A DNA stretch of 64,000 nucleotides, from positions 1-64,000 of IMG/VR virus record IMGVR_UViG_3300032050_000076; one strand, written 5' to 3'. The position numbers were made by a program, and so were the translations under genes. How positions within the stretch are numbered: the stretch's first letter is position 1; each line of letters starts with the position of its first letter. Positions 1 to 64,000 of the stretch are shown piece after piece. Source of the stretch: a virus. The notes beneath the pieces were generated by a model that saw nothing but the letters and a program-made list of their open reading frames with translations, did not search any database and had not been told where the DNA came from.

Positions 1-2
1 CG

Positions 3-416
3 TCGACAAAGGTGGGGTGTGTAATCGTCAATGATGATAACGTCATCTTGTCGACGGGTTTTAATGGCTTTCCTCGTGGCATTGAAGAAGATTGGAAAGA
101 TCGTTGGAAGCGTCCAGAAAAGTATCACTGGGTTGAACACGCAGAAAGAAACGCAATCTTCAATGCTGCTCGAGTTGGTGTTTCACTCAACAACTCAAGA
201 GCATATCTAAACTGGGAACCAAAGCCATGCGCTGATTGCACACGCGCATTGATCCAAGCAGGAATCAAGGAAGTCATTGGTCCGAATCGTCCATGGAAAG
301 GAGTCGGTGCTGGAAAGCATTACTCGATCGACCACGCGGAAACCATGCTGCGTGAAGCAGGAGTCCGAATACGCTATTTCGACCTGCCCCCAGAACTAGG
401 GGAACCCCCATTCTAG
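3..416 (+). CDS. dCMP deaminase, 5'-truncated by window edge
   Basis: C-terminal part of a zinc-dependent deoxycytidylate deaminase, which converts dCMP to dUMP and feeds phage dTMP synthesis in the host cytoplasm. The reading frame is open from base 3 to the stop, so the real start lies upstream of the window. The GTG at 12 is internal. Zinc and catalytic residues are visible: HAE (bases 138-146) and P-C-x-x-C (two Cys codons at 228 and 237). The GFNGFPRG stretch before HAE is typical of phage-type dCMP deaminases, which carry an insertion here. Related cytidine-type deaminases cannot be fully excluded, but the arrangement favours dCMP. Confidence 0.88.
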   Translation, partial: STKVGCVIVNDDNVILSTGFNGFPRGIEEDWKDRWKRPEKYHWVEHAERNAIFNAARVGVSLNNSRAYLNWEPKPCADCTRALIQAGIKEVIGPNRPWKGVGAGKHYSIDHAETMLREAGVRIRYFDLPPELGEPPF

Positions 417-457
417 GACCGCTCTCTCGGCTCTCTCCTCGGTCTCTCGGGGGGCAC

Positions 458-474
458 GTAAGTTATTGATTTTA
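458..474 (+). promoter_or_regulatory. 17-bp upstream box, copy 1
   Basis: GTAAGTTATTGATTTTA, identical to bases 923-939. It ends 15 bases before a -35 element, and its first base is 67 bases before the ATG at 525. The same distances hold in copy 2. It could be an activator or repressor site or an UP-like element. Confidence 0.6.
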
Positions 475-489
475 CAAGAAATTCTTCTG

Positions 490-518
490 TTGTAAATTCG
501 AGTGTTTTATACGATAAT
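490..518 (+). promoter_or_regulatory. sigma70-type promoter P1 (TTGTAA-N17-GATAAT)
   Basis: -35 TTGTAA at 490-495, 17-base spacer, -10 GATAAT at 513-518. The expected transcription start falls at or next to the ATG at 525, so the message would be leaderless. It is preceded by the 17-bp box. Confidence 0.6.
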
Positions 519-524
519 TGTTGT

Positions 525-755
525 ATGATACATGAAATTGAAAAAAACCCAGCGGCGTATAGGTTAGCCACAATCACTTCAATTAAAAGTCTAAAATTCG
601 ACGCAATGCGCCTCGGATTCGACTGGCCAACAGACCCAGACTACGACAATGCGTCACTCAGTGAATTAGGCGCATTTCAGTCTGAGGTGCTAGAATACAT
701 CATGGATAACTGGGACAATTACACAGGTCCGTATCCCACGGAGGATCAGCAGTGA
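525..755 (+). CDS. Small acidic hypothetical protein (76 aa)
   Basis: Unrecognised 76-residue soluble protein, acidic (ends YPTEDQQ), without membrane segments or obvious motifs. No ribosome binding site precedes the ATG. Promoter P1 places the likely transcript start on the start codon itself, so the gene may be translated from a leaderless mRNA. The stop codon overlaps the GTG of the next gene (GTGA). As one of the first genes behind an early-type promoter, a host-takeover role is possible, but this is inference. Confidence 0.6.
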   Translation: MIHEIEKNPAAYRLATITSIKSLKFDAMRLGFDWPTDPDYDNASLSELGAFQSEVLEYIMDNWDNYTGPYPTEDQQ

Positions 756-934
756 AATTCTACCATTTCATCGATGCGCAAAACGACAAGTTTGGCAATC
801 GCCATACGCTCTGGCACACAGGGAATTACTGTTACGAAATCGAGTGTCGTTCGACAGGCAACAAAATCTCCCTGGAAAATACATCCTTCGAGGAAGCCAA
901 AGAAGCCTTCCGAGAGGTGCTCGTAAGTTATTGA
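752..934 (+). CDS. Hypothetical protein (60 aa, GTG start)
   Basis: Unrecognised 60-residue protein. The GTG start at 752 overlaps the previous stop as GTGA and has a good Shine-Dalgarno sequence (GGAGG, near 740), which supports translational coupling. The last codons (V-S-Y-stop) are supplied by the second copy of the 17-bp regulatory box, so the box doubles as coding sequence here. No domain recognised. Confidence 0.6.
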   Translation: MKFYHFIDAQNDKFGNRHTLWHTGNYCYEIECRSTGNKISLENTSFEEAKEAFREVLVSY

Positions 935-939
935 TTTTA
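923..939 (+). promoter_or_regulatory. 17-bp upstream box, copy 2
   Basis: GTAAGTTATTGATTTTA, identical to 458-474. It overlaps the 3' end of the preceding gene, ends 15 bases before the -35 element of P2, and begins 67 bases before the ATG at 990. Confidence 0.6.
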
Positions 940-954
940 TTCGACTTTTTCCTG

Positions 955-983
955 TTGTGTTTTACGCTAGGAAATGTTATAAT
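955..983 (+). promoter_or_regulatory. sigma70-type promoter P2 (TTGTGT-N17-TATAAT)
   Basis: -35 TTGTGT at 955-960, 17-base spacer, consensus -10 TATAAT at 978-983 followed by AG. The start codon at 990 begins 6 bases after the -10, which again predicts a leaderless transcript. Confidence 0.7.
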
Positions 984-989
984 AGTCTT

Positions 990-1247
990 ATGAAATGTGA
1001 AAACACTGTGAAAATTGGTGACGTCGTCAAGTCTCTTGACTTCGTTGGTCATAATGATTGCTATCGCATTGGCGTGGTTGTCGCCGTTTATAAAAACGGC
1101 ACTTTTTGCGCTGAGACTGCCAAGCGTGTTTGGCAGGGTAAGGTTGATCTCTCCTTCCCGCGCGAAGAATTCTACGCTCCGCTTCCTGGCAATCATTTCT
1201 TTGATGATCTCGCTAATGTTGAGCCTCGCGTGCAGGTGATTGCCTAA
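990..1247 (+). CDS. SH3-like small phage protein (85 aa)
   Basis: 85-residue protein with a compact beta pattern: K-I-G-D-V-V-K-S near the start, then YRIGVVVAVYKNGTF and RVWQGK. This resembles small SH3-like or KOW-like proteins common in aquatic T4-like phages; function is unknown. I chose ATG 990 rather than the upstream GTG at 957, because the latter lies inside promoter P2. The gene carries a terminator-like hairpin at 1083-1107 and overlaps the next start (TAATG). Confidence 0.65.
   Translation: MKCENTVKIGDVVKSLDFVGHNDCYRIGVVVAVYKNGTFCAETAKRVWQGKVDLSFPREEFYAPLPGNHFFDDLANVEPRVQVIA
1083..1107 (+). terminator. Terminator-like hairpin inside coding sequence
   Basis: Stem GCCGTTT / AAACGGC (1083-1089, 1094-1100) with loop ATAA, then AC and five T (1103-1107). 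It lies about 95-115 bases after the P2 start point. The stem is short and AT-rich at the top, so it may be only a by-product of the encoded YKNGTF. Confidence 0.35.
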
Positions 1248-1462
1248 TGAAAACTCCCTACTATGGAATGTTCACGGACGAAGGCAATGCTGCAGTCCAC
1301 AATATTGTTACTACAGCACATCTGCTTGATATCTGTTGGATAGAAGTATTGCAGATGTTGGAGAAACTCAGCAAGGTCAAAGGTTTCGAGGAAGCCAGCG
1401 ACACTGCGGTTCGCGAAGAAGTTTCGTTTGTTCTTTATGAGGAAATGCACAATGCGTCTTGA
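1247..1462 (+). CDS. Hypothetical protein (71 aa)
   Basis: 71-residue, mostly helical-looking soluble protein. The start overlaps the previous stop (TAATG), and the gene belongs to the run of coupled small genes behind P2. No recognised domain or catalytic motif. Confidence 0.6.
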   Translation: MKTPYYGMFTDEGNAAVHNIVTTAHLLDICWIEVLQMLEKLSKVKGFEEASDTAVREEVSFVLYEEMHNAS

Positions 1463-1661
1463 TCGTGGTCACGGTAGTCCGTATGATCGTGGTTCTGCCG
1501 ACAGTTACTATCAGCGATCGTTTCGTCCGCACTATTTCGTGGGCGACACTTATAAATCTGATGAGATTCAGCAGTCAGAAATGACTCTCGAAGAGTGTCA
1601 GGAATATATTCGTGGCTGGCAGGACAATCAAGCCAGTGGTAATTTCAAGGACTGGGGTTGA
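1452..1661 (+). CDS. Conserved small phage protein with RGSADSYY motif (69 aa)
   Basis: 69-residue protein with the signature RLDRGHGSPYDRGSADSYY at its N-terminus, PHYFVGD in the middle and FKDWG at the end. Proteins of this pattern are widespread as small hypothetical proteins in phages; function unknown. ATG 1452 is preferred over 1428, because it puts the conserved motif at the N-terminus and gives a short overlap with the upstream gene. Confidence 0.65.
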   Translation: MRLDRGHGSPYDRGSADSYYQRSFRPHYFVGDTYKSDEIQQSEMTLEECQEYIRGWQDNQASGNFKDWG

Positions 1662-1662
1662 T

Positions 1663-1887
1663 ATGAAAAAGCAAACAGAAACATTGTTGAGTGAAGCGAT
1701 TGATTTGGTGAATGCTGCTGATCATGTTCTTGCGAACACGATGACGCAGTATGATCTGAGTGCGAAGGATTGTTATAATCTTGCTGAGAAACTTGAGCGT
1801 GCGTGTCATATGCTCTTGGTGATTGGTGATCGCAAGACGCAGCAGGATCTGAATACCATTCCGATGGGTGAAGGAGTGCCGTTTTAA
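1663..1887 (+). CDS. Hypothetical protein (74 aa)
   Basis: 74-residue helical protein (long A/L/E-rich stretch from residue 5 to 60, compatible with a helical hairpin). ATG 1663 follows the previous stop by one base. Upstream in-frame starts would run inside the preceding gene. No recognised domain. Confidence 0.6.
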   Translation: MKKQTETLLSEAIDLVNAADHVLANTMTQYDLSAKDCYNLAEKLERACHMLLVIGDRKTQQDLNTIPMGEGVPF

Positions 1888-1888
1888 T

Positions 1889-2122
1889 ATGGGATATTTC
1901 AAAGACATTGCGATTGATATCGTTACGATGTATCGCGAAGATGGTATGAAGGAAGCAGAGATTGCGAAGTCTCTTGGTCTTTCGCTGACGCAGGTTCATG
2001 ATGTTCTTGCTGCTTATGAGAGTGGCGATATGGATTACAGCGAGACTGATGGTGATGTTGTTTCTTATGATGATCTGGTGTTTGATCCAGGTGATGTTGA
2101 TTACAATGCGGAGCACTACTAA
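1889..2122 (+). CDS. Small HTH protein (77 aa)
   Basis: 77-residue protein with a helix-turn-helix pattern near residues 19-40 (KEAEIAKSLGLSLTQVHDVL), similar to the second half of sigma-factor region 4 or to small phage regulators. A strongly acidic tail (many D and E from residue 44) follows. It probably binds DNA or RNA polymerase; the target is unknown. Start 1889 is chosen because the segment from 1868 lies inside the previous gene and a GGAG sits at 1872-1875. Confidence 0.6.
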   Translation: MGYFKDIAIDIVTMYREDGMKEAEIAKSLGLSLTQVHDVLAAYESGDMDYSETDGDVVSYDDLVFDPGDVDYNAEHY

Positions 2123-2346
2123 TGACTGACATGGCAAGAATTGTTGAATTGAGCCGTCAACTCGAAGAGTTGGGTTGCGCTGTTGTAATCTTTACAGAGG
2201 AAGAACTGCGTGGCGTTCGTGCTGATTATGTTCAAGATCGTTTGATCGAACTTGGTTGGGATGTCATTGACACTCTTGCTCATGATATCGAGACAGAACG
2301 ATTGGCTCCACCGACTGATGAGGATTGGAACTGGGCAATCAAATGA
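2122..2346 (+). CDS. Hypothetical protein (74 aa)
   Basis: 74-residue acidic protein with pattern VVIFTEEEL and a following helical region; no family recognised. The ATG overlaps the previous stop (TAATG). The stop overlaps the ATG of the next small membrane peptide (ATGA), so translation is likely coupled across three genes. Confidence 0.6.
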   Translation: MTDMARIVELSRQLEELGCAVVIFTEEELRGVRADYVQDRLIELGWDVIDTLAHDIETERLAPPTDEDWNWAIK

Positions 2347-2453
2347 ATGATCCACATTTGACATTCATCGTAGGCTTTCTTTTTGGTCTGATTGCAGGTA
2401 TACTAGTCTGTATTCCTGCAAAACGAAAGGGGAGATACTATTATGATAAGTGA
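2343..2453 (+). CDS. Single-span membrane micro-protein (36 aa)
   Basis: 36-codon ORF with one clear membrane segment (residues 6-25, LTFIVGFLFGLIAGILVCIP) followed by a basic tail (AKRKGR). The ATG overlaps the previous stop as ATGA and its 3' end overlaps the next gene by 11 bases. It fills what would otherwise be a 96-base gap. The topology fits an inner-membrane peptide with the basic end inside. Function unknown. Confidence 0.55.
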   Translation: MNDPHLTFIVGFLFGLIAGILVCIPAKRKGRYYYDK

Positions 2454-2664
2454 ATATCGTCGTTCTATTCTTGCACCAAGGACAAGAGTTCCGTTTGATG
2501 CGAGCAATCGCAAACATATGCTTGATTTTGCAAGGTTTGTGAAATATAATAGTTGGAGAGAAGGTTGCTCTTATTTCTTGGAAGATCCATACTCGGATAT
2601 TCCTACGATGATTCGAGCCAAGATTGCTGATCATACTTTGTCTAAACTTGTGGAGAAAGTCTAA
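2443..2664 (+). CDS. Hypothetical protein (73 aa)
   Basis: 73-residue basic-to-neutral protein, no domain recognised. It has a strong purine-rich ribosome binding site (AAAGGGGAG) before ATG 2443. The gene contains promoter P3 (2522-2550). The stop overlaps the next ATG. Confidence 0.6.
   Translation: MISEYRRSILAPRTRVPFDASNRKHMLDFARFVKYNSWREGCSYFLEDPYSDIPTMIRAKIADHTLSKLVEKV
2522..2550 (+). promoter_or_regulatory. sigma70-type promoter P3 (TTGATT-N17-TATAAT), intragenic
   Basis: -35 TTGATT at 2522-2527, 17-base spacer, -10 TATAAT at 2545-2550 followed by AG. It lies inside the gene at 2443 and would serve the genes from 2664 onward. Confidence 0.55.
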
Positions 2665-2852
2665 TGAGTGAAGGTGATTTTGAAGTGATGCCGAGAGGCA
2701 CAATGGAAGAGTTGCGTGTGTTGCGCAAGTTTGTAAATGAAATGATTGCACTAACTGCAATTCATGACATGCCTGTGCCTTATGAAATGCGCGCAAAGAT
2801 TAACGAAGTTAGTCGCTTCTATAACGAACATGTAGAAACTTATCCGCTATGA
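2664..2852 (+). CDS. Hypothetical protein (62 aa)
   Basis: 62-residue acidic helical protein. No recognised family. It is coupled to its neighbours by one- to four-base overlaps. Confidence 0.55.
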   Translation: MSEGDFEVMPRGTMEELRVLRKFVNEMIALTAIHDMPVPYEMRAKINEVSRFYNEHVETYPL

Positions 2853-3169
2853 TGATCTATTGCGCTGCGCGTTTCAAACCCAAAAAGAAACGCAAAGCAA
2901 AAGGTGAAGTTGCTCGAAAGTATCGGCGCTCGGAAGCAGTTTCTGGTGTGTTGAGTATTCCGAGTCTTTCATATGGACATCGTGTTGGTGCTGGCGATGC
3001 GCGAAAACTTGAGTCGCTGAACTCTGATCGTATCTTTACAGAAAAAAGAGAGAGCCTGAAATACACAGGCACTTTGGTGAAGGGTATTGCTACGATGCAC
3101 AAGTCGAACGCAGTGCCAGTTATCAATGAAGAGCAGATGCAAGATATCTCGAGAATGCGACGCGGATGA
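2849..3169 (+). CDS. Conserved basic phage protein (106 aa)
   Basis: 106-residue protein with a lysine- and arginine-rich N-terminus (KPKKKRKAKG, residues 11-20) and a C-terminal block KGIATMHKSNAVPVIN followed by RMRRG. The C-terminal pattern recurs in small proteins of aquatic T4-like phages; function unknown. Two tandem start codons occur (2849 and 2852). Confidence 0.6.
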   Translation: MMIYCAARFKPKKKRKAKGEVARKYRRSEAVSGVLSIPSLSYGHRVGAGDARKLESLNSDRIFTEKRESLKYTGTLVKGIATMHKSNAVPVINEEQMQDISRMRRG

Positions 3170-3333
3170 TCGGTCGTATTCTCTGTTTCTTTGGTCTGCA
3201 TAAATGGGAAGGATTGTGGCGAGAAAGTCGTTGCAGTTACTATCCCTTTGACATCCTTGTAAACAAAACTTGCAAACGATGCGGGAAAGTGGTTGTCCCG
3301 AAACAACCAAGTCGTCCATCTGATGAGGAATAA
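3166..3333 (+). CDS. DUF1660-like zinc-ribbon micro-protein (55 aa)
   Basis: 55 codons starting ATG 3166, overlapping the previous stop as ATGA. The pattern M-x3-L-C-x2-F-G-L-H-K-W near the N-terminus and C-K-R-C-G-K in the second half matches small DUF1660-type phage proteins, which look like single zinc-knuckle proteins. Cys/His candidates for a metal are C7, H12, C23, C36 and C39. Function unknown. Confidence 0.6.
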   Translation: MIGRILCFFGLHKWEGLWRESRCSYYPFDILVNKTCKRCGKVVVPKQPSRPSDEE

Positions 3334-3336
3334 TTT

Positions 3337-3546
3337 ATGAGTATTCGTTCAAAGGCTATTGTTGAAACGCTGAAGTCACTTGCATTTGTGACTGTTGTTG
3401 GTGTTGGTTGGTATATTCTTCTTGAGATTCTTGGTCTCCGATTGGGATTGATTCTCATGCTTGTGAGCATGATGGGTTGGTTTGCTTGGTTGATATATGA
3501 TTATTATGTCAACAAGTTTACTGTCGAAGAAAAGTTCAAACTTTGA
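3337..3546 (+). CDS. Two-span membrane protein (69 aa)
   Basis: 69-residue protein with two hydrophobic segments (about residues 14-30 and 34-53) joined by a short turn (GLRLG). The C-terminus is charged. Likely an inner-membrane protein; no family recognised. Its stop overlaps the TTG start of the next gene. Confidence 0.6.
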   Translation: MSIRSKAIVETLKSLAFVTVVGVGWYILLEILGLRLGLILMLVSMMGWFAWLIYDYYVNKFTVEEKFKL

Positions 3547-3728
3547 TCAGTCCCTGTAAAGGGATTTGCAAACTAGACACCCAACGTGAATATTGCGTTG
3601 GGTGTTTTCGCACAAAAGAAGAGATAACTGTTTGGACAAAGTTGCCTTTGTCAGAGCAGGAGCGTATAATAGAAGAATGCAGGCAACGTGAATATATACA
3701 ACGTGATTATCAAAATAATATTTTATAG
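3543..3728 (+). CDS. DUF1289 family protein (61 aa)
   Basis: SPCKGICKLD at the N-terminus and C-V-G-C-F-R-T-x-E-E-I-x-x-W are the hallmark of DUF1289, a small four-cysteine family of unknown function found in many Gram-negative bacteria and phages. The four Cys could bind a metal. It starts with TTG at 3543, overlapping the previous stop, since the family motif begins at residue 3. Unusually, it contains both a strong terminator-like hairpin (3577-3608) and a promoter (3642-3670). Confidence 0.75.
   Translation: MISPCKGICKLDTQREYCVGCFRTKEEITVWTKLPLSEQERIIEECRQREYIQRDYQNNIL
3577..3608 (+). terminator. Intrinsic terminator candidate inside the DUF1289 gene
   Basis: Perfect 10-bp stem ACACCCAACG / CGTTGGGTGT (3577-3586, 3596-3605), 9-base loop, T run at 3605-3608. 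It would end transcription of the first small-gene block, 34 bases before promoter P4. Confidence 0.55.
3642..3670 (+). promoter_or_regulatory. sigma70-type promoter P4 (TTGCCT-N17-TATAAT), intragenic
   Basis: -35 TTGCCT at 3642-3647, -10 TATAAT at 3665-3670 followed by AG. It lies inside the DUF1289 gene, directly downstream of the terminator-like hairpin, and would serve the gene at 3736. Confidence 0.6.
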
Positions 3729-3735
3729 GTGACTT

Positions 3736-4164
3736 ATGTCAAGAATGATATTTGAATTTGAAGGTGAGATTTCTAGAGGTTCTTTTTATGATCGAAACTC
3801 TACAAAGTCTGTTACTATGCAGTTGAATGATGATGATCTGAGCGTTCATGAAATTCTAAATGAGTTTCAAAACTTTCTTTCTGCTGCTGGCTATAAATTT
3901 GAAGAAGGTGCAGAGTTGATCATTTCCAGTAAGAATGATGATTGGAATGATTCTTGGAGCACTGGCTCATGGAACGAAGAAGATGAAGTTAGAAGTAACC
4001 TTGATCTTGTTGATGCGCAGAAAAATTCAAAGTATAATTTCAGCGATGAAGAAGTCAACGCTGAAGTGATTCGAATTCGCGACAGCACTCCAGGATTGAG
4101 CGAGGAAGCATATGAACTTGCCGCATATCACAATCTTGCCAAGAAAGCAGACGAAGGAGTGTAA
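3736..4164 (+). CDS. Hypothetical protein (142 aa)
   Basis: 142-residue, strongly acidic protein. The N-terminal half looks like an alpha/beta fold. A low-complexity acidic, Asp-, Ser- and Trp-rich stretch (SSKNDDWNDSWSTGSWNEED) lies around residues 65-84, followed by a helical end. No family recognised. It carries promoter P5 in its 3' half. Confidence 0.6.
   Translation: MSRMIFEFEGEISRGSFYDRNSTKSVTMQLNDDDLSVHEILNEFQNFLSAAGYKFEEGAELIISSKNDDWNDSWSTGSWNEEDEVRSNLDLVDAQKNSKYNFSDEEVNAEVIRIRDSTPGLSEEAYELAAYHNLAKKADEGV
4010..4038 (+). promoter_or_regulatory. sigma70-type promoter P5 (TTGATG-N17-TATAAT), intragenic
   Basis: -35 TTGATG at 4010-4015, -10 TATAAT at 4033-4038. It would serve the basic peptide gene at 4167 and the genes after it. 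Confidence 0.5.
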
Positions 4165-4166
4165 TC

Positions 4167-4259
4167 ATGCCAGCCAAAACAGGAACAAAAGGTTTCGGAA
4201 AGGGTCGTGCTAAACTCGGTTCAAAGAAACGACAGGCTCGAAGAAAAAAGAAAAAGTAA
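4167..4259 (+). CDS. Very basic 30-residue peptide
   Basis: 30-codon ORF with a clear ribosome binding site (AAGGAG) upstream of ATG 4167. About half of the residues are Lys or Arg, ending RQARRKKKK, with a G-rich start (GTKGFGKGRAKLG). It exactly fills the gap between two genes. The composition suggests a nucleic-acid-binding peptide; this is inference. Confidence 0.5.
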   Translation: MPAKTGTKGFGKGRAKLGSKKRQARRKKKK

Positions 4260-4261
4260 TT

Positions 4262-4750
4262 ATGAAGATCTCTATCGGTAAATATCCGAAGAAAGGTGAA
4301 CAGAAAAAGTCTATTCGCATTGATTCATGGGATACATGGAACATGGCGCATACTCTTGCTGACATCATTCATCCGATGCTCAGGCAGTTGCACAAAACCA
4401 ATCATGGTGCACCATATACCGATGACGAAGATGTGCCTGAGCATCTTCGTTCTACCAACGCAAAACCAAAGAAGAACGAATGGGATACTGACTCCAATCA
4501 CTTCAAGCGTTGGGACTGGATCATGAAAGAGATGATTTGGGCATTTGGCGAACTTGCCAAAGACCGTGACCCAAATTTCTGTATCAAGAAAGGCAAACAC
4601 AAGTGGGTCAAGAAGGAAGGTCAAGATTGGAGCGAGATGATAACTCTTGTTGAGCCAGTTTATGATACCGAAAAAGCCAAAGCATACTATGCTCGCAAGA
4701 AAAATGCCTTTCGTTTGTTTGGCAAATACTATGAGAATCTTTGGGATTAA
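4262..4750 (+). CDS. Conserved T4-like phage protein (162 aa)
   Basis: 162-residue protein with the pattern WDTWNMAHTLADIIHPML, then EDVPEHLR, then RWDWIMKEMIWAF, which I recognise as a conserved protein of aquatic T4-like phages with unknown function. It is rich in Trp and charged residues and has no membrane segment. It ends just before the methyltransferase/glycosyltransferase block. Confidence 0.65.
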   Translation: MKISIGKYPKKGEQKKSIRIDSWDTWNMAHTLADIIHPMLRQLHKTNHGAPYTDDEDVPEHLRSTNAKPKKNEWDTDSNHFKRWDWIMKEMIWAFGELAKDRDPNFCIKKGKHKWVKKEGQDWSEMITLVEPVYDTEKAKAYYARKKNAFRLFGKYYENLWD

Positions 4751-4752
4751 TT

Positions 4753-5538
4753 ATGCAACCAGAAGTAAAAGTCCACGTTACTAGAAACGGAACTCAATAT
4801 GCTTTGTTCGCTCAGACAGAAATTATTTCTGATGAGATTCGACGAAACCAATATTGGAACACCTACAACTTAGAAATTGCAGATATAGTTTTAAGCGAAA
4901 ATAAGGGCAACAGAGTTATTGATGTTGGTTCTGGTCTCGGTGGATTCACTGTGCCGCTCGCAATCAAATACATGAAGAGTCATATCTTCGAGGCATTTGA
5001 GCCAGTTCCTGCCATCAATCAGCAATTGAATGCAAATGCGCTGCTGAATAGACTATACAATGTTCGTTGCTATAGATTTGGTGTTGCAGATCGAAATGAG
5101 GTCATTGATCATGCCATTTTCGATCTTGCTGCTGTGAATCATGGTGCATTTTCTTTTTTGATCGATAGTTATACAAATAGAAATATTCCAGTTCCAAATG
5201 AGATCGATGTTTACGAATTACGAACTCTAGATGATTTTAGATTTGGTAATGTTGCTCTAGTCAAGATCACAGTTTCTGGAATGGAACTGGAAGTGCTTAA
5301 AGGTTCAGGAAAGATTATAGAGAATAATCAGACTCCTCCTCTCATGATTGAATGTTGGAATGATGACTGGTATAAAGAAAGAAAAGATGCTATGATTGAA
5401 GTTCTTCAGCAATACGGATACAAACAGGTATTGGTTCGAAGAGGATTCATTTATGCTTTCAACGACATCAATTTGTCTAAGAAAGTTGAGCAGAGATTGA
5501 GCGAACAAGTTCCTGGCAGCAAGGTGATGTTCAAGTGA
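4753..5538 (+). CDS. FkbM-family methyltransferase
   Basis: 261-residue class I SAM-dependent methyltransferase. The glycine-rich SAM loop is D57-V-G-S-G-L-G63, followed by an acidic position (FEAFEP) and a C-terminal block (VALVKITVSGMELEVLKG) typical of FkbM proteins, which usually methylate sugars or related small molecules. ATG 4753 is chosen over 4741, because the upstream codons overlap the previous gene. The neighbours are glycosyltransferase and methyltransferase genes, so the target may be a surface glycan or a phage-made sugar. Substrate unknown. Confidence 0.75.
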   Translation: MQPEVKVHVTRNGTQYALFAQTEIISDEIRRNQYWNTYNLEIADIVLSENKGNRVIDVGSGLGGFTVPLAIKYMKSHIFEAFEPVPAINQQLNANALLNRLYNVRCYRFGVADRNEVIDHAIFDLAAVNHGAFSFLIDSYTNRNIPVPNEIDVYELRTLDDFRFGNVALVKITVSGMELEVLKGSGKIIENNQTPPLMIECWNDDWYKERKDAMIEVLQQYGYKQVLVRRGFIYAFNDINLSKKVEQRLSEQVPGSKVMFK

Positions 5539-6287
5539 AAGTCTCTGTCATCACACCAACCACAGGCAACCCATATCTTGCAGAATGCATTGCATCTGTA
5601 AGAGCGCAAACATACCAAAATATCGAGCACATTGTAGTTGTTGATGGTAAAGAACGTTGGAATAAGGCAGACGAAATCTTATTGGCTTCTGAATTCCCAA
5701 ATGGAATGAATGAACATGTCTGCATTTTACCCTACCCTACAGGCACTAATCGTTACAACGGTCACCGTGTGTATGGTGCTGCTACTTATTTCGCAGATGG
5801 CGATTATCATATTTGGTTAGATGATGACAATGTTCTAGAACCAACTCATATAGAAAGTCTCATAAAAATTGTTCAAGAAAAGAAACTCGATTGGGCTTTT
5901 TCGTTTAGAAAGATTATAGATAAAGATAGCAATGTAATCTGTTTAGATGATTGTGAGAGTCTTGGTTTATGGCATTCTATTCTCAGTCCACAAGATTTCT
6001 TTGTTGACGTCAATTGTTATTTTGTCAAGAAAGAAGTGGCAGTTGGCATGAGTCCAGTTTGGTATCGCAAATTTCGCGAGCCAGGTCAGATGGAAATCGA
6101 TCGAGCCATTGCATCAATACTAATGGGAAAACAAAACAATCTAAAGTATGATTGCACTCGCGACTATACAGTGAAATATCGAGTTGGTAATACAGGACTC
6201 TCCGTACAGGGAGAGTTTTTCCTTCGTGGAAACCAAGCGATGTTGCAATTGCATAATAACAAATTACCATGGAAAAATCATGGCTAA
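5535..6287 (+). CDS. GT2-type (GT-A fold) glycosyltransferase
   Basis: 250-residue protein starting KVSVITPTTGN-PYLAECIASVRAQTYQNIE, the typical N-terminus of family 2 glycosyltransferases. It has the nucleotide-sugar/metal-binding acidic motif D96-D-D98-N and a following active-site region (DWAFSFRKI). It would transfer a sugar from a nucleotide donor. The GTG start at 5535 overlaps the previous stop (GTGA). There is no membrane anchor, so it is cytoplasmic. A terminator-like hairpin lies inside its 3' end (6197-6220). Confidence 0.78.
   Translation: MKVSVITPTTGNPYLAECIASVRAQTYQNIEHIVVVDGKERWNKADEILLASEFPNGMNEHVCILPYPTGTNRYNGHRVYGAATYFADGDYHIWLDDDNVLEPTHIESLIKIVQEKKLDWAFSFRKIIDKDSNVICLDDCESLGLWHSILSPQDFFVDVNCYFVKKEVAVGMSPVWYRKFREPGQMEIDRAIASILMGKQNNLKYDCTRDYTVKYRVGNTGLSVQGEFFLRGNQAMLQLHNNKLPWKNHG
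6197..6220 (+). terminator. Terminator-like hairpin near the end of the GT2 gene
   Basis: Perfect 7-bp stem ACTCTCC / GGAGAGT (6197-6203, 6210-6216), loop GTACAG, then a T run (6216-6220). It lies about 70 bases before the stop codon, so it could lower expression of the downstream methyltransferase genes. Confidence 0.45.
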
Positions 6288-6921
6288 AACAATAAGCGAT
6301 AAAATCCATGGAATTGGAACTGACATCTTTCAAGATCTAGATGTTCTAGAGAAAGATACTCAGGGATGGTCGAGCACAGGAGAGAGTTTCAGCGAAGCAA
6401 TCAAAAAACTCAAACCTAAAACAATCATTGAAGTGGGAACTTGGAAAGGTGCCTCTGCCATAAACATGGCAAAACTTACTTTGGCTGAGGGTGTTCGAGA
6501 TGTTGAACTTGAAGTTATTTGCGTTGACACATTTCTCGGTTCATATGAACACTATTGCACTATGGGAACATTTGATCTTCTAGAAACTAGAAAAAATGGT
6601 CGTCCAAAAATCTATGATCAATTCTTATCAAACATTGTTCATGAGAAACTACAAGATGTGATCACGCCATTTCCAGTCGACTCTGGTAATGGTGCTCTTG
6701 CGTTGAAGCATTGGGGTGTGCAAGCCGATTTGATTTATATTGATGCTGCTCATGACTACGAATATGTAAAGATCGATTTGTTTCGATATTCAGAAGTTTT
6801 GAGAGAGGGTGGATATATGATCATTGACGATTGGCACCACAACCCAATCAAGGTTGCTGCAAAAGAAGTATTTGGTGATAAGGTTGTAGACTTTCATGGG
6901 AAGGCTGCATGGATCAAGTAA
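6280..6921 (+). CDS. Class I SAM methyltransferase (Methyltransf_24-like)
   Basis: 213-residue protein with SAM loop E51-V-G-T-W-K-G, a second acidic strand (CVDTFLG), and the DxAHxY motif D155-A-A-H-D-Y followed by EGGYMIIDDW. This pattern is that of methyltransferases associated with polysaccharide or secondary-metabolite clusters. The start at ATG 6280 overlaps the previous gene by 8 bases; the longer frame from 6184 would overlap it by 104. The acceptor is unknown. Confidence 0.72.
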   Translation: MAKTISDKIHGIGTDIFQDLDVLEKDTQGWSSTGESFSEAIKKLKPKTIIEVGTWKGASAINMAKLTLAEGVRDVELEVICVDTFLGSYEHYCTMGTFDLLETRKNGRPKIYDQFLSNIVHEKLQDVITPFPVDSGNGALALKHWGVQADLIYIDAAHDYEYVKIDLFRYSEVLREGGYMIIDDWHHNPIKVAAKEVFGDKVVDFHGKAAWIK

Positions 6922-7700
6922 AAAAATATGTTGAGAGAGTTGAGTCTGCTCTCAAATGCGCTAATGATAATCAGACAAAGTTGACAGAAAAGCAAATCAG
7001 TGAAGTCAAAGGATTATCTGGAAAAAAGATTCGAATTCTTCTAAATGAACTTGTGAAAGATGATACCAACTATCTAGAGGTTGGCACATTTACAGGCTCT
7101 ACATTTATCAATGCAATGTATGGCAACAAGCCAAAATCTGCATTCGTAGTTGATTCATTCTCGGCAAAAGATAGTTGGGAAATGGATATGAAAGTGGACG
7201 TTGAGTATTCTGGAATCAATGTCAAGAATGGACTATTTCTATATTTTCTAGACAACTGCGAAGATAATGGCATCACAAACTTTACCTGCATACAAGGCGA
7301 CTGTTTCGATCTTCTTCCGCCAGACAAGTTCGACATTCGTGATATCAACACGTATCTGTTCGATGCAGGACATACAAAAGAAGATCACACTCAAGCAATC
7401 ACATACTATGTGAATTCTTTATCAGATGTATTCATTTATATTGTCGATGATTGGAATACAGAAGCGGTCCGCGAAGGAACTCGATTGGGATTTGAATCGG
7501 CATATGTCAAAGTTCATAAAGAATGGGAAATATTCGGCAACACTCAAAAAGTAAATGATGAAATTCACTATGATCCAGATTGGTGGAATGGCTATTATAT
7601 TGCTGTCTGCGAAAAGCCATATGGATTTGTATATCCTGAAGAAGAAATTGATATCAAGCCTTTGTGGATAACAATTTCAGGAACTATTGGAGAAACATAA
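6909..7700 (+). CDS. Second SAM-methyltransferase-like protein
   Basis: 263-residue protein related in layout to its upstream neighbour: E57-V-G-T-F-T-G loop, FVVDSFSAKD, and D152-A-G-H-T-K-E-D. A helical N-terminal extension of about 40 residues precedes the SAM fold. The catalytic motif is not obvious, so enzymatic activity is inferred from fold only. It overlaps the upstream gene by 13 bases, and its stop overlaps the next ATG (TAATG). Confidence 0.62.
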   Translation: MDQVKKYVERVESALKCANDNQTKLTEKQISEVKGLSGKKIRILLNELVKDDTNYLEVGTFTGSTFINAMYGNKPKSAFVVDSFSAKDSWEMDMKVDVEYSGINVKNGLFLYFLDNCEDNGITNFTCIQGDCFDLLPPDKFDIRDINTYLFDAGHTKEDHTQAITYYVNSLSDVFIYIVDDWNTEAVREGTRLGFESAYVKVHKEWEIFGNTQKVNDEIHYDPDWWNGYYIAVCEKPYGFVYPEEEIDIKPLWITISGTIGET

Positions 7701-8392
7701 TGAACCCATGTATCGCATCTATATTCATGAACAATATTGATCAAAAACTTGTTGCTCTACAGAAACAAGTTGTTGAGAAATATAATGTATCAAAGATTCC
7801 ACACTATCATGTATACACAGAGGCACCTCCTGGCTATACAATGGATAAACTTGTTGATATGCTCGAACAAAAAGGGCATGATGCAATTATGTTCTTGGAC
7901 ATTGATTGTTTGCCTCTGGAAAATAATGCACTCAATTACTTTTTCGAAAGAGCATATATGGGGAAGGTGATTGGCTCTGCACAGCGAAGCAATCATATAC
8001 AGAATGATCAACATGTTTTCTGCGCACCACATAACGTAACATTCACTGTTGAAATGTATCGTAAACTTGGCAATCCTTCGTTTATGCCAAACTATCGTGG
8101 TGATGTTGCAGAAGAATTGACTTTTAGAGCCAGAGAGAGTAATATACCTATTGAGATCTTGATGCCGCTGCGTTATGATGCACCGCCAATTCGTATGGAT
8201 TGGGAACCAAAGGATGCACCACCATACTGGGATCTTGCTGATGGTATGCCGAAGTATGGCATCGGCACAACATTTGGTCTTACAAATAGAGATGGTACAA
8301 CAATGGATTTGTTCTGGCATATGTACCAAAGTTTTCATCCAGGACAAAACGAAAGATTTACAAAGAAGTGTGAGGAATTACTCAATGGCTAA
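7700..8392 (+). CDS. Glycosyltransferase-like protein with DxD motif
   Basis: 230-residue protein with IMFLDIDCLPL (D67-I-D69), the metal/nucleotide-sugar motif of GT-A fold glycosyltransferases, and conserved-looking polar blocks (HNVTFTVEMYRKLG, DVAEELTFRA). There is no membrane segment. ATG 7700 is chosen over 7664, because it overlaps the previous stop as TAATG. Together with the neighbouring genes it suggests a phage-encoded glycan decoration pathway. Donor and acceptor are unknown. Confidence 0.6.
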   Translation: MNPCIASIFMNNIDQKLVALQKQVVEKYNVSKIPHYHVYTEAPPGYTMDKLVDMLEQKGHDAIMFLDIDCLPLENNALNYFFERAYMGKVIGSAQRSNHIQNDQHVFCAPHNVTFTVEMYRKLGNPSFMPNYRGDVAEELTFRARESNIPIEILMPLRYDAPPIRMDWEPKDAPPYWDLADGMPKYGIGTTFGLTNRDGTTMDLFWHMYQSFHPGQNERFTKKCEELLNG

Positions 8393-8591
8393 TCGTAGTG
8401 ACTTTTTTAGTGCAAAACTTCCACGCAGCATCAAGCGCATGCTTACAATGGGTCAAGTTTATAACTTTACTGGTGATCAACATGCACGTGGTGATCTTCG
8501 TCGATCAATGATAAATGCTCACGCCAATCATGTTGGCTTCAAGATGAAGCGACATAATACTGAAAATCGTGATGCAGGTGATAGTGAATAA
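8385..8591 (+). CDS. Hypothetical basic protein (68 aa)
   Basis: 68-residue basic protein (many K, R and H), starting MANRSDFFSAKLP and overlapping the preceding gene by 8 bases. The longer frame from 8175 is a shadow of that gene. No family recognised. The composition would allow nucleic-acid binding. Confidence 0.6.
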   Translation: MANRSDFFSAKLPRSIKRMLTMGQVYNFTGDQHARGDLRRSMINAHANHVGFKMKRHNTENRDAGDSE

Positions 8592-8845
8592 TGCACTCTC
8601 TCAGAGAACTAAATGACTTTATGGTCTCTAAAGAAATAGAGATCAAAGAGTTTGGTGGTTGGTATATCAAAGTTGGCAAAGATACTTGGACAATGGCACA
8701 TGATGTTTTTTATCGAAACGGATTGCCGCAAAGTCTGAGAGAAAAAGATTTATTTGATAATTACAAAAGGAAGAAACAAAATGTCGAACATCAAAGCACT
8801 GAAACTCGTAAGTGGCGAGGAATTAGTAGTAGAAATTACAAATGA
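8591..8845 (+). CDS. Hypothetical protein (84 aa) overlapping next gene
   Basis: 84-residue protein; the first two thirds look like a real alpha/beta domain (IEIKEFGGWYIKVGKDTWTM). The last 22 codons overlap the next gene in another frame (8781-8845) and are basic and low in hydrophobic residues. The start overlaps the previous stop (TAATG). Function unknown. Confidence 0.5.
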   Translation: MHSLRELNDFMVSKEIEIKEFGGWYIKVGKDTWTMAHDVFYRNGLPQSLREKDLFDNYKRKKQNVEHQSTETRKWRGISSRNYK

Positions 8846-9077
8846 AGAAGGGGATCTAATCACCTTCAAGAATCCTGTTGCTTGCGTAATGCAACGTCGA
8901 CAGGATGGTCCTGCTCTTGGATTTATGCCTTGGATGCAAGCCGCTGATGGTCCTTTCACAATCAGTCGTGACAAGATTATTACTGCTGGTGATGTTGCCG
9001 AGGAAGTGAAAAACGGGTATAATCAGATCTTCGGTGCAGGAATTGTCGTTCCTCCCAAGGATTTGATTTTGGGGTAA
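8781..9077 (+). CDS. Sm-like-fold candidate protein (98 aa)
   Basis: 98-residue protein with pattern LKLVSGEELVVEITNEEGDLITFKNPV, which resembles the strands of Sm/Hfq-like domains found as small proteins next to polymerase genes in T4-like phages. The rest holds GFMPWMQ and a C-terminal VVPP. ATG 8781 has a good ribosome binding site (AAAAGGAAG). The TTG at 8754 is inside the upstream gene. It ends one base before the polymerase ATG and contains promoter P6. RNA binding is only an inference. Confidence 0.55.
   Translation: MSNIKALKLVSGEELVVEITNEEGDLITFKNPVACVMQRRQDGPALGFMPWMQAADGPFTISRDKIITAGDVAEEVKNGYNQIFGAGIVVPPKDLILG
8995..9023 (+). promoter_or_regulatory. sigma70-type promoter P6 (TTGCCG-N17-TATAAT) for DNA polymerase
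   Basis: -35 TTGCCG at 8995-9000, -10 TATAAT at 9018-9023, inside the preceding gene and about 50 bases before the polymerase ATG. Confidence 0.55.
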
Positions 9078-9078
9078 T

Positions 9079-11622
9079 ATGTCCGATTTTTATACTAACA
9101 TCTGCGTCTCTGGAAAGTTTATTCTCTTCAGAGGCGTAGAGAATGATAGAAGGGTCAGACGGAAGGTTGAATTCCGTCCGACCTTTTTTCTTTCCAGCCA
9201 AGAAAAGTCTGAGTATACAACTCTTGCTGGTGAGTATGTGAAACCAATTCAGCCAGGAACAATTCCTGAGTGTCGTGAATTCTTAGAGAGGTACGAAAGT
9301 GTCGACAATTTTCCTGTTTTTGGGAATAATCGCTATGAGTATGCTTATATTGCTGATGAGTATCCTGACGATATTCTTTGGGATGTCAGTAAAATACTTA
9401 TTGCCTATCTTGATATCGAAGTTGGATCCGAAAACGGATTTCCAGAACCAAGAGATGCAAACGAATCAATCACAGCAATCTCTATCAAAGTCAAGGGTAA
9501 TTATTTTGTGTTTGGTTGCGGCGATTATAACAAGCATCGTGACGACGTGCACTATGCAAAGTGTCGCGATGAGTCCGACCTTATACGAAGATTCCTCGAC
9601 TTATGGACAAGATGGCATCCAGATGTAGTCACTGGTTGGAACGTCGAGCAATTCGATATTCCATATCTTACGAATCGTATCACCAAACTCTTTGGTGAAG
9701 ATGAAGCCAAGAAACTTTCTCCTTGGAATCGTATCAGCAAACGCGATACTGTGATGATGAATCGTCCTGTGCAGTTCTATGATATTTCTGGAATTGCAAT
9801 TCTTGATTACATTCAACTCTATCGCAAGTTTACTTATTCACAGCAAGAGTCGTACAGACTAGACAATATTGCTCACGTTGAGTTGGGTGAAAAGAAATTA
9901 GATTACTCTGAATTCGAAACGCTGCACCAACTCTACAAGCACGACTATCAAAAATTCATTGAGTATAACATCAAGGATGTCGAGTTGGTCGAGAAACTCG
10001 AAGACAAGATGAAGTTGATTGAGTTGGCGTTGACTCTTGCTTATGACAACAAAGTAAACTACGATGATGTGTTCACGCAGGTTCGTATGTGGGACGCGAT
10101 TGTCTACAATTACTTGTTGAAGAAAAAGATTGTCATCCCTCAAATGAAGAAGGGATCAAAGAGTTCGCAGTATGAAGGTGCTTATGTTAAGGATCCAATC
10201 CTTGGCATGCACGAATGGGTTGCGTCATTTGACTTGAACAGTCTGTATCCGCACTTGATCATGCAGTATAACATTTCGATGGAGACTTTGATTGAACCAA
10301 CGAAGTATACTGATAACATGCGTGGCTTTATTCAGAACTGTAATGCTAACGTTGAAAATCTACTCAATCAAGAAGTTGACACTGCAATTCTAAAAGATCT
10401 TGGTGTAACTGTAACACCAAATGGTCAGCTGTTTCATGTGAACAAGGGTCAAGGTGTTCTGCCTGAGATTATGGATAGCATGTACAAAGACCGCACACGC
10501 TATAAGAAGTTGGCAATTGAAGCCAAGAAGAAAATCGAAACTGTTCTTGAAGATAAGAATCAAGTGCAGTATCTCGAGAAACAAGTCGCGCGATATAATA
10601 ATCTTCAGTTGGCAAAGAAAGTTACTCTGAACTCTGCTTACGGTGCACTTGGCAATCAATACTTCCGCTTCTTTGATATTCGTATCGCCGAGGGCATTAC
10701 TACAGCAGGTCAGTTGTCTATTCGTTGGATTGAAAAGAAGATCAACGAGTATATGAACAAACTTCTCAAGACTCAAGATGAAGATTATGTGATTGCTTCG
10801 GATACCGATTCGATCTATCTGAATATGGGTCCATTGGTCAAGAAGTTGTATCCGAATGTTGATGACACTAAAAAAGTTATCAAGTTTATGGATAAGGTTT
10901 GCGATGATAAGATTCAACCGTTCATTGATGCATCGTATGAAGAACTGAAAGAATATGTCAATGCGTATCAGCAGCGCATGGAAATGAAGCGTGAGTCTCT
11001 TGCAGACAAAGCAATCTGGACTGCGAAGAAACGATATATTCTCAACGTGTATAACAGCGAAGGTGTGGCGTATGCCAAACCTAAACTCAAGATCATGGGT
11101 CTTGAGGCTGTCAAATCTTCTACACCGTCTGCTTGTCGCACGAAGATTAAAGAAGCAATCAATATTATCATGACCCAAACTCAAGATGATTTGCATAAGT
11201 TCATTGATAAGTTTCGTGTAGAGTTCAGAAAATTGCCTGTTGAAGATATCTCATTCCCAAGATCGGTAAATGGTCTTGGTGAGTATGGTGATTCTGCAAG
11301 TATCTTCAAGAAGGGTACACCAATTCATGTCAAGGGTGCTCTCGTTTACAATCACTTCTTGCGTGAACTGAATCTCACAAAACGATACCAGCAAATTCAA
11401 GAGGGTGAGAAGATCAAGTTTGTTTATCTCAAGCAACCAAATATCTTCAACAACAACACTCTTGCATTTTTGTCTGGTTTACCAAAGCAACTGGGTGCTG
11501 AGCAATATATTGATTATGACTTACAATTTGATAAGTCATTTCTTGAGCCTCTTGATATCATTTTATCTGCTATTGATTGGCAAAGTGAAAAGGTTGATTC
11601 ACTAGATTGCTTTTTTGAATAA
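9079..11622 (+). CDS. 43: Family B DNA polymerase (T4 gp43-like)
   Basis: 847-residue replicative DNA polymerase with 3'-5' exonuclease. Exonuclease motifs: D112-I-E114, GWNVEQFD193, and Y296-x3-D300. Polymerase motifs: A, D385-LNSLYP; B, KKVTLN518-SAYG; C, D575-T-D577-S. All catalytic aspartates are present, and the length is close to T4 gp43. It copies the phage genome together with clamp, clamp loader and helicase (gp41 is encoded downstream). A terminator-like hairpin lies in its 5' coding part (9153-9189), and promoter P6 lies just upstream. Confidence 0.97.
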   Translation: MSDFYTNICVSGKFILFRGVENDRRVRRKVEFRPTFFLSSQEKSEYTTLAGEYVKPIQPGTIPECREFLERYESVDNFPVFGNNRYEYAYIADEYPDDILWDVSKILIAYLDIEVGSENGFPEPRDANESITAISIKVKGNYFVFGCGDYNKHRDDVHYAKCRDESDLIRRFLDLWTRWHPDVVTGWNVEQFDIPYLTNRITKLFGEDEAKKLSPWNRISKRDTVMMNRPVQFYDISGIAILDYIQLYRKFTYSQQESYRLDNIAHVELGEKKLDYSEFETLHQLYKHDYQKFIEYNIKDVELVEKLEDKMKLIELALTLAYDNKVNYDDVFTQVRMWDAIVYNYLLKKKIVIPQMKKGSKSSQYEGAYVKDPILGMHEWVASFDLNSLYPHLIMQYNISMETLIEPTKYTDNMRGFIQNCNANVENLLNQEVDTAILKDLGVTVTPNGQLFHVNKGQGVLPEIMDSMYKDRTRYKKLAIEAKKKIETVLEDKNQVQYLEKQVARYNNLQLAKKVTLNSAYGALGNQYFRFFDIRIAEGITTAGQLSIRWIEKKINEYMNKLLKTQDEDYVIASDTDSIYLNMGPLVKKLYPNVDDTKKVIKFMDKVCDDKIQPFIDASYEELKEYVNAYQQRMEMKRESLADKAIWTAKKRYILNVYNSEGVAYAKPKLKIMGLEAVKSSTPSACRTKIKEAINIIMTQTQDDLHKFIDKFRVEFRKLPVEDISFPRSVNGLGEYGDSASIFKKGTPIHVKGALVYNHFLRELNLTKRYQQIQEGEKIKFVYLKQPNIFNNNTLAFLSGLPKQLGAEQYIDYDLQFDKSFLEPLDIILSAIDWQSEKVDSLDCFFE
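9153..9189 (+). terminator. Attenuator-like hairpin in the 5' part of gene 43
   Basis: 12-position stem (9153-9164 with 9172-9183) with one A/C mismatch, 7-base loop, followed directly by six T (9184-9189). It looks like a full intrinsic terminator about 75 bases inside the coding sequence and about 125-160 bases after the P6 start point. Confidence 0.55.
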
Positions 11623-11635
11623 AATGTTTTATAAT
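11607..11635 (+). promoter_or_regulatory. sigma70-type promoter P7 (TTGCTT-N17-TATAAT) for uvsX
   Basis: -35 TTGCTT at 11607-11612 (end of gene 43), -10 TATAAT at 11630-11635 followed by AG. The leader before uvsX contains a ribosome binding site (CGGAGAAA). Confidence 0.65.
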
Positions 11636-11663
11636 AGATTAGTCCCCAAACGGAGAAATACAC

Positions 11664-12722
11664 ATGAGTTTGCTTGAAAAACTAAAGAAGAATACGACAA
11701 TCAAAGACACTGCGATTCTTGCCAAGTCTAAGTTCTTTGCTGCAAAGGATATGATTCAGACCAGCATTCCTGTAGTGAATGTTGCGTTCTCTGGTGATCT
11801 TGATGGAGGCTTCACTCCTGGTCTCACGATGTGGGCTGGTCCGAGTAAGCACTTCAAGACTGCATTCAGTCTCTTGATGGCAAAGGCATATCAAGACAAG
11901 TATCCTGACTCAGTTGTTCTGTTCTACGACTCTGAGTTCGGCACTCCACAAAACTATTTCACTTCGTTTGGTATTGATACCGATCGCGTTGTTCATACTC
12001 CGATTACGGACGTTGAGCAGTTGAAGTTTGATATTATGCAGCAGTTGAGTAACATCGAGCGCGGCGAGCGCGTGATGATTGTTATCGACTCTATCGGTAA
12101 CTTGGCTTCGAAGAAAGAAGTTGAGGATGCGATGGATGGCAAGTCAGTCGCTGACATGAGTCGTGCAAAGCAAATTAAATCCCTGTTCCGTATGGTGACA
12201 CCACACCTTACACTAAAGGACATTCCTATGGTCGTAGTAAATCACACCTACAAGGAAATAGGTTTGTATCCCAAGGATATTGTTGGTGGCGGAACAGGTT
12301 CTTATTACTCGGCTGATAACATTTACATCCTTGGTCGTCAGCAAGAAAAAGAAGGCACTGATCTAATTGGTTATAACTTTATTATCAATGTAGAAAAATC
12401 TCGTTATGTTCGTGAGAAAGCCAAGATTCCAGTCACTGTTCGTTTCGATGGTGGCATTTCTAAGTACAGTGGTCTTCTTGACATGGCACTTGAGTCTGGT
12501 CATGTTACGAAGCCAAATGTAGGTTGGTATGCCAAAGTGAATACTGCAACTGGTGAAGTTGATAGTAAGAAGTGGCGTTTGGCTGATACTGAGTGCGCAG
12601 AGTTCTGGGATCCTATTCTTGCTGATGAAAAATTCAAAGAGTGGGTCTGTAGTAACTACCAGTTCAGTGCAGCAGTGGCTGGCAATTTGATTGATGAGGT
12701 TGTAGACGATGGTCATGAATAA
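11664..12722 (+). CDS. uvsX: UvsX-like RecA-type recombinase
   Basis: 352-residue ATP-dependent strand-exchange protein for recombination-driven replication and repair. The T4-type Walker A is G59-P-S-K-H-F-K65-T (not the bacterial GPESSGKT), Walker B is MIVID142-S, and the DNA-binding loop region follows (ASKKEVEDAMDGKSVADMSRAKQ). Length fits UvsX (about 390 in T4). It sits between polymerase and helicase genes, as the recombination genes do in T4-like phages. It has its own promoter P7. Confidence 0.93.
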   Translation: MSLLEKLKKNTTIKDTAILAKSKFFAAKDMIQTSIPVVNVAFSGDLDGGFTPGLTMWAGPSKHFKTAFSLLMAKAYQDKYPDSVVLFYDSEFGTPQNYFTSFGIDTDRVVHTPITDVEQLKFDIMQQLSNIERGERVMIVIDSIGNLASKKEVEDAMDGKSVADMSRAKQIKSLFRMVTPHLTLKDIPMVVVNHTYKEIGLYPKDIVGGGTGSYYSADNIYILGRQQEKEGTDLIGYNFIINVEKSRYVREKAKIPVTVRFDGGISKYSGLLDMALESGHVTKPNVGWYAKVNTATGEVDSKKWRLADTECAEFWDPILADEKFKEWVCSNYQFSAAVAGNLIDEVVDDGHE

Positions 12723-13188
12723 AATTCAAGATCTTATTGCCAAATGTGAGTTTTGGTATGCTCGAAAGTTCATCACACTCGAAAAACATTATACGTTCTT
12801 TTTAGATTTAAATGGTCCACCTGGATCATTTGCGGTTAAATTATTAGGAAAGTATGATGGTGTAATTGTTGAGTACACTAATGTTACAGTTGGTGAAAAT
12901 GGATTGTTGACTTTTGATTTTGATATTATATCGAATGTTAATAATTGTGATGTGAAGTCAAGAAGTTTTATTCGCTTTACTCAAAACGTAATGCGTAGTA
13001 TGATTTATAATGCTATAAAAAATCTAGAGAAGGATTTTAATGAAAACGGAAAACTTGATCTTGTCGAATCTGATTCGGAACGAGACTTATATGAGGAAGT
13101 CTCTGCCATTTCTGAAGAAGGAGTATCTGACCGAAAGCCACGAAAGAAAACTATTCGAGCAAATAAAGGAGTTCATCCTAAAGTATAA
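12715..13188 (+). CDS. Hypothetical protein overlapping gene 41 (157 aa)
   Basis: 157-residue protein between uvsX and 41, the place of gene 40 in T4, but I see no gp40 signature. The N-terminal 110 residues look like a beta-rich domain (YTFFLDLNGPPGSFAVKLLG). The C-terminal 50 are acidic then basic (DRKPRKKTIR) and are encoded in the same DNA as the start of the helicase gene, in another frame (149-base overlap). ATG 12715 is used; ATG 12709 is also possible. Both overlap the uvsX stop. Confidence 0.6.
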   Translation: MNKIQDLIAKCEFWYARKFITLEKHYTFFLDLNGPPGSFAVKLLGKYDGVIVEYTNVTVGENGLLTFDFDIISNVNNCDVKSRSFIRFTQNVMRSMIYNAIKNLEKDFNENGKLDLVESDSERDLYEEVSAISEEGVSDRKPRKKTIRANKGVHPKV

Positions 13189-14416
13189 CAGTCTTCCACC
13201 GATTGCGGCTCTTGAAATTTCTCTCAAAGAGTCTACGAAACTCACTGAAGTTGAGTTAAATAAGTCTCTTGACCTACTCAAGGAAGTATCAAGTGACAAG
13301 TCAGAACAAAAACTCGAATGGCTTCTTGACACTACAGAAAAGTTTTGCCAAGAAAAGGCAATCTATAATGCTATCATGGATAGTATTCAGATCCTTGATG
13401 GCAAAGATGAAGCGAGGGGCAAAGGAAGCATTCCTGCTCTTTTGTCTGATGCTTTGGGGGTTAGTTTCGATCCTTCTATTGGTCACGACTTTTTGGATAA
13501 TTACGCTGATCGGTATGATTTCTATCATCGTATCGAGAAACGAATCCCCTTCGATCTTGAATACTTCAACAAAATTACTAAAGGAGGACTGCCGCAAAAG
13601 ACCCTTAATATTGCTCTCGCAGGTACTGGCGTCGGCAAGTCTCTTTTTATGTGCCATGTGGCTGCTAGTTGCTTGGTTCAGAACTACAACGTTCTATACA
13701 TTACTCTAGAAATGGCTGAAGAGAAGATCGCCGAGAGAATCGATGCGAATCTTCTGAATGTCTCTCTTGACGATCTCATGAACATGCCGAAAGATATGTA
13801 TGAGAAGCGCATGGGTAAACTCAAGGAGAAGGTAAAGGGTAAGTTGATCATCAAAGAGTATCCAACTGCATCGGCGAATCCTGCTCACTTCCGCGCATTG
13901 ATCAATGATCTTGCGTTGAAGAAAAACTTTCGTCCAGATATTATTTTCATCGACTATCTAAATATCTGTGCGTCGGCGAGAATCAAAGCAGGTGCGAATG
14001 TTAACTCCTACACCTATATCAAAGCGATTGCGGAAGAACTTCGTGGTCTTGCAGTGGAGAATAATGTTCCGATTGTTTCGGCAACTCAGACGACTCGATC
14101 TGGCTTTAGCAACTCGGATCCTGGGCTAGAAGATACTTCAGAATCGTTTGGTTTGCCAGCCACTGCTGACTTTATGTTTGCACTGGTAAGCACTGAAGAA
14201 CTGCAACAGTTAAATCAGATCCTTGTGAAGCAGTTGAAGAATCGTTATAATGATCCGAATCTTCATAAGAGATTCACAGTTGGTATTGATCGAGCCAAGA
14301 TGAAGTTGTATGATCTTGAGCAGAAAGCCCAAGATGCTGTGATGCAAGAAGCAGAATCAAAGCCAGTCTTTGATCGTGGTCGTAGTACAGACAAGTTCAA
14401 GAATCTGAAGGTGTAA
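13040..14416 (+). CDS. 41: Replicative DNA helicase (T4 gp41-like, DnaB family)
   Basis: 458-residue hexameric 5'-3' replicative helicase. The N-terminal domain (residues 1-100, ILSNLIRNETYMRKSLPFLKKEY) has the pattern of gp41/DnaB. The RecA-like motor has Walker A G195-TGVGK200-S, Walker B IIFID305-YLN, and the SATQTTR sensor region. Start ATG 13040 is supported by the N-terminal family pattern, although it lies 149 bases inside the upstream gene. Promoter P8 is in its 3' part, and its stop overlaps the next ATG (TAATG). Confidence 0.92.
   Translation: MKTENLILSNLIRNETYMRKSLPFLKKEYLTESHERKLFEQIKEFILKYNSLPPIAALEISLKESTKLTEVELNKSLDLLKEVSSDKSEQKLEWLLDTTEKFCQEKAIYNAIMDSIQILDGKDEARGKGSIPALLSDALGVSFDPSIGHDFLDNYADRYDFYHRIEKRIPFDLEYFNKITKGGLPQKTLNIALAGTGVGKSLFMCHVAASCLVQNYNVLYITLEMAEEKIAERIDANLLNVSLDDLMNMPKDMYEKRMGKLKEKVKGKLIIKEYPTASANPAHFRALINDLALKKNFRPDIIFIDYLNICASARIKAGANVNSYTYIKAIAEELRGLAVENNVPIVSATQTTRSGFSNSDPGLEDTSESFGLPATADFMFALVSTEELQQLNQILVKQLKNRYNDPNLHKRFTVGIDRAKMKLYDLEQKAQDAVMQEAESKPVFDRGRSTDKFKNLKV
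14223..14251 (+). promoter_or_regulatory. sigma70-type promoter P8 (TTGTGA-N17-TATAAT), intragenic
   Basis: -35 TTGTGA at 14223-14228, -10 TATAAT at 14246-14251, inside gene 41 and about 165 bases before the next gene. Confidence 0.5.
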
Positions 14417-15033
14417 TGAAACTACAGAAGATTGAGAAGAAGGTTTATGCTCTTGCCGAAAATTGGGTCGGCGAGAAACATGTACCAACTATGATTCGTC
14501 AATTGAACAAAGCATTCAAACCTTTCATTGTTTGCTTTTCCTCTGGAAGATTTGAAGACGATTACTATCCTGATCACAATGTAATTGTGAACGGACATTA
14601 CTGTAATCGAATTTCTGATATTATCCCAGAACACATATACATTCAATTGAATTTCCCAAAGGATGTTCAGAAAGTATCCATAACTGAGAAGGGTGCTAAG
14701 AATTTGGCTGTAAAGGTTATTCGTGCAATTCACCATGAATACCGTCATAAACATCAGCAGAAACAGCGCCCATTTCTTTTGCAAAAAGAATACAAACCAA
14801 AACCTAAACAGAATAAAATGAAGGCTATGTATTATGGAAATCCTGATGAGTTAGATGCTCATGCATATGAAACTCAGGCTGAGAAGTTCGATATAAATAA
14901 ATTGCGTTCGGCTCATAAGATTGGCTGGAGAGAGTGTGAAGCCATCTTTATGTATCGAAAAACGTTTCGGACTCAAGACCCAAAGGTCTGGCAAAAGTTT
15001 CTCAAAAAGGTTTATAAGAATGCTTCAGCCTAA
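14416..15033 (+). CDS. Putative zinc metallopeptidase-like protein (HExxH)
   Basis: 205-residue protein with H107-E-Y-R-H111 in a helical context (IRAIHHEYRHKHQ), the minimal zinc-binding motif of zincin metallopeptidases. A downstream acidic segment (DELDAHAYE, residues about 141-149) could supply the third ligand. There is no signal peptide or membrane segment. It overlaps gene 41 by one base. It may process a phage or host protein, but HExxH also occurs by chance, so activity is uncertain. Confidence 0.55.
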   Translation: MKLQKIEKKVYALAENWVGEKHVPTMIRQLNKAFKPFIVCFSSGRFEDDYYPDHNVIVNGHYCNRISDIIPEHIYIQLNFPKDVQKVSITEKGAKNLAVKVIRAIHHEYRHKHQQKQRPFLLQKEYKPKPKQNKMKAMYYGNPDELDAHAYETQAEKFDINKLRSAHKIGWRECEAIFMYRKTFRTQDPKVWQKFLKKVYKNASA

Positions 15034-16165
15034 AGATATTCTTTCAAGTTATCCAAAGAAAGATGTTCCAATATTATGTTTACCTTCTCACCCAAATGTT
15101 AAATTTTGGATAATTCCAATCAGGGATTATGCTGACCTATTAGAAAAACAAGTTAAGAAATCATTTGCAAACACTCCAGCAAAAATGAAATATCTGAATA
15201 TGTTGGTGGGTTATGCTTCTGGTGAAAAAGGAATTAAGGCAGATTCTCTTCAATCAGCATTGAAAGATAGTAAATTCTCTCCTTCTGAGGTTGCAAAAGA
15301 TTTTGGAGAACTTCTTGCCCCATTCTATGGATTAAGATATCTCGATAAATTCATGTCTAAAAATGGCGTGAAGGTTCAGAAAGGAACAATACGTCATGCT
15401 TATGGCGAACCTGGTAAAAAGTTGAATTCAATTTGTTTCCCAGATGCACAAAATTATCCTATATTTGACTTCTTTGTTCAAAACGGATATTATTTTGGGT
15501 TTAGCGTAAAGGCAATGACAGGTGGATCCAATACATTATCACCAACTTATATTGCACAAAGAGTTAATAAGTTAAAAGATTCTGCTCAAAAACAATTAAA
15601 AAAAGATTATCCAATTGAGTTTACAGTATTAAGTGTTCTAGCGGAACAAAAAACTTTTGCTGGTCCAGTAGTAGCATTTGGTAAAATTTTAGATATAAAA
15701 GGAAATCATTTCCCAGCAATATCTGAAATCAGAGAAATCTTTAAAAAAACAAATTTCGAAAAAGATTCTGAGATTATCGAGAAAAATAAAGAGAAACCTT
15801 TATCTGCTTTAAAGTTGAGCGATCGAACTGCATACAATAAATTTATGAACAAGTTTATCATCGATGCCACAAAACAAGATGATAAAGAAAAATATAAGTC
15901 GGGAAAGAAAGAATATACTCCAGAAAATCTGGTATATGCGTTTATTAAGTATTTGGCTATGATAGATTATGATCTTCAGCCAATGCTAAGAGAACTATTC
16001 CCAGATTTAAACATCATTAAAGTTGATATAGATAATAAGGGTGTGCCGAACTTTAAAATGGTGACTATTATCGAAGCAAAAGATACCATTTTACAAGAAT
16101 CGTTTGATTTGAGAAGTAAAGCGGCATTCAATAGAGTTAATGATAAACTAGGAATTCAATTATAA
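15020..16165 (+). CDS. Unrecognised AT-rich protein, possible nuclease fold (381 aa)
   Basis: 381-residue protein. Codon use is clearly more AT-rich than the flanking genes, and lysine is abundant. The segment IFD150FFVQNGYYFGFSVK164 has the spacing of a D-x(n)-[E/S]-x-K core of PD-(D/E)XK nucleases, but with Ser in place of the usual Glu/Asp, so catalysis is doubtful. ATG 15020 overlaps the preceding gene by 14 bases; the longer frame from 14921 lies inside it. No family recognised with confidence. Base composition suggests separate acquisition. Confidence 0.55.
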   Translation: MLQPKDILSSYPKKDVPILCLPSHPNVKFWIIPIRDYADLLEKQVKKSFANTPAKMKYLNMLVGYASGEKGIKADSLQSALKDSKFSPSEVAKDFGELLAPFYGLRYLDKFMSKNGVKVQKGTIRHAYGEPGKKLNSICFPDAQNYPIFDFFVQNGYYFGFSVKAMTGGSNTLSPTYIAQRVNKLKDSAQKQLKKDYPIEFTVLSVLAEQKTFAGPVVAFGKILDIKGNHFPAISEIREIFKKTNFEKDSEIIEKNKEKPLSALKLSDRTAYNKFMNKFIIDATKQDDKEKYKSGKKEYTPENLVYAFIKYLAMIDYDLQPMLRELFPDLNIIKVDIDNKGVPNFKMVTIIEAKDTILQESFDLRSKAAFNRVNDKLGIQL

Positions 16166-16175
16166 TTGAGGCTTT

Positions 16176-17126
16176 ATGACGACATTTGTGACTGGTGGTT
16201 TGGGATTTATTGGATCTAATTTTGTCCATGCTCACCTAAAAAAGCATCCTTCTGATACAGTTGTTATTATTGACAACTACTCGTACGCAGCAGATTCGAA
16301 CAATATTCTTGGTCTTCATGAGGACTATCGTGTCATCGTGAAGCGTTGTGACATTCGCAATCTCCCTTTACTGGATCAAATTTATCACGATTATGAGCCA
16401 GACATTACCTTTCATTTTGCGGCTGAGTCTCATGTTGATAATTCTATTGCTGGTGATGACATTTTCCTCAGCACCAATATTGATGGCACTCACAACATTC
16501 TAAAATGTATTCGTAAGTTTGGTGGCAAACTCGTACATATCTCTACCGATGAAGTCTATGGATCACTCTCTCATGACGATCCACCATTCACCGAAAAGAC
16601 TCCATACGATCCTCGCAATCCGTATTCTGCATCAAAGGCAGCAAGCGATCATTTAGTTCGCGCATATGTGAATACACATAAGATTGATGCAGTTGTGACT
16701 AATTGCTCAAATAACTACGGTCCGCGACAGCACAAAGAAAAGTTTATCCCAACAGTAATTCGTCATATCAAGAACAATACACCAATTCCTGTTTATGGTA
16801 CAGGTCAAAATGTTCGTGACTGGATCTTTGTCGACGATCATTGCGAGGCATTGCTCACGATCGGTGCAAACTTTAAGTCTGGTGAGCGTTATAATATCGG
16901 CGGTGGAGTTGAGATGAGCAACCTTCAAATGGTTACACTGATTCTCGATCTAATGGGCAAACCAGTTCACATGTATCAGAACTGGATTAATTTTGTACCT
17001 GATCGTAAAGGTCACGATTTTAGGTACTCGATGGATGCGACTAAAATTGCACACGACTTGGGTTGGCAAGCGAAAACGAATATTAATGATGGCTTAATTA
17101 AAACTTTGGAGTGGTATAATGCGTAA
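16176..17126 (+). CDS. rmlB: dTDP-glucose 4,6-dehydratase
   Basis: 316-residue extended SDR enzyme that converts dTDP-glucose to dTDP-4-keto-6-deoxyglucose. NAD-binding TGGLGFIGSN at the N-terminus, AAESHVDNSI, catalytic T124-D125-E126 (in STDEVYG), and Y150-x3-K154 (YSASK), plus the SNNYGPRQ and RDWIFVDDHC blocks are all typical of RmlB/RfbB. It is shorter than most cellular versions (about 350). First gene of a four-gene sugar operon. A TATAAT at 16161-16166 lies just upstream, but I see no good -35. Confidence 0.92.
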   Translation: MTTFVTGGLGFIGSNFVHAHLKKHPSDTVVIIDNYSYAADSNNILGLHEDYRVIVKRCDIRNLPLLDQIYHDYEPDITFHFAAESHVDNSIAGDDIFLSTNIDGTHNILKCIRKFGGKLVHISTDEVYGSLSHDDPPFTEKTPYDPRNPYSASKAASDHLVRAYVNTHKIDAVVTNCSNNYGPRQHKEKFIPTVIRHIKNNTPIPVYGTGQNVRDWIFVDDHCEALLTIGANFKSGERYNIGGGVEMSNLQMVTLILDLMGKPVHMYQNWINFVPDRKGHDFRYSMDATKIAHDLGWQAKTNINDGLIKTLEWYNA

Positions 17127-17991
17127 AGGAATTATTTTATCTGGTGGACTAGGCTCACGTCTATACCCATGCACAAAGGCGATATCTAAGCAGTTACTTC
17201 CTGTCTACGACAAACCATTGGTCTACTATCCAATCTCAACATTGATGATGGCGGGCATTCGAGATATTCTGATCATCACGTCACCCATTGATCGTGCACC
17301 ATTTGAGAATCTAATTGGAAATGGTTCTCAGTGGGGATTGAGCATTTCTTATGCTACTCAATTGGAGCCAAAGGGTATCGCCGAATGTTTTCGTATTGCT
17401 GAGAAATGGATCGGTGAAGATGATGTCACGCTTATTCTTGGCGACAATATCTTCTATGGCAATGAACTTATCAATCGTTTCAATCGCGCAGCAAACAACC
17501 ACAAGGGTTCTACCTTATTTGCATATCATGTTGCTGATCCAGAGAGATTTGGTGTGATTGAACAAGACTCAAGTGGCAATCCAGTTAAGATTATTGAAAA
17601 ACCAAAAGTTGCACCAAGCAATTATGCAGTCACTGGGCTTTACTTTTATGACAATAAAGTAGTAGACTATGCATGGCAGATTCAGCCTTCTGCAAGAGGA
17701 GAGTTAGAGATCACTGATATTAATAATCTTTACATGGAAAACCATGATTGTACAATTGAATATCTAAATCGTGGTATTGCATGGATTGATACTGGCACAT
17801 TCGAATCTCTATCTGAGGCGTCAACTTTTGTTGGCTCAGTACAAAGAAGAACAGGCATGATGATTGCTTGCCCCGAAGAAATAGCGTATAATAATGCTTG
17901 GATCACAGAACACGAAGTTCGTCGTGCTGCTGAGAAGTACAGCAAGTCTGATTATGGTAAATATCTTGGTCAAATTTTGAGGATGAAATAA
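17119..17991 (+). CDS. rmlA: Glucose-1-phosphate thymidylyltransferase
   Basis: 290-residue nucleotidyltransferase that makes dTDP-glucose from glucose-1-phosphate and dTTP. The signature GGLGSRLYPCTKAISKQLLP (residues 9-28), PVYDKPLVYYPI, and metal-binding LGD109-N are typical of RmlA, and length equals the family norm. It overlaps rmlB by 8 bases and the next gene by one base, so the three are one operon. Promoter P9 lies in its 3' part. Confidence 0.93.
   Translation: MRKGIILSGGLGSRLYPCTKAISKQLLPVYDKPLVYYPISTLMMAGIRDILIITSPIDRAPFENLIGNGSQWGLSISYATQLEPKGIAECFRIAEKWIGEDDVTLILGDNIFYGNELINRFNRAANNHKGSTLFAYHVADPERFGVIEQDSSGNPVKIIEKPKVAPSNYAVTGLYFYDNKVVDYAWQIQPSARGELEITDINNLYMENHDCTIEYLNRGIAWIDTGTFESLSEASTFVGSVQRRTGMMIACPEEIAYNNAWITEHEVRRAAEKYSKSDYGKYLGQILRMK
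17864..17892 (+). promoter_or_regulatory. sigma70-type promoter P9 (TTGCTT-N17-TATAAT), intragenic
   Basis: -35 TTGCTT at 17864-17869 (same hexamer as P7), -10 TATAAT at 17887-17892, inside rmlA and about 100 bases before the 3-dehydrase gene. Confidence 0.5.
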
Positions 17992-19286
17992 TGAGTGACG
18001 TAAAACAAATGATTGAAGAATTGGTTGCCACTGTTGGCACACCGAAGTATGCTTACAATTGCAAAGAGTTTACTCCTGGCAAAGATACAGTCTTTTATTC
18101 TGGTCCATATTGGGACGAGAAAGAAGTCATTGCTGGCGTCACTGCATTCCTCACAGGCAAGTGGCTCGTCTCTGGTGAGCAGGTTGCAAAGTTTCAGTGG
18201 GCATTCGGTCACAAGTTTAATGTGAAGCATTGTCACATGGTGAACTCTGGGTCATCAGCCAACTTGACTATGGTTGCTGCTCTTAAGAAGCACTTGGGTT
18301 GGAAGGATGGTGATCAAGTTATCGTATCACCCGTTGGATTCCCAACAACGATTGCTCCGTTGGTTCAGAATGGTCTTGCTCCAGTCTTTGTTGACATTGA
18401 AATGAAAACGCTCAACTTTGATCTTGATCAAGTTGAAAAGTGGATCACTGATAAGACCGTCGCTATTTTCGTTTCACCCGTTCTCGGCAATCCGCCACAT
18501 ATGGATCGCATCAAAGATATGTGCGAGCGACACGGCATTCGTTTGATTGGCGATAACTGCGATTCATTGGGCACAAAGTGGGATGGTAAACTTCTAACGG
18601 ATTATTACTATGCGTGGACAACTTCTTTCTATCCTGCTCACCACATTTCGACAGGCGAAGGCGGGATGGTTTGCTCAAACGACGAGCAACTCATCAACAC
18701 TGCTCGCAGCATTAGCTGGTGGGGTCGTGATTGTCGTTGCGTTGGTGCTGCTAACCTATTGGCTTGTGGAACATGTGGTAATCGCTTTGATAAATGGCTT
18801 GAAGGATATAATGGAATAATCGATCACAAGTATCTCTTCACGAACATGGGATATAATCTCAAACCACTTGATCTTCAAGGTGCGATTGGTATTGAGCAGT
18901 TGAAAAAGATTGATGAAATTGACGTCAAGCGTCGTGTGAACTTTGCGCGCATCAAGCATCTCTTTGAAAAGTATATCCCTGGTGTTCGTGTTGCTGAGAA
19001 TCTTCTCTTGGCTGATCCGTCATGGTTCGGTGTTCCGTTGATCACTGATACACCTGAACTGAAGGAAAAACTACAAGCCTTCTGTGAAGAGAATAAAATT
19101 CAAACTCGCAATTACTTCGCTGGAAATATTCTATTGCATCCTGGCTACAAGCATCTTGATGATGCTACCAAGTATCCAAACGCAAACAAGGCATTGAGCA
19201 ATGTGTTCTTCGTCGGATGCCCACCGCACTACGGTGAAGAAGTGTTTGCCTATTATGAGAGTGTAATGCAAAAATGGGTATGCTAA
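17991..19286 (+). CDS. rfbH: E1/RfbH-type nucleotide-sugar 3-dehydrase ([2Fe-2S], PMP)
   Basis: 431-residue DegT/DnrJ-fold protein. In SFYPAH217-H218-ISTGEGG the lysine that binds PLP in sugar aminotransferases is replaced by His, as in CDP-4-keto-6-deoxyglucose 3-dehydrase (E1, RfbH). Cysteines C190-X57-C248-X1-C250-X8-C259 match the E1 iron-sulfur motif (C-X57-C-X1-C-X7-C) almost exactly. It should remove the 3-hydroxyl in 3,6-dideoxyhexose synthesis. The substrate here may be dTDP- rather than CDP-linked, given rmlAB next door. The partner reductase (E3) is not in this window. Confidence 0.82.
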   Translation: MSDVKQMIEELVATVGTPKYAYNCKEFTPGKDTVFYSGPYWDEKEVIAGVTAFLTGKWLVSGEQVAKFQWAFGHKFNVKHCHMVNSGSSANLTMVAALKKHLGWKDGDQVIVSPVGFPTTIAPLVQNGLAPVFVDIEMKTLNFDLDQVEKWITDKTVAIFVSPVLGNPPHMDRIKDMCERHGIRLIGDNCDSLGTKWDGKLLTDYYYAWTTSFYPAHHISTGEGGMVCSNDEQLINTARSISWWGRDCRCVGAANLLACGTCGNRFDKWLEGYNGIIDHKYLFTNMGYNLKPLDLQGAIGIEQLKKIDEIDVKRRVNFARIKHLFEKYIPGVRVAENLLLADPSWFGVPLITDTPELKEKLQAFCEENKIQTRNYFAGNILLHPGYKHLDDATKYPNANKALSNVFFVGCPPHYGEEVFAYYESVMQKWVC

Positions 19287-20158
19287 ATGTTTTCGGAGGA
19301 AACGGATTCGTCGGATCGCAATTCTGCAATACAACGAAAAATGGGTATATCAAAAATTATCGAGAAAATATCGGAGTATTTTCTCCCGACGTTGTTTACT
19401 TTATTAGTACTGTTGACAATTATAACGTACACGTCGATCCTAATTTGGATATTGACACTAATCTAACGATTTTGATGAGAGTTCTGAACAATTATCGATT
19501 CTATATAGAGACGAACAAGAAAGATGGATGTTTCAACTTCATCAGTTCTTGGTTTGTCTATGGACAGGACTCGGGTTTCGGAGAGGGTGCACGTGGCATT
19601 CCTGAAACAGATCCTTGTGATCCAAAGGGTTTTTATTCGATAACAAAACGATGCGCTGAGCAGTTGCTTATGTCTTATTGCGAGACATTCAATTTGAATT
19701 ACCGCATTCTGAGATTAGCCAATGTCCTTGGTCCGAAAGATAAAAAAGTTTCTGCGAAGAAGAACGCAGTCCAATATCTATTGGGCGAACTCGCTGCAAA
19801 CAAACGAGTCGACCTCTATGATAGTGGTTATTTTTATCGTGACTATATTGATGTTAGGGATTGCGCTCGAGCAATCGATTTGGTCGTCAACAAGGGCGAA
19901 CTCAACTCAATCTACAACATCGGAAACGGAAAGGGAATAATCTTTCGTGATATTATTCGTTATGCTCGAGATGCAATGGACTCTGGCTCAGAGATTCGTA
20001 CGATTGAACAGAAAGAGTTTCATAAGAAGGTTCAATCTTCTCGCTCTTTCTTTATGGATAATACCAAGTTAAAAGAGTTGGGATATCGTTCAGAGCATAC
20101 GATCAACGAAACGATTGATACGATCATTCAAGATATCTTAATTAATCAAATTAACTAA
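19274..20158 (+). CDS. NAD-dependent sugar epimerase/dehydratase (SDR)
   Basis: 294-residue extended SDR protein: N-terminal VFGGNGFVGS NAD loop (residues 6-15), SSWFVYG active-site strand, and catalytic Y121-x3-K125 (YSITK), then LRLANVLGP and YRDYIDVRD. It probably acts as the epimerase or 4-ketoreductase that finishes the dideoxysugar. It overlaps the 3-dehydrase by 13 bases. ATG 19280 is an alternative start. It is the last gene before the late region. Confidence 0.78.
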   Translation: MGMLNVFGGNGFVGSQFCNTTKNGYIKNYRENIGVFSPDVVYFISTVDNYNVHVDPNLDIDTNLTILMRVLNNYRFYIETNKKDGCFNFISSWFVYGQDSGFGEGARGIPETDPCDPKGFYSITKRCAEQLLMSYCETFNLNYRILRLANVLGPKDKKVSAKKNAVQYLLGELAANKRVDLYDSGYFYRDYIDVRDCARAIDLVVNKGELNSIYNIGNGKGIIFRDIIRYARDAMDSGSEIRTIEQKEFHKKVQSSRSFFMDNTKLKELGYRSEHTINETIDTIIQDILINQIN

Positions 20159-20161
20159 ATA
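20155..20161 (+). promoter_or_regulatory. T4-type late promoter candidate (CTAAATA)
   Basis: CTAAATA overlapping the end of the epimerase gene, 29 bases before ATG 20191. It resembles the TATAAATA -10 element used by T4 late sigma (gp55) and the variants seen in marine T4-like phages. It marks the change from sigma70-type promoters to the structural half. Confidence 0.5.
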
Positions 20162-20190
20162 TACTTGTAATCCCACAGTGTGGAGAGAGT

Positions 20191-21333
20191 ATGTTTGGCT
20201 TCAAGCAGTATATTCCTTTATTATCAGAACAGAAAAAACCAGTTCGCGGAATACTACACCTCCCACATCCTTCTGAAGCCGCTTTTAACACTCGTAAAGG
20301 CGCAGTCGGATCCACTCTCTCCAAGATTCAAGGTGTTATCAGTGGTCGCACTCCGATCACTCGAAAGATCGACGATCGCATGTCCTTCCAGACTATTCGC
20401 ACTCCAGAAGGTAAAGTCGGTGTGAAATATAAAGGTACTGGCGCGACCTATAATTTCTCAGCCGAAGATATTAAAAAGCAACACAGCGAAAAGCCATACA
20501 TCGCTGGACCACTAATGAATATTCTCAAGCACGTTCATAAAGTGCTTCCAAAGGGTCCAGGCGAGTATCAAGGTGGTTATCTCAGTTCTCTTGAAGATCG
20601 CACCGAAGAAGATGGTAAAATCGGTCATAAGCCAAATACGATTCGCTATTCTGTAGATAAAAATTCTCCAGAAGGAAAGAAACTTGCAAAGGCTCCGTTG
20701 AGTATTGCATTGCACTCACGCATTGCTGAAGATGGCAGCACAACTCCAATCGGTGAAGGTGAGTTACAAGAACATCCAGATGTCCATCTGATGAGTCATC
20801 TTGTTTCTAGCGAAGAAAGAAAACTATCTCCAGACGCAAAAAGAAAAGCACTTGAGCATATTGCTGCAGCCAAGAAACTTGGGCAAAAGCATTCTCATGA
20901 TCACCATGAAGGTCATGATGAAACTCTATTGCGTTATGCAAACTCAACCATTGATACTGGTGAAAAGCCAAACGCAAAGGGCTATATCAAATTCCTAGAA
21001 AAGCACCATCAGAAAAGAATAGATTCTGTAAAAACAGAAAAGGCTAAAAACCAAAAAGCAGAAGAAAGAAAAGCCTCGATCAATCATGTAAATGATAACC
21101 TAGATAAATTCGATAAGACATTTGATATGCATCATCATATTCAACAAGCAACATATGCTGTTGCTGATGCATTATCCAAAACAGCCAGTGGTGGTTACTC
21201 TCACAAAATCGATGGAGAAGAAGCTGCTGGTGAAGGATTCGTTTCGGGTGGAATGAAGTTTGTTCCAAGAAAATTCACTGAAGCAAATCGTAAACGTTCA
21301 GCAGCACTGAAAGCGCAAAAGAGTCTAATATGA
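20191..21333 (+). CDS. DUF6267-like phage protein with capsid-targeting-like N-terminus
   Basis: 380-residue protein similar in layout to DUF6267 proteins of T4-like phages: GRTPITRKIDDRMSFQTIRT, then KGTGATYNFS, then SIALHSRI. Function not known. The N-terminus (MFGFKQYIPLLSEQ) resembles the capsid-targeting sequence of T4 internal proteins and contains L-S-E, a possible gp21 cleavage site. The C-terminal 130 residues are highly charged and helical. It follows a late-type promoter and an AGAGAG ribosome binding site. Likely packaged in or processed with the head (inference). Confidence 0.62.
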   Translation: MFGFKQYIPLLSEQKKPVRGILHLPHPSEAAFNTRKGAVGSTLSKIQGVISGRTPITRKIDDRMSFQTIRTPEGKVGVKYKGTGATYNFSAEDIKKQHSEKPYIAGPLMNILKHVHKVLPKGPGEYQGGYLSSLEDRTEEDGKIGHKPNTIRYSVDKNSPEGKKLAKAPLSIALHSRIAEDGSTTPIGEGELQEHPDVHLMSHLVSSEERKLSPDAKRKALEHIAAAKKLGQKHSHDHHEGHDETLLRYANSTIDTGEKPNAKGYIKFLEKHHQKRIDSVKTEKAKNQKAEERKASINHVNDNLDKFDKTFDMHHHIQQATYAVADALSKTASGGYSHKIDGEEAAGEGFVSGGMKFVPRKFTEANRKRSAALKAQKSLI

Positions 21334-24062
21334 GTAAAGCAACATTTACCTTTGGAAGATTCAACCCACCAACAGAAGTGGGTCATGGTAAATTGGTGAG
21401 CGCAGTTCAATCACATGCAGAAAAAACTGGCGGTCGTCATTACATCTTCCCATCACACTCTCAAGATTCCAAGAAAAATCCATTGACTCATGGTGACAAA
21501 GTTGGCGCAATGAATCGCATGTTTCCAAACGCAAATGTTGTTTCCTCTGGTAAAGTGCGCACAGCAATTGATGCGATGAAGCATTTAGAGAAACAAGGAC
21601 ACAAAGAAGTTACAATGGTTGTTGGTTCTGATCGCGTTGATAACTTCCATTCTCTACTCAATAAATATAGAACTAAAGAATTTCCAGGAATCAAAAAAGT
21701 GAACGTTGTATCAGCAGGTCATCGAGATCCAGACGCAGAAGGTGCTGAAGGTATGTCTGCTTCTAAACTTCGTGGATTAGTTGCTGCTGGCAAGAAAAAC
21801 GAATTTGTTTCACACTATAGCGATCCAAAATTGGGCGCACATATACATGATAAGGTAAAAGCAGGTATGCAAATGGAATCAACAAACCCAGTCGGCATTT
21901 TTCTACTTGGTGGTCCAGGAAGCGGAAAGGATTATCTTCTCAAGAATATCTTTTCTCGTTTCGACCTAACTGAGGTTCAAGCCGATCAAATTCTCAATGG
22001 TGCTGCTGCAGAACTATTCGAATCAAATAAAAATATCGTCATCAATGGCGCTAATGATGCTGAGAAGATCGAACTAGTACAGAATATGCTCGAAGGCTAC
22101 ACCTTTGATTTTGTTCATGTATCTGTTACAAATAAAGTTTCTCGTTTGCGCAATGAACAGCGTGAACAACCAATTACTGAATCAAAGCGTATTGACAAAT
22201 ATCTAAAAGCTGAGCAATTAGCAAAAGATGTTGAAGCATTTATTTTCAATAACTCAATCAATCTCAACGAATCATCAGAGATGGAAAGATTGTTTTTCGG
22301 TTCTCAAATCGAAAAACTTCTAGAAAGAGTTGTTGAACTCGGACTTCACATTGAAGAAACTCCAGCACCAAAATCGTTTTCAATTCTTCGCGAAAAGAAG
22401 TTTCCTACAGTTGCAAAAGATAAGGCATCAGGATTACCTAAGAAATATGTTCGTGGATTGAGTGCCTCAACAGCGAAAGCAAGAGCAGCTCATTGGAAAG
22501 AAAAATCAAAGTTATCTGACAGTGATCCGCGTGCATATGAGCCAGCTCCTGGCGATGCAACTGCAAAAACGAAACCAAGCAAGCATACTCTCGCTGTTCG
22601 TAAGATGATGGATGAGGCTGAGCAACAAAAGGTTCGCCGCATTGCTCGTAGTGGCAACATCACTGCAGTGATGGACAAGCGTAAAGATACTGGGCGTGTC
22701 AACGAAGGTGCTTCTGATTCTTCTATCTCAGCAAAAGCGGAGAAGTCTGGTATCTCTGTCGGCACACTCCGTAAAGTTTATAATCGCGGAGTTGCTGCTT
22801 GGAATTCAGGACATCGTCCAGGAACAACACCACAACAGTGGGGTCATGCTCGTGTGAATTCTTATATCAACAAAGGTAAGACATATCATACAGCAGATAA
22901 AGATCTGCGTGAAGATGTAGAAGATCTAGATGCGCTATTTGAGATGCAATTGGTGGGTACAGACGAATATCGTAAGCATGCCATTGCTATGACGCCAGGA
23001 CAGGGAGAAGTTGAAGATGCTTACAAATCTAAAAAGAATGCTATTCCAGAAGAAACCGATTGTGGATGCGAAAGCGATTGCGGCTGCGACGATAGCAATC
23101 AAAATGAATCGACTGGAGGAAGAGGTGAGCGAAGTGTTCCAAAGAGTTTTAGAGACCTCAGAACAGAAGCCAAAAAAGAAAAAGAAGAAGACACTCAAGT
23201 AACTGCAGTGTTTGATCCAAAATTAGGTGACTCTAAAAAGAAAGCATCAAATATCAAAACTCCACCAAGAAATATTGATTCAACAATGCAGGGACTTCCT
23301 GTTGCTTCTCGCTTCAATGCATATGAAGAAAAGAAGCCAGAGGATAAGTTTATGCCAACTCCTCGTCAGGTTCCAGCACCTCCAGGCGGTCATGCTGTTC
23401 CAAAAGGATATAAGCGAGTCAAAGACCATATCGCTGGTTGGAAACTTGTCAAAGAAGAAGATGCTCCAGAACTAACTCTTGAAGAGGCAGTTCAGTATCA
23501 CCTCGAGAATAATATTTCGATCACAGAAAACGTTTTTCGTCCAGCATCTGAAATGTTCTTTGAAATGATCAAAGAAGCCAAGCGTCTTTATAAAGAAGGA
23601 AAGTATACTCCTAAAGACGAATGGGAAAAAGACATGCTTCAAACAGATATTGGCGAAATCGCAGAGTTCGAGGGTCAAGCAGTCGTTCTTGATTATCCAA
23701 TCGAAGAGGGTCTTGAGGAGTGCTGGACTGGTTACACTCAGAAGGGAATGAAAAAGAAAGGTGATAAGATGGTCCCTAACTGCGTTCCGATGAGTGAAGC
23801 AGAAGATCCAACTGGTGGTAAGGGTATCGGCAAACCATTTCGCTCTGGTGGTGGTGGCGCTGTATATGTTCGTGTTGGAGACGGCATTCGCAAGATCAAT
23901 TTTAGCCAATCTGGAATGACAAAGAAGTTCAACGATCCTGCAGCAACTCGCAGTTTCGTTGCTCGTCATCACTGCTTGTCTAATAAAGATAAGACGTCAA
24001 GATCTTATTGGGCATGCCGTTGGCCAAGATTCTTTAGCAATTCAGGAAAAACATGGTGGTAG
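21330..24062 (+). CDS. Multidomain nucleotidyltransferase-kinase protein with DUF5872/DUF5824-like segments
   Basis: 910-residue fusion. Residues 1-170: nucleotidyltransferase fold (FTFGRFNPPTEVGH, later SASKLRG in place of the ISSTxxR motif). Residues 188-310: P-loop kinase-like domain (GIFLLGGPGSGKD). Around 350-430: DUF5872-like (YVRGLSASTAKARAAHWKEKS). Around 455-525: DUF5824-like (SGISVGTLRKVYNRGVAAW, GHARVNSYI). Residues 560-780 are acidic linkers. The last 85 residues form a Gly/Arg/Trp-rich domain (RSGGGGAVYVRVGDGIRK). Possibly a head-packaged or nucleotide-modifying enzyme. It overlaps the previous gene (ATGA). Confidence 0.7.
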   Translation: MSKATFTFGRFNPPTEVGHGKLVSAVQSHAEKTGGRHYIFPSHSQDSKKNPLTHGDKVGAMNRMFPNANVVSSGKVRTAIDAMKHLEKQGHKEVTMVVGSDRVDNFHSLLNKYRTKEFPGIKKVNVVSAGHRDPDAEGAEGMSASKLRGLVAAGKKNEFVSHYSDPKLGAHIHDKVKAGMQMESTNPVGIFLLGGPGSGKDYLLKNIFSRFDLTEVQADQILNGAAAELFESNKNIVINGANDAEKIELVQNMLEGYTFDFVHVSVTNKVSRLRNEQREQPITESKRIDKYLKAEQLAKDVEAFIFNNSINLNESSEMERLFFGSQIEKLLERVVELGLHIEETPAPKSFSILREKKFPTVAKDKASGLPKKYVRGLSASTAKARAAHWKEKSKLSDSDPRAYEPAPGDATAKTKPSKHTLAVRKMMDEAEQQKVRRIARSGNITAVMDKRKDTGRVNEGASDSSISAKAEKSGISVGTLRKVYNRGVAAWNSGHRPGTTPQQWGHARVNSYINKGKTYHTADKDLREDVEDLDALFEMQLVGTDEYRKHAIAMTPGQGEVEDAYKSKKNAIPEETDCGCESDCGCDDSNQNESTGGRGERSVPKSFRDLRTEAKKEKEEDTQVTAVFDPKLGDSKKKASNIKTPPRNIDSTMQGLPVASRFNAYEEKKPEDKFMPTPRQVPAPPGGHAVPKGYKRVKDHIAGWKLVKEEDAPELTLEEAVQYHLENNISITENVFRPASEMFFEMIKEAKRLYKEGKYTPKDEWEKDMLQTDIGEIAEFEGQAVVLDYPIEEGLEECWTGYTQKGMKKKGDKMVPNCVPMSEAEDPTGGKGIGKPFRSGGGGAVYVRVGDGIRKINFSQSGMTKKFNDPAATRSFVARHHCLSNKDKTSRSYWACRWPRFFSNSGKTWW

Positions 24063-24331
24063 AAAATAAGCCATATGAGGATCAAAAACTAAATAATTGG
24101 TCCTTTATACGAACCTTCAAACATGATGTGTTGAATGAAGAGTTGGCTTGGCATCGTGATGAAAATGGTAGATTTATAGAAGTATTAGAGGGTAGTGGCT
24201 GGGAGATCCAGTTTGACGATAAGTTACCAGAAAAGTTATACAAGGGCGATAGGTTTTTTATTCCCGCAAAAACCTTTCATAGACTAAAACGTGGGACAAC
24301 AGATCTTACAGTAAAGATCGAGGAATTCTAA
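24053..24331 (+). CDS. Small cupin-domain protein (92 aa)
   Basis: 92-residue single-domain cupin. The motif 2 region GDRFFIPAKTFHRLKRG is clear. Motif 1 is degenerate (WHRDENGRFIEVLEGSGWE, with only one His). A metal site would need H20, E27 and H75-like residues, so metal binding is uncertain. It overlaps the preceding gene by 10 bases, and the next start follows directly. Confidence 0.65.
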   Translation: MVVENKPYEDQKLNNWSFIRTFKHDVLNEELAWHRDENGRFIEVLEGSGWEIQFDDKLPEKLYKGDRFFIPAKTFHRLKRGTTDLTVKIEEF

Positions 24332-25792
24332 ATGGCAGACGTAAAAGTTCCAGCACTCTTGCACAAGATGTCAAAGGCTGCACAAAAGGCTTGGTATAAG
24401 AAAAATAATATGGCGATGCCTGATGATGCTGGCGGCAGATCTGCTGCAGCAGCAAAACGTGTAAAAGTTGCACCAAGAAAAGAAATTGCTGTCGAACCAA
24501 ATTCTGTTCGCGCCATCAATGCTGCAAAACAAAAGGCTTATATGGCAAAGGGCGGTCGTCAACCAATCGGTGCTGCTGGTTCTGGTGGGCATAGTTCTAT
24601 GGCTGGATCAAATATGTCAACGGCAAAGGGTATCGTTGCTGGAATCAAAGCAGGATATAACCCAAAAGTTTCACTAGATCCATATGAGTCAGAGAAAGCA
24701 AAGAAAGTTGGTCCACGATCACTCAAACTCAAAAAAGAATCAGTTGATAAAGAAATGATTGGCGAAGTTAGTCGTATGATGGATAAAGTCATCAAGAAAC
24801 CTTCCTCTGTTGATATCGCATCAGATGTCACAAAATTTCTAGAAAGAGGTGGAAAGGTTACTGTATATAAGCCACAAAAAGCCAAATTTAGAGCAGGAAC
24901 AGCATTGGCATCAAAACACGATACAACAGTTGCAAAAGCCGCAGGTGGCAAACATGTCATGAGAAATCAGATTGGTAAAAATCTTGGGTTGGCTCGTGCA
25001 GGATTACTAAACAAAATGCTCACACCAAGTAAAAAAGAAAAATTTGCCACTGAGTCAGTTGAACTCGACGAAGTCACAAAGAAAGAAGCTGAAGCAGTTA
25101 TCGGCGGTCCAGTCAAGGAGAAACCAAAAATGCCACCAGGAAAACAACCAGCAGGATATCGCTACGTTCGTTCACTTGCTCGCAAGGCTATGAAGGGTGG
25201 CGTCTCTGCAATTCATAAATCAATGGAAAAGACCATGCAAAAAGAAGATGTCAATGAGGCAGTCAAAGATGCAGCAGACGTCGGCGAGTATGATTACGAA
25301 GGAGATATGGCAAAGTCTCAACTTCGTAGTATCATGGCAAACTCAAAGCGTATGCATGATATGCTCGAAGAAAATACAAATCTTCCTGAGTGGGTACAGA
25401 GCAAGATTACTCTTGCTGAAGATTACATTTCAACTGCATCAAATTATATGCAAGGTGAGATGAACGAAGAAGTCGAACAGATTGATGAGAAAATGAATTT
25501 GGCAAAAGCCAAGATGGGTGATGTTGTGAAAGACTTCTATAAATCAAAGGCACCTCAGTTCAAAGGAAAGAGCATGGCAAAGCGTCGTGAGATGGCTGTT
25601 GCCGCAAAACTTGGCGCTGAGCGAGAAGCAGGAATGCGCGAAGAAGTCGTAACAGAAGGTGAAGGCACTGTTGCTGTAACTCCAAAGGAAAAGGCACTCG
25701 CTGCGCATCACGGCGATAAAACAAAAATCACATATGGTGATGTAATCAAGGCAAGACTCAAATCAGCCGCTGCAAAGAAGATGGGTAAGTAA
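24332..25792 (+). CDS. Lysine-rich structural protein with VDE-type motifs (486 aa)
   Basis: 486-residue low-complexity protein, rich in K, A and E. The N-terminus (VPALLHKMSKAAQKAWYKKNN) and a later GGRQPIGAAGSGGHSS segment look like separate short domains. Linker motifs ESVELDEVTKKE, EEVEQIDEKMN and REEVVTEGE recur between charged helices; I/L/V-x-E is the type of site cut by T4-like prohead protease. Probable head-internal or scaffold-associated protein. Confidence 0.55.
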   Translation: MADVKVPALLHKMSKAAQKAWYKKNNMAMPDDAGGRSAAAAKRVKVAPRKEIAVEPNSVRAINAAKQKAYMAKGGRQPIGAAGSGGHSSMAGSNMSTAKGIVAGIKAGYNPKVSLDPYESEKAKKVGPRSLKLKKESVDKEMIGEVSRMMDKVIKKPSSVDIASDVTKFLERGGKVTVYKPQKAKFRAGTALASKHDTTVAKAAGGKHVMRNQIGKNLGLARAGLLNKMLTPSKKEKFATESVELDEVTKKEAEAVIGGPVKEKPKMPPGKQPAGYRYVRSLARKAMKGGVSAIHKSMEKTMQKEDVNEAVKDAADVGEYDYEGDMAKSQLRSIMANSKRMHDMLEENTNLPEWVQSKITLAEDYISTASNYMQGEMNEEVEQIDEKMNLAKAKMGDVVKDFYKSKAPQFKGKSMAKRREMAVAAKLGAEREAGMREEVVTEGEGTVAVTPKEKALAAHHGDKTKITYGDVIKARLKSAAAKKMGK

Positions 25793-25793
25793 T

Positions 25794-27674
25794 ATGAAAC
25801 ATGTAGTCGAACTCAAATACACCAATCCTTCTCACGAACATGTTTCTTTGCGACGTCGCGTTGAAACAGTCAATCGTGTTGTTGAGGCTCAAAGTGCTGA
25901 CGAAGCCTTGAATCGTGCTGCAAATCAGCAGCGTTCACTTGGATTTCGTATTCAATCTGCAAACATTGTTGAGCAGAAAATTGAAGAATCAACAAGTGCA
26001 TTGATTTCAGAAGAAACTGAACTTGAAGAAGGAAAGATTGCAAAAGCACTTGCCGTTGGTGCAATGGCGCTTGCTTCCATGGGCGCAAAGGCTCACACTG
26101 ACACAACAAAGTCAGTGGCTCAACTTGCTCAAGAACGCCCAGCACTTGCACAGCGATTGCATGATATTGGTGCGTCAGGTCAAGTTCCAGCATCAGATAA
26201 GCGTGCTGCTGAATTGCAAAGAAAGCAGGATCAAGAAATGCCAGCCTCTGAGCGTCGTGCGAAAGAGTTGAAGAAAGAAGAAGTCGAATCAGTAAACGAA
26301 GACCAAGCCGCTGATTGGCAAAAAGTCCAGAGCATGGAAAAGGGTTCAATGACTGGCGGAAAAGATGCAATGAAAATGCATCTATCGTATTTGAAAGCAG
26401 TTCACGCTCACCAAAAGAAATACGGTTTGGATACAGCAAAAACTAAAAAGAAAATTGGCGATGTGAGCAGAAGTTTAGTTCAGATGGGCGAAGAAGCCGA
26501 ACAGGTTGATGAAGCCCAAAAGAAACTCAAGCCATCTTACTGGAAAGCAGAGTGGCGTTTAGGCACACAATCTGAAGTTGATAAAAACAACAAAAAGATC
26601 TTTGATAAACTTGCAAAAACTGATCCAGTCAAGGCTTCAGCATTCCATGATAATCTCATGAGAATGAAGAAGAAAGATGTGAAGGAAGAAGCCGAGCAGG
26701 TTGATGAAGCCAAGAAAACAAAGAAAGAGAAACTAAAAACACTTCTTTATCGCAACAGATCAAATGTAAGGAAATTCGGCAAGGGCGCAGGTCTTACCAC
26801 TGCACAAAAAGCGGCAGCAAGAAGAGCCATCGCAAATGAAGAAGTCGAGCAAACAGACGAAGCTGTTCGTATTGTTGATGCTGAAAGAGGTTTGATTAGG
26901 AAATCAAATGTCAAAATCCGACCATGGTCGTTCTCGGCATCAGATGCCAGAGATCGTCTCGCTCAAGCAGCAAAAGAGCGTCGCAAAATCACAGGTGAGC
27001 CAGGTGTCAAAGGATTCAATAAAGATATTGGTTATGCCCCAATCAAACACATGGACACTGGATATGTTAGAGCGATAAAGAAAGAAGATGTCGAGCAGGT
27101 TGATGAAGCCAACATGCGTTTTGATCCAGAGGCTGCTGCTCGTCCAAAGTCATCTGATGTCAAGAACTTTTTGAATCGAGATAAGAATGCTCGTGCTGGT
27201 GCTGCTTCTAAGAAGTATATTCGTCGCATGACAAAACTCGGTGGTCTTGGTCCAAATCAGACTAAAAAAGACACTGAAAAACATATGAAAGATTATTTCG
27301 AAGAAGTTGAAATCTCAGAAGCATCAAAAGAAGGCAAATCTGTAATGTACGGTATGCGCGCTTCAATGAAAGCAATGGATCTACGACATGGCGTTGATTC
27401 AGACAAGCGTGATGCTGGATACAAGATGTCACCCGCTGTTCGTGCTGCTCAAGCCAAGTCTGATGCTCTTTCTAAGGTTGAAAAACCAGTGCAGGCAGGA
27501 ACTCTTGCTGCTCTAAAACGAAGAGAGATGAAGAAAGAGGCAGTAGATCCAGGTTCTATGAAAGTGGTAAATAAGAAAGTAAAAGCTGCTGACAAAATGA
27601 TCAAAGCAGCAAAAGGTAAAGTGAATAAAATTGATCTAAAACCAACTCTTGATCTAGACAGTTATAAGGATTGA
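25794..27674 (+). CDS. Repeat-linked structural protein with EQVDEA motifs (626 aa)
   Basis: 626-residue protein made of short charged helical modules joined by a recurring motif E-[EA]-[VE]-E-Q-[VT]-D-E-A. It occurs as EEAEQVDEAQ, EEAEQVDEAK, EEVEQTDEAV, EDVEQVDEAN and EEVEISEAS, with a divergent EEVESVNED. A hydrophobic segment near residues 86-99 (AKALAVGAMALASM) is present. The motif fits repeated prohead-protease sites that would release small peptides into the head. Function otherwise unknown. Confidence 0.55.
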   Translation: MKHVVELKYTNPSHEHVSLRRRVETVNRVVEAQSADEALNRAANQQRSLGFRIQSANIVEQKIEESTSALISEETELEEGKIAKALAVGAMALASMGAKAHTDTTKSVAQLAQERPALAQRLHDIGASGQVPASDKRAAELQRKQDQEMPASERRAKELKKEEVESVNEDQAADWQKVQSMEKGSMTGGKDAMKMHLSYLKAVHAHQKKYGLDTAKTKKKIGDVSRSLVQMGEEAEQVDEAQKKLKPSYWKAEWRLGTQSEVDKNNKKIFDKLAKTDPVKASAFHDNLMRMKKKDVKEEAEQVDEAKKTKKEKLKTLLYRNRSNVRKFGKGAGLTTAQKAAARRAIANEEVEQTDEAVRIVDAERGLIRKSNVKIRPWSFSASDARDRLAQAAKERRKITGEPGVKGFNKDIGYAPIKHMDTGYVRAIKKEDVEQVDEANMRFDPEAAARPKSSDVKNFLNRDKNARAGAASKKYIRRMTKLGGLGPNQTKKDTEKHMKDYFEEVEISEASKEGKSVMYGMRASMKAMDLRHGVDSDKRDAGYKMSPAVRAAQAKSDALSKVEKPVQAGTLAALKRREMKKEAVDPGSMKVVNKKVKAADKMIKAAKGKVNKIDLKPTLDLDSYKD

Positions 27675-27677
27675 TCA

Positions 27678-28136
27678 ATGCTGAAGTTCAAACAATTTAT
27701 AAACGAAAGTGTTGACGATACTATTGATACCGATAGTCGCAGACTCTCAGAAAATATGGAAGCATTCAATGATGAGCTCGATAATCTCACATTGAAGCCA
27801 TATCAAAATGCTCCTGTGTTTTTAGCGCAGTTGCGTGGTGTTTGTGAGCGTTATGGAATTCAGATTCCTCAATCAGCAACACCTGAATTCATGAATCTTG
27901 GTGCTGAGTTAGTATACTCTCTTGGCACTAGTGGGTTTCATCTTTACATTGTATACGATACGCATGAAGAAGATGGATTTGTTGATGGTTATGCGCAAGT
28001 CGTTTCAAGTGATGAATTGCAAGATTTGATGGGCATGTCTGTTGAGGACTTGGCTGGTGAGAGAGAAGCAATGCTTATTCCACCAAATACCTATCGCAAG
28101 AGAGATGATGACGCAGGCAATAGCGACGAATACTAA
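27678..28136 (+). CDS. Acidic protein with T4-like capsid-targeting N-terminus (152 aa)
   Basis: 152-residue acidic protein. The N-terminus MLKFKQFINES closely resembles the capsid-targeting sequence of T4 internal protein III (MKTYQEFIAEA), and I-N-E is a good prohead-protease site, predicting cleavage after residue 10. The remainder holds a compact alpha/beta region and an acidic tail. Function unknown. Confidence 0.6.
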   Translation: MLKFKQFINESVDDTIDTDSRRLSENMEAFNDELDNLTLKPYQNAPVFLAQLRGVCERYGIQIPQSATPEFMNLGAELVYSLGTSGFHLYIVYDTHEEDGFVDGYAQVVSSDELQDLMGMSVEDLAGEREAMLIPPNTYRKRDDDAGNSDEY

Positions 28137-28139
28137 TAT

Positions 28140-28529
28140 ATGTTTTTTGATGAATTGAATGAATCGAATATTTTATTATATGCAGCCAAGTGCTATGATA
28201 AGCCAAACTGCATTGATAGTGAGTTCGATGAAGATTATAAAAAACTTCGTTATATAAAGCGATTACTGCATCGATATAGAATTACAGGAGAGTTGAAGGA
28301 AAGACTTATTCTTAATCATCTTGTAGTTGCTCAAAATGTTTTTGGCATTATACCGTGTACTAGAATGTTATTTTTATGTATTGATGAAAAAGATTATAGT
28401 GCTCTTAAAACGTTTCTCGTTTACACATCAGCGATGCCAAAGGTGATACAAGGGATAAGAGGTGAAGACATAATCTCAAGTGATATTGAATTAGACAATA
28501 GAATTGTAAGTGTTCTAAGAGATCTTTAG
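28140..28529 (+). CDS. Conserved T4-like phage protein (129 aa)
   Basis: 129-residue helical protein with the pattern AAKCYDKPNCIDSEFDEDYKK, YIKRLLHRYRITGELKERLILNHL, recognisable as a conserved small protein of T4-like phages with unknown role. The N-terminus (MFFDELNES) also contains an L-N-E site, like its neighbours. Cys17 and Cys22 flank the conserved motif. Confidence 0.65.
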   Translation: MFFDELNESNILLYAAKCYDKPNCIDSEFDEDYKKLRYIKRLLHRYRITGELKERLILNHLVVAQNVFGIIPCTRMLFLCIDEKDYSALKTFLVYTSAMPKVIQGIRGEDIISSDIELDNRIVSVLRDL

Positions 28530-28579
28530 TTCATAGCGGACATACTGATTATAATAGAAAATAAAGACAAAATCAAGTA

Positions 28580-28942
28580 ATGAAAAAGTTTAACGAATTC
28601 AATGAATCAATTGCAATGAGTGTCGGTAGTGGCGCTGTAGCAGGAATGCCAACAGCAACTCCAGCAGAGCAAACTCCAGTTGGTTTAGGTAAAAAGAAAA
28701 AGATGCTTCGTCGCATCACACCACATGATATGTTTGGTGGAATTCCAGTATTCAAAGTTCGTTCTGAAGACTATCAAAAGGCAGTCTTGGGAAAGAAAAA
28801 GTTCAAGCACTATACATCCTATGTCTCTGGTTCGTTGGGTGAGGATGTTCGTGATTTCGCCGCGCAAAATCCATCTTCTGGAATAATTGTTCAAGATGAG
28901 ATCACTGGCGCAATGTTTTTTCTGAAGCACGGGAAGAAATGA
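28580..28942 (+). CDS. Conserved phage protein, capsid-targeting-like N-terminus (120 aa)
   Basis: 120-residue protein. The N-terminus MKKFNEFNES is again similar to T4 capsid-targeting sequences (F-N-E in place of I-A-E). The C-terminal half (RSEDYQKAVLGKKKFKHY, ... GIIVQDEITGAMFFLKHG) has the pattern of small conserved proteins of T4-like phages. A TATAAT at 28550-28555 lies upstream, without a good -35. Confidence 0.6.
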   Translation: MKKFNEFNESIAMSVGSGAVAGMPTATPAEQTPVGLGKKKKMLRRITPHDMFGGIPVFKVRSEDYQKAVLGKKKFKHYTSYVSGSLGEDVRDFAAQNPSSGIIVQDEITGAMFFLKHGKK

Positions 28943-28943
28943 A

Positions 28944-29192
28944 ATGAAAAAAATCGCTTTCTTACTTGCTTTGTCATTTACCCTACTTGGGTGTGAAGAT
29001 ACATATAGATATCCATGTCAAGATCCAGAGAATAAAGATAAAGCAGAATGCAATCGCCCAATATGCGAAGCCGATGGCATGTGTTATGATACATTAAATG
29101 GTTTGCCACCACAACCAGTTGTTGAGCAAACTCCAGTTGAAGAACCAGCAGCACCTGCTGCAGATTGTAATTGTGAAACTACAGGAGAATAA
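28944..29192 (+). CDS. Small lipoprotein, possible outer-membrane spanin (82 aa)
   Basis: 82-residue protein with a lipoprotein signal peptide: basic KK, hydrophobic stretch, and lipobox L-L-G-C17. Mature part is Cys- and Pro-rich (DTYRYPCQDPENKDKAEC, later PPQPVVEQTPVEEPAAPAA). It sits just upstream of a membrane protein and the endolysin, so a role in lysis, such as o-spanin, is plausible. The proline-rich end fits that idea. No paired i-spanin is clear. Confidence 0.6.
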   Translation: MKKIAFLLALSFTLLGCEDTYRYPCQDPENKDKAECNRPICEADGMCYDTLNGLPPQPVVEQTPVEEPAAPAADCNCETTGE

Positions 29193-29194
29193 TT

Positions 29195-29605
29195 ATGTTT
29201 AAGGGTCCACGTTATACTGAATCAGAATTGATGGCTCGATTGAAATTCACGGTCGGTCTATCATTGGCATTTACATTGACAGGAATTGTGTTTGTAGTTC
29301 TCTACTCACTTATCTTTGTCACACAGCCAATGCAGCAATCGCCAAATGACGCAAAGTTTTTTGAGTTAATTACACCAATCGCAACATTTTTGACAGGTAT
29401 CCTATCAGGTATCATGTTAGGTAAGAGTGAAAAACAAGATATGCCTGAAGCACCAAAGGCTCCAGAACCACTCGAAATTACTCCTGCTGATCTAGTCCCA
29501 GAACCTCCAACAGAACTTGCACCATTAGTTGTTGCTGCTGCTGTCGGTGCTGCTGGAGCCACTGCTGTTGCTGCAGCAGACGATGAAGAAGATCATATTG
29601 CCTGA
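29195..29605 (+). CDS. Two-span membrane protein, holin candidate (136 aa)
   Basis: 136-residue protein with two membrane segments (about residues 17-41 and 54-72; the second ends in a GILSGIMLGK turn) and a Pro/Ala/Glu-rich tail. It lies between the lipoprotein and the endolysin genes, so a holin role is plausible by context. The long acidic tail is unusual for small holins. Confidence 0.55.
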   Translation: MFKGPRYTESELMARLKFTVGLSLAFTLTGIVFVVLYSLIFVTQPMQQSPNDAKFFELITPIATFLTGILSGIMLGKSEKQDMPEAPKAPEPLEITPADLVPEPPTELAPLVVAAAVGAAGATAVAAADDEEDHIA

Positions 29606-29613
29606 GGTGATTT

Positions 29614-30786
29614 ATGAGTTTAGCGGCATTACAAAAGAAAATTGGAGTAACAGCTGACGGTGCATGGGGTCCAGGAACTCTACGCGCTGCAGCCGCTTAC
29701 TATAAATTATCACCAACCAGAGCAGCACACTTCTTTGGGCAAACTGCTCATGAGACTGGTGGCTTTAAGGCGTTTACTGAGAATTTAAACTATGGAGCCA
29801 AAGGTCTCCGTGGTATTTTCGGTAAATATTTTCCAACAGATTCCATTGCTTTACAATATGAGCGCAAGCCAGAAAGAATCGCAAATAGAGTTTATGCATC
29901 ACGCATGGGTAATGGACCAGAAGCATCAGGTGATGGTTGGAAGTATCGTGGTCGCGGTGCACTACAATTGACAGGCAAGGACAACTATCTTGCTTTCTCA
30001 AAGTATTGCAATCGCCCAGATGTAATGACAAACCCAGATCTCGTTGCCACTGAGTTAGCATTCGAATCTGCAATGTTTTTCTTCGAACGAAACAAACTCT
30101 GGAGCATCTGTGATCAAGGAGTGAATGATGCTACGATATTATCCGTTAGTAAAAAAGTTAATGGTGGTACTCACGGCTTGGAAGATCGCAAGACTAAGAC
30201 GAAAACGTACTTCGCTCAGTTAAGCGCACCTGCTGGAGCAGCACCAAAAGTTGTAGCACCAGTACCAGCAAAAGCAGCAGCACCTGTGGCTCCTGCTGGT
30301 AAAGTTTCCCCTGAAATGCAACTCTCTGAACATTTCAATCTAAAGGAATTCACAAAATCGGAGACTGCGATTCGTAAGAGAATTGATAATACACCAAATG
30401 CTGAACATGCTCAAAACCTCAAAAACGTCTGCGAAAAAATTCTTGAACCCGTTCGTCGTCACTTTGGCAAGCCTGTTCGTATTAACAGTGGCTATCGTGG
30501 TCCCGCTCTTAATGCAGCCGTCGGCGGAAGCAGCAAGTCTCAGCATTGCAATGGAGAAGCCATAGACTTCGAAATCGATGGTTTACCAAATCCAGATCTA
30601 GCAAAGTGGGTTGCTGAGAATTGTGAATTTGATCAGATTATTCTAGAATTTTATGATCCAAAAGAAGGTCCAAACTCGGGTTGGGTCCATGCATCATATA
30701 CTTCTAAAGGACCAAATAGAAAACAAAAACTCACTGCATTGACAGAAAAGGGCAAAACAGTTTACAAGCCAGGATTTATAGCGTAA
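29614..30786 (+). CDS. Modular endolysin: PG-binding, GH19 and M15 domains
   Basis: 390-residue peptidoglycan hydrolase. Residues 1-26 look like part of a peptidoglycan-binding repeat (LQKKIGVTADGAWGPGTLRAA). Residues about 30-205 are a GH19 chitinase/lysozyme-type domain with catalytic Glu candidates E47 (AHETGG) and E56. An Ala/Pro linker (205-235) follows. Residues about 240-375 are an M15-type metallopeptidase with H311-x6-D318 and H359 as zinc ligands. It would cut both glycan strands and peptide stems. No signal peptide, so export needs a holin. Confidence 0.87.
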   Translation: MSLAALQKKIGVTADGAWGPGTLRAAAAYYKLSPTRAAHFFGQTAHETGGFKAFTENLNYGAKGLRGIFGKYFPTDSIALQYERKPERIANRVYASRMGNGPEASGDGWKYRGRGALQLTGKDNYLAFSKYCNRPDVMTNPDLVATELAFESAMFFFERNKLWSICDQGVNDATILSVSKKVNGGTHGLEDRKTKTKTYFAQLSAPAGAAPKVVAPVPAKAAAPVAPAGKVSPEMQLSEHFNLKEFTKSETAIRKRIDNTPNAEHAQNLKNVCEKILEPVRRHFGKPVRINSGYRGPALNAAVGGSSKSQHCNGEAIDFEIDGLPNPDLAKWVAENCEFDQIILEFYDPKEGPNSGWVHASYTSKGPNRKQKLTALTEKGKTVYKPGFIA

Positions 30787-30789
30787 GAG

Positions 30790-31764
30790 ATGGCAACACT
30801 AACAGACATTCTTGGCAGTGAGATGCCACCAGGACCGCAAGGTCCACAAGGTCCTACTGGCGCAACTGGTCCACAAGGTCCTCAGGGACCGCAAGGTCCA
30901 CAAGGTCCTCAAGGACCAGTCTTTGAACTCACCGTCCAAGAAATCTATGCCTCCAACAATACTGTTGGAAACACAATCGCCAATGTTAATCTTATTCAGT
31001 TCGATCTGGAATCTGCGTTTAATGCAGTTGATCAAACGAATAATACAGTTCGTATTGTTACGAGCTCGACCTTCAAGTATTGGGAAGTTGATGATGTTCT
31101 AAGATTAACTGCGATTGGTCTCGATACGATCAACTTTAAGTCTGGAAATAATGTTGTAATTGAAGCCAATGCTCAAACTGTTCCGCAGAGCATCACATTT
31201 AGTGTTCCGAATGTAGACCTGAAAGTCGCTAAATCGGGCGATACTCTTACAGGTAATCTAAACACTACAAACGTGATCCCAACTTCGGATAACGTCCATT
31301 TCTTAGGTAATTCTACAAATCGATATAAAAAGATTCATCTTGGATCAGATGGTCTTCAGGTAGGCTCGGCAAATATCTACTTTGATGGGGTAAGTTTACA
31401 AACTACTGCTCCAATCGCATCAAATGTATCCTCTGTTGGTCCTTCTGTTACAGTTGCAAACACGGTTACGACAACGTCGGATTCGGAGGTTGTTATTGAT
31501 TCATTCCCTGCTGCTGATTTTATTACTGTAAAATATGTTATTCAAGCGAAAAGTGTTGAGGGAATTCATTCCACAGAGTTATTCTGTATGCACGATGGCA
31601 TGACGGTCTATACGACTGAATACGCCATTCTCATTACGAATTATACTCTCGGAGTGTTTTCTGTTGTTATTGAAGGCGGGATTTGCAAATTGAAGTTTTT
31701 CCCAGATAACCCAGATAATAATTTAATCACAATTCGTTTCTTGAGACAAGCACTTTCCAGCTAA
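30790..31764 (+). CDS. Collagen-like tail-fibre protein (324 aa)
   Basis: 324-residue fibre protein. Residues about 14-46 are G-P-Q/G-P-T collagen-like triplets. A middle region follows (DVLRLTAIGLDTINF, ... FLGNSTNRYKKIHLGSDGLQVG). The last 100 residues form a beta domain (VVIDSFPAADFITVKYVIQA ...) shared with the C-terminus of the protein at 31826. This C-terminal domain is common in fibre proteins of aquatic T4-like phages. First gene of the fibre array, directly behind the endolysin. Confidence 0.8.
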   Translation: MATLTDILGSEMPPGPQGPQGPTGATGPQGPQGPQGPQGPQGPVFELTVQEIYASNNTVGNTIANVNLIQFDLESAFNAVDQTNNTVRIVTSSTFKYWEVDDVLRLTAIGLDTINFKSGNNVVIEANAQTVPQSITFSVPNVDLKVAKSGDTLTGNLNTTNVIPTSDNVHFLGNSTNRYKKIHLGSDGLQVGSANIYFDGVSLQTTAPIASNVSSVGPSVTVANTVTTTSDSEVVIDSFPAADFITVKYVIQAKSVEGIHSTELFCMHDGMTVYTTEYAILITNYTLGVFSVVIEGGICKLKFFPDNPDNNLITIRFLRQALSS

Positions 31765-31777
31765 AACGCAAATTTTA

Positions 31778-31784
31778 CTAAATA
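31778..31784 (+). promoter_or_regulatory. T4-type late promoter candidate (CTAAATA)
   Basis: CTAAATA, followed by TA, in the 61-base gap before the fibre gene at 31826. A good ribosome binding site (CAGGAG) follows, and the leader would be about 35 bases. Confidence 0.5.
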
Positions 31785-31825
31785 TAAAAGCCGATTCGTT
31801 CATAGTCGGCACCAGGAGATTCTAA

Positions 31826-34339
31826 ATGGCGACAATGAATAAAACATTTAGTGTTAAGACAGGTCTTGACCTTGCTAATACTATAATTCTCGATTCGAAT
31901 CGTAATATTTCGAACGTTAATATTGCCAACCTTCATACGATTAATGCGAATACAATCGTAACAACGGGTGGTCTAAACGTTATTGATCAAGCCAATACAG
32001 CTCGTGGAACTGCTAACGACGCTTATGCGCAAGCAAATACTGCTCGCGACACAGCAAACGACGCATATGCTCAAGCGAATACTGCTCGTGGTACTGCGAA
32101 TGATGCATATGCTCAGGCTAATTCTGGATACGCCCAAGCAAACGCTGCCCGCGATCAAGCCAATACTGGTTATGGTCAAGCAAATGCCGCTTATGGACAG
32201 GCTAATGCTGCTTACGGTCAAGCCAACGCTGCTTATGCCGAAGCCAATGTTTCTGCCAATACTGTTTCTGTTACAGTTGGTGGTCTGACTCTTAATAATA
32301 AGAAACTTTTCCTACAAAACACAAACTCAGTAACTCTCGAGTTGCTGGATGATGGTGTTAATGCAAATCTTGTTATTCGTAGTAGCGGTGGTATTGCTTA
32401 TGATCAAGCAAATGCTGCGCGCGAACAAGCCAATACTGCTCGCGACACTGCGAATGACGCATACGGTCAAGCAAATACTGCGCGCACCACTGGCAACAAT
32501 GCGTATGCTCAAGCGAACACAGCACGTGATACCGCAAATGATGCATATGGCCAGGCAAATACAGCCCGCACGACTGCTAATGATGCATATGCCCAAGCAA
32601 ATACCGCACGAGGCACTGCAAATGATGCGTATGCGCAAGCAAATGCTGGTTACGCTCAGGCAAATGCTGGTTATGGGCAAGCAAATGCCGCTTATGGGCA
32701 AGCAAATGCTGCTTATGGGCAAGCGAATGCAGCATACGGTGAAGCAAATCTAAAACTTAACCTAACTGGTGGTACAGTCTCTGGTGACCTTACCGTTCAA
32801 GGTAACTTGTATCTAACAGGTAATGCAACGTATATCAACGTTGCGACCGTGAGAGTTAATGACTCGATTATCCAGCTATCAACGAATTCAACTTCTGACG
32901 CTGTTGATATTGGTTTCGTTGGTCACTACAGCGACGATGGTGGTACAACTAATCTTCATTCTGGCTTTATTCGTCATGCCTCTGATAATGTATTCTACAT
33001 CTTTGATGGTTATGCAACAGAACCAAGCAATAACGTAATTGATGTTGCTTCTGCAAATCTTGCATGGTTGCGCGCAAATGTAAATGCTGCATCTCTCTTG
33101 TTGCAAGGTAATACAGTTGCGACTCAAGCCAATCTAACGATTGCTAATGATCAAGCGAATGCTGCATATCTCCAAGCGAATACTGCTCGCACTACTGGCA
33201 ACGATGCATACGCTCAAGCCAATACAGCACGCGACACGGCAAATGGCGCATATGCTCAAGCCAATGGTGCGTACTCGCAAGCCAATGGTGCTTATGCTCA
33301 GGCAAATGGTGCATACAGTCAAGCAAACGGTGCCTTTGCACAGGCTAATGGTGCGTACAGTCAAGCCAATGGTGCTTATGCTCAAGCCAACACCTCTGCA
33401 AACACGGTTCGTGTTTATGCAAACAGCGCTGGTGAGTTGTCGAATAAATTCCTAAACTTTATCAATACTGCAAGTATTCAAGTCAGTGTTATCGATAATG
33501 CTGATGGAAATGCGAATATCTCCTTTAGTACGACTGGCGCTGCTGTTGCTGATGCTTATGCTCAAGCCAACGCTGCTTACGGTCAAGCGAATGCCGCATA
33601 TGGACAAGCAAATACTGGCTATGGTCAGGCGAATGCTGCATACGGACAGGCTAACGCTGCGTATGGGCAAGCAAATGCGGCATACAGCCAAGCCAATGCA
33701 GCCTATGACGAAGCCAATACTAAAGTTGAGACAATTGTAACAGGTCTTGGTCTATCTAATACTGAAGTCACGACTGCAAATGTCAAGACAGTAACGATTA
33801 CACCAAACATTGCATCTACGACAGTAATTGGTGTCACGAAACTCGTTGATTCGATTACTTCTACCGATACTGCAAACGCTGCGACTGCAAACTCAGTCAA
33901 GTGGATAAACGACGTCAAGGTCGATCGTGCTGGCGATACGATGACTGGCAAGTTGACTATCAACACTGCTGGTGAAGGTCTTGAAGTTGCAAATGCAAAT
34001 GTAACGAATACCTTAACTGTTGAAGCATTGAAGGTTACAACTAACACTGTAACGACAGCTGCTTCGGGTCAAGTTGTGCTCGATATTTTCCCAACAACCG
34101 ATCTTGCTTCTGCAAAATACTTTGTACAAGCCAATAGTGGTTCAACGTATCACACTACTGAAATTATCCTCGTTCATGAAGGCACAAATATTTGGATTAC
34201 TGAATACGGTACAATTCAAACTGGTGCTTCATTGGGTACTTTCAATGCGGACATTGATAGTGGAAATGTGAGATTGTTGTTCAACGCTACACAATCAATT
34301 AATACAATCCGCGCTGTACGTTATGGCATAGTCCCATAA
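31826..34339 (+). CDS. Heptad-repeat (A-Y-x-Q-A-N) tail-fibre protein (837 aa)
   Basis: 837-residue fibre. The N-terminal attachment-like segment NKTFSVKTGLDLANTI recurs at 34443. Four blocks of seven-residue repeats A-Y-[AGS]-Q-A-N-x, mixed with A-R-[DG]-T-A-N-D units, lie at about residues 53-142, 190-307, 440-525 and 575-631, separated by beta domains. The repeats look like a trimeric coiled-coil shaft. The C-terminal ~100 residues match the end of the protein at 30790. DNA of the repeats is itself highly repetitive. Confidence 0.8.
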   Translation: MATMNKTFSVKTGLDLANTIILDSNRNISNVNIANLHTINANTIVTTGGLNVIDQANTARGTANDAYAQANTARDTANDAYAQANTARGTANDAYAQANSGYAQANAARDQANTGYGQANAAYGQANAAYGQANAAYAEANVSANTVSVTVGGLTLNNKKLFLQNTNSVTLELLDDGVNANLVIRSSGGIAYDQANAAREQANTARDTANDAYGQANTARTTGNNAYAQANTARDTANDAYGQANTARTTANDAYAQANTARGTANDAYAQANAGYAQANAGYGQANAAYGQANAAYGQANAAYGEANLKLNLTGGTVSGDLTVQGNLYLTGNATYINVATVRVNDSIIQLSTNSTSDAVDIGFVGHYSDDGGTTNLHSGFIRHASDNVFYIFDGYATEPSNNVIDVASANLAWLRANVNAASLLLQGNTVATQANLTIANDQANAAYLQANTARTTGNDAYAQANTARDTANGAYAQANGAYSQANGAYAQANGAYSQANGAFAQANGAYSQANGAYAQANTSANTVRVYANSAGELSNKFLNFINTASIQVSVIDNADGNANISFSTTGAAVADAYAQANAAYGQANAAYGQANTGYGQANAAYGQANAAYGQANAAYSQANAAYDEANTKVETIVTGLGLSNTEVTTANVKTVTITPNIASTTVIGVTKLVDSITSTDTANAATANSVKWINDVKVDRAGDTMTGKLTINTAGEGLEVANANVTNTLTVEALKVTTNTVTTAASGQVVLDIFPTTDLASAKYFVQANSGSTYHTTEIILVHEGTNIWITEYGTIQTGASLGTFNADIDSGNVRLLFNATQSINTIRAVRYGIVP
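31983..33725 (+). repeat. Four blocks of 21-bp-period coding repeats
   Basis: Tandem degenerate 21-bp units encoding A-Y-x-Q-A-N-x occupy 31983-32255, 32395-32750, 33137-33400 and 33544-33725. Wobble positions vary more than the encoded residues do, so selection acts on the protein. Confidence 0.8.
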
Positions 34340-34342
34340 ATA
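34335..34342 (+). promoter_or_regulatory. T4-type late promoter candidate (CATAAATA)
   Basis: CATAAATA overlapping the stop codon of the previous gene, about 100 bases before ATG 34443. It is the closest match in the window to the T4 late consensus TATAAATA. Confidence 0.55.
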
Positions 34343-34442
34343 TAGTTGGAAAGTAAATCCATTGGAGGATAGTGAATCCGATGAGGTCTGAGTTGCGCAT
34401 GTGAGTGCATGCGTGTATTTGCCCATCGTTTTCTAACATAAT
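34340..34442 (+). other. 103-base leader with hairpin before the collagen-like fibre gene
   Basis: The longest gap in the late region. It follows the late-type promoter and contains the inverted repeat CGCATG / CATGCG (34396-34401, 34408-34413) with a six-base loop. It has no T run, so it is not a terminator. It carries a GGAGG at about 34363, too far from the ATG. No ORF of note. Confidence 0.45.
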
Positions 34443-37400
34443 ATGGCAAATACGACTAATAAGACCTTCAGCGTTAAACATGGTATTGATGTAGCCAATA
34501 CCATTGTTGTCGATTCAAGTCGTAATATCACCAACGTTCAATCTGCGAATATCAGTGGCAACTTAACTGTTGGCTCTACAATATTCGCACAGAATATTAT
34601 TCCATCTTCCAATAATGCATATAGCCTTGGATCAAACACGGCTGTTTGGAAAGATCTTCACGTTTCAAGCAACACCATTTACATCTATTACGGAAATGCA
34701 AATGGTTCTCCTCTTGTTGCAACTCTTGGTGCTGATGAAGCAGGTATGCTTACATGGGATGCTGCGCCCATTACAGATCTCACTGGTAACGTCTTTGCTC
34801 AAGCAAATAGCGGAACTACTATTCGCGCTAATACATTCAACTTTGTCAATACAGCTAACGTAACTGTTTCTGTCACAACAACAGCAAATGGTGTTGTTAA
34901 CGTTGCATTCGAATCTCTTGCTGGAGGCGGTGGTGGTACTGGTCCACAAGGTCCTCAAGGACCAAGTGGCGTGGCTGGTCCGACTGGTCCATCAGGAACT
35001 GGTACAGGTAATCCTGGATCAACCAGAGATATCTTTATTGGTGATGGTAATACAACTAACTTCGTTTTAACTGTTCCACCAACAAGTGAAGAACACACTC
35101 TCGTTTTTGTTGGAACAATTTTGCAAGGAAATGCCGAATATAATATTGCAAATGCTAATATTGTGTTCACGACTGCTCCTGCAAACAATGATGAAATTAT
35201 TGTTTACACGATTGGTGACTCTGGTCCACAAGGACCAACTGGTCCATCTGGAGTAAATGGTGATGCTGGACCAACTGGTCCACAAGGTCCTCAAGGACCA
35301 AGTGGTGTAGCTGGTCCAACAGGTCCATCAGGAACTGGTACAGGTAATCCTGGTTCTACAAGAAATGAATTTACTGGTGATGGAAATACAGCGGTATTTG
35401 CACTTACAGTTCCACCAACTAGTGAAGAACATACAATCGTTTTTGTTGATGGTATTGTTCAACCAAACTCGTCTTACAATATTTCCAGTGCAAACGTAGT
35501 TTTCTCCACTGCACCAGATAGCAATACTCAAATTATTGTTTACACGATTGGTGATTCTGGTCCACAAGGTCCTCAAGGTGCTGCTGGCGCTGCTGGTCCA
35601 ACAGGTCCTTCTGGTCCTTCTGGTCCATCTGGTCCGCAGGGTAATGATGGTCCGTCAGGTCCATCAGGTGCAGTTGGTCCTCAGGGTCCATCTGGTCCGC
35701 AAGGTCCACAGGGTCCACAAGGACCACAAGGTGTTCAAGGTGATATTGGTCCACAGGGACCGCAAGGACCACAAGGTGTTGCTGGTCCGCAAGGACCAAT
35801 TGGTCCTTCAGGCGTAAAAGGTGATACTGGTGATTTTGGTGGTGCAACATTTGATTATACTTACCTAACAAGTACATCCAATACAGACCCTGGCGTTGCA
35901 AATCTTACGTTTAATAACGTAACATTATCTTCAGCAAATACATTGTTTATTGATTTCATTGATCAATCTACAGCAAATGTGTTTAATTATTTGCAAACGA
36001 TTGACGATTCAACTTCCTCAATTAAGGGAACATTTAAAGTTGCAAACACTGCAAATGTTCTTGAATTTGCATTCTTTAATATCACAGGTTTGCATGCCGA
36101 ACTTCCTAATTATTTCGCTGTTCCTATTGCTCACACATCAGGTGTAACCACACTATCAAACTCAACGAATGTTATTATTACATTTGTTCGTACTGGTGAT
36201 AAAGGTGACACTGGTCCACAAGGTCCTCAAGGTTCGCAAGGACCACAAGGTCCGCAAGGTCCACAGGGTGTTGTTGGTCCATCTGGTCCACAAGGTCCTC
36301 AAGGACCACAAGGACCACAGGGTCCTCAAGGATTTAATGGTGATCCAGGTCCGCAAGGTCCGCAAGGTGCTACAGGTAGCGCTGGACCGCAAGGTCCATC
36401 TGGTCCTGCTGGTCCGACTGGTCCATCAGGAACTGGCACTGGTAATCCTGGTTCTACTCGCAATGAATTTACTGGTGATGGAAACACCGCAACATTCGTT
36501 CTGACTGTTCCGCCAACTAGTGAAGCACATACACTTGTCTTTGTTGATGGTGTGCTACAAGAGAATGTAGATTATAATATCGCTAGTGCAAATATTGTAT
36601 TCACCGCAGCACCAGAAGATAATACATCAATTGTAGTCTATACAATCGGCGATTCGGGTCCTCAAGGTCCTCAAGGCGTCACTGGTCCTCAAGGTCCTCA
36701 AGGTCCTCAAGGCGTCACTGGTCCTCAAGGTCCTCAAGGTGTTGCTGGAGACGCAGGTCCGCAAGGACCACAGGGTCCACAAGGATCAACTGGTGCTACT
36801 GGTCCACAAGGTCCACAAGGTGTTAGCGGATCAAGAACATATACTGTAACAAATAGTGGTGCAAGTGCATACACAATTGATGGATCAAATAATCCAACTC
36901 TAAATTTATTGCGTGGGTTTACTTACACATTCAGTGTAAATGCAAGTGGGCATCCATTCTGGATTCAGTCTGTTTCTGGTGCGTACAGTTCTGGTAACAT
37001 TTACAATACTGGTGTTACAAACAATGGCGCTCAAGTAGGCACAATCACATTCGATGTTCCTTATGACGCACCAAGCACATTATATTATGTCTGTCAGTAC
37101 CACGCATCGATGGCTGGAACAATCAACATCAGCGATCTTGGTCCTGCTGGTCCACAAGGTCCAACAGGACCTCAAGGTCCTCAGGGTCCACAAGGTCCAA
37201 CAGGACCTCAAGGTCCACAAGGTGTAACTGGTGACACTGGTCCACAAGGACCACAGGGTGCTACTGGTAGCGCAGGTCCACAAGGACCACAGGGTCCAGC
37301 AACGACAGTCACCACAAACAGTGGATCAGTTCTTGTCTCTAGCAATATCAATTTCGTTAATACTGCAACTGTCACTGTTTCAACTTCAAACAATTCTGGA

Positions 37401-37985
37401 ATTATCAACGTTGCATTTACAAGTGTTGGTGGTGGCGGTGGTGGTGACGGCAACGCAAACGTCACTGTTTCTGCAACAGCCCCAACAGGTGGTCGTGCGA
37501 ATCAAGACTTCTGGTGGAATAGTAACACTGGTTCATTGAAGATTTATTACAATGATGGCAACTCAACTCAGTGGGTTGATGCTGTTGTTCCAAGAATTGG
37601 TCCAACAGGTCCATCTGGTCCGACTGGCAATACAGAAATTTCAGTAACATCGAATACTGTCGTATCAAATACGAATACATTTACATTGACGCAAAATGTG
37701 ACTTCTATTGCATCTTTGGTTGTGTCAAAGAATGGCTTGGTTCTTACACCAAACATTCATTATCAAGTTACAAATAACATCGTCACTCTAAACACTGCAG
37801 CGCAAGTGAATGATGTTGTAACATTTACGCACTTTAGAAATCTATCGAATTTGATGGCAGTTGGTCCACAGGGTCCACAAGGACCAACTGGCTCGACTGG
37901 ACCAACAGGTCCATCTGGTCCAAGTGGCGCAGCAGGAATCGGAACAGGAAAAGCAATAGCAATGGCTATTGTATTTGGAGGATAA
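34443..37985 (+). CDS. Large collagen-like tail-fibre protein with cupredoxin-like domain (1180 aa)
   Basis: 1180-residue fibre. N-terminal [16 protein letters not shown] segment as in the upstream gene. At least six G-P-Q/G-P-S collagen-like tracts alternate with three copies of an ~85-residue module (GTGNPGSTR ... GDGNT ... [12 protein letters not shown]). At residues about 810-910 lies a cupredoxin-like domain with H837, C884-x2-H887-x2-M890. The C-terminal part has further collagen tracts and a beta domain. Likely a long trimeric receptor-binding or side fibre. Confidence 0.82.
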
Positions 37986-37986
37986 T

Positions 37987-38358
37987 ATGGCTAATCCTAA
38001 TATAGTCAACGTGACGTCGATTTATGGAAAAACAGCTGGAGTCAATCTGACTTCAAATAGCATGACAACGCTTGTAAATAATGGAGCAGCGTCATCTAAA
38101 TCATTGAAGATCAATGTGCTCAATATGACAAACTATAGCGGAAACACTATTCTTGTTTCAGTGTCATATTATACTGCTGCAAATCAGGGTGGAACTGAAT
38201 ATAAAATTGCTCATGAAGTCAGTGTTCCAACTGGTACGATATTGACAGTACTAGATAAAGGAACTGGATATTATCTTGAAGAGGATTCATCATTGGCAGT
38301 CAAAGCAAATGTTGCAAATTCAATCTTTGCAACAGCAAGTTATGAGGAAATCAGCTAG
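37987..38358 (+). CDS. Small beta-rich fibre-cassette protein (123 aa)
   Basis: 123-residue beta-rich protein (SKSLKINVLNMTNYSGNTILVSVSYYTA ...), in the position held by the ~110-residue proteins of the other cassettes (40354, 53193, 61914), directly before a glycine-rich adhesin gene. Likely a structural partner or cap. ATG 37987 has GGAGG upstream at 37977-37981; the frame start at 37969 is inside the preceding gene. Confidence 0.6.
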   Translation: MANPNIVNVTSIYGKTAGVNLTSNSMTTLVNNGAASSKSLKINVLNMTNYSGNTILVSVSYYTAANQGGTEYKIAHEVSVPTGTILTVLDKGTGYYLEEDSSLAVKANVANSIFATASYEEIS

Positions 38359-38360
38359 TC

Positions 38361-40073
38361 ATGACTAGAAGGTATAGAGGTGGCATCATTCGATCATCAT
38401 TACCGCCAATTGGTGCGGGTAATGTTGTCGCAAGCGGCATTTATAGTGCTGCTGATGTTGCTCAATATGTCGGATCTGGATTTTGGCCATTTGTGATAAG
38501 TGGTCGAACGATTGTTCTTACATTTACATCATCCAGTACATGGACTGCCCCAACTGGTGTCACTCAAGTTGAGTATTTGGTTGTTGCTGGTGGTGGTGCG
38601 GGTTCGCTTGCTGGCGGAGGTGCAGGTGGATTCAGAACGGGGACATCATATCCTGTAACTGCTGGAAACACTTATACCATCACTGTTGGTGCTGGTGCTG
38701 CAGGCGCTGCAGCATTAAATAGAGGCGCAAATGGATCTTCATCAGTATTTGACACAATCACATCTGCTGGAGGTGGTGGTGCGGGTGGTTACAATTCACC
38801 TAACGCTGAAGGAAATGGTCACGCTGGAGGATCAGGCGGTGGCGGTGGTGCAAGATCAGGTATTTACAGTGGAACTGGTGGAGCAGGAAATACACCTACA
38901 GTAAGTCCATCTCAAGGAAATAGTGGTGGAAACGGTGCTGACGCAGGAAGCAGTTCTCCAGGTGGTGGTGGGGGTGGTGCAGGTGCTGTTGGTGGAAATG
39001 CAACCGCATCACCAAGAATTGCTGGAAATGGTGGTGTTGGAGCATCATCAACAATTTCTGGATCATCAGTAACTTATGCTGGTGGCGGAGGAGGCTCTTC
39101 TGCACCAGGAAATCCGAATGGAACTGGTGGAACAGGTGGTGGTGGTGCAGGTGTGTCTAGTGGAACTCCTAATTCTGGAACAACAAATTCAGGTGGCGGT
39201 GGTGGTGGTAACTGGAATGGTCCAACAGATAATGGTGGATCTGGCGGCTCTGGCATTGTAATTCTCAAATACACTATGCCTGGAAGTGTGATATCATTTA
39301 CTAATTCAGCCAGCTGGATTTGTCCAGAAGGTGTCACATCTGTTGACTATCTCGTTGTTGCTGGTGGTGGCGGTGGCGGTGCTGGTGGACCAGCATTTGG
39401 TGCTGGTGGAGGTGGAGGGGGCGGTGGTGCAGGCGGATTTAGAACTGGCACTGCATTATCTGTAACACCAGGCACAGCATATACAGTCACTGTTGGCGCT
39501 GGTGGTTCTCAAAGCGCAAATGGAAATGATTCTGTTTTTTCAACGATTACAGCGACTAAGGGGGGTCGTGGAGGTATTCCAGATGGATCTACATCATCAG
39601 CATCAGGTGGATCGGGTGGTGGAGGAGGAGGTCTAAATTTAGCATTTACACAAAATGGTGCTGCTGGAAATACACCGAGTACATCACCATCACAAGGAAA
39701 TAATGGTGGAAATGGATTTGGAAGTGATTCAGACGCTGACGTTCAATGTGGCGGTGGTGGTGGTGGTGCAAATGCGGTTGGTTCAAATGGTGCATCATCG
39801 GCAGGTGGAAATGGTGGCAATGGAACTGCATCTTCAATCACTGGCACTTCTGTAACTTATGCTGGTGGTGGTGGTGGTGGAAAAAGAACAAATGCTGGCT
39901 CTCCAAATACTGCAGGAACAGGTGGATCTGGTGGTGGTGGTAATGGCGCAAAAGCATCAACAGGAAGTGCTGGCACTGCTAATTTGGGTGGTGGTGGTGG
40001 TGGTGGAGGTGGAAACTCACCAACAAATGGTGGTGCTGGCGGTAGTGGTATAGTCATTCTCAAACTCAATTAG
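38361..40073 (+). CDS. Glycine-rich tail adhesin, copy 1 (570 aa)
   Basis: 570-residue protein with two tandem glycine-rich domains (about residues 50-305 and 308-570). Each starts with a W-containing beta strand plus V[ED]YLVVAGGGG, and ends GGSGGSGIVILK[YL]. Long GGGGxGG runs suggest polyglycine-II-type packing, as known for glycine-rich phage adhesins such as the tip protein of phage S16. It would be a host-recognition tip. It shares a 61-bp identical stretch with the copy at 40688. Confidence 0.75.
   Translation: MTRRYRGGIIRSSLPPIGAGNVVASGIYSAADVAQYVGSGFWPFVISGRTIVLTFTSSSTWTAPTGVTQVEYLVVAGGGAGSLAGGGAGGFRTGTSYPVTAGNTYTITVGAGAAGAAALNRGANGSSSVFDTITSAGGGGAGGYNSPNAEGNGHAGGSGGGGGARSGIYSGTGGAGNTPTVSPSQGNSGGNGADAGSSSPGGGGGGAGAVGGNATASPRIAGNGGVGASSTISGSSVTYAGGGGGSSAPGNPNGTGGTGGGGAGVSSGTPNSGTTNSGGGGGGNWNGPTDNGGSGGSGIVILKYTMPGSVISFTNSASWICPEGVTSVDYLVVAGGGGGGAGGPAFGAGGGGGGGGAGGFRTGTALSVTPGTAYTVTVGAGGSQSANGNDSVFSTITATKGGRGGIPDGSTSSASGGSGGGGGGLNLAFTQNGAAGNTPSTSPSQGNNGGNGFGSDSDADVQCGGGGGGANAVGSNGASSAGGNGGNGTASSITGTSVTYAGGGGGGKRTNAGSPNTAGTGGSGGGGNGAKASTGSAGTANLGGGGGGGGGNSPTNGGAGGSGIVILKLN
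39267..39327 (+). repeat. 61-bp perfect direct repeat, copy 1
   Basis: Identical to 41600-41660; encodes the start of the second glycine-rich domain (YTMPGSVISFTNSASWICP). Flanking DNA diverges, so recent exchange or duplication is likely. Confidence 0.85.
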
Positions 40074-40087
40074 TATAGAGAAAATAA

Positions 40088-40342
40088 ATGTCTGAACCAA
40101 TTATTCGAACAACGCAAGTCGCAAATCTAGAAACAAATTTAGGTTCTGCTGCAAACACTGTGCGCATTTCGCAAAATAGTTCATCAACTCTTTCTGCAAA
40201 ACAATTAAATTTTGTAAATACAACAAACGTCTCAATTACAGTGAGTGATTCTGGTGATGGAAATGCAAATATTTCCTTCGAGGTTGCTGGTGGATCTTCT
40301 GGTCCATCTGAATCATTTCATCCATTCTTACTTGGTTTATAA
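40088..40342 (+). CDS. Short fibre-cassette protein (84 aa)
   Basis: 84-residue protein: N-terminal adaptor-like part and a beta stretch (SSSTLSAKQLNFVNTTNVSITVSDSGDGNANISF) also seen inside larger fibre proteins of this window. Ends FHPFLLGL, similar to the endings ...FLTGL (61718) and ...VIALS (52989) of the other first cassette genes. First gene of the second three-gene cassette. Confidence 0.6.
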   Translation: MSEPIIRTTQVANLETNLGSAANTVRISQNSSSTLSAKQLNFVNTTNVSITVSDSGDGNANISFEVAGGSSGPSESFHPFLLGL

Positions 40343-40353
40343 GGTATATTCGA

Positions 40354-40686
40354 ATGCCACAAACATATAAAGTATTAGGTCAATCTGCTCCTGCAGCAAA
40401 TACAACCGCAAATGTTTACACAGTTCCTGCTGCAACGCAAGCTGTTGTTTCTTCGATCATTGTGACGAATAGAAACAATAATGCAAACGCAACATATAGA
40501 ATTGCTGTTCAACCAGCTGGTGCTGCATTAGCCAATCAACATTATATTGCATATGATTCAACAGTGACTGCACTCGATTCGATTGCACTATCACTCGGTG
40601 TCTCAATGGGCAACACGGATGTATTGTCTGTCTATTCAGCAAACGCCAATATTTCATTCAGCGTCTTTGGTGTAGAAATTACCTAA
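40354..40686 (+). CDS. Fibre-cassette beta protein, copy B (110 aa)
   Basis: 110-residue beta-rich protein, a clear paralogue of 61914 (PxTYKxLGQ, YTVPAATQ, ANQHYxAYD, SFSVFGxEIT shared) and more distantly of 53193. Always followed at once by a glycine-rich adhesin gene. Likely forms a small trimer or attaches the adhesin; inference. Confidence 0.68.
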   Translation: MPQTYKVLGQSAPAANTTANVYTVPAATQAVVSSIIVTNRNNNANATYRIAVQPAGAALANQHYIAYDSTVTALDSIALSLGVSMGNTDVLSVYSANANISFSVFGVEIT

Positions 40687-40687
40687 T

Positions 40688-42388
40688 ATGGCAACGAAAG
40701 TCTTTTCATTAGCATCGCTCTCTGCTTTCGGATATTCTCCGACGGGCAGATACAATGCATTGAATCCAAGCAGGATTATAAATCCAGCATGGAATCTAAC
40801 AAAAACTATTGTTTTGACATTCACATCATCAAGCACATGGACTGCTCCAACTGGTGTCACTTCTGTCGACTATCTCGTTGTTGCTGGTGGTGGATCTGGT
40901 GGAACAGCCTATGGCGGCGGCGGAGGAGCAGGTGGCTTTAGAACAGGGACAGGTTTAGCAGTAACCGCTGGAAATACATACACAATTACAGTTGGCGCTG
41001 GTGGCGCAGCTAGAGGCGCAAGCCCATCATATTTTACTGGAGACCCAGGATCTGCTTCTCAATTCAGCGATATTGTTTCTGCTGGTGGTGGAGGTGGTGG
41101 AGCTATTCCGAATAACGGCGTCGGATTAAGTGGCGGATCTGGTGGCGGCGGTGGATATTATTCTGAAATAGGCGGAACTACATCAGGCGGCGCAGGAAAT
41201 ACTCCTGCAACTTCACCATCACAAGGTAATAATGGTGGCAGCGGGGTCAATAATCCATTTTATGGTGGTGGCGGTGGTGGTGGCGCAGGGTCTAGTGGCG
41301 ATAATTATATGCCTAGTGGACCAGCCGCTGGTGGTTCAGGAATAGCATCATCAATATCTGGATCATCTGTAACCTATGCTGGTGGTGGCGGTGGTGGCAC
41401 ATATACTGGTACTTCTCCTGCTGGTGGAGGTCCTGGCGGCACAGGCGGCGGTGGTCGTGGCGGATTTGTTCCTGGTGTCAGCAATGCTGGTGTTGCAGGA
41501 ACAGTAAACACTGGCGGTGGTGGAGGCGGTGGCGGCGGTAGTGGTCAAGGCAACCAAAATGGTGGCAGCGGTGCTGGTGGTTCAGGAATTGTAATTTTAA
41601 AATACACTATGCCTGGAAGTGTGATATCATTTACTAATTCAGCCAGCTGGATTTGTCCAGCTGGTGTAACATCTATAGACATTCTTGCTGTCGGTGGCGG
41701 TGGCGGTGGTGGAAGAGGCGGTGGCGGCGCAGGTGGTTTGGTTTACTCAACATCTGTTGCTGTAACAGCAGGAAACACATACACAATCACAATTGGTTCT
41801 GGTGCGGCTGGTGCATCTTCTGCTGGAGGAACACGAGGTTCTCGCGGAGGTAACACTACTATATCTGGCACAGGATTTACAACAATCACTGCAGTGGGTG
41901 GTGGTTCTGGCGGCGTCCATGGAGATGCAACAAACTCTACTGGTCAAGACGGTGGATCTGGTGGTGGCGGTGGACCATATGGTGGAAATCGTCCTGGCGG
42001 TGCTGGTGTTTATCCAGGAAGTTCATTTATTAGTTTGACAAGACAAGGATATAATGGTGGTGCAGGACTTGAGAATGGAAATTTTCCATCTGGTGGTGGA
42101 GGTGGTGCAGGTGCTGTGGGTGCTGATGGTGCTGGTGCTGCGGGTGGTAATGGTGGAAATGGACTAGAATATAGCATCACAGGCACTTCTGTAACATACG
42201 CTGGTGGTGGCGGTGGTGCAAGAGGATCAAGTGGTGGAACAACAGATGGTTCTGGTGGGACAGGCGGTGGTGGAACAGATGGTGCCAATGGAACTGCTAA
42301 TCTTGGTGGCGGCGGCGGTGGGAAACTGTACAATGCTGGCAATGGTGGTAATGGTGGTTCTGGCATTGTAATTCTCAAACTTAATTAA
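40688..42388 (+). CDS. Glycine-rich tail adhesin, copy 2 (566 aa)
   Basis: 566 residues, two glycine-rich domains (from about 36 and 311) with the same borders as copy 1 (VDYLVVAGGG ... GIVILK). Domain 2 begins with the 61-bp repeat shared with copy 1, then diverges (SIDILAVGGGGGGG). Third gene of cassette B. Variable glycine-rich loops probably set receptor choice. Confidence 0.75.
   Translation: MATKVFSLASLSAFGYSPTGRYNALNPSRIINPAWNLTKTIVLTFTSSSTWTAPTGVTSVDYLVVAGGGSGGTAYGGGGGAGGFRTGTGLAVTAGNTYTITVGAGGAARGASPSYFTGDPGSASQFSDIVSAGGGGGGAIPNNGVGLSGGSGGGGGYYSEIGGTTSGGAGNTPATSPSQGNNGGSGVNNPFYGGGGGGGAGSSGDNYMPSGPAAGGSGIASSISGSSVTYAGGGGGGTYTGTSPAGGGPGGTGGGGRGGFVPGVSNAGVAGTVNTGGGGGGGGGSGQGNQNGGSGAGGSGIVILKYTMPGSVISFTNSASWICPAGVTSIDILAVGGGGGGGRGGGGAGGLVYSTSVAVTAGNTYTITIGSGAAGASSAGGTRGSRGGNTTISGTGFTTITAVGGGSGGVHGDATNSTGQDGGSGGGGGPYGGNRPGGAGVYPGSSFISLTRQGYNGGAGLENGNFPSGGGGGAGAVGADGAGAAGGNGGNGLEYSITGTSVTYAGGGGGARGSSGGTTDGSGGTGGGGTDGANGTANLGGGGGGKLYNAGNGGNGGSGIVILKLN
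41600..41660 (+). repeat. 61-bp perfect direct repeat, copy 2
   Basis: Identical to 39267-39327, at the same place in the paralogous gene. Confidence 0.85.
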
Positions 42389-42404
42389 CAAAAATAAATA
42401 GCAT

Positions 42405-44078
42405 ATGGCAATTAATTTTCCAAATTCACCAAGTCTAAATGACACATATTCCTACGGTGGTAACACCTGGCAGTGGGATGGTGAGTCTTGGACGTCTTTA
42501 GGTCAAACACCAGATGCTGGTCCTCAAGGACCACAAGGACCATCAGGTCCAGCTGGTGCTGGTGCAGATTTATACATCACTGCAAACAGCGCATCGAATA
42601 CACTAACCAACACAATCAATTTTATTAATACAGCAACAGTAACAGTTGCCGTATCAAATACTAATGGAATTACTAATGTAGCATTTACAAGTCTTGGCGG
42701 TGGAGGTGGTGGTGGATCGGGTACAGGTAATCCTGGATCCACGCGAGATATCTTTGTTGGTGATGGTAATACATCCATCTATTCATTGAATGTGACGCCA
42801 ACGAATGAAAATCACACATTAGTCTTTATTAATTACATTCTTCAAACGAATACATCTTACAACGTTGTAAATGCAAATATAGAATTCACATCACCACCAC
42901 CAACCAATTCTGATATAATTGTTTACACAATTGGTGATTCAGGTCCGCAGGGTCCGCAAGGTGTTGTTGGTCCGCAAGGTCCTCAAGGAAACTTTGGTCC
43001 ACAAGGTCCACAAGGTCCTTCTGGACCAACAGGTGCTGCTGGTATTGGTACTGGCAATCCAGGAGCATTTCGAGATGTGTTCACTGGCGATGGAAATACA
43101 ACAACATATGTTTTGAATGTATCGCCAACTAGTGCAAATCACACACTCATTTTCGTTGATGCTATTTTACAATCTAATGCAGCATACACACTCGCTAATA
43201 ACGATGAATTGATTTTTAATGTGGCACCAGATGCAAATACTAAGATTATTGCATATACTATTGGTGATTCTGGACCTCAAGGTCCAACAGGTCCATCAGG
43301 ATCTTCTGGATCGGTTGGACCTCAGGGACCACAAGGTCCACGCGGAAACCCATCAACATATGATATATTCACTGGCGATGGCAATACTCTTAATTTTGTA
43401 TTAAGCACCACACCAAATAATGCAAATGGTGTGCTTGTATTTGTTGATCGTGTTCTTCAAAGAAATGTTGATTATTCTGTTAATAATGCAACAATTGTTT
43501 TCGTTTCTGCTCCAGAAGCAAACTCAGTTGTTGATGCATATACAATTGAAGGCGCAGGACCACAGGGACCACAAGGTCCTTCTGGTCCTGCAGGAACTGC
43601 AAATATTAGCGCAACCACCTCAAACACTCAGATTGTATTTAATCTTGATGGGTCGCCAAAAAGTGTATCTAATCTAACCTTTAATTTAAATGGAAACGTA
43701 TTTTCTGTTTCCTCTACGTTGACTGCAAATGTATCGAATAATAACGTTACTGTTGGTAATAGTGTTTATGTAACTGGAGAAGTTAGTTGTAATAATCTAG
43801 TTGAAACATCAACAATTGCAATTAAAGAAAATATTAATCCGATTAATGATGCACTATCAGTTATTAAGCAGTTACTCGGTGTAACTTATAATAAGATAGA
43901 CCATGAGAAATTAGAAGCAGGATTGATTGCAGAACAAGTAGCGACTGTTGCTCCAACACTGGTCTCTTATGATGAAGATGGAAAACCAATTGGTGTATAT
44001 TATACTAAAATTACTGCGTATTTGATTGAGGCTATAAAGCAGTTAGAAGAACAAGTTAAGAAATTAGAGAACAAATAA
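42405..44078 (+). CDS. Collagen-like tail fibre with S74 self-cleaving chaperone domain (557 aa)
   Basis: 557-residue fibre. Residues 1-35 carry the INFPNSPSLNDTYSYGGNTW..W pattern common in aquatic phage fibres. Then G-P-Q tracts and three modules of the GDGNT ... [12 protein letters not shown] type. The last ~90 residues resemble the peptidase S74 intramolecular chaperone (AIKENINPINDALSVIKQL ... YTKITAYLIEAIKQLEEQ), with the Ser-x4-Lys dyad spacing at S469 and K474. This domain trimerises the fibre and is then cut off before the Ser. Confidence 0.8.
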   Translation: MAINFPNSPSLNDTYSYGGNTWQWDGESWTSLGQTPDAGPQGPQGPSGPAGAGADLYITANSASNTLTNTINFINTATVTVAVSNTNGITNVAFTSLGGGGGGGSGTGNPGSTRDIFVGDGNTSIYSLNVTPTNENHTLVFINYILQTNTSYNVVNANIEFTSPPPTNSDIIVYTIGDSGPQGPQGVVGPQGPQGNFGPQGPQGPSGPTGAAGIGTGNPGAFRDVFTGDGNTTTYVLNVSPTSANHTLIFVDAILQSNAAYTLANNDELIFNVAPDANTKIIAYTIGDSGPQGPTGPSGSSGSVGPQGPQGPRGNPSTYDIFTGDGNTLNFVLSTTPNNANGVLVFVDRVLQRNVDYSVNNATIVFVSAPEANSVVDAYTIEGAGPQGPQGPSGPAGTANISATTSNTQIVFNLDGSPKSVSNLTFNLNGNVFSVSSTLTANVSNNNVTVGNSVYVTGEVSCNNLVETSTIAIKENINPINDALSVIKQLLGVTYNKIDHEKLEAGLIAEQVATVAPTLVSYDEDGKPIGVYYTKITAYLIEAIKQLEEQVKKLENK

Positions 44079-44079
44079 G

Positions 44080-45738
44080 ATGGCATTACTGAAAAATACA
44101 ATCATTGATGGTCACCTTACTCCAGCAAACAATGAGTTGTTTGATATTGGAACTGCTAATGGTCGTTTTCGCGATATGTATCTCAGCGGTAGCACGATTA
44201 ATTTAGGTGGTGCTAAACTCTCTATTGATGCAAATACAGGAACTGTTGCCATTGTTGGCAAACCAACTGCAAATACACCAAGTCCAAAGGCGTTGATTAT
44301 TACTGCAGAAGGTAAGACTGCTACTTCGAATACAACGAATGGTGAAATCAATATTGCAGAAATTCAAACTGCAGTTTCTTCGAATGTTGGGTTTGGAGGA
44401 GATATTGCTGACCTGAGTTCTGTTGATAAGTTTCCTCCAGAAATATTAAATTTTACACTTGATTCGCATGGTATTGGTTCAACAGGATCATGGTCATGGT
44501 CTTGGCTTTCAAATGGAAATCCATATAATCGAACACTCACGTCAAATACTTTAGATCCAGCCATCACCATTCACAAGAAAGGTAGATATGTCTGGACAAA
44601 TAAAGCAAGTAATTTAAATGTGACCGCTGTTGCTAACGCAACTCATATTCACAATGCGTTTATTAAGTGGATTCCTGGCGCTGGTAATGGTAATCTAGTT
44701 GATGGTGTTGTTTATGGAAATACAACTATTAATGGGAATACTGTACAAACTTTAACCTGGAACATTCCAGAGACTTTCGGTGCAGTTTCTCCAACTCTCA
44801 ATGCACCAAATGTGAACATTACATTTGAAGGAATGATGAGTCATCAAGGAAATGCAGCTGCCCCTGCGCACTGGCATGTCGATGAGAGCCACAACTTTAA
44901 TGAAGAAGTGATTGTTTATCGCGGTGGAACTTATCGTTTTCAAGTAACTGGAAGCGAATCAAATCATCCACTGTATATTACGACAAGTAACGCAAACAGC
45001 TTTTCGTCTGGTGCGTATGTCGGTGAGTATACAACTGGCATTTCAAATAGTAGAGCAACTTCTGGGAATACTCTCACTTGGATTGTCGCAAATAATGCTC
45101 CGAACACTCTCCATTATCAATGTGGGAATCACGCAGCAATGCGTGGTAATATTATCGTACGAGATTTACAAGTTAATCTATCTGGAAATGGTATTCCAAA
45201 GGTATATTTGCAGCATCTTAAAAATGGAATGTATAATGAGATTATTATAGACGATCCAATTGCTGGCGATCTCGCGATGTCTTTCCTTTGGAAAGACGAA
45301 ATAACAGGTAAATGGATTCCAAAGAACTTTGTCGATTATGCAAATACAACCTCAGAGTTTATCAACTGGGTTGCGGGTCAGGCTGATGCTCGAATTGTAG
45401 CAAATAAACCAACCTTTGAGCGCCACTTTCATAAAACAGGGACGTTAACAGTCAGTGCTGGAACTCAAAAATGGTACGTTCCAGGAAACATAACTCTCAC
45501 CTCTGTAAAGGCAAGATTAGAAACTGCTCCTGCAGGATCGAATGCACGATTTGTTATTGTGAAAAATGGTGCTAACTTTATCACCTTAAATATTACATCA
45601 ACTCAATCATCCTCTGAAACCTATAACGTTGCTGCAAATATAAATAATGGAGACTATATAACTGTTGATACTGCAGCTGCAGGATCAGGTGTCCCTGGAG
45701 CAGACCTTACTGTAACTTTCTTGTATACTAGGAACTAA
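44080..45738 (+). CDS. Fibre protein with cupredoxin-like domain (552 aa)
   Basis: 552-residue structural protein. Around residues 275-370 lies a cupredoxin-like domain: ESNH296-PLYI, then LHYQC348-GNH351-AAM354-RG, the same ligand set as the domain in the 34443 protein, with the short C-x2-H-x2-M loop seen in amicyanin. The C-terminal 100 residues are a beta domain (FHKTGTLTVSAGTQKWYVPG). It starts one base after the previous stop. A fibre or baseplate-associated protein; copper binding is predicted only from the ligands. Confidence 0.7.
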   Translation: MALLKNTIIDGHLTPANNELFDIGTANGRFRDMYLSGSTINLGGAKLSIDANTGTVAIVGKPTANTPSPKALIITAEGKTATSNTTNGEINIAEIQTAVSSNVGFGGDIADLSSVDKFPPEILNFTLDSHGIGSTGSWSWSWLSNGNPYNRTLTSNTLDPAITIHKKGRYVWTNKASNLNVTAVANATHIHNAFIKWIPGAGNGNLVDGVVYGNTTINGNTVQTLTWNIPETFGAVSPTLNAPNVNITFEGMMSHQGNAAAPAHWHVDESHNFNEEVIVYRGGTYRFQVTGSESNHPLYITTSNANSFSSGAYVGEYTTGISNSRATSGNTLTWIVANNAPNTLHYQCGNHAAMRGNIIVRDLQVNLSGNGIPKVYLQHLKNGMYNEIIIDDPIAGDLAMSFLWKDEITGKWIPKNFVDYANTTSEFINWVAGQADARIVANKPTFERHFHKTGTLTVSAGTQKWYVPGNITLTSVKARLETAPAGSNARFVIVKNGANFITLNITSTQSSSETYNVAANINNGDYITVDTAAAGSGVPGADLTVTFLYTRN

Positions 45739-45740
45739 AC

Positions 45741-45935
45741 ATGGCAATTACAACTCGTTTTGTCGGCGGTGCTTTTGAAGCTCTAAATGATGATCAAGTC
45801 ATCGTATATCAACCATTTAAACCTACTTCTACTGGTGATCAGCCAGCGTGGGCAGATGAAGCAGAAGCCATGGCGTGGTGGGAAACAGTAAAAACAATGA
45901 ATGGTGTTACAGAAGAAACACCACCTGCAGAATAA
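45741..45935 (+). CDS. Small acidic protein in fibre array (64 aa)
   Basis: 64-residue acidic protein (TTRFVGGAFEALNDDQVIVY ... WADEAEAMAWWETV ... EETPPAE). The start TTRFVGG/TTRFIGA pattern also opens the adhesin gene at 53516. Possibly a fibre assembly or attachment factor; function unknown. Confidence 0.55.
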   Translation: MAITTRFVGGAFEALNDDQVIVYQPFKPTSTGDQPAWADEAEAMAWWETVKTMNGVTEETPPAE

Positions 45936-45947
45936 GGAGTCATAGCA

Positions 45948-47660
45948 ATGCCAGAAATAGCAGTAAACAGAACAAATACTAATATGTTCGCGCTCATTGA
46001 AGACGCGAATCTTTCTAGAAGCCGAATCTTCATCGAAGGTCAGGGTTATGACACCAACACACTTTCACCCCTTTGGATGCAAAAGTATCATTTCAATCAT
46101 AATGAATTGTATACCTTTACGAGCCCAGACAGTTTTGTAGACTTTGGTCCAATGGTTTTATCTAAAGGTGTTGATCAATCTTGGGGTAATGGTGATTCCC
46201 AACACTATGATACTGGCTTCATAGATACTCGCTGGCGTTCAATGGATTTTCCAAATTTTCCAGTAAGAAAAGGTTGGAAAACTGCTGGTGGAAAGTCTTA
46301 TTATTCAATTCCTGGAAGAACCACCATTAACAGTGGTGACAATTATAACAATATTCACGTAGTTGCTGATGATGCAACATTAGGAACATCTTATCAGTCA
46401 GGTAATTATGAAGGTGCACCAAGTCAATTCATATTTGAAGATGTGTCAAATAATAGAATGTGGGGATTTCACAGTAGTCGTCCAGAGTTTGATCGTGTAG
46501 TAACTTGGTCAGGTTATGAGGCGGGAACTCCTTCTGGTGTAACTCGTCCGCTAGACATGCAAAACTATCGCTTTTTCTTTATGGGTCGTGACGATGCGGG
46601 ATTCTTGTTTTTTGTTGCTGTTGAGCATGGCGGATTTAGCAGATATAACATTTATAAACTAAATGCATCTTCAACTGCATCAACAACAGTCATAAGCAAT
46701 AGTTACAGAAATTACAATACCAACTACATGAGAAGTTATCCAAGTAACATTCGTCGTGATAGTGCAACTCGTCGTGTATTCTACAGTAGTCATTTTGAAG
46801 GAACGTATGTAGCATTGTCTCCAGTTCGTTACGTTTGGAATCCTGCTGATGGTTCTATTGCTGCAGCTAACTGCACAATGACTTATTCTGGTGCTGAAAC
46901 ATATGCAACTCATGCTGCAGCTTATACAACTGATGGTGCTGATGGATATCAACGTAATAGCTGGCGCATGCAGCCATGGCAGTTTACTGTTGGCGGAACA
47001 AACTATATCACATTTTGGCTCGTAGACAAATCTGCTGCATTTGGTAGTGGTGCAAGTCGTTGGAGTAGTGCTGCAAAAAGAACCATGATGACATATTCAA
47101 TTGGTTCTGGAACTGGTGATGATGTTCTAACCTTCCACAGTAAAGTTACATTCTCTAGCGTCAATGATATTCCAAGAGGATTGATGCCGATGAATGATGC
47201 TGGAACTCAAATGGCAGTTCCGATTACTGGAAGTTTAAAATTCTATACATTTAATTCAACTGATGGATGGGTTGCAACTGGAACTTATCCTACTGAGTTT
47301 AGAATGATTGGATTGGATCAAACGAATCGTCTTTGGGGTTCAAGCCGCGAAAAGGGATATCATACGATCCACGCAATTACGCCAACGTTACCAATTACAA
47401 TTAGTGTATTGATGGCAAATACAAGTTATGTTTATACTGGAAATTCAATCTCTACAACTGCGAATGTCAATGCTTATAATAGCAATGGCGAACGTGTTGC
47501 AGCAAATGTATCTCTCTCTATTGATGGGAATGGAATGATTTTCACTGCAAGCAATAGTAAGAATACAACAGTGACAACAAGTAACTCAACAAATACGCAG
47601 ATTTCGATTACAATTTCTGGTGGTGGATTGAATAATATTATTGCCAGTGTCGACATCTAA
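45948..47660 (+). CDS. Beta-propeller-like structural protein with Ig-like end (570 aa)
   Basis: 570-residue protein. Residues 1-480 have repeated W/Y/D-rich strands compatible with a beta-propeller or similar all-beta fold (WGFHSSRPEFDRVVTW, FFFMGRDDAGFLFFVAVEHGG, DQTNRLWGSSREKG). The last 85 residues look like a bacterial Ig-like domain (VYTGNSISTTANVNAYNSNGERV...VSLSIDG). Probably a virion surface protein binding a host glycan or protein; inference. Stop and next start overlap (TAATG). Confidence 0.6.
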   Translation: MPEIAVNRTNTNMFALIEDANLSRSRIFIEGQGYDTNTLSPLWMQKYHFNHNELYTFTSPDSFVDFGPMVLSKGVDQSWGNGDSQHYDTGFIDTRWRSMDFPNFPVRKGWKTAGGKSYYSIPGRTTINSGDNYNNIHVVADDATLGTSYQSGNYEGAPSQFIFEDVSNNRMWGFHSSRPEFDRVVTWSGYEAGTPSGVTRPLDMQNYRFFFMGRDDAGFLFFVAVEHGGFSRYNIYKLNASSTASTTVISNSYRNYNTNYMRSYPSNIRRDSATRRVFYSSHFEGTYVALSPVRYVWNPADGSIAAANCTMTYSGAETYATHAAAYTTDGADGYQRNSWRMQPWQFTVGGTNYITFWLVDKSAAFGSGASRWSSAAKRTMMTYSIGSGTGDDVLTFHSKVTFSSVNDIPRGLMPMNDAGTQMAVPITGSLKFYTFNSTDGWVATGTYPTEFRMIGLDQTNRLWGSSREKGYHTIHAITPTLPITISVLMANTSYVYTGNSISTTANVNAYNSNGERVAANVSLSIDGNGMIFTASNSKNTTVTTSNSTNTQISITISGGGLNNIIASVDI

Positions 47661-48460
47661 TGGCATTAGTTGATACACGATTTAACTCATATCAGCCGAA
47701 CCTAACTGTTTTTGCATCTAATAATGTAATTAAGTTAGGTTCGGTTGTCTCAATTGTTGTTAAATCTTCTGTATCTCCTGGTAGAACCAGTGTTCCGATT
47801 AACACCAAAACCATTATTGGTGTTAATTCTCCTATACCAGCTAATTTTGGATCGACTACAACTGTTGCTGTTTATGTAAACAGCACACCGCAAATACAAA
47901 CAAGTAATGTGGTATATAAAACGTTTTCTGTCTCAGAAAGATTAGTTAATAGTGTAGAAGATAGCCCAAAATATGCAACATTTAATCCGCGAGTTACAAC
48001 TCAAGTTCGAACTGAATCGTCTAAAGTGGCTGTGTATGTGAGACCTGTTGTTGTTGAAGAATCTAATCGAGTATTTGGTTATCGAATTCCATATAGAAAT
48101 AATGATAAACTAGTTATAATCTCAGATCGAAACGTTGCGACTGACAGAAAACCGACAAATATTAATGAACGATATGTATTTGTTCAAGATAGTAAAAATA
48201 ACAGTCCACACACATCTCAACTTAAACTTGATAATAGTGTAATCAAACAAGTTGAAGTTCAAAGTAGAGCAGAACCTAAACGAACTCGAATTAATGAGCA
48301 AAGAAAAGCAGTTGTTATAAACACTCGCAGAGAACCAATTGCAATTGAGACAAAGATTCGACCAGTTAATGTTATCGATGATTCCATCGCTGGATCAGGC
48401 GGTGGTGGTGGCGGTGGTGGTGCAGGTGGTGCAGGTGTATTGACAGAGTATTGGAGTTAA
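47660..48460 (+). CDS. Fibre-array protein of unknown fold (266 aa)
   Basis: 266-residue protein: N-terminal beta domain (VIKLGSVVSIVVKSS ...), a middle basic, R/K/V-rich repetitive region (INEQRKAVVINTRREPIAIETK), and a poly-Gly run near the C-terminus (GSGGGGGGGGAGGAG) before VLTEYWS. The Gly run resembles an adhesin domain in its first stage or a remnant of one. Role unknown. Confidence 0.55.
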   Translation: MALVDTRFNSYQPNLTVFASNNVIKLGSVVSIVVKSSVSPGRTSVPINTKTIIGVNSPIPANFGSTTTVAVYVNSTPQIQTSNVVYKTFSVSERLVNSVEDSPKYATFNPRVTTQVRTESSKVAVYVRPVVVEESNRVFGYRIPYRNNDKLVIISDRNVATDRKPTNINERYVFVQDSKNNSPHTSQLKLDNSVIKQVEVQSRAEPKRTRINEQRKAVVINTRREPIAIETKIRPVNVIDDSIAGSGGGGGGGGAGGAGVLTEYWS

Positions 48461-48469
48461 TGAAATCAT

Positions 48470-50908
48470 ATGGCTGGCAAATTATCTGGAAATGCAATTG
48501 TTGATGGAAGTATTACCACAACGCAATTAGCATCAGATGTTTCTGATGTTATTGCGCAAGGTGGTGGTCCAAAAGTATTATCAATTGCATATGCTAATAA
48601 TGCACTCGCTGCTGATAATACTGGAAATTCTGTAGTTATTGTTACAGGCACAGGTTTTAATCCTGGTGTTACAGTTTATGTTAATGGCGTGGTTTCTTCT
48701 ACGGTTACACGCGCAAATGCCAATTCTCTTTCCTTTACTGTTCCTGCAAATACACAAGGTCCGACAGTCCCGTTTTATGTCGTGAATACTGACGGCGGCT
48801 CTGCAGTCTATTTCCCAGGAATTACAATATCTGGAACACCGACTTGGTTGACTGGTGCAAATCTTGGAACTGTTTCTCCAAACACTAATGTTTCTCTTGC
48901 ACCATTGTTTGCATATAATCCTGGAGATATAACCCCAATTTATGCAACTGGTGGCACAGTTGCAAATATTAATAACTACACTATTCATACATTCACATCT
49001 ACATCATCATTCAATGTTTCTTTTGGTGGCGGAGCAGTAGAGTATCTCGTTGTTGCTGCTGGTGGCGGTGGCGGTAATGACATGGGTGGCGGTGGTGGCG
49101 GTGGTGGTGTTCTTGCCAACACAGTCACAGTGACTGCTACAAATTATACAATCACAATTGGTGCAGGTGGTGCTGGTGGAACAGGATATGCATCAACTCC
49201 ACCAGCTGGTGCGAATGGTGGAAATACATCATTTGGAAACACGATCATTGCAGTTGGTGGTGGTGGAGGCGGGTCAGGTCACAGAACTGATCCTCCATAT
49301 GTTGGCGGTAATGCTGCTATTGGTGGTAGCGGTGGTGGTTCTGCTGCAAGATATCGTTACTCTGGCGCACCACAATCATTGGGTGCAAATGCAATCGGTA
49401 TTCCATCATGGCAACGAGGAACTCGTGGTGGTAATTCACCAGAAACGCAAGTCTCTGATCAATACTACGCTGGTGGTGGCGGTGGTGCTGGTGGCAACAC
49501 TTCACTGGCTGGAATGGCTAACGGTACAATCGACGCTGTGAGTGGAACTCGTGCTGGTCATGGTGGCGATGGATATTCATCAAATATTTCTGGAACATCA
49601 TATTACTATGCTGGTGGTGGCGGTGGCGGAAGTCATACTGCTGGTCAAGCTGGTAAAGGTGGTTATGGTGGTGGCGGTGGTGGTAGCACTTGGCCAGGTG
49701 GCACTGCAGGTATTGGTGGTCTTGGTGGTCTGTCAAATGGGTCAAATGGTGTTGCTGGTACTGGTGGTGCTGCTGGAGCAAACACTGGCGGTGGTGGTGG
49801 TGGTGGCGGTCACCAAGCTGTTGGTGGTGCTGGCGGTTCTGGTATTGTTTACATCAAGTATCCAAAAAATGATACCATTGTGAGCAATCTTTCATATACA
49901 CTTATTTCTGGTGCACTTCCTCCAGGATTAAATCTTGCATCAAATGGTGTAATAACTGGTAATATCACAAACCCACCAAATGCATCAACAACATATAGTT
50001 TCACAGTACAGGCTGGTCCTGATCCAGAATTACAGTATACAGAAAAAACATTTAGTCTGACTGTAATTAATCCATCATTAAAAGCGAATGGTGGAACAAT
50101 CACATATTCTGGTAATTATAAGATACACACGTTCACTTCTTCTGGATCATTTGTAGTTGATGCAAATCCAAACAGCCTCAACGTTGAATATTTGATTGTT
50201 GCTGCTGGTGGTGGCGGTGGTGGTTGGGGCGGCGGCGGTGGTGGTGGCGGTGTTGTCACAGGTTCTGGATTTGTTCCAACTGCAAATACAACATACACTG
50301 TCACAATTGGTGCTGGTGGAGCGAGAGGAACATCATCATACACTAGTGGTGGAAATGGAGCAAATAGTTCAATCACAGGAATAACTCAAGCTGCTGGCGG
50401 TGGTGGTGGTGGATGGTATAATGCAAACGCAGGGCTTGCTGGAGGATCTGGTGGTGGCGGTGGCTTGGGCGAAAGCAGTGGTGGCGCAGGTGGCGCTGCA
50501 ACTCCAGGACAAGGAAATGCTGGTGGAGCTGGTGGAACAAATATCAGCAGCTGGACTGGCGCAAGAGGCGGTGGCGGAGGGGGTGCAGGAGAGGCTGGAT
50601 ATAGTGGGGCTGCTCCACTAGTCGCAAATACAGGTCGCGGTGGAGCAGGATTAGTTTCTACAATCAGCGGAACGCCTTCTTACTATGCTGGTGGTGGTGG
50701 TGGACACGCTGGAAATTCACCACTATTATCAATTGGTGGTGCGGGCGGCGGTGGTGGCGGCGGAAGATATAATTCTGGATCTGGTACTGCTGGAACAGAT
50801 GGAACTACAAATACTGGTGGTGGTGGTGGTGGTGCTTGGGGTGGTTCAGGAGAACTTTGTGGATTGGGTGGATCTGGCATAGTCATTGTTCGATATTTGA
50901 TTACATAA
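48470..50908 (+). CDS. TIG / glycine-rich / He_PIG fibre protein (812 aa)
   Basis: 812-residue protein. N-terminal tag KLSGNAIVDGSITTTQL shared with several array genes. TIG/IPT-like Ig domain (about 36-125; SVVIVTGTGFNPGVTVYVNG). Glycine-rich domain (about 165-460), He_PIG-like Ig domain (about 465-545; SGALPPGLNLASNGVITG), second glycine-rich domain (550-812) ending GGSGIVIVRYLIT. A mosaic of the modules found separately in neighbouring genes. Host-binding fibre. Confidence 0.72.
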   Translation: MAGKLSGNAIVDGSITTTQLASDVSDVIAQGGGPKVLSIAYANNALAADNTGNSVVIVTGTGFNPGVTVYVNGVVSSTVTRANANSLSFTVPANTQGPTVPFYVVNTDGGSAVYFPGITISGTPTWLTGANLGTVSPNTNVSLAPLFAYNPGDITPIYATGGTVANINNYTIHTFTSTSSFNVSFGGGAVEYLVVAAGGGGGNDMGGGGGGGGVLANTVTVTATNYTITIGAGGAGGTGYASTPPAGANGGNTSFGNTIIAVGGGGGGSGHRTDPPYVGGNAAIGGSGGGSAARYRYSGAPQSLGANAIGIPSWQRGTRGGNSPETQVSDQYYAGGGGGAGGNTSLAGMANGTIDAVSGTRAGHGGDGYSSNISGTSYYYAGGGGGGSHTAGQAGKGGYGGGGGGSTWPGGTAGIGGLGGLSNGSNGVAGTGGAAGANTGGGGGGGGHQAVGGAGGSGIVYIKYPKNDTIVSNLSYTLISGALPPGLNLASNGVITGNITNPPNASTTYSFTVQAGPDPELQYTEKTFSLTVINPSLKANGGTITYSGNYKIHTFTSSGSFVVDANPNSLNVEYLIVAAGGGGGGWGGGGGGGGVVTGSGFVPTANTTYTVTIGAGGARGTSSYTSGGNGANSSITGITQAAGGGGGGWYNANAGLAGGSGGGGGLGESSGGAGGAATPGQGNAGGAGGTNISSWTGARGGGGGGAGEAGYSGAAPLVANTGRGGAGLVSTISGTPSYYAGGGGGHAGNSPLLSIGGAGGGGGGGRYNSGSGTAGTDGTTNTGGGGGGAWGGSGELCGLGGSGIVIVRYLIT

Positions 50909-50909
50909 A

Positions 50910-52412
50910 ATGGCTGGTAAATTAGTTGGAACAGCAATTGTACCTGGATCCGTCACTGTAGCAAAACTTGCAAATGACGTAAGTGCTGTCATTCAAGCAG
51001 GTGGTGGACCAAAAGTTATTTCTGTTGGTTATCCTGGTGACGATACTGCTGCTAATTCTGTTGGTGCACAAACAATCACTGTCACTGGAACAGGATTTAA
51101 TCCAAATGTCAAAGTTTTTATTGGCTCCATTTCTGGCGGAACAGAAGCACCAACAGTTTCTAGAGCAAATGCAAACTCACTCTCGTTTACAACTCCTGCG
51201 TTGACTCAGGGTCTTTATCAATTATATGTTGTGAATTCTGATGGTGGTGTTGGAACATTCCCAAGATTTCAAGTATCTGGCGATCCAGCATGGGTAACTT
51301 CATCATCATTAGGTCAATTTGTCGTTAGTGCTGGAATGAACAAACAACTTGAAGCGATATCCGACTCAACAATCACATATACTCTGGCTAATGGAAGTTC
51401 ACTACCAGCAGGAACAAGTCTTGCTTCTAATGGATTAATTAGTGGAACATTAACTTCTCCACCAGGAGCAGAGACAACTTACAATTTCTCTGTTGTCGCA
51501 ACCGACCAAGAAAATCAAAATTCAGAAAGAGCATTCTCTTATACTGGAATTTTGTTCACATTCTCGATTTCTCCTGCTGTAAATGGTCAAAGCAATATCG
51601 CTCTTACAACAGGCTCAACGCTTAATCTTACAACAAACGGTGCGTATACAATCACCCCTCTTGGCGACTTCAGCGCCAATGTTCAAGTTTGGGGCGCGGG
51701 TGGTGGTGGATATGGTAGTGGAACTGGTGGTGGCGGTGGATACTCAACAGGAATAATTGCCTTTAAGAGTGGAGTTCAGTATAATGTAGTTGTTGGCTCT
51801 GCTGGCGCCAGCACTCCTTCTGGTCGTGCAGCATCTGGTGCTGGTGCTGGCTCTGGTATCGAATTTAAATCAAACTCAACTGCAATTATTGTCGCTGGTG
51901 GTGGTGGCGGTTCTGCAGGTGGTGGTCCAGCAGAGGCTAGAGGCGGTGGTGGTGGAGGTGGCACAACTGGCCAAAACGCTCTCAGTGTGGGAGCAGGTGG
52001 TTATGGTGGAACACAATCCGCTGCTGGAGCGGGTGGTAATGGTGGTCGCCGCACTGGCGCTTCTGGATCAGGAAGAAATGGTGGTGGTGGTAATACAGGT
52101 TCTCCAGCAGCCGCTGGTGGTGTTGGGTTTGGTAATGGTGGTATCGGTACATACAACGGTGGGGATCAGGGATCTGGTGGTGGCGGTGGTGGTTACTGGG
52201 GTGGCGGTGAAGGTGGCGGTGATGCTGGCGGCTTCGGTGGAGGCGGCGGTTCGGGGTACATAAATACTAACGTTGTCACGAGCGGAAATACGCAACAAGC
52301 GAATTATCGATGGAGTCCAAATACATCACCAAACTTCCTTTCTACGTTTGGTAATGGCGGTCTTGGTACTGCATCAGGAAATAATGGAGCGATTATTATT
52401 ACAGGACTTTGA
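50910..52412 (+). CDS. TIG / He_PIG / glycine-rich fibre protein (500 aa)
   Basis: 500-residue paralogue of the preceding gene with one glycine-rich domain. N-terminal tag KLVGTAIVPGSVTVAKL, TIG-like domain (about 36-125), He_PIG-like (about 150-210; SSLPAGTSLASNGLISG), glycine-rich domain from about 235. The end is different (SPNFLSTFGNGGLGTASGNNGAIIITGL), similar to glycine-rich cell-surface proteins. Starts one base after the upstream stop. Confidence 0.72.
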   Translation: MAGKLVGTAIVPGSVTVAKLANDVSAVIQAGGGPKVISVGYPGDDTAANSVGAQTITVTGTGFNPNVKVFIGSISGGTEAPTVSRANANSLSFTTPALTQGLYQLYVVNSDGGVGTFPRFQVSGDPAWVTSSSLGQFVVSAGMNKQLEAISDSTITYTLANGSSLPAGTSLASNGLISGTLTSPPGAETTYNFSVVATDQENQNSERAFSYTGILFTFSISPAVNGQSNIALTTGSTLNLTTNGAYTITPLGDFSANVQVWGAGGGGYGSGTGGGGGYSTGIIAFKSGVQYNVVVGSAGASTPSGRAASGAGAGSGIEFKSNSTAIIVAGGGGGSAGGGPAEARGGGGGGGTTGQNALSVGAGGYGGTQSAAGAGGNGGRRTGASGSGRNGGGGNTGSPAAAGGVGFGNGGIGTYNGGDQGSGGGGGGYWGGGEGGGDAGGFGGGGGSGYINTNVVTSGNTQQANYRWSPNTSPNFLSTFGNGGLGTASGNNGAIIITGL

Positions 52413-52413
52413 T

Positions 52414-52986
52414 ATGAATGATTTTAATATGTTGATGCTTTTTCCTTGTAATGTTATGTTTAAAGAAGAAAGAGGTTTAATTACAGAAAATTTAATTTCT
52501 ATTTCTAAAGAAATATTATTAAAAAATGCAGAAACACCATTTCATAGTAAATGTATAAGCACGGTTCGAACTAAAAGTGATATTTTAGAATTGTCAGAAT
52601 TTTCAGGGATTAAGCAATTTCTTGGTAATCTTGTTTATGTTTATTGCGAACAAATGAAAATCGATTGTTCTAAATTGAGTATTTTAGATAGTTGGTTAAA
52701 TCTATATGAAGAAGGTGGTTATCAAGATTTACATAATCATCATGATTCTATGATTTCTGGGGTATTTTGGCTGCAAAGTTCAGAAGAAAAAGATTTTGTT
52801 TTCCAAGCACCATGGCATTTTATGCAACCAAAACTTCCGAATTATACAGAATATAATTTAAATAACTGCCATAACGTAGAAATAAATAGCAATGTGGGTA
52901 GAGGAATGGTCTTTATGAGTCATATGTTGCACCGAACTCTACCGACTAAAACGGAAAGAATTAGTTTAAGTTTTAATGTAGGTTAA
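52414..52986 (+). CDS. 2OG-Fe(II) oxygenase family protein (TIGR02466-like), 190 aa
   Basis: 190-residue double-stranded beta-helix protein. LFPCN near the start, iron ligand region LH107-N-H109-H-D-SMISGVFWL, distal H173 (SHMLHRTLP), and Arg in ERISLSFN for 2-oxoglutarate; this is the layout of TIGR02466 proteins of phages and bacteria. It would hydroxylate a protein, lipid or sugar. ATG 52414 is chosen, because the longer frame from 52273 overlaps the fibre gene. Codon use is more AT-rich than its neighbours. Its place inside a collagen-rich fibre array suggests a fibre substrate, not proven. Confidence 0.7.
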   Translation: MNDFNMLMLFPCNVMFKEERGLITENLISISKEILLKNAETPFHSKCISTVRTKSDILELSEFSGIKQFLGNLVYVYCEQMKIDCSKLSILDSWLNLYEEGGYQDLHNHHDSMISGVFWLQSSEEKDFVFQAPWHFMQPKLPNYTEYNLNNCHNVEINSNVGRGMVFMSHMLHRTLPTKTERISLSFNVG

Positions 52987-52988
52987 AA

Positions 52989-53180
52989 ATGGCAATCAAT
53001 CTATTACCTGGCGATGCAATTGCATCAAATACTATTACCGACACTCAGATGAACTCTGCAACATGGGCGCAAGTTTATGCTGCTCTTGCAACTGCAAATG
53101 CGGCTTATGCTCAAGCAAATAGCGCAACAACAGCAGCAGAAAGTGGTGTTTCTCTTGGTTTAGTGATTGCATTATCCTAA
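52989..53180 (+). CDS. Short fibre-cassette adaptor, copy C (63 aa)
   Basis: 63-residue protein with the tag LLPGDAIASNTITDTQMNS, then a coiled-coil-like QVYAALATANAAYAQAN segment and a short hydrophobic end. Clear paralogue of 61718. First gene of cassette C. Probably a trimeric linker between virion and adhesin. Confidence 0.68.
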   Translation: MAINLLPGDAIASNTITDTQMNSATWAQVYAALATANAAYAQANSATTAAESGVSLGLVIALS

Positions 53181-53192
53181 TCGGAGAATAAA

Positions 53193-53519
53193 ATGGCACA
53201 AGTATTTAAGTTACGAGCAGCATCACTAACAACAGCTAATGCTAATGTTTATGTTTGTCCTGCGAATGCAACATCTATTGTTATCATGGGACAAATTGCA
53301 AACAAAGATGGTGCTAACTCTGCCGACGTAACTATGTACGTTTATGATTCTAGTGAAGCAGCAGCAAAGGCTCTAGTATATACTGTTCCTGTTCCTGCAG
53401 ATGCAGCAACAACCTTTTTGACAGGTAAATTAGTTTTAGAAGCAAATGATTATATTTTTGGAACTGCTTCTTCAAATAATCATCTAGATGTTACAGTAAG
53501 CATTTTGGAAATGACATGA
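53193..53519 (+). CDS. Fibre-cassette beta protein, copy C (108 aa)
   Basis: 108-residue beta-rich protein in the same position as 40354 and 61914, but more diverged (NVYVCPANATSIVIMGQIANKDG). Overlaps the next glycine-rich gene by 4 bases (ATGA). Function as for its paralogues: unknown structural partner. Confidence 0.65.
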   Translation: MAQVFKLRAASLTTANANVYVCPANATSIVIMGQIANKDGANSADVTMYVYDSSEAAAKALVYTVPVPADAATTFLTGKLVLEANDYIFGTASSNNHLDVTVSILEMT

Positions 53520-55141
53520 CAACACGTTTTATTGGCGCAAGAAGAATTGCTAGTTCCACTGCAGCAAACGTTGCAGGTATTTGGTCACTTGATGATATCA
53601 CATTCTTTCGCACATATGGATACATCACAGATTCTACTGCAATAACTGTAGTGCAAAATTTTAATTCATCATCTGTGTGGCGTTGCCCAGATGGTGTTAC
53701 TACTGTCGAGTATCTAGTTCTTGCTGGCGGTGGTGGTGGTGGCGCAGGTGCATATCTTAACCCAGGATTTGGTGCTGGCGGTGGTGGATTTAGAGTAGGG
53801 TCTGGATACGCAGTTACAGCAAATAATCTGTACACTATTACAATTGGTGCGGGTGGTGGAGGCGGGAGCATTGGATCATCATCATTTTTTGGTATCTCAC
53901 CTGCAACTCCTGGTGGAATACAAACAGATGGTGGAGGCGCAGGTGCACCTGGTCCACAAAATGGTGGTTCTGGCGGCGCACCTGCTGGATTAGGAAATCT
54001 ACCAAACGTTTATAGTCCAGCACAAGGATATAGTGCAACACCAGGCACAGGTCGTGGTGGTGGTGCTGGCGGTCCGAATGGACAAAATGCAATGTCATCA
54101 ATCACTGGTACTGCGCGTGGATATGGTGCTGGTGGTGGCGGAACTCCACTAGATCCAAACGCAGGAAGTCAAGGTGGAATTTCTCCTGGCGGTGGAGCAG
54201 GATATCCAGGTGGTTCTGGTACTGCCAACTTTGGCGGAGGCGGAGGCGGCGGTGGGTATGGTCCGAATGGTGGTTCAGCTGGTGGTTCTGGTGGTTCTGG
54301 AACTGTTATTCTCAGATATTCTATGTCAAGAACAGGCGTTGTTGCTTTTGTAAACACAAGTTCATTTATTGGTCCGACTGGTATCACAAGTTGCGATTAT
54401 TTTGTTGTTGCTGGCGGCGGTGGAGGCGGTTGGTATGGCGGTGGTGGCGGTGCTGGTGGTGTTAGATTCGGTTCTAATTACCCACTAACTGCTGGCAATG
54501 CTTATACAATTACTATTGGTGCTGGCGGAGCTGGAGGATATCCAGCAACACCATATGACACTGGTTCAGGTGCAAGTGGTACAAATAGTGTATTTGGGAC
54601 TATTACCTCTGCTGGCGGTGGTGCTGGTGGAACACCTGGACAACCTGGAGGAACTCCAAACGATGCTCGTGGTCAAGGTGGTTCAGGTGGAAGCGGCGGT
54701 GGAAGAACAGCAGGTGGACCAACAGCCAGTGCAGGATCTGGAAATATTCCGTCAGTTTATCCATCACAAGGAAACAATGGTGGCAATGCGACTGGTGGAC
54801 CAAATCCTGGTGGTGGAGGCGGTGGCGCTGGCGCTGTGGGTGGTAGCACAAGCCCAGCAACACCAACTGCAACAGGTAATGGTGGAATTGGCATTATTTG
54901 TCCATTTATTGCAGGTGGCACATTGTACAATGTGTACTTTGGTGGTGGTGGTGGTGGACACACAGGTGCTCTACCGAGAGCAATAGGAGGACCATCAGGT
55001 GGTGGAGATGGTGGAGCAGGACCAGCAGCACCAACAACAGCAGGAAATAATGCAATTGACAATCTTGGTGGCGGTGGCGGCGGTGGAAATCCCGCAGGTA
55101 GAGGGTCTTCTGGTATTGTAATTTTAAAATTTAATCCGTAA
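53516..55141 (+). CDS. Glycine-rich tail adhesin, copy 3 (541 aa)
   Basis: 541 residues; N-terminal TTRFIGARRIASS, then two glycine-rich domains (from about 43 and 275), each with VEYLVLAGGGG/CDYFVVAGGGG entry and GxGTVILRY/GIVILKF exit. Third gene of cassette C. Copy 3 has shorter domains than the others. Confidence 0.74.
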   Translation: MTTRFIGARRIASSTAANVAGIWSLDDITFFRTYGYITDSTAITVVQNFNSSSVWRCPDGVTTVEYLVLAGGGGGGAGAYLNPGFGAGGGGFRVGSGYAVTANNLYTITIGAGGGGGSIGSSSFFGISPATPGGIQTDGGGAGAPGPQNGGSGGAPAGLGNLPNVYSPAQGYSATPGTGRGGGAGGPNGQNAMSSITGTARGYGAGGGGTPLDPNAGSQGGISPGGGAGYPGGSGTANFGGGGGGGGYGPNGGSAGGSGGSGTVILRYSMSRTGVVAFVNTSSFIGPTGITSCDYFVVAGGGGGGWYGGGGGAGGVRFGSNYPLTAGNAYTITIGAGGAGGYPATPYDTGSGASGTNSVFGTITSAGGGAGGTPGQPGGTPNDARGQGGSGGSGGGRTAGGPTASAGSGNIPSVYPSQGNNGGNATGGPNPGGGGGGAGAVGGSTSPATPTATGNGGIGIICPFIAGGTLYNVYFGGGGGGHTGALPRAIGGPSGGGDGGAGPAAPTTAGNNAIDNLGGGGGGGNPAGRGSSGIVILKFNP

Positions 55142-55156
55142 ACTTGGAGTGACTTT

Positions 55157-55438
55157 ATGAATGAAGAAGTAAAAATATATCAGTTATATGGAATCAACAC
55201 AGCAATGCACCTACTTCGTCCAGGTGCTCGTTGGGAAATCAGCAATCGTGATATAACAATTTGGGAAGACGAGAGACCGCAGCCAACGTGGGAAGAAATA
55301 GATGATACGATGGAAAAGATTAAGCAGTTTGAAGATTCAATAAATACAATCTGGACGAAAAAACAAATTCAGGAAATCACAGGCGTTTTTGAGTCTGAAG
55401 ATTTCGAAGAAGTGAACGAGTACAAATCTAAGGAGTAA
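55157..55438 (+). CDS. Acidic helical protein in fibre array (93 aa)
   Basis: 93-residue acidic protein: compact N-terminal part (LLRPGARWEISNRDITIWEDERPQPTWEEI) and a helical C-terminus. The layout resembles small fibre-assembly or chaperone-like proteins beside phage adhesins, but I cannot name the family. A ribosome binding site (TTGGAGTGA) is present. Confidence 0.55.
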   Translation: MNEEVKIYQLYGINTAMHLLRPGARWEISNRDITIWEDERPQPTWEEIDDTMEKIKQFEDSINTIWTKKQIQEITGVFESEDFEEVNEYKSKE

Positions 55439-55444
55439 TGTAAT

Positions 55445-55813
55445 ATGGCACACTTTGCAGAGTTAGATGAAAATAATGTTGTAAAGAGAGTTATTGTTGT
55501 CGGTAATGATGACACATCTGATGCGCACGGTGTTGAGAAAGAACACATCGGTGCAGCATTCTGTGAACGTCTACTTGGCGGCACATGGAAGCAAACTTCT
55601 TACAACGGAAATATGCGCAAGCGTTATGCTGGTATCGGTTTTGCATACAATGCAGAACTCGATGCATTTGTTCCACCAAAACCATTTGTATCTTGGACGT
55701 TGAATAACACGACAGCGGATTGGGAAGCACCAGTTGCAAAGCCAGATGATGGGAAAGCATATATTTGGAACGAGTCAACTCTTTCTTGGGAAGAGGATTC
55801 TGTTCCAGCTTGA
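55445..55813 (+). CDS. Conserved aquatic-phage protein near fibres (122 aa)
   Basis: 122-residue protein starting MAHFAELDENNVVKRVIVV, with NGNMRKRYAGIGFAYNAELDAFVPPKPF in the middle and W-rich repeats at the end (WTLNNTTADWEAP, WNESTLSWEED). I recognise it as a common companion of fibre genes in aquatic T4-like phages. Function unknown; a virion component is likely. Confidence 0.68.
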   Translation: MAHFAELDENNVVKRVIVVGNDDTSDAHGVEKEHIGAAFCERLLGGTWKQTSYNGNMRKRYAGIGFAYNAELDAFVPPKPFVSWTLNNTTADWEAPVAKPDDGKAYIWNESTLSWEEDSVPA

Positions 55814-55838
55814 TCTATTTTAATCATGGAGTTATATT

Positions 55839-56453
55839 ATGCAAATTATATCATTATTTCCGACTGCGGTTGGAATGTTTCATCTGGGTCGAGATTTAAC
55901 TGAAATTGAGAAAGGTGCTCTATTAGATCTTGAAATGAAGCCCAACACGGGCAATACAACAAGCGCGGATAGATTTATTCTTCGAAAAGAAGAACTTAAA
56001 GATCTCCGCGCTTTTATTCAAACTTCCATTGATACCTATTTTCAGGAAGTTGTTGCGCCTTCGAAAGATGTAAATTTGTACATCACTCAGTCTTGGGTTA
56101 ATTATAGTAAACCAGGGCAATGGCATCATGCACATGAGCATCCAAACTCATTTCTTTCTGGTGTTTTCTATGTGCAAACAGATAATTCAAAAGATCGAAT
56201 TTACTTTGAAAAAAATCATTATGATCAGATTTCCTTTCCGACAGATAATTTCAATCTCTACAATTCAAAAACTTGGTGGTTAGAAGCCACTCAAGGAAGA
56301 TTAGTGATTTTTCCTTCCTCGCTAAGACACTCAGTAAATGTAGTACAAGCCGAACAAACTCGTGTCAGTCTTTCGTTTAATACTTTTGCAAAAGGATTAA
56401 TAGGTTCGGAAGAGAATCTAACTGCTCTCGAGGTGGGGCAGATCTATAACTAA
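55839..56453 (+). CDS. Second 2OG-Fe(II) oxygenase family protein (TIGR02466-like), 204 aa
   Basis: 204-residue TIGR02466-like dioxygenase: LFPTAVGMF start, iron ligands in WHHAH99-E-H101-PNSFLSGVFYV, distal H164 (SSLRHSV), and 2-oxoglutarate-binding Arg in TRVSLSFN. It is a paralogue of 52414 but clearly diverged. The same position inside the fibre array makes a virion protein such as the collagen-like fibres a candidate substrate. Cofactor binding is predicted from residues only. Confidence 0.78.
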   Translation: MQIISLFPTAVGMFHLGRDLTEIEKGALLDLEMKPNTGNTTSADRFILRKEELKDLRAFIQTSIDTYFQEVVAPSKDVNLYITQSWVNYSKPGQWHHAHEHPNSFLSGVFYVQTDNSKDRIYFEKNHYDQISFPTDNFNLYNSKTWWLEATQGRLVIFPSSLRHSVNVVQAEQTRVSLSFNTFAKGLIGSEENLTALEVGQIYN

Positions 56454-56457
56454 ATAA

Positions 56458-56559
56458 ATGGCAAGAAAACTAAAAGGCGGTGCAGATGGTGATGCTTCTT
56501 TCGCCTCTTATGGTGGATCTGGCGGCTCTGGTATTATTATTACCAAACTTAACGGATAA
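56458..56559 (+). pseudogene. Deletion scar of a fibre cassette (33-codon fused ORF)
   Basis: ATG 56458 opens MARKLKGGA, the start of a first-cassette gene (as 61718). It then joins in frame to GDASFASYGGSGGSGIIITKLNG, the end of a glycine-rich adhesin (as 63886-63952). The DNA from the joint through the downstream spacer (CGGATAATCGGAAAAGAAAA) is nearly identical to 63870-63970. The junction lies at a shared GGCGGTGC. It is the remnant of a complete three-gene cassette lost by deletion; the remaining ORF may still be translated. Confidence 0.8.
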
Positions 56560-56571
56560 TCGGAAAAGAAA

Positions 56572-59139
56572 ATGGCAGAAAAATTACCAGGAACAGCAAT
56601 TGTAGCAAATACGATTACAACAACGCAGTTGTCGACAATTGTGGTGAATCAGATCTCTGCGGGTGGTGGACCTCGCGTCTCTAGTTTGATCTATCCTGGA
56701 AATGACACAGCAGGTAACACTGTCGGTGGTCAAACTGTTTATATCAACGGTGCTGGTTTCGAAACAAATAATGCCATTTATATCAACGGTAATGCCGTTC
56801 CTTCAAAGTCATTCATCAGCGCAAGCAATATTTCTTTCACAACACCAGCATTATCCGCAGGCATTTATCCAGTTTATGTGATCAACACAGACTCTGGTGC
56901 AACTGCAATTTTTGTTCCAGGTTATATTTCTTCTGCTGAGCCTGCATGGGCGACTGCTGCTGGAAGTTTGAGTGAATCGCAAGATGAACTCAGCGCATGG
57001 AGTTATTCTCTATCTGCAACTGGTGATGCTCCAATCACTTATGCTCTTGCTGCTGGGAGTTCACTACCAACAGGAGTTTCTCTTGCTGCAAATGGATTGA
57101 TCAGTGGAACAATCACATCTCCATCAGGCAATACAACAACCTATACATTTAGTGTTGTCGCAACCGATGCACAGAATCAAGATTCTACAAGACAATTTAC
57201 TGTTACAACATCAACAGGCGAAGGTGTGTTGTTTGCGAATAATGTTTTATTGATTCATGCTGACGGAACGAATAATCAAAACAATCATACATTCTTGGAT
57301 TCTTCGAATAATAACTTCACTATTACTAGAAACGGTAATGCAACTCAAGGAACATTTAGTCCATTTAGTCAAACTGGATGGAGTGGATATTTTGATGGAA
57401 CTGGAGACTATCTAACTTATAGTCCTGGATCAACATTATCTTCTATAGGAACTGGACCATTAACAATTGAAGCATGGGTATATTACACAGGAAATCACTC
57501 TGGTTTTCATGATATTTTTGTAACCAGTACTAGTTTAGGAATGTTATTAGATGCAGGAAAACTTCGTTTTTATGGTTTTTCTGCAGCAACAGCTGCAACT
57601 AATCTAGTTCAAAATACATGGGTTCACGTGGCAGTTGTTCGACAATCTTCTAATGTGTTTGGTTTTATTGGTGGAACAAAGGTTTTAGATACAACAACCA
57701 ATGTAGGATTTAGTGGATCAACGGGATATATTGGTTCTTGGACTTCAGGCACTACTGAAAATTGGCCAGGATATATTTCTAATTTAAGAGTTTCAAATAG
57801 TGCAAGATATACAGCCAATTTCACACCATCAACAACACAATTTACTTCAGATGCCAATACGGCATTACTTACACTGCAATCAAATCGATTTATAGACAAT
57901 AGCAATAACAACTTCACAATCACACGCAATGGTGATACTTCTATTCAAGCATGGTCTCCATTTGCTCCAACTGCTGAGTATTCAACAGCAAATGTGGGTG
58001 GTGGTGGGTATTTTGATGGGACTGGAGATTATCTGTCAGTACCAGATAATGTCGCATTAGAATCATTTACTGATTTTACTATTGAATTTTGGGTATATTT
58101 CAATTCTGTATCAGGCACACAAATTGTTGTTGATAAAGGATGGAATGCTGCAGCTATCAGTCCCTATCTGATTTTCCTGTCGTCAGGTAGTCTCATAGCA
58201 TACGCTAGTTCTGGATCTACATGGGATGTTTTGAGCGGCAGTTCTTTTGGAACAATGGCAACAGGTCAATGGTTTCATATTGCATTAACGAGAAGTGGAA
58301 GTTCGATACGATTATTCACGAATGGCAGTTTGATTACAACTGTCACTAACTCAACGACTTTAATGAATAGTGCCTCTAATTTAGGTGTGGGCGCAGGACC
58401 ATCTGCGGGAGTTAATCCTCTAAATGGATACCTGTCAGGTCTTCGAATTGTGAAAGGTACTGCTGTTTATACTTCTGCGTTTACTCCACCAACAGCACCA
58501 CCAACAAACATTGCTAATACATCTTTACTTCTCAACTTCACCAACGCTGGCATCTTCGACCAAACAGCGAAGAATGTAATTGAAACAGTCGGTGATGCCA
58601 AAGTTAGCACTGCGCAATTTAAGTATGGTACTGGTTCTATTTCGTTTGATGGTACTGGTGATTATATCAAGATAACCAAGAATGCAACTCTATTAAATTT
58701 TGGATCTGGCGATTTCACAGTTGAAACTTGGGTGCGCTTCAATACCGTTGGCGCAGATCAAGCAATATTGGGATCTGATGGCACAACAGGAGCCTATGAT
58801 ATTCTTTACAGAACTGGTGTAGGTTTAGTTATCGGCAGATACAACACAGCATTCGATAGTAACTTTTCATGGTCGCCAAGTATTAATACTTGGTATCACA
58901 TTGCATGGTGCAGATCAGGAAGTTCACTAAGAGCATTTGTAGACGGCGTTCAAATTGGATCAACTGCAACAAACACAAATGCATATAATGGTGGCACAAA
59001 TTATTCTGTCATAGGCGCTTCAGATGCAAGTAATACTAGATCATTAAATGGATTCTTAGACGATCTTCGCATCACCAAAGGCTATGCTCGCTACACATCA
59101 AACTTCACAGCGCCAACTTCTGCGTTGAAGGACAAATAA
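56572..59139 (+). CDS. TIG / He_PIG / triple LamG-like fibre protein, copy 1 (855 aa)
   Basis: 855-residue adhesin. N-terminal tag KLPGTAIVANTITTTQL, TIG-like domain (about 38-125), He_PIG-like domain (about 135-215), then three LamG/concanavalin-like lectin domains (from about 226, 432 and 653; each with YFDGTGDYL, FTIEAWV-type and TNGSLI/VDGVQI strands). Likely binds host surface glycans. The stop overlaps the next start; the two genes are tandem duplicates. Confidence 0.78.
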   Translation: MAEKLPGTAIVANTITTTQLSTIVVNQISAGGGPRVSSLIYPGNDTAGNTVGGQTVYINGAGFETNNAIYINGNAVPSKSFISASNISFTTPALSAGIYPVYVINTDSGATAIFVPGYISSAEPAWATAAGSLSESQDELSAWSYSLSATGDAPITYALAAGSSLPTGVSLAANGLISGTITSPSGNTTTYTFSVVATDAQNQDSTRQFTVTTSTGEGVLFANNVLLIHADGTNNQNNHTFLDSSNNNFTITRNGNATQGTFSPFSQTGWSGYFDGTGDYLTYSPGSTLSSIGTGPLTIEAWVYYTGNHSGFHDIFVTSTSLGMLLDAGKLRFYGFSAATAATNLVQNTWVHVAVVRQSSNVFGFIGGTKVLDTTTNVGFSGSTGYIGSWTSGTTENWPGYISNLRVSNSARYTANFTPSTTQFTSDANTALLTLQSNRFIDNSNNNFTITRNGDTSIQAWSPFAPTAEYSTANVGGGGYFDGTGDYLSVPDNVALESFTDFTIEFWVYFNSVSGTQIVVDKGWNAAAISPYLIFLSSGSLIAYASSGSTWDVLSGSSFGTMATGQWFHIALTRSGSSIRLFTNGSLITTVTNSTTLMNSASNLGVGAGPSAGVNPLNGYLSGLRIVKGTAVYTSAFTPPTAPPTNIANTSLLLNFTNAGIFDQTAKNVIETVGDAKVSTAQFKYGTGSISFDGTGDYIKITKNATLLNFGSGDFTVETWVRFNTVGADQAILGSDGTTGAYDILYRTGVGLVIGRYNTAFDSNFSWSPSINTWYHIAWCRSGSSLRAFVDGVQIGSTATNTNAYNGGTNYSVIGASDASNTRSLNGFLDDLRITKGYARYTSNFTAPTSALKDK

Positions 59140-61715
59140 TGAGTATCTATAAACTCCCTGGTTCTGCAATTCAAGCGAATACGATTAGTGTAACCCAGTT
59201 ACAAACAACTGTTGTGACTCAAATTCAATCTGGTGCTAGTGGTGGTCCGAAAGTCAAGAGCCTCATCTATCCAAGCAATGACACTGCTGCAAACTCAACA
59301 GGTGGTCAAACTGTTTATATTACTGGTTCTGGTTTCGCTGCCAATGCACAAGTTCTTGTGAACGGTGCTGCTGTACCTTCTCAATCGTTTATCAGTGCAA
59401 GCAATATTTCTTTCACAACACCAGCACTTTCGACTGGAACCTATCCTGTTTATGTGATCAATCCAGAAGATGGTGGAACTGCGATTCTATATCCAGGATT
59501 ATTAATTTCTGGTGAGCCAACATGGGTCACGTCAGCAGGAAGTTTAAGTGCATCGCAAGATGAGTTAAGTTCCTGGAGTTATTCTCTATCTGCCACAGGT
59601 GACACACCAATCACTTATGCGCTTGCAGCAGGAAATACCTTACCAACTGGAATTAGTCTTGCAGCAAATGGGCTAATCAGTGGAACAGTCAGTTCACCAA
59701 CTGGTAATGCAACAACATATACGTTTAGTGTGATTGCAACTGATGCTCAAAATCAAGACTCCACGAGACAGTTTACTGTCACGACGTCAACTGGAGAAGG
59801 TGTATTATTCGCTAATAATGTTCTATTGATTCATGCTGACGGAACGAACAATCAAAACAACCACACATTCTTAGATTCTAGCAATAATAATTTCACCATT
59901 ACAAGAAATGGTAATGCAACTCAAGGTAGTTTCTCTCCGTTTAGTCAAACTGGATGGAGTGCATTTTTTGATGGTACTGGGGATTATTTAACAGTTGCCG
60001 ACAATGCAGCTCTGCAAATGGGAAGTGGTGATTTTACTATTGAATTTTGGATGCAACCAACAAGTACTGGGGTAGCAACTGTATTTGGAAAGGGGTTTAG
60101 TGCTTCAGGTGCTATTTTAATGCAAACACTTTCTACCAGTGGAAGAATAGAACTTTGGGTCAATGGTTCTTTAGTGATAACAGAATCTTCGGGAACATAT
60201 TCTCCTAATAATTGGTATCATATAGCTGTAGTTAGAAGCGGTACATCACTTGTATTATACAGAAATGGAGTATCAACGGGCTCGGTTACAAATTCCGTGA
60301 ACTTAAACAGTACCGCGTCTTTGGGAATAGGCGGCGATCCTACAAATTTAGGTTATACTTTTACAGGTTATATATCTAACTTCCGCATGGTAAAGGGTAG
60401 TGCACTTTACACAACTACATTTACTACACCAGCATCACCATTAACAAATATCGCTAATACATCTCTACTCACGCTTCAATCAAATCGATTTATTGATAAC
60501 TCAACGAATGCATTTACAGTCACTCGCAATGGTGATACATCAATTCAAGCATGGTCTCCATTTGCTCCAACAGCTGCATATTCAACAGCGAATGTTGGCG
60601 GGAGTGGGTATTTTGATGGAACTGATGATTATTTACGCATTACAGACAATGCCGCATTTGATTTTGGATCTGGTGACTTCACTATTGAATGTTGGGCATA
60701 TACTGAAACTTTTGCATCACAGTATAATGTATTGGTGTGTCAGTGGGGTTCCAGCACAGCTTGGATTTTTAGAATCCAATCTACATTGATTGGTCTTTAC
60801 GCAAATATTGGTGGAACACAAAACTACACAGCTTCAGTTACTAACACAACAGGACAATGGGATCATTTTGCTGTTACAAGATCAGGCACAACATTAACTT
60901 TTTATAAGAATGGAGTATCTGTGGGGACCACCAGTATTTCAGGAACGATAAACAATGCAGCTGAAACAATCAGCATTGGTGTATTGAGTGAGTATAACTC
61001 TACAACGACTCATAAAGGTTACATATCTGGTTTGCGTGTTATAAAAGGTTCTGCAATTGCACCAACAATCACATCACCACCAACAAACATCGCCAACACA
61101 TCTCTACTCTGCAACTTCACCAATGCTGGCATCTTCGATCAAACAGCGAAGAATATTCTTGAGACAGTTGGTGATGCAAAAGTGAGCACTGCACAGTATA
61201 AGTATGGCACAGCGTCAATGTATTTTGATGGAACTGGAGATCGTGTACATACTGGTCCAAGTAATCCGCTAATAGCTCTTGGAACAGGAAATTTTACGGT
61301 AGAGTGTTGGGTAAATAAGTTGGATACAAACCATAGAGGAATATGGCAGATATCGTCGACGGCTGGAGGATTGCAAGCATCAACATCAAATTTAGCACTT
61401 GGTTATCAGACTGGTGTTTGGCAAATTTATCGCAACGGTAATTCTGAAAGTGCAAGTTATAGTATTACACCAAATACATGGTATCATACTGCAGTAGTAA
61501 GAAATAGTGGAACTACAAAACTTTATGTCAATGGCACAGAAGTAATATCAGTAGCAGACACAAACAATTACACTGGAACATATATGGTAATTGGTGGATA
61601 TTATGATACAAATTATTTACATAATGGCTACATCGACGATCTTCGCATCACCAAAGGCTACGCTCGCTACACATCTAACTTCACTGCACCAACTTCTGCT
61701 TTAAAGGATAAATAA
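59139..61715 (+). CDS. TIG / He_PIG / triple LamG-like fibre protein, copy 2 (858 aa)
   Basis: 858-residue tandem paralogue of the preceding gene with the same domain order (tag KLPGSAIQANTISVTQL; TIG, He_PIG, LamG from about 227, 446 and 657). Ends and first 230 residues are very similar to copy 1 (DDLRITKGYARYTSNFTAP...). The middle LamG domains differ much more, which suggests that the binding sites diversify or are exchanged. Confidence 0.78.
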   Translation: MSIYKLPGSAIQANTISVTQLQTTVVTQIQSGASGGPKVKSLIYPSNDTAANSTGGQTVYITGSGFAANAQVLVNGAAVPSQSFISASNISFTTPALSTGTYPVYVINPEDGGTAILYPGLLISGEPTWVTSAGSLSASQDELSSWSYSLSATGDTPITYALAAGNTLPTGISLAANGLISGTVSSPTGNATTYTFSVIATDAQNQDSTRQFTVTTSTGEGVLFANNVLLIHADGTNNQNNHTFLDSSNNNFTITRNGNATQGSFSPFSQTGWSAFFDGTGDYLTVADNAALQMGSGDFTIEFWMQPTSTGVATVFGKGFSASGAILMQTLSTSGRIELWVNGSLVITESSGTYSPNNWYHIAVVRSGTSLVLYRNGVSTGSVTNSVNLNSTASLGIGGDPTNLGYTFTGYISNFRMVKGSALYTTTFTTPASPLTNIANTSLLTLQSNRFIDNSTNAFTVTRNGDTSIQAWSPFAPTAAYSTANVGGSGYFDGTDDYLRITDNAAFDFGSGDFTIECWAYTETFASQYNVLVCQWGSSTAWIFRIQSTLIGLYANIGGTQNYTASVTNTTGQWDHFAVTRSGTTLTFYKNGVSVGTTSISGTINNAAETISIGVLSEYNSTTTHKGYISGLRVIKGSAIAPTITSPPTNIANTSLLCNFTNAGIFDQTAKNILETVGDAKVSTAQYKYGTASMYFDGTGDRVHTGPSNPLIALGTGNFTVECWVNKLDTNHRGIWQISSTAGGLQASTSNLALGYQTGVWQIYRNGNSESASYSITPNTWYHTAVVRNSGTTKLYVNGTEVISVADTNNYTGTYMVIGGYYDTNYLHNGYIDDLRITKGYARYTSNFTAPTSALKDK

Positions 61716-61717
61716 TC

Positions 61718-61912
61718 ATGGCTCGTAAACTCAAAGGCGGTGCGATTCAAGCGAATACAGTCACCACAACTCAAATGAACGCTAATGCATGGAGTCAAGT
61801 ATATGCAGCACTCGCAGCAGCAAATGCTGCATATGCTCAAGCAAACACTGCAAACACTTCAGCCGCTAGTGCTTCTGGTGGCTTTGCTAAATCGTTTTTA
61901 ACAGGACTATAA
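61718..61912 (+). CDS. Short fibre-cassette adaptor, copy D (64 aa)
   Basis: 64-residue protein: tag RKLKGGAIQANTVTTTQMNA, coiled-coil-like SQVYAALAAANAAYAQANTANTSAAS segment, hydrophobic end FLTGL. Paralogue of 52989. Its first nine codons match the start of the scar ORF at 56458. Confidence 0.7.
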   Translation: MARKLKGGAIQANTVTTTQMNANAWSQVYAALAAANAAYAQANTANTSAASASGGFAKSFLTGL

Positions 61913-61913
61913 A

Positions 61914-62246
61914 ATGCCAGAAACATATAAAATTCTTGGTCAGGTTGCAGCAACTGCAAACACCACACATAACGTATATACTGTTCCTGCAGCAACACAG
62001 ACAGTTGTTTCTTCGATTGTGGTTGTAAATAGAAATAATGGATCAAATTGCACTTATCGTGTTGCAGCACAACAAGCAGGAGCTGCTCTTGCCAATCAAC
62101 ACTATCTCGCTTATGATGCTCCAATTGCAGCACTAGATACTGTTGCATTGTCATTAGGAATTACACTCGGAAACACGGATGTAATTTCTGTATATACTTC
62201 AAACTCAAATCTTTCATTCAGCGTCTTTGGAACAGAGATCACCTAA
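61914..62246 (+). CDS. Fibre-cassette beta protein, copy D (110 aa)
   Basis: 110-residue close paralogue of 40354: PETYKILGQ, YTVPAATQTVVSS, ANQHYLAYD, SFSVFGTEIT. Starts one base after the adaptor stop and overlaps the adhesin gene by one base, so the three are one translation unit. Confidence 0.7.
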   Translation: MPETYKILGQVAATANTTHNVYTVPAATQTVVSSIVVVNRNNGSNCTYRVAAQQAGAALANQHYLAYDAPIAALDTVALSLGITLGNTDVISVYTSNSNLSFSVFGTEIT

Positions 62247-63952
62247 TGGGATTTAAGATTGGTTCACTTATAACGATTGGAAATCGTGGGTTGAATCCAA
62301 CTCATGTGCTTTCGCGCACACGACAGGTTGTAAATCCAGTATGGAATTACCCTTCGCCAAAAACTGTTGTACTTACATTTAAACAATCTGGATCATGGAC
62401 ATGTCCAACAGGTGTCACTGAGGTTGAGTATCTTGTCATTGCTGGTGGTGGAGGAGGTGGTGGTGCAAGTGACATTGGAGCAGGTGGTGGCGGTGCTGGC
62501 GGATTTAGAACAGGAACTGCATTTCCAGTGACTGCTGGAAACACTTATACAATCACTGTTGGCGCTGGTGGAAACGGTGGAACTGGCACTCCAAGCGGCT
62601 CAACTGTTGCAGGATCTAATGGATCTAGTTCTGTATTTGATACTATTACTTCTGCTGGCGGTGGTGGCGGCGGATGTGGTAAAAATGGTGGAGTAGATTC
62701 TGATGGTAGAAATGGAGGATCTGGTGGTGGTGCAGGAGTTGCATCTAATCCAAACTCAGGAAAAACAGGTGGTTCTGGTAATATACCATCTGTAAACCCG
62801 TCTCAAGGAAATAATGGTGGTAATTCAACGTATGGTGCACCAGCATATGGTGGTGGCGGTGGTGGTGGATCAGGTGCTGTTGGTACAAACGGAACAACTT
62901 CTGTTGGTGGAAATGGTGGAAATGGAACAGCGTCAAGTTTATCTGGTTCTAGCGTAACCTATGCAGGTGGTGGTGCTGGTGGAGTTGGTGGTTATGGTGG
63001 ATCAGCTGGATCAGCTGGATCAGGTGGCGCAGGTGCAGTAAATACCGCAGCATCTCCAAACACTGGTAGTGGTGGAGGTGGTGGTTCTAATTCTGGAACA
63101 GGTGGATCTGGTGGTTCTGGTATTGTAATTCTTAAATATGTAATGCCAAATTTTGGTATTCAAGTTTTCAATTCAACAACAGAATGGAAATGTCCAGAAG
63201 GCGTCACTTCTGTTGAGTATCTAGTTATTGGTGGAGGAGGATCTGGAGGAGGATACACCAGCGGTGGTGGTGGTGGTGCTGGTGGATTTAGAGTTGGTGC
63301 AAATTTCTCAGTAACTGCAGGAAACACCTACACAGTTACAGTTGGTGCTGGTGGAGCAGGAATTAATACAGGTTTAGGAGCTTCTAATGGATCTTCTTCA
63401 ATTTTTGCTACTATAACTTCCGCAGGTGGCGGCAAAGGTGGTGTTAGAGGTCCTTCAAATGTTGGTGCTGCAGATGGTGGTTCTGGTGGTGGTGGTCACG
63501 GTGATGGTGGTGGTAATGGTGGGCTTGGTAATACACCGAGCGTGTCACCATCACAAGGAAATAATGGAGGAAACGCTCTTACTGGCGATTATCCAAACTT
63601 CCGCGCTAATGGCGGTGGTGGTGGTGGCGCAGGAGCTGCTGGTCAAAACGCGCAAGCAGGTTCAAATGGTAATGGTGGTAGTGGAGCTGTGTCTTCTATC
63701 ACAGGAATAACATTAACTTATGCTGGCGGCGGGGGAGCAGGTACAAGCAGAACCCAATTTGGTGATATTGCTGGTTCTGGCGGAACAGGAGGAGGGGGAG
63801 CTGGCGCACCAAGAGCACCTGCCAATTCGAATGGTACATCTGGAACAACAAACACTGGTGGTGGTGGTGGCGGTGCAGGTGGTGATGCTTCTTTCACCTC
63901 TTATGGTGGGTCTGGCGGCTCTGGTATTGTTATTATCAAACTCAACGGATAA
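62246..63952 (+). CDS. Glycine-rich tail adhesin, copy 4 (568 aa)
   Basis: 568 residues with two glycine-rich domains (from about 35 and 302), VEYLVIAGGGG/VEYLVIGGGGS entries and GGSGGSGIVI[LI]K exits. Third gene of cassette D. Its last ~23 codons (GDASFTSYGGSGGSGIVIIKLNG) are the intact version of the scar at 56458. Confidence 0.75.
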   Translation: MGFKIGSLITIGNRGLNPTHVLSRTRQVVNPVWNYPSPKTVVLTFKQSGSWTCPTGVTEVEYLVIAGGGGGGGASDIGAGGGGAGGFRTGTAFPVTAGNTYTITVGAGGNGGTGTPSGSTVAGSNGSSSVFDTITSAGGGGGGCGKNGGVDSDGRNGGSGGGAGVASNPNSGKTGGSGNIPSVNPSQGNNGGNSTYGAPAYGGGGGGGSGAVGTNGTTSVGGNGGNGTASSLSGSSVTYAGGGAGGVGGYGGSAGSAGSGGAGAVNTAASPNTGSGGGGGSNSGTGGSGGSGIVILKYVMPNFGIQVFNSTTEWKCPEGVTSVEYLVIGGGGSGGGYTSGGGGGAGGFRVGANFSVTAGNTYTVTVGAGGAGINTGLGASNGSSSIFATITSAGGGKGGVRGPSNVGAADGGSGGGGHGDGGGNGGLGNTPSVSPSQGNNGGNALTGDYPNFRANGGGGGGAGAAGQNAQAGSNGNGGSGAVSSITGITLTYAGGGGAGTSRTQFGDIAGSGGTGGGGAGAPRAPANSNGTSGTTNTGGGGGGAGGDASFTSYGGSGGSGIVIIKLNG

Positions 63953-63964
63953 TCGGAAAAGAAA

Positions 63965-64000
63965 ATGGCACGCAAATTAGACGGTAGTTATATCACAGCA
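63965..64000 (+). CDS. Start of another fibre-array gene, cut by window edge
   Basis: ATG 63965 opens MARKLDGSYITA, again the N-terminal tag of the array, preceded by the same spacer as before 56572. Only 12 codons are visible. Confidence 0.6.
   Translation, partial: MARKLDGSYITA

Follow-up and report, generated by a model that had tools for sequence, protein, structure and literature searches.

What left an open reading frame (ORF) of only 33 codons, beginning like one gene and ending like another, within an array of probable fibre genes? The ORF starts 4 bases past the stop codon of the second of two 2OG-Fe(II) oxygenase (2OG) genes and is followed by an adhesin gene with TIG and LamG domains, in a stretch of viral DNA referred to here as the window (bases 1–64000 of a 79,760-base virus record). 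The initial annotation of the window had read this ORF as the scar of a deletion across a whole gene cassette, and the proposal was followed up by comparisons within the record and with related viral contigs.

The fibre-gene array and the fused ORF

The DNA polymerase encoded in the record shared 53% identity with its counterpart in Synechococcus phage S-T4 and, judged by this protein alone, the phage is probably T4-like. The array of probable fibre/adhesin genes extends from about 38 kb to 65.6 kb and contains glycine-rich adhesins (Gly_rich_2), adhesins with TIG and Laminin_G_3 domains, a collagen-like protein, and the two 2OG genes (Table 1). Its recurrent unit, the cassette, consists of an adaptor (approximately 64 aa), a protein of about 110 residues (the 110aa type), and a glycine-rich adhesin. 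A 110aa-type protein was encoded in three intact units of the window (at 40354, 53193, and 61914), and the order 2OG–adaptor–110aa type–glycine-rich recurred there at 52414–55141. A 123-aa protein at 37987, located before another glycine-rich adhesin gene, showed no significant similarity to the 110aa proteins by BLAST; whether the missing unit is a “fifth” cassette, as it had been called, depends on how the three intact units and this additional glycine-rich gene are counted. The glycine-rich gene, an approximately 84-codon gene, the 2OG gene, and the small gene MAHFAE found at 53516–56453 also occurred together in many related viral contigs.

Table 1 Coordinates of the array features and of the parts of the 33-codon ORF in the window (EKIK and MAHFAE are working names of two small genes)
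Feature	Position	Strand	Remarks
123-aa protein, then glycine-rich adhesin	37987..40073	+	
Further unit	40088..42388	+	84-aa protein of other type, 110aa protein, glycine-rich adhesin
Intact cassette after first 2OG gene (52414–52986)	52989..55141	+	adaptor, 108aa protein, glycine-rich adhesin
Upstream landmark genes	55157..56453	+	EKIK 55157–55438, MAHFAE 55445–55813, 2OG-Fe(II) oxygenase (PF13759) 55839–56453
33-codon ORF	56458..56559	+	adaptor start joined in frame to the end of a glycine-rich adhesin
Left piece, adaptor start	56458..56483	+	22/26 bases identical to 61718–61743
Joint, GGCGGTGC	56476..56483	+	same 8 bp at 61736–61743 and 63869–63876
Right piece, glycine-rich adhesin end, stop, linker, next start codon	56476..56577	+	96/102 bases identical to 63869–63970
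Linker, TAATCGGAAAAGAAAATGGCA	56557..56577	+	stop, ribosome-site-like stretch, start; also at 63950, variant at 53178
Downstream adhesin	56572..59139	+	KLxG start, TIG domain, three Laminin_G_3 stretches
Second TIG and LamG-like adhesin	59139..61715	+	paralogue of the 56572..59139 adhesin
Sister cassette	61718..63952	+	adaptor 61718–61912, 110aa protein 61914–62246, glycine-rich adhesin 62246–63952 (Gly_rich_2, PF21722)
Sister copy of the right piece	63869..63970	+	with linker and next start codon

The translation of the ORF is MARKLKGGA|DGDASFASYGGSGGSGIIITKLNG, and no Pfam match was obtained for it. Both pieces were compared with the sister cassette in fixed registers. All four mismatches of the left piece were silent, and MARKLKGGA is encoded at both sites; this comparison ended at the joint, the third base of the ninth codon falling past it. 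Counted by eye, the right piece carried four amino-acid replacements and two silent changes relative to its sister copy. The start of one gene is thereby joined to the end of another, as in a deletion scar, and the short sequence at the joint is common to both parents, for which the sister copy served as stand-in. In these respects the initial annotation, which had described the fusion, the near-identity extending from the joint up to and including the next start codon, and a sequence shared by both parents, was borne out.

The two pieces carried different statistical weight. None of 1000 random 102-mers from the 79,760-base record had a second copy with at least 96 matches. The level reached by the left piece, 22/28, was attained by 12% of 2000 random 28-mers from the record and by 7% of 1000 taken outside the array, and with 12% of random 28-mers matching equally well the left piece could not be regarded as significant by itself. 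Its probable assignment to an adaptor draws on the encoded residues, the start-codon register, rarity in IMG/VR, and synteny, not on base identity alone. A KLxG start is also present in the TIG adhesins, the best such match to the left end of the ORF being 18/27 bases versus 22/27 for the adaptor, and the left end could come from a TIG adhesin rather than an adaptor. As for the joint, at least eight shared bases were found at 0.03% of random breakpoint pairs between the adaptor and the glycine-rich gene of the sister cassette.

The initial annotation had also described a promoter- or ribosome-site-like spacer preserved after the ORF. The latter half of this description stood: the 21-base pattern TAATCGGA(A/G)AA(G/T)AAAATGGCA occurred at three gene borders (53178, 56557, and 63950) and was absent from all 100 shuffles, and it looks like a stop–ribosome site–start element. 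The promoter half did not, a scan for promoters of the sigma-70-like type having found none at this place.

The cassette in related phages

A search for phages in which the cassette is still present, recommended in the initial annotation, yielded two contigs with an intact unit after the 2OG/MAHFAE genes. In L024, the order is 2OG#1–adaptor–110aa type–glycine-rich–EKIK–2OG#2–MAHFAE, followed by the cassette at 4496–6011 (adaptor 4496, 110aa 4740, glycine-rich 5079) and a TIG/LamG adhesin at 6037. The seven genes before this cassette were 56–86% identical to those of the window, and the cassette itself is of another subtype (adaptor 33% and glycine-rich protein 36% identical). In L327, a truncated 2OG gene and MAHFAE precede the cassette at 776–2916 (adaptor 776, 110aa 975, glycine-rich 1309), with a TIG adhesin at 2949; compared with the sister cassette, the identity was 93/110 residues (84.5%) for the 110aa protein, 333/518 aligned residues (64%) for the glycine-rich protein, and 36/64 (56%) for the adaptor, with 75% at the DNA level over 781 bases. 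The order of MAHFAE and 2OG in the window is swapped relative to both. These cassettes, homologous and not near-identical, occupy the place that corresponds to the fused ORF. A near-identical intact cassette was not found at that place in any contig, hence the parents used here are stand-ins; that such stand-ins and intact relatives could be found at all is what makes the case clean.

Evidence on the other side came from relatives lacking the cassette. The EKIK, 2OG, and MAHFAE genes of L012 and L013 are followed by none, and in L023 a TIG/LamG adhesin that is 84% identical over 212 residues to the gene at 56572 comes immediately after a fragment of a 2OG gene, with no cassette between. Among 79 loci with related 2OG genes (L244–L322), 74 had a tagged 2OG gene, and a full cassette followed it in none, as scored by an insensitive tagger that missed 110aa proteins and on contigs that were often short. 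The neighbours of the 110aa ORF were counted in 56 of 80 loci, 24 being left out by no fixed rule: a glycine-rich ORF came after it in 31 and a short ORF before it in 26.

Origin of the joint

We consider it highly probable that the 33-codon ORF is what remains of a cassette removed by recombination at the 8-bp shared sequence. The ancestor would have had the order of 2OG/MAHFAE genes, then adaptor, 110aa protein, and glycine-rich adhesin, then TIG adhesin, which is the order kept in the relatives, with the lost cassette being a sister copy of that at 61718–63952. Recombination between GGCGGTGC near the adaptor start and GGCGGTGC near the end of the glycine-rich gene would have removed the intervening DNA, presumably within one cassette and by copying slippage or strand annealing, joining the ends in one reading frame and sparing the linker and the start codon of the adhesin that follows; the relic so formed probably serves no function by itself. 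For a lost copy equal in length to the sister cassette, in which the repeat lies at 61736 and 63869, the loss would amount to 2133 bp, which replaces the earlier figure of about 2 kb by an estimate that is itself taken from the sister copy. This number is a multiple of three and both genes lie in one frame, in agreement with the open fusion ORF. The earlier claim of a deletion across a whole cassette is therefore supported, the two halves being the two ends of one cassette type and the intact cassette being present in L024 and L327. Of the wider claim that the array grows and shrinks, the loss is supported, and the growth is suggested by paralogues only. The sister cassette contains 11 distinct repeats of 8–9 bp between its adaptor and glycine-rich gene; with such repeats so common, losses of this kind could recur. 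It is conceivable, though rather improbable, that the relic acts as an empty slot, its start and end pieces with the conserved stop–ribosome site–start linker serving as landing sites at which cassettes are lost and regained.

The possibility that the ORF is an independent small gene, e.g., for a chaperone or adaptor peptide, which merely resembles both ends, was evaluated from its distribution. Degenerate patterns for its start and its end were scanned over IMG/VR, from which records very near the window's own were possibly left out. The start pattern gave five stretches and the end pattern, which covers TCN serine codons only and misses AGY, gave four, all of them at the fused ORF or the sister cassette on three contigs of the same phage (L009, L010, and L011). 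Relative to the window, these contigs carried, respectively, 94 substitutions in 20.6 kb, 5 in 16.1 kb, and 70 in 14.7 kb, and L010 had two gaps in addition; between 56400 and 56650 they had no differences at all, and thus the ORF does not vary among the four contigs. A screen of the record and of 235 loci (L009–L243) for short ORFs ending in a glycine-rich sequence picked out this ORF alone. An open frame placed 4 bases after the 2OG stop and identical in four contigs is what an independent gene would also give. However, no second lineage of such a gene, which the initial annotation had named as evidence that would contradict a deletion if conserved in many phages, appeared in the short-ORF screen or in the two pattern scans (the end pattern with the serine limit given above), the Pfam search gave no family, and the changes between the right piece and its sister copy were four amino-acid replacements against two silent ones by eye; this explanation is very improbable. 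The exact 15-base pattern GGTGATGCTTCTTTC matched at least 118 stretches, which beyond the phage's own contigs were viewed in the short-ORF screen only. Two Polaromonas matches to the MARKLKGGA pattern in prokaryote genomes had a stop directly after each and were taken as chance.

The same contigs bear on an assembly error at repeats, also named beforehand as a result that would speak against the deletion. The array is indeed repetitive, yet the joint is identical in the window and in three contigs with different metagenome numbers, of which the window's own record may not be independent; such an error has a negligible probability.

A copying of approximately 100 bases of the glycine-rich end and linker from the site at 63.9 kb into an adaptor start, with no cassette lost, would account for the course of identity along the block: 27–29 of 30 bases matched per window inside it from the joint onwards, and 17–22 just past the next start codon. 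The similarity nevertheless returns to 23–26 of 30 further into the next gene and then fades, which a gene order once common to both sites would predict, and two relatives carry a cassette at this very place, which leaves the copying explanation quite improbable. More plausible, though still doubtful, is a loss in trans, i.e., a template switch or unequal crossing-over between replicating genomes or cassette copies at the 8 bp, a variant of the highly probable cassette loss that gives the same end product. It could accommodate an unequal divergence of the two pieces: outside the shared 8 bases, 4/18 bases of the left piece and 6/94 of the right piece differed from the sister (p = 0.053), and with these bases counted the values were 4/26 and 6/102 (p = 0.12). 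Divergence may have gone further in the left piece than in the right, and the pieces may differ in their histories. Relatives that carry adhesin modules at different places, and bounded patches of differences suggestive of frequent recombination, point the same way. Against this, both pieces have their nearest relative in a single cassette, as a simple deletion would predict unaided.

The patches in question are sharply bounded regions of dense substitutions between L009 or L011 and the window (60395–60542, 61151–61275, 62012–62228, and 55906–56099), with few differences between them. The first contained 51 substitutions in L009, and the L009 patches left the frames 59139–61715, 62246–63952, and 55839–56453 open. 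They suggest recombinational patch replacement and frequent recombination here, and the fibre genes of the array show recombination-like variation of the kind sought in a host-recognition cluster. In L010, 141 bases (58650–58790) and 168 bases (61108–61275) of the two LamG genes were absent, both lengths being multiples of three. By exact comparison no base was shared at either break (a 7-base BLAST overlap at the second did not hold up), and on this ground the mechanism proposed for the ORF was rejected for these two absences. Together with the patches they show a changing array, not the same mechanism.

Known systems and comparable relics

In the Xanthomonas phages OP1, Xp10, and Xop411, short G-rich direct repeats (GGCAG, CAGGCCGC) flank parts of tail fibres that have been gained or lost, and changes in the tail fibre of OP1 go with host range; in the sections concerned, the authors do not decide whether the change is caused by the repeats (PMC2248197). 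According to the same sections, domains within one gene change in these phages, whereas in the window a block of genes was very probably lost and a start-to-end fusion ORF remains (PMC2248197). In host-range mutants of Kayvirus 812, rearrangements at direct repeats were found in the phage population and a 456-nt deletion fused orf189 and orf192; in contrast to our case, these mutants are of laboratory origin, the genes joined do not form a fibre cassette, and the fusion is not tied to a repeat in the part of the account that describes it (PMC6445280). In pelagimyophages and cyanomyophages, the host recognition cluster is a hypervariable tail-fibre island of T4-like aquatic phages, presented in the parts of the article devoted to it as variable gene content and with no deletion relics described there, unlike the window with its probable relic (PMC7029224). 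Phages are known to lose sequence at short repeats, a process also suggested for tail-fibre genes, and the scar is a clear new case. It would record one remodelling step of a probable host-recognition array, including the unit lost (adaptor, 110aa protein, and glycine-rich adhesin) and the site of the break, and the translation signals of the next gene survived the loss.

Relics of this type can be screened for by computer, a first pass of which was performed here, and fibre-cassette losses could in this way be counted in uncultured phages. The screen for start-to-end hybrids among 730 short ORFs (the record and 117 loci) returned 25 rows, most of which were judged by eye to be full-length genes or frame noise; four candidates (L046 16071, L087 9157, L044 15885, and L222 13090) stayed weak on inspection of the DNA. 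Contig L027 contained two hybrids. At 9494–9575, the start of the MKTLEEKK gene runs out of frame into the end of a different structural gene; the left 54 bases were identical to L026 (54/54) and bases 46–82 to L023 (37/37), and nine bases at the joint, ATGTTTGGT, are common to these stand-in parents, which makes it a comparable case in favour of the cassette loss. At 9208–9480, a 90-codon fusion, which was absent from the 25 rows and was found by eye, ends as a glycine-rich adhesin 89% identical to that of L026; its start resembles by eye a methyltransferase-like gene of L216, with only 39% of bases matching position by position. In L023, the last approximately 17 codons of a 2OG-Fe(II) oxygenase gene (IGAEESLTALKVGQIYS, 828–884) lie between a structural gene and the TIG/LamG adhesin, at a genome position different from that in the window. 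The relics of L027 and L023 are like the scar in that the start of one gene is joined to the end of another, or a lone gene end remains, between fibre or structural genes; they differ from it in the genes and joints involved and, for L027 9494, in being out of frame.
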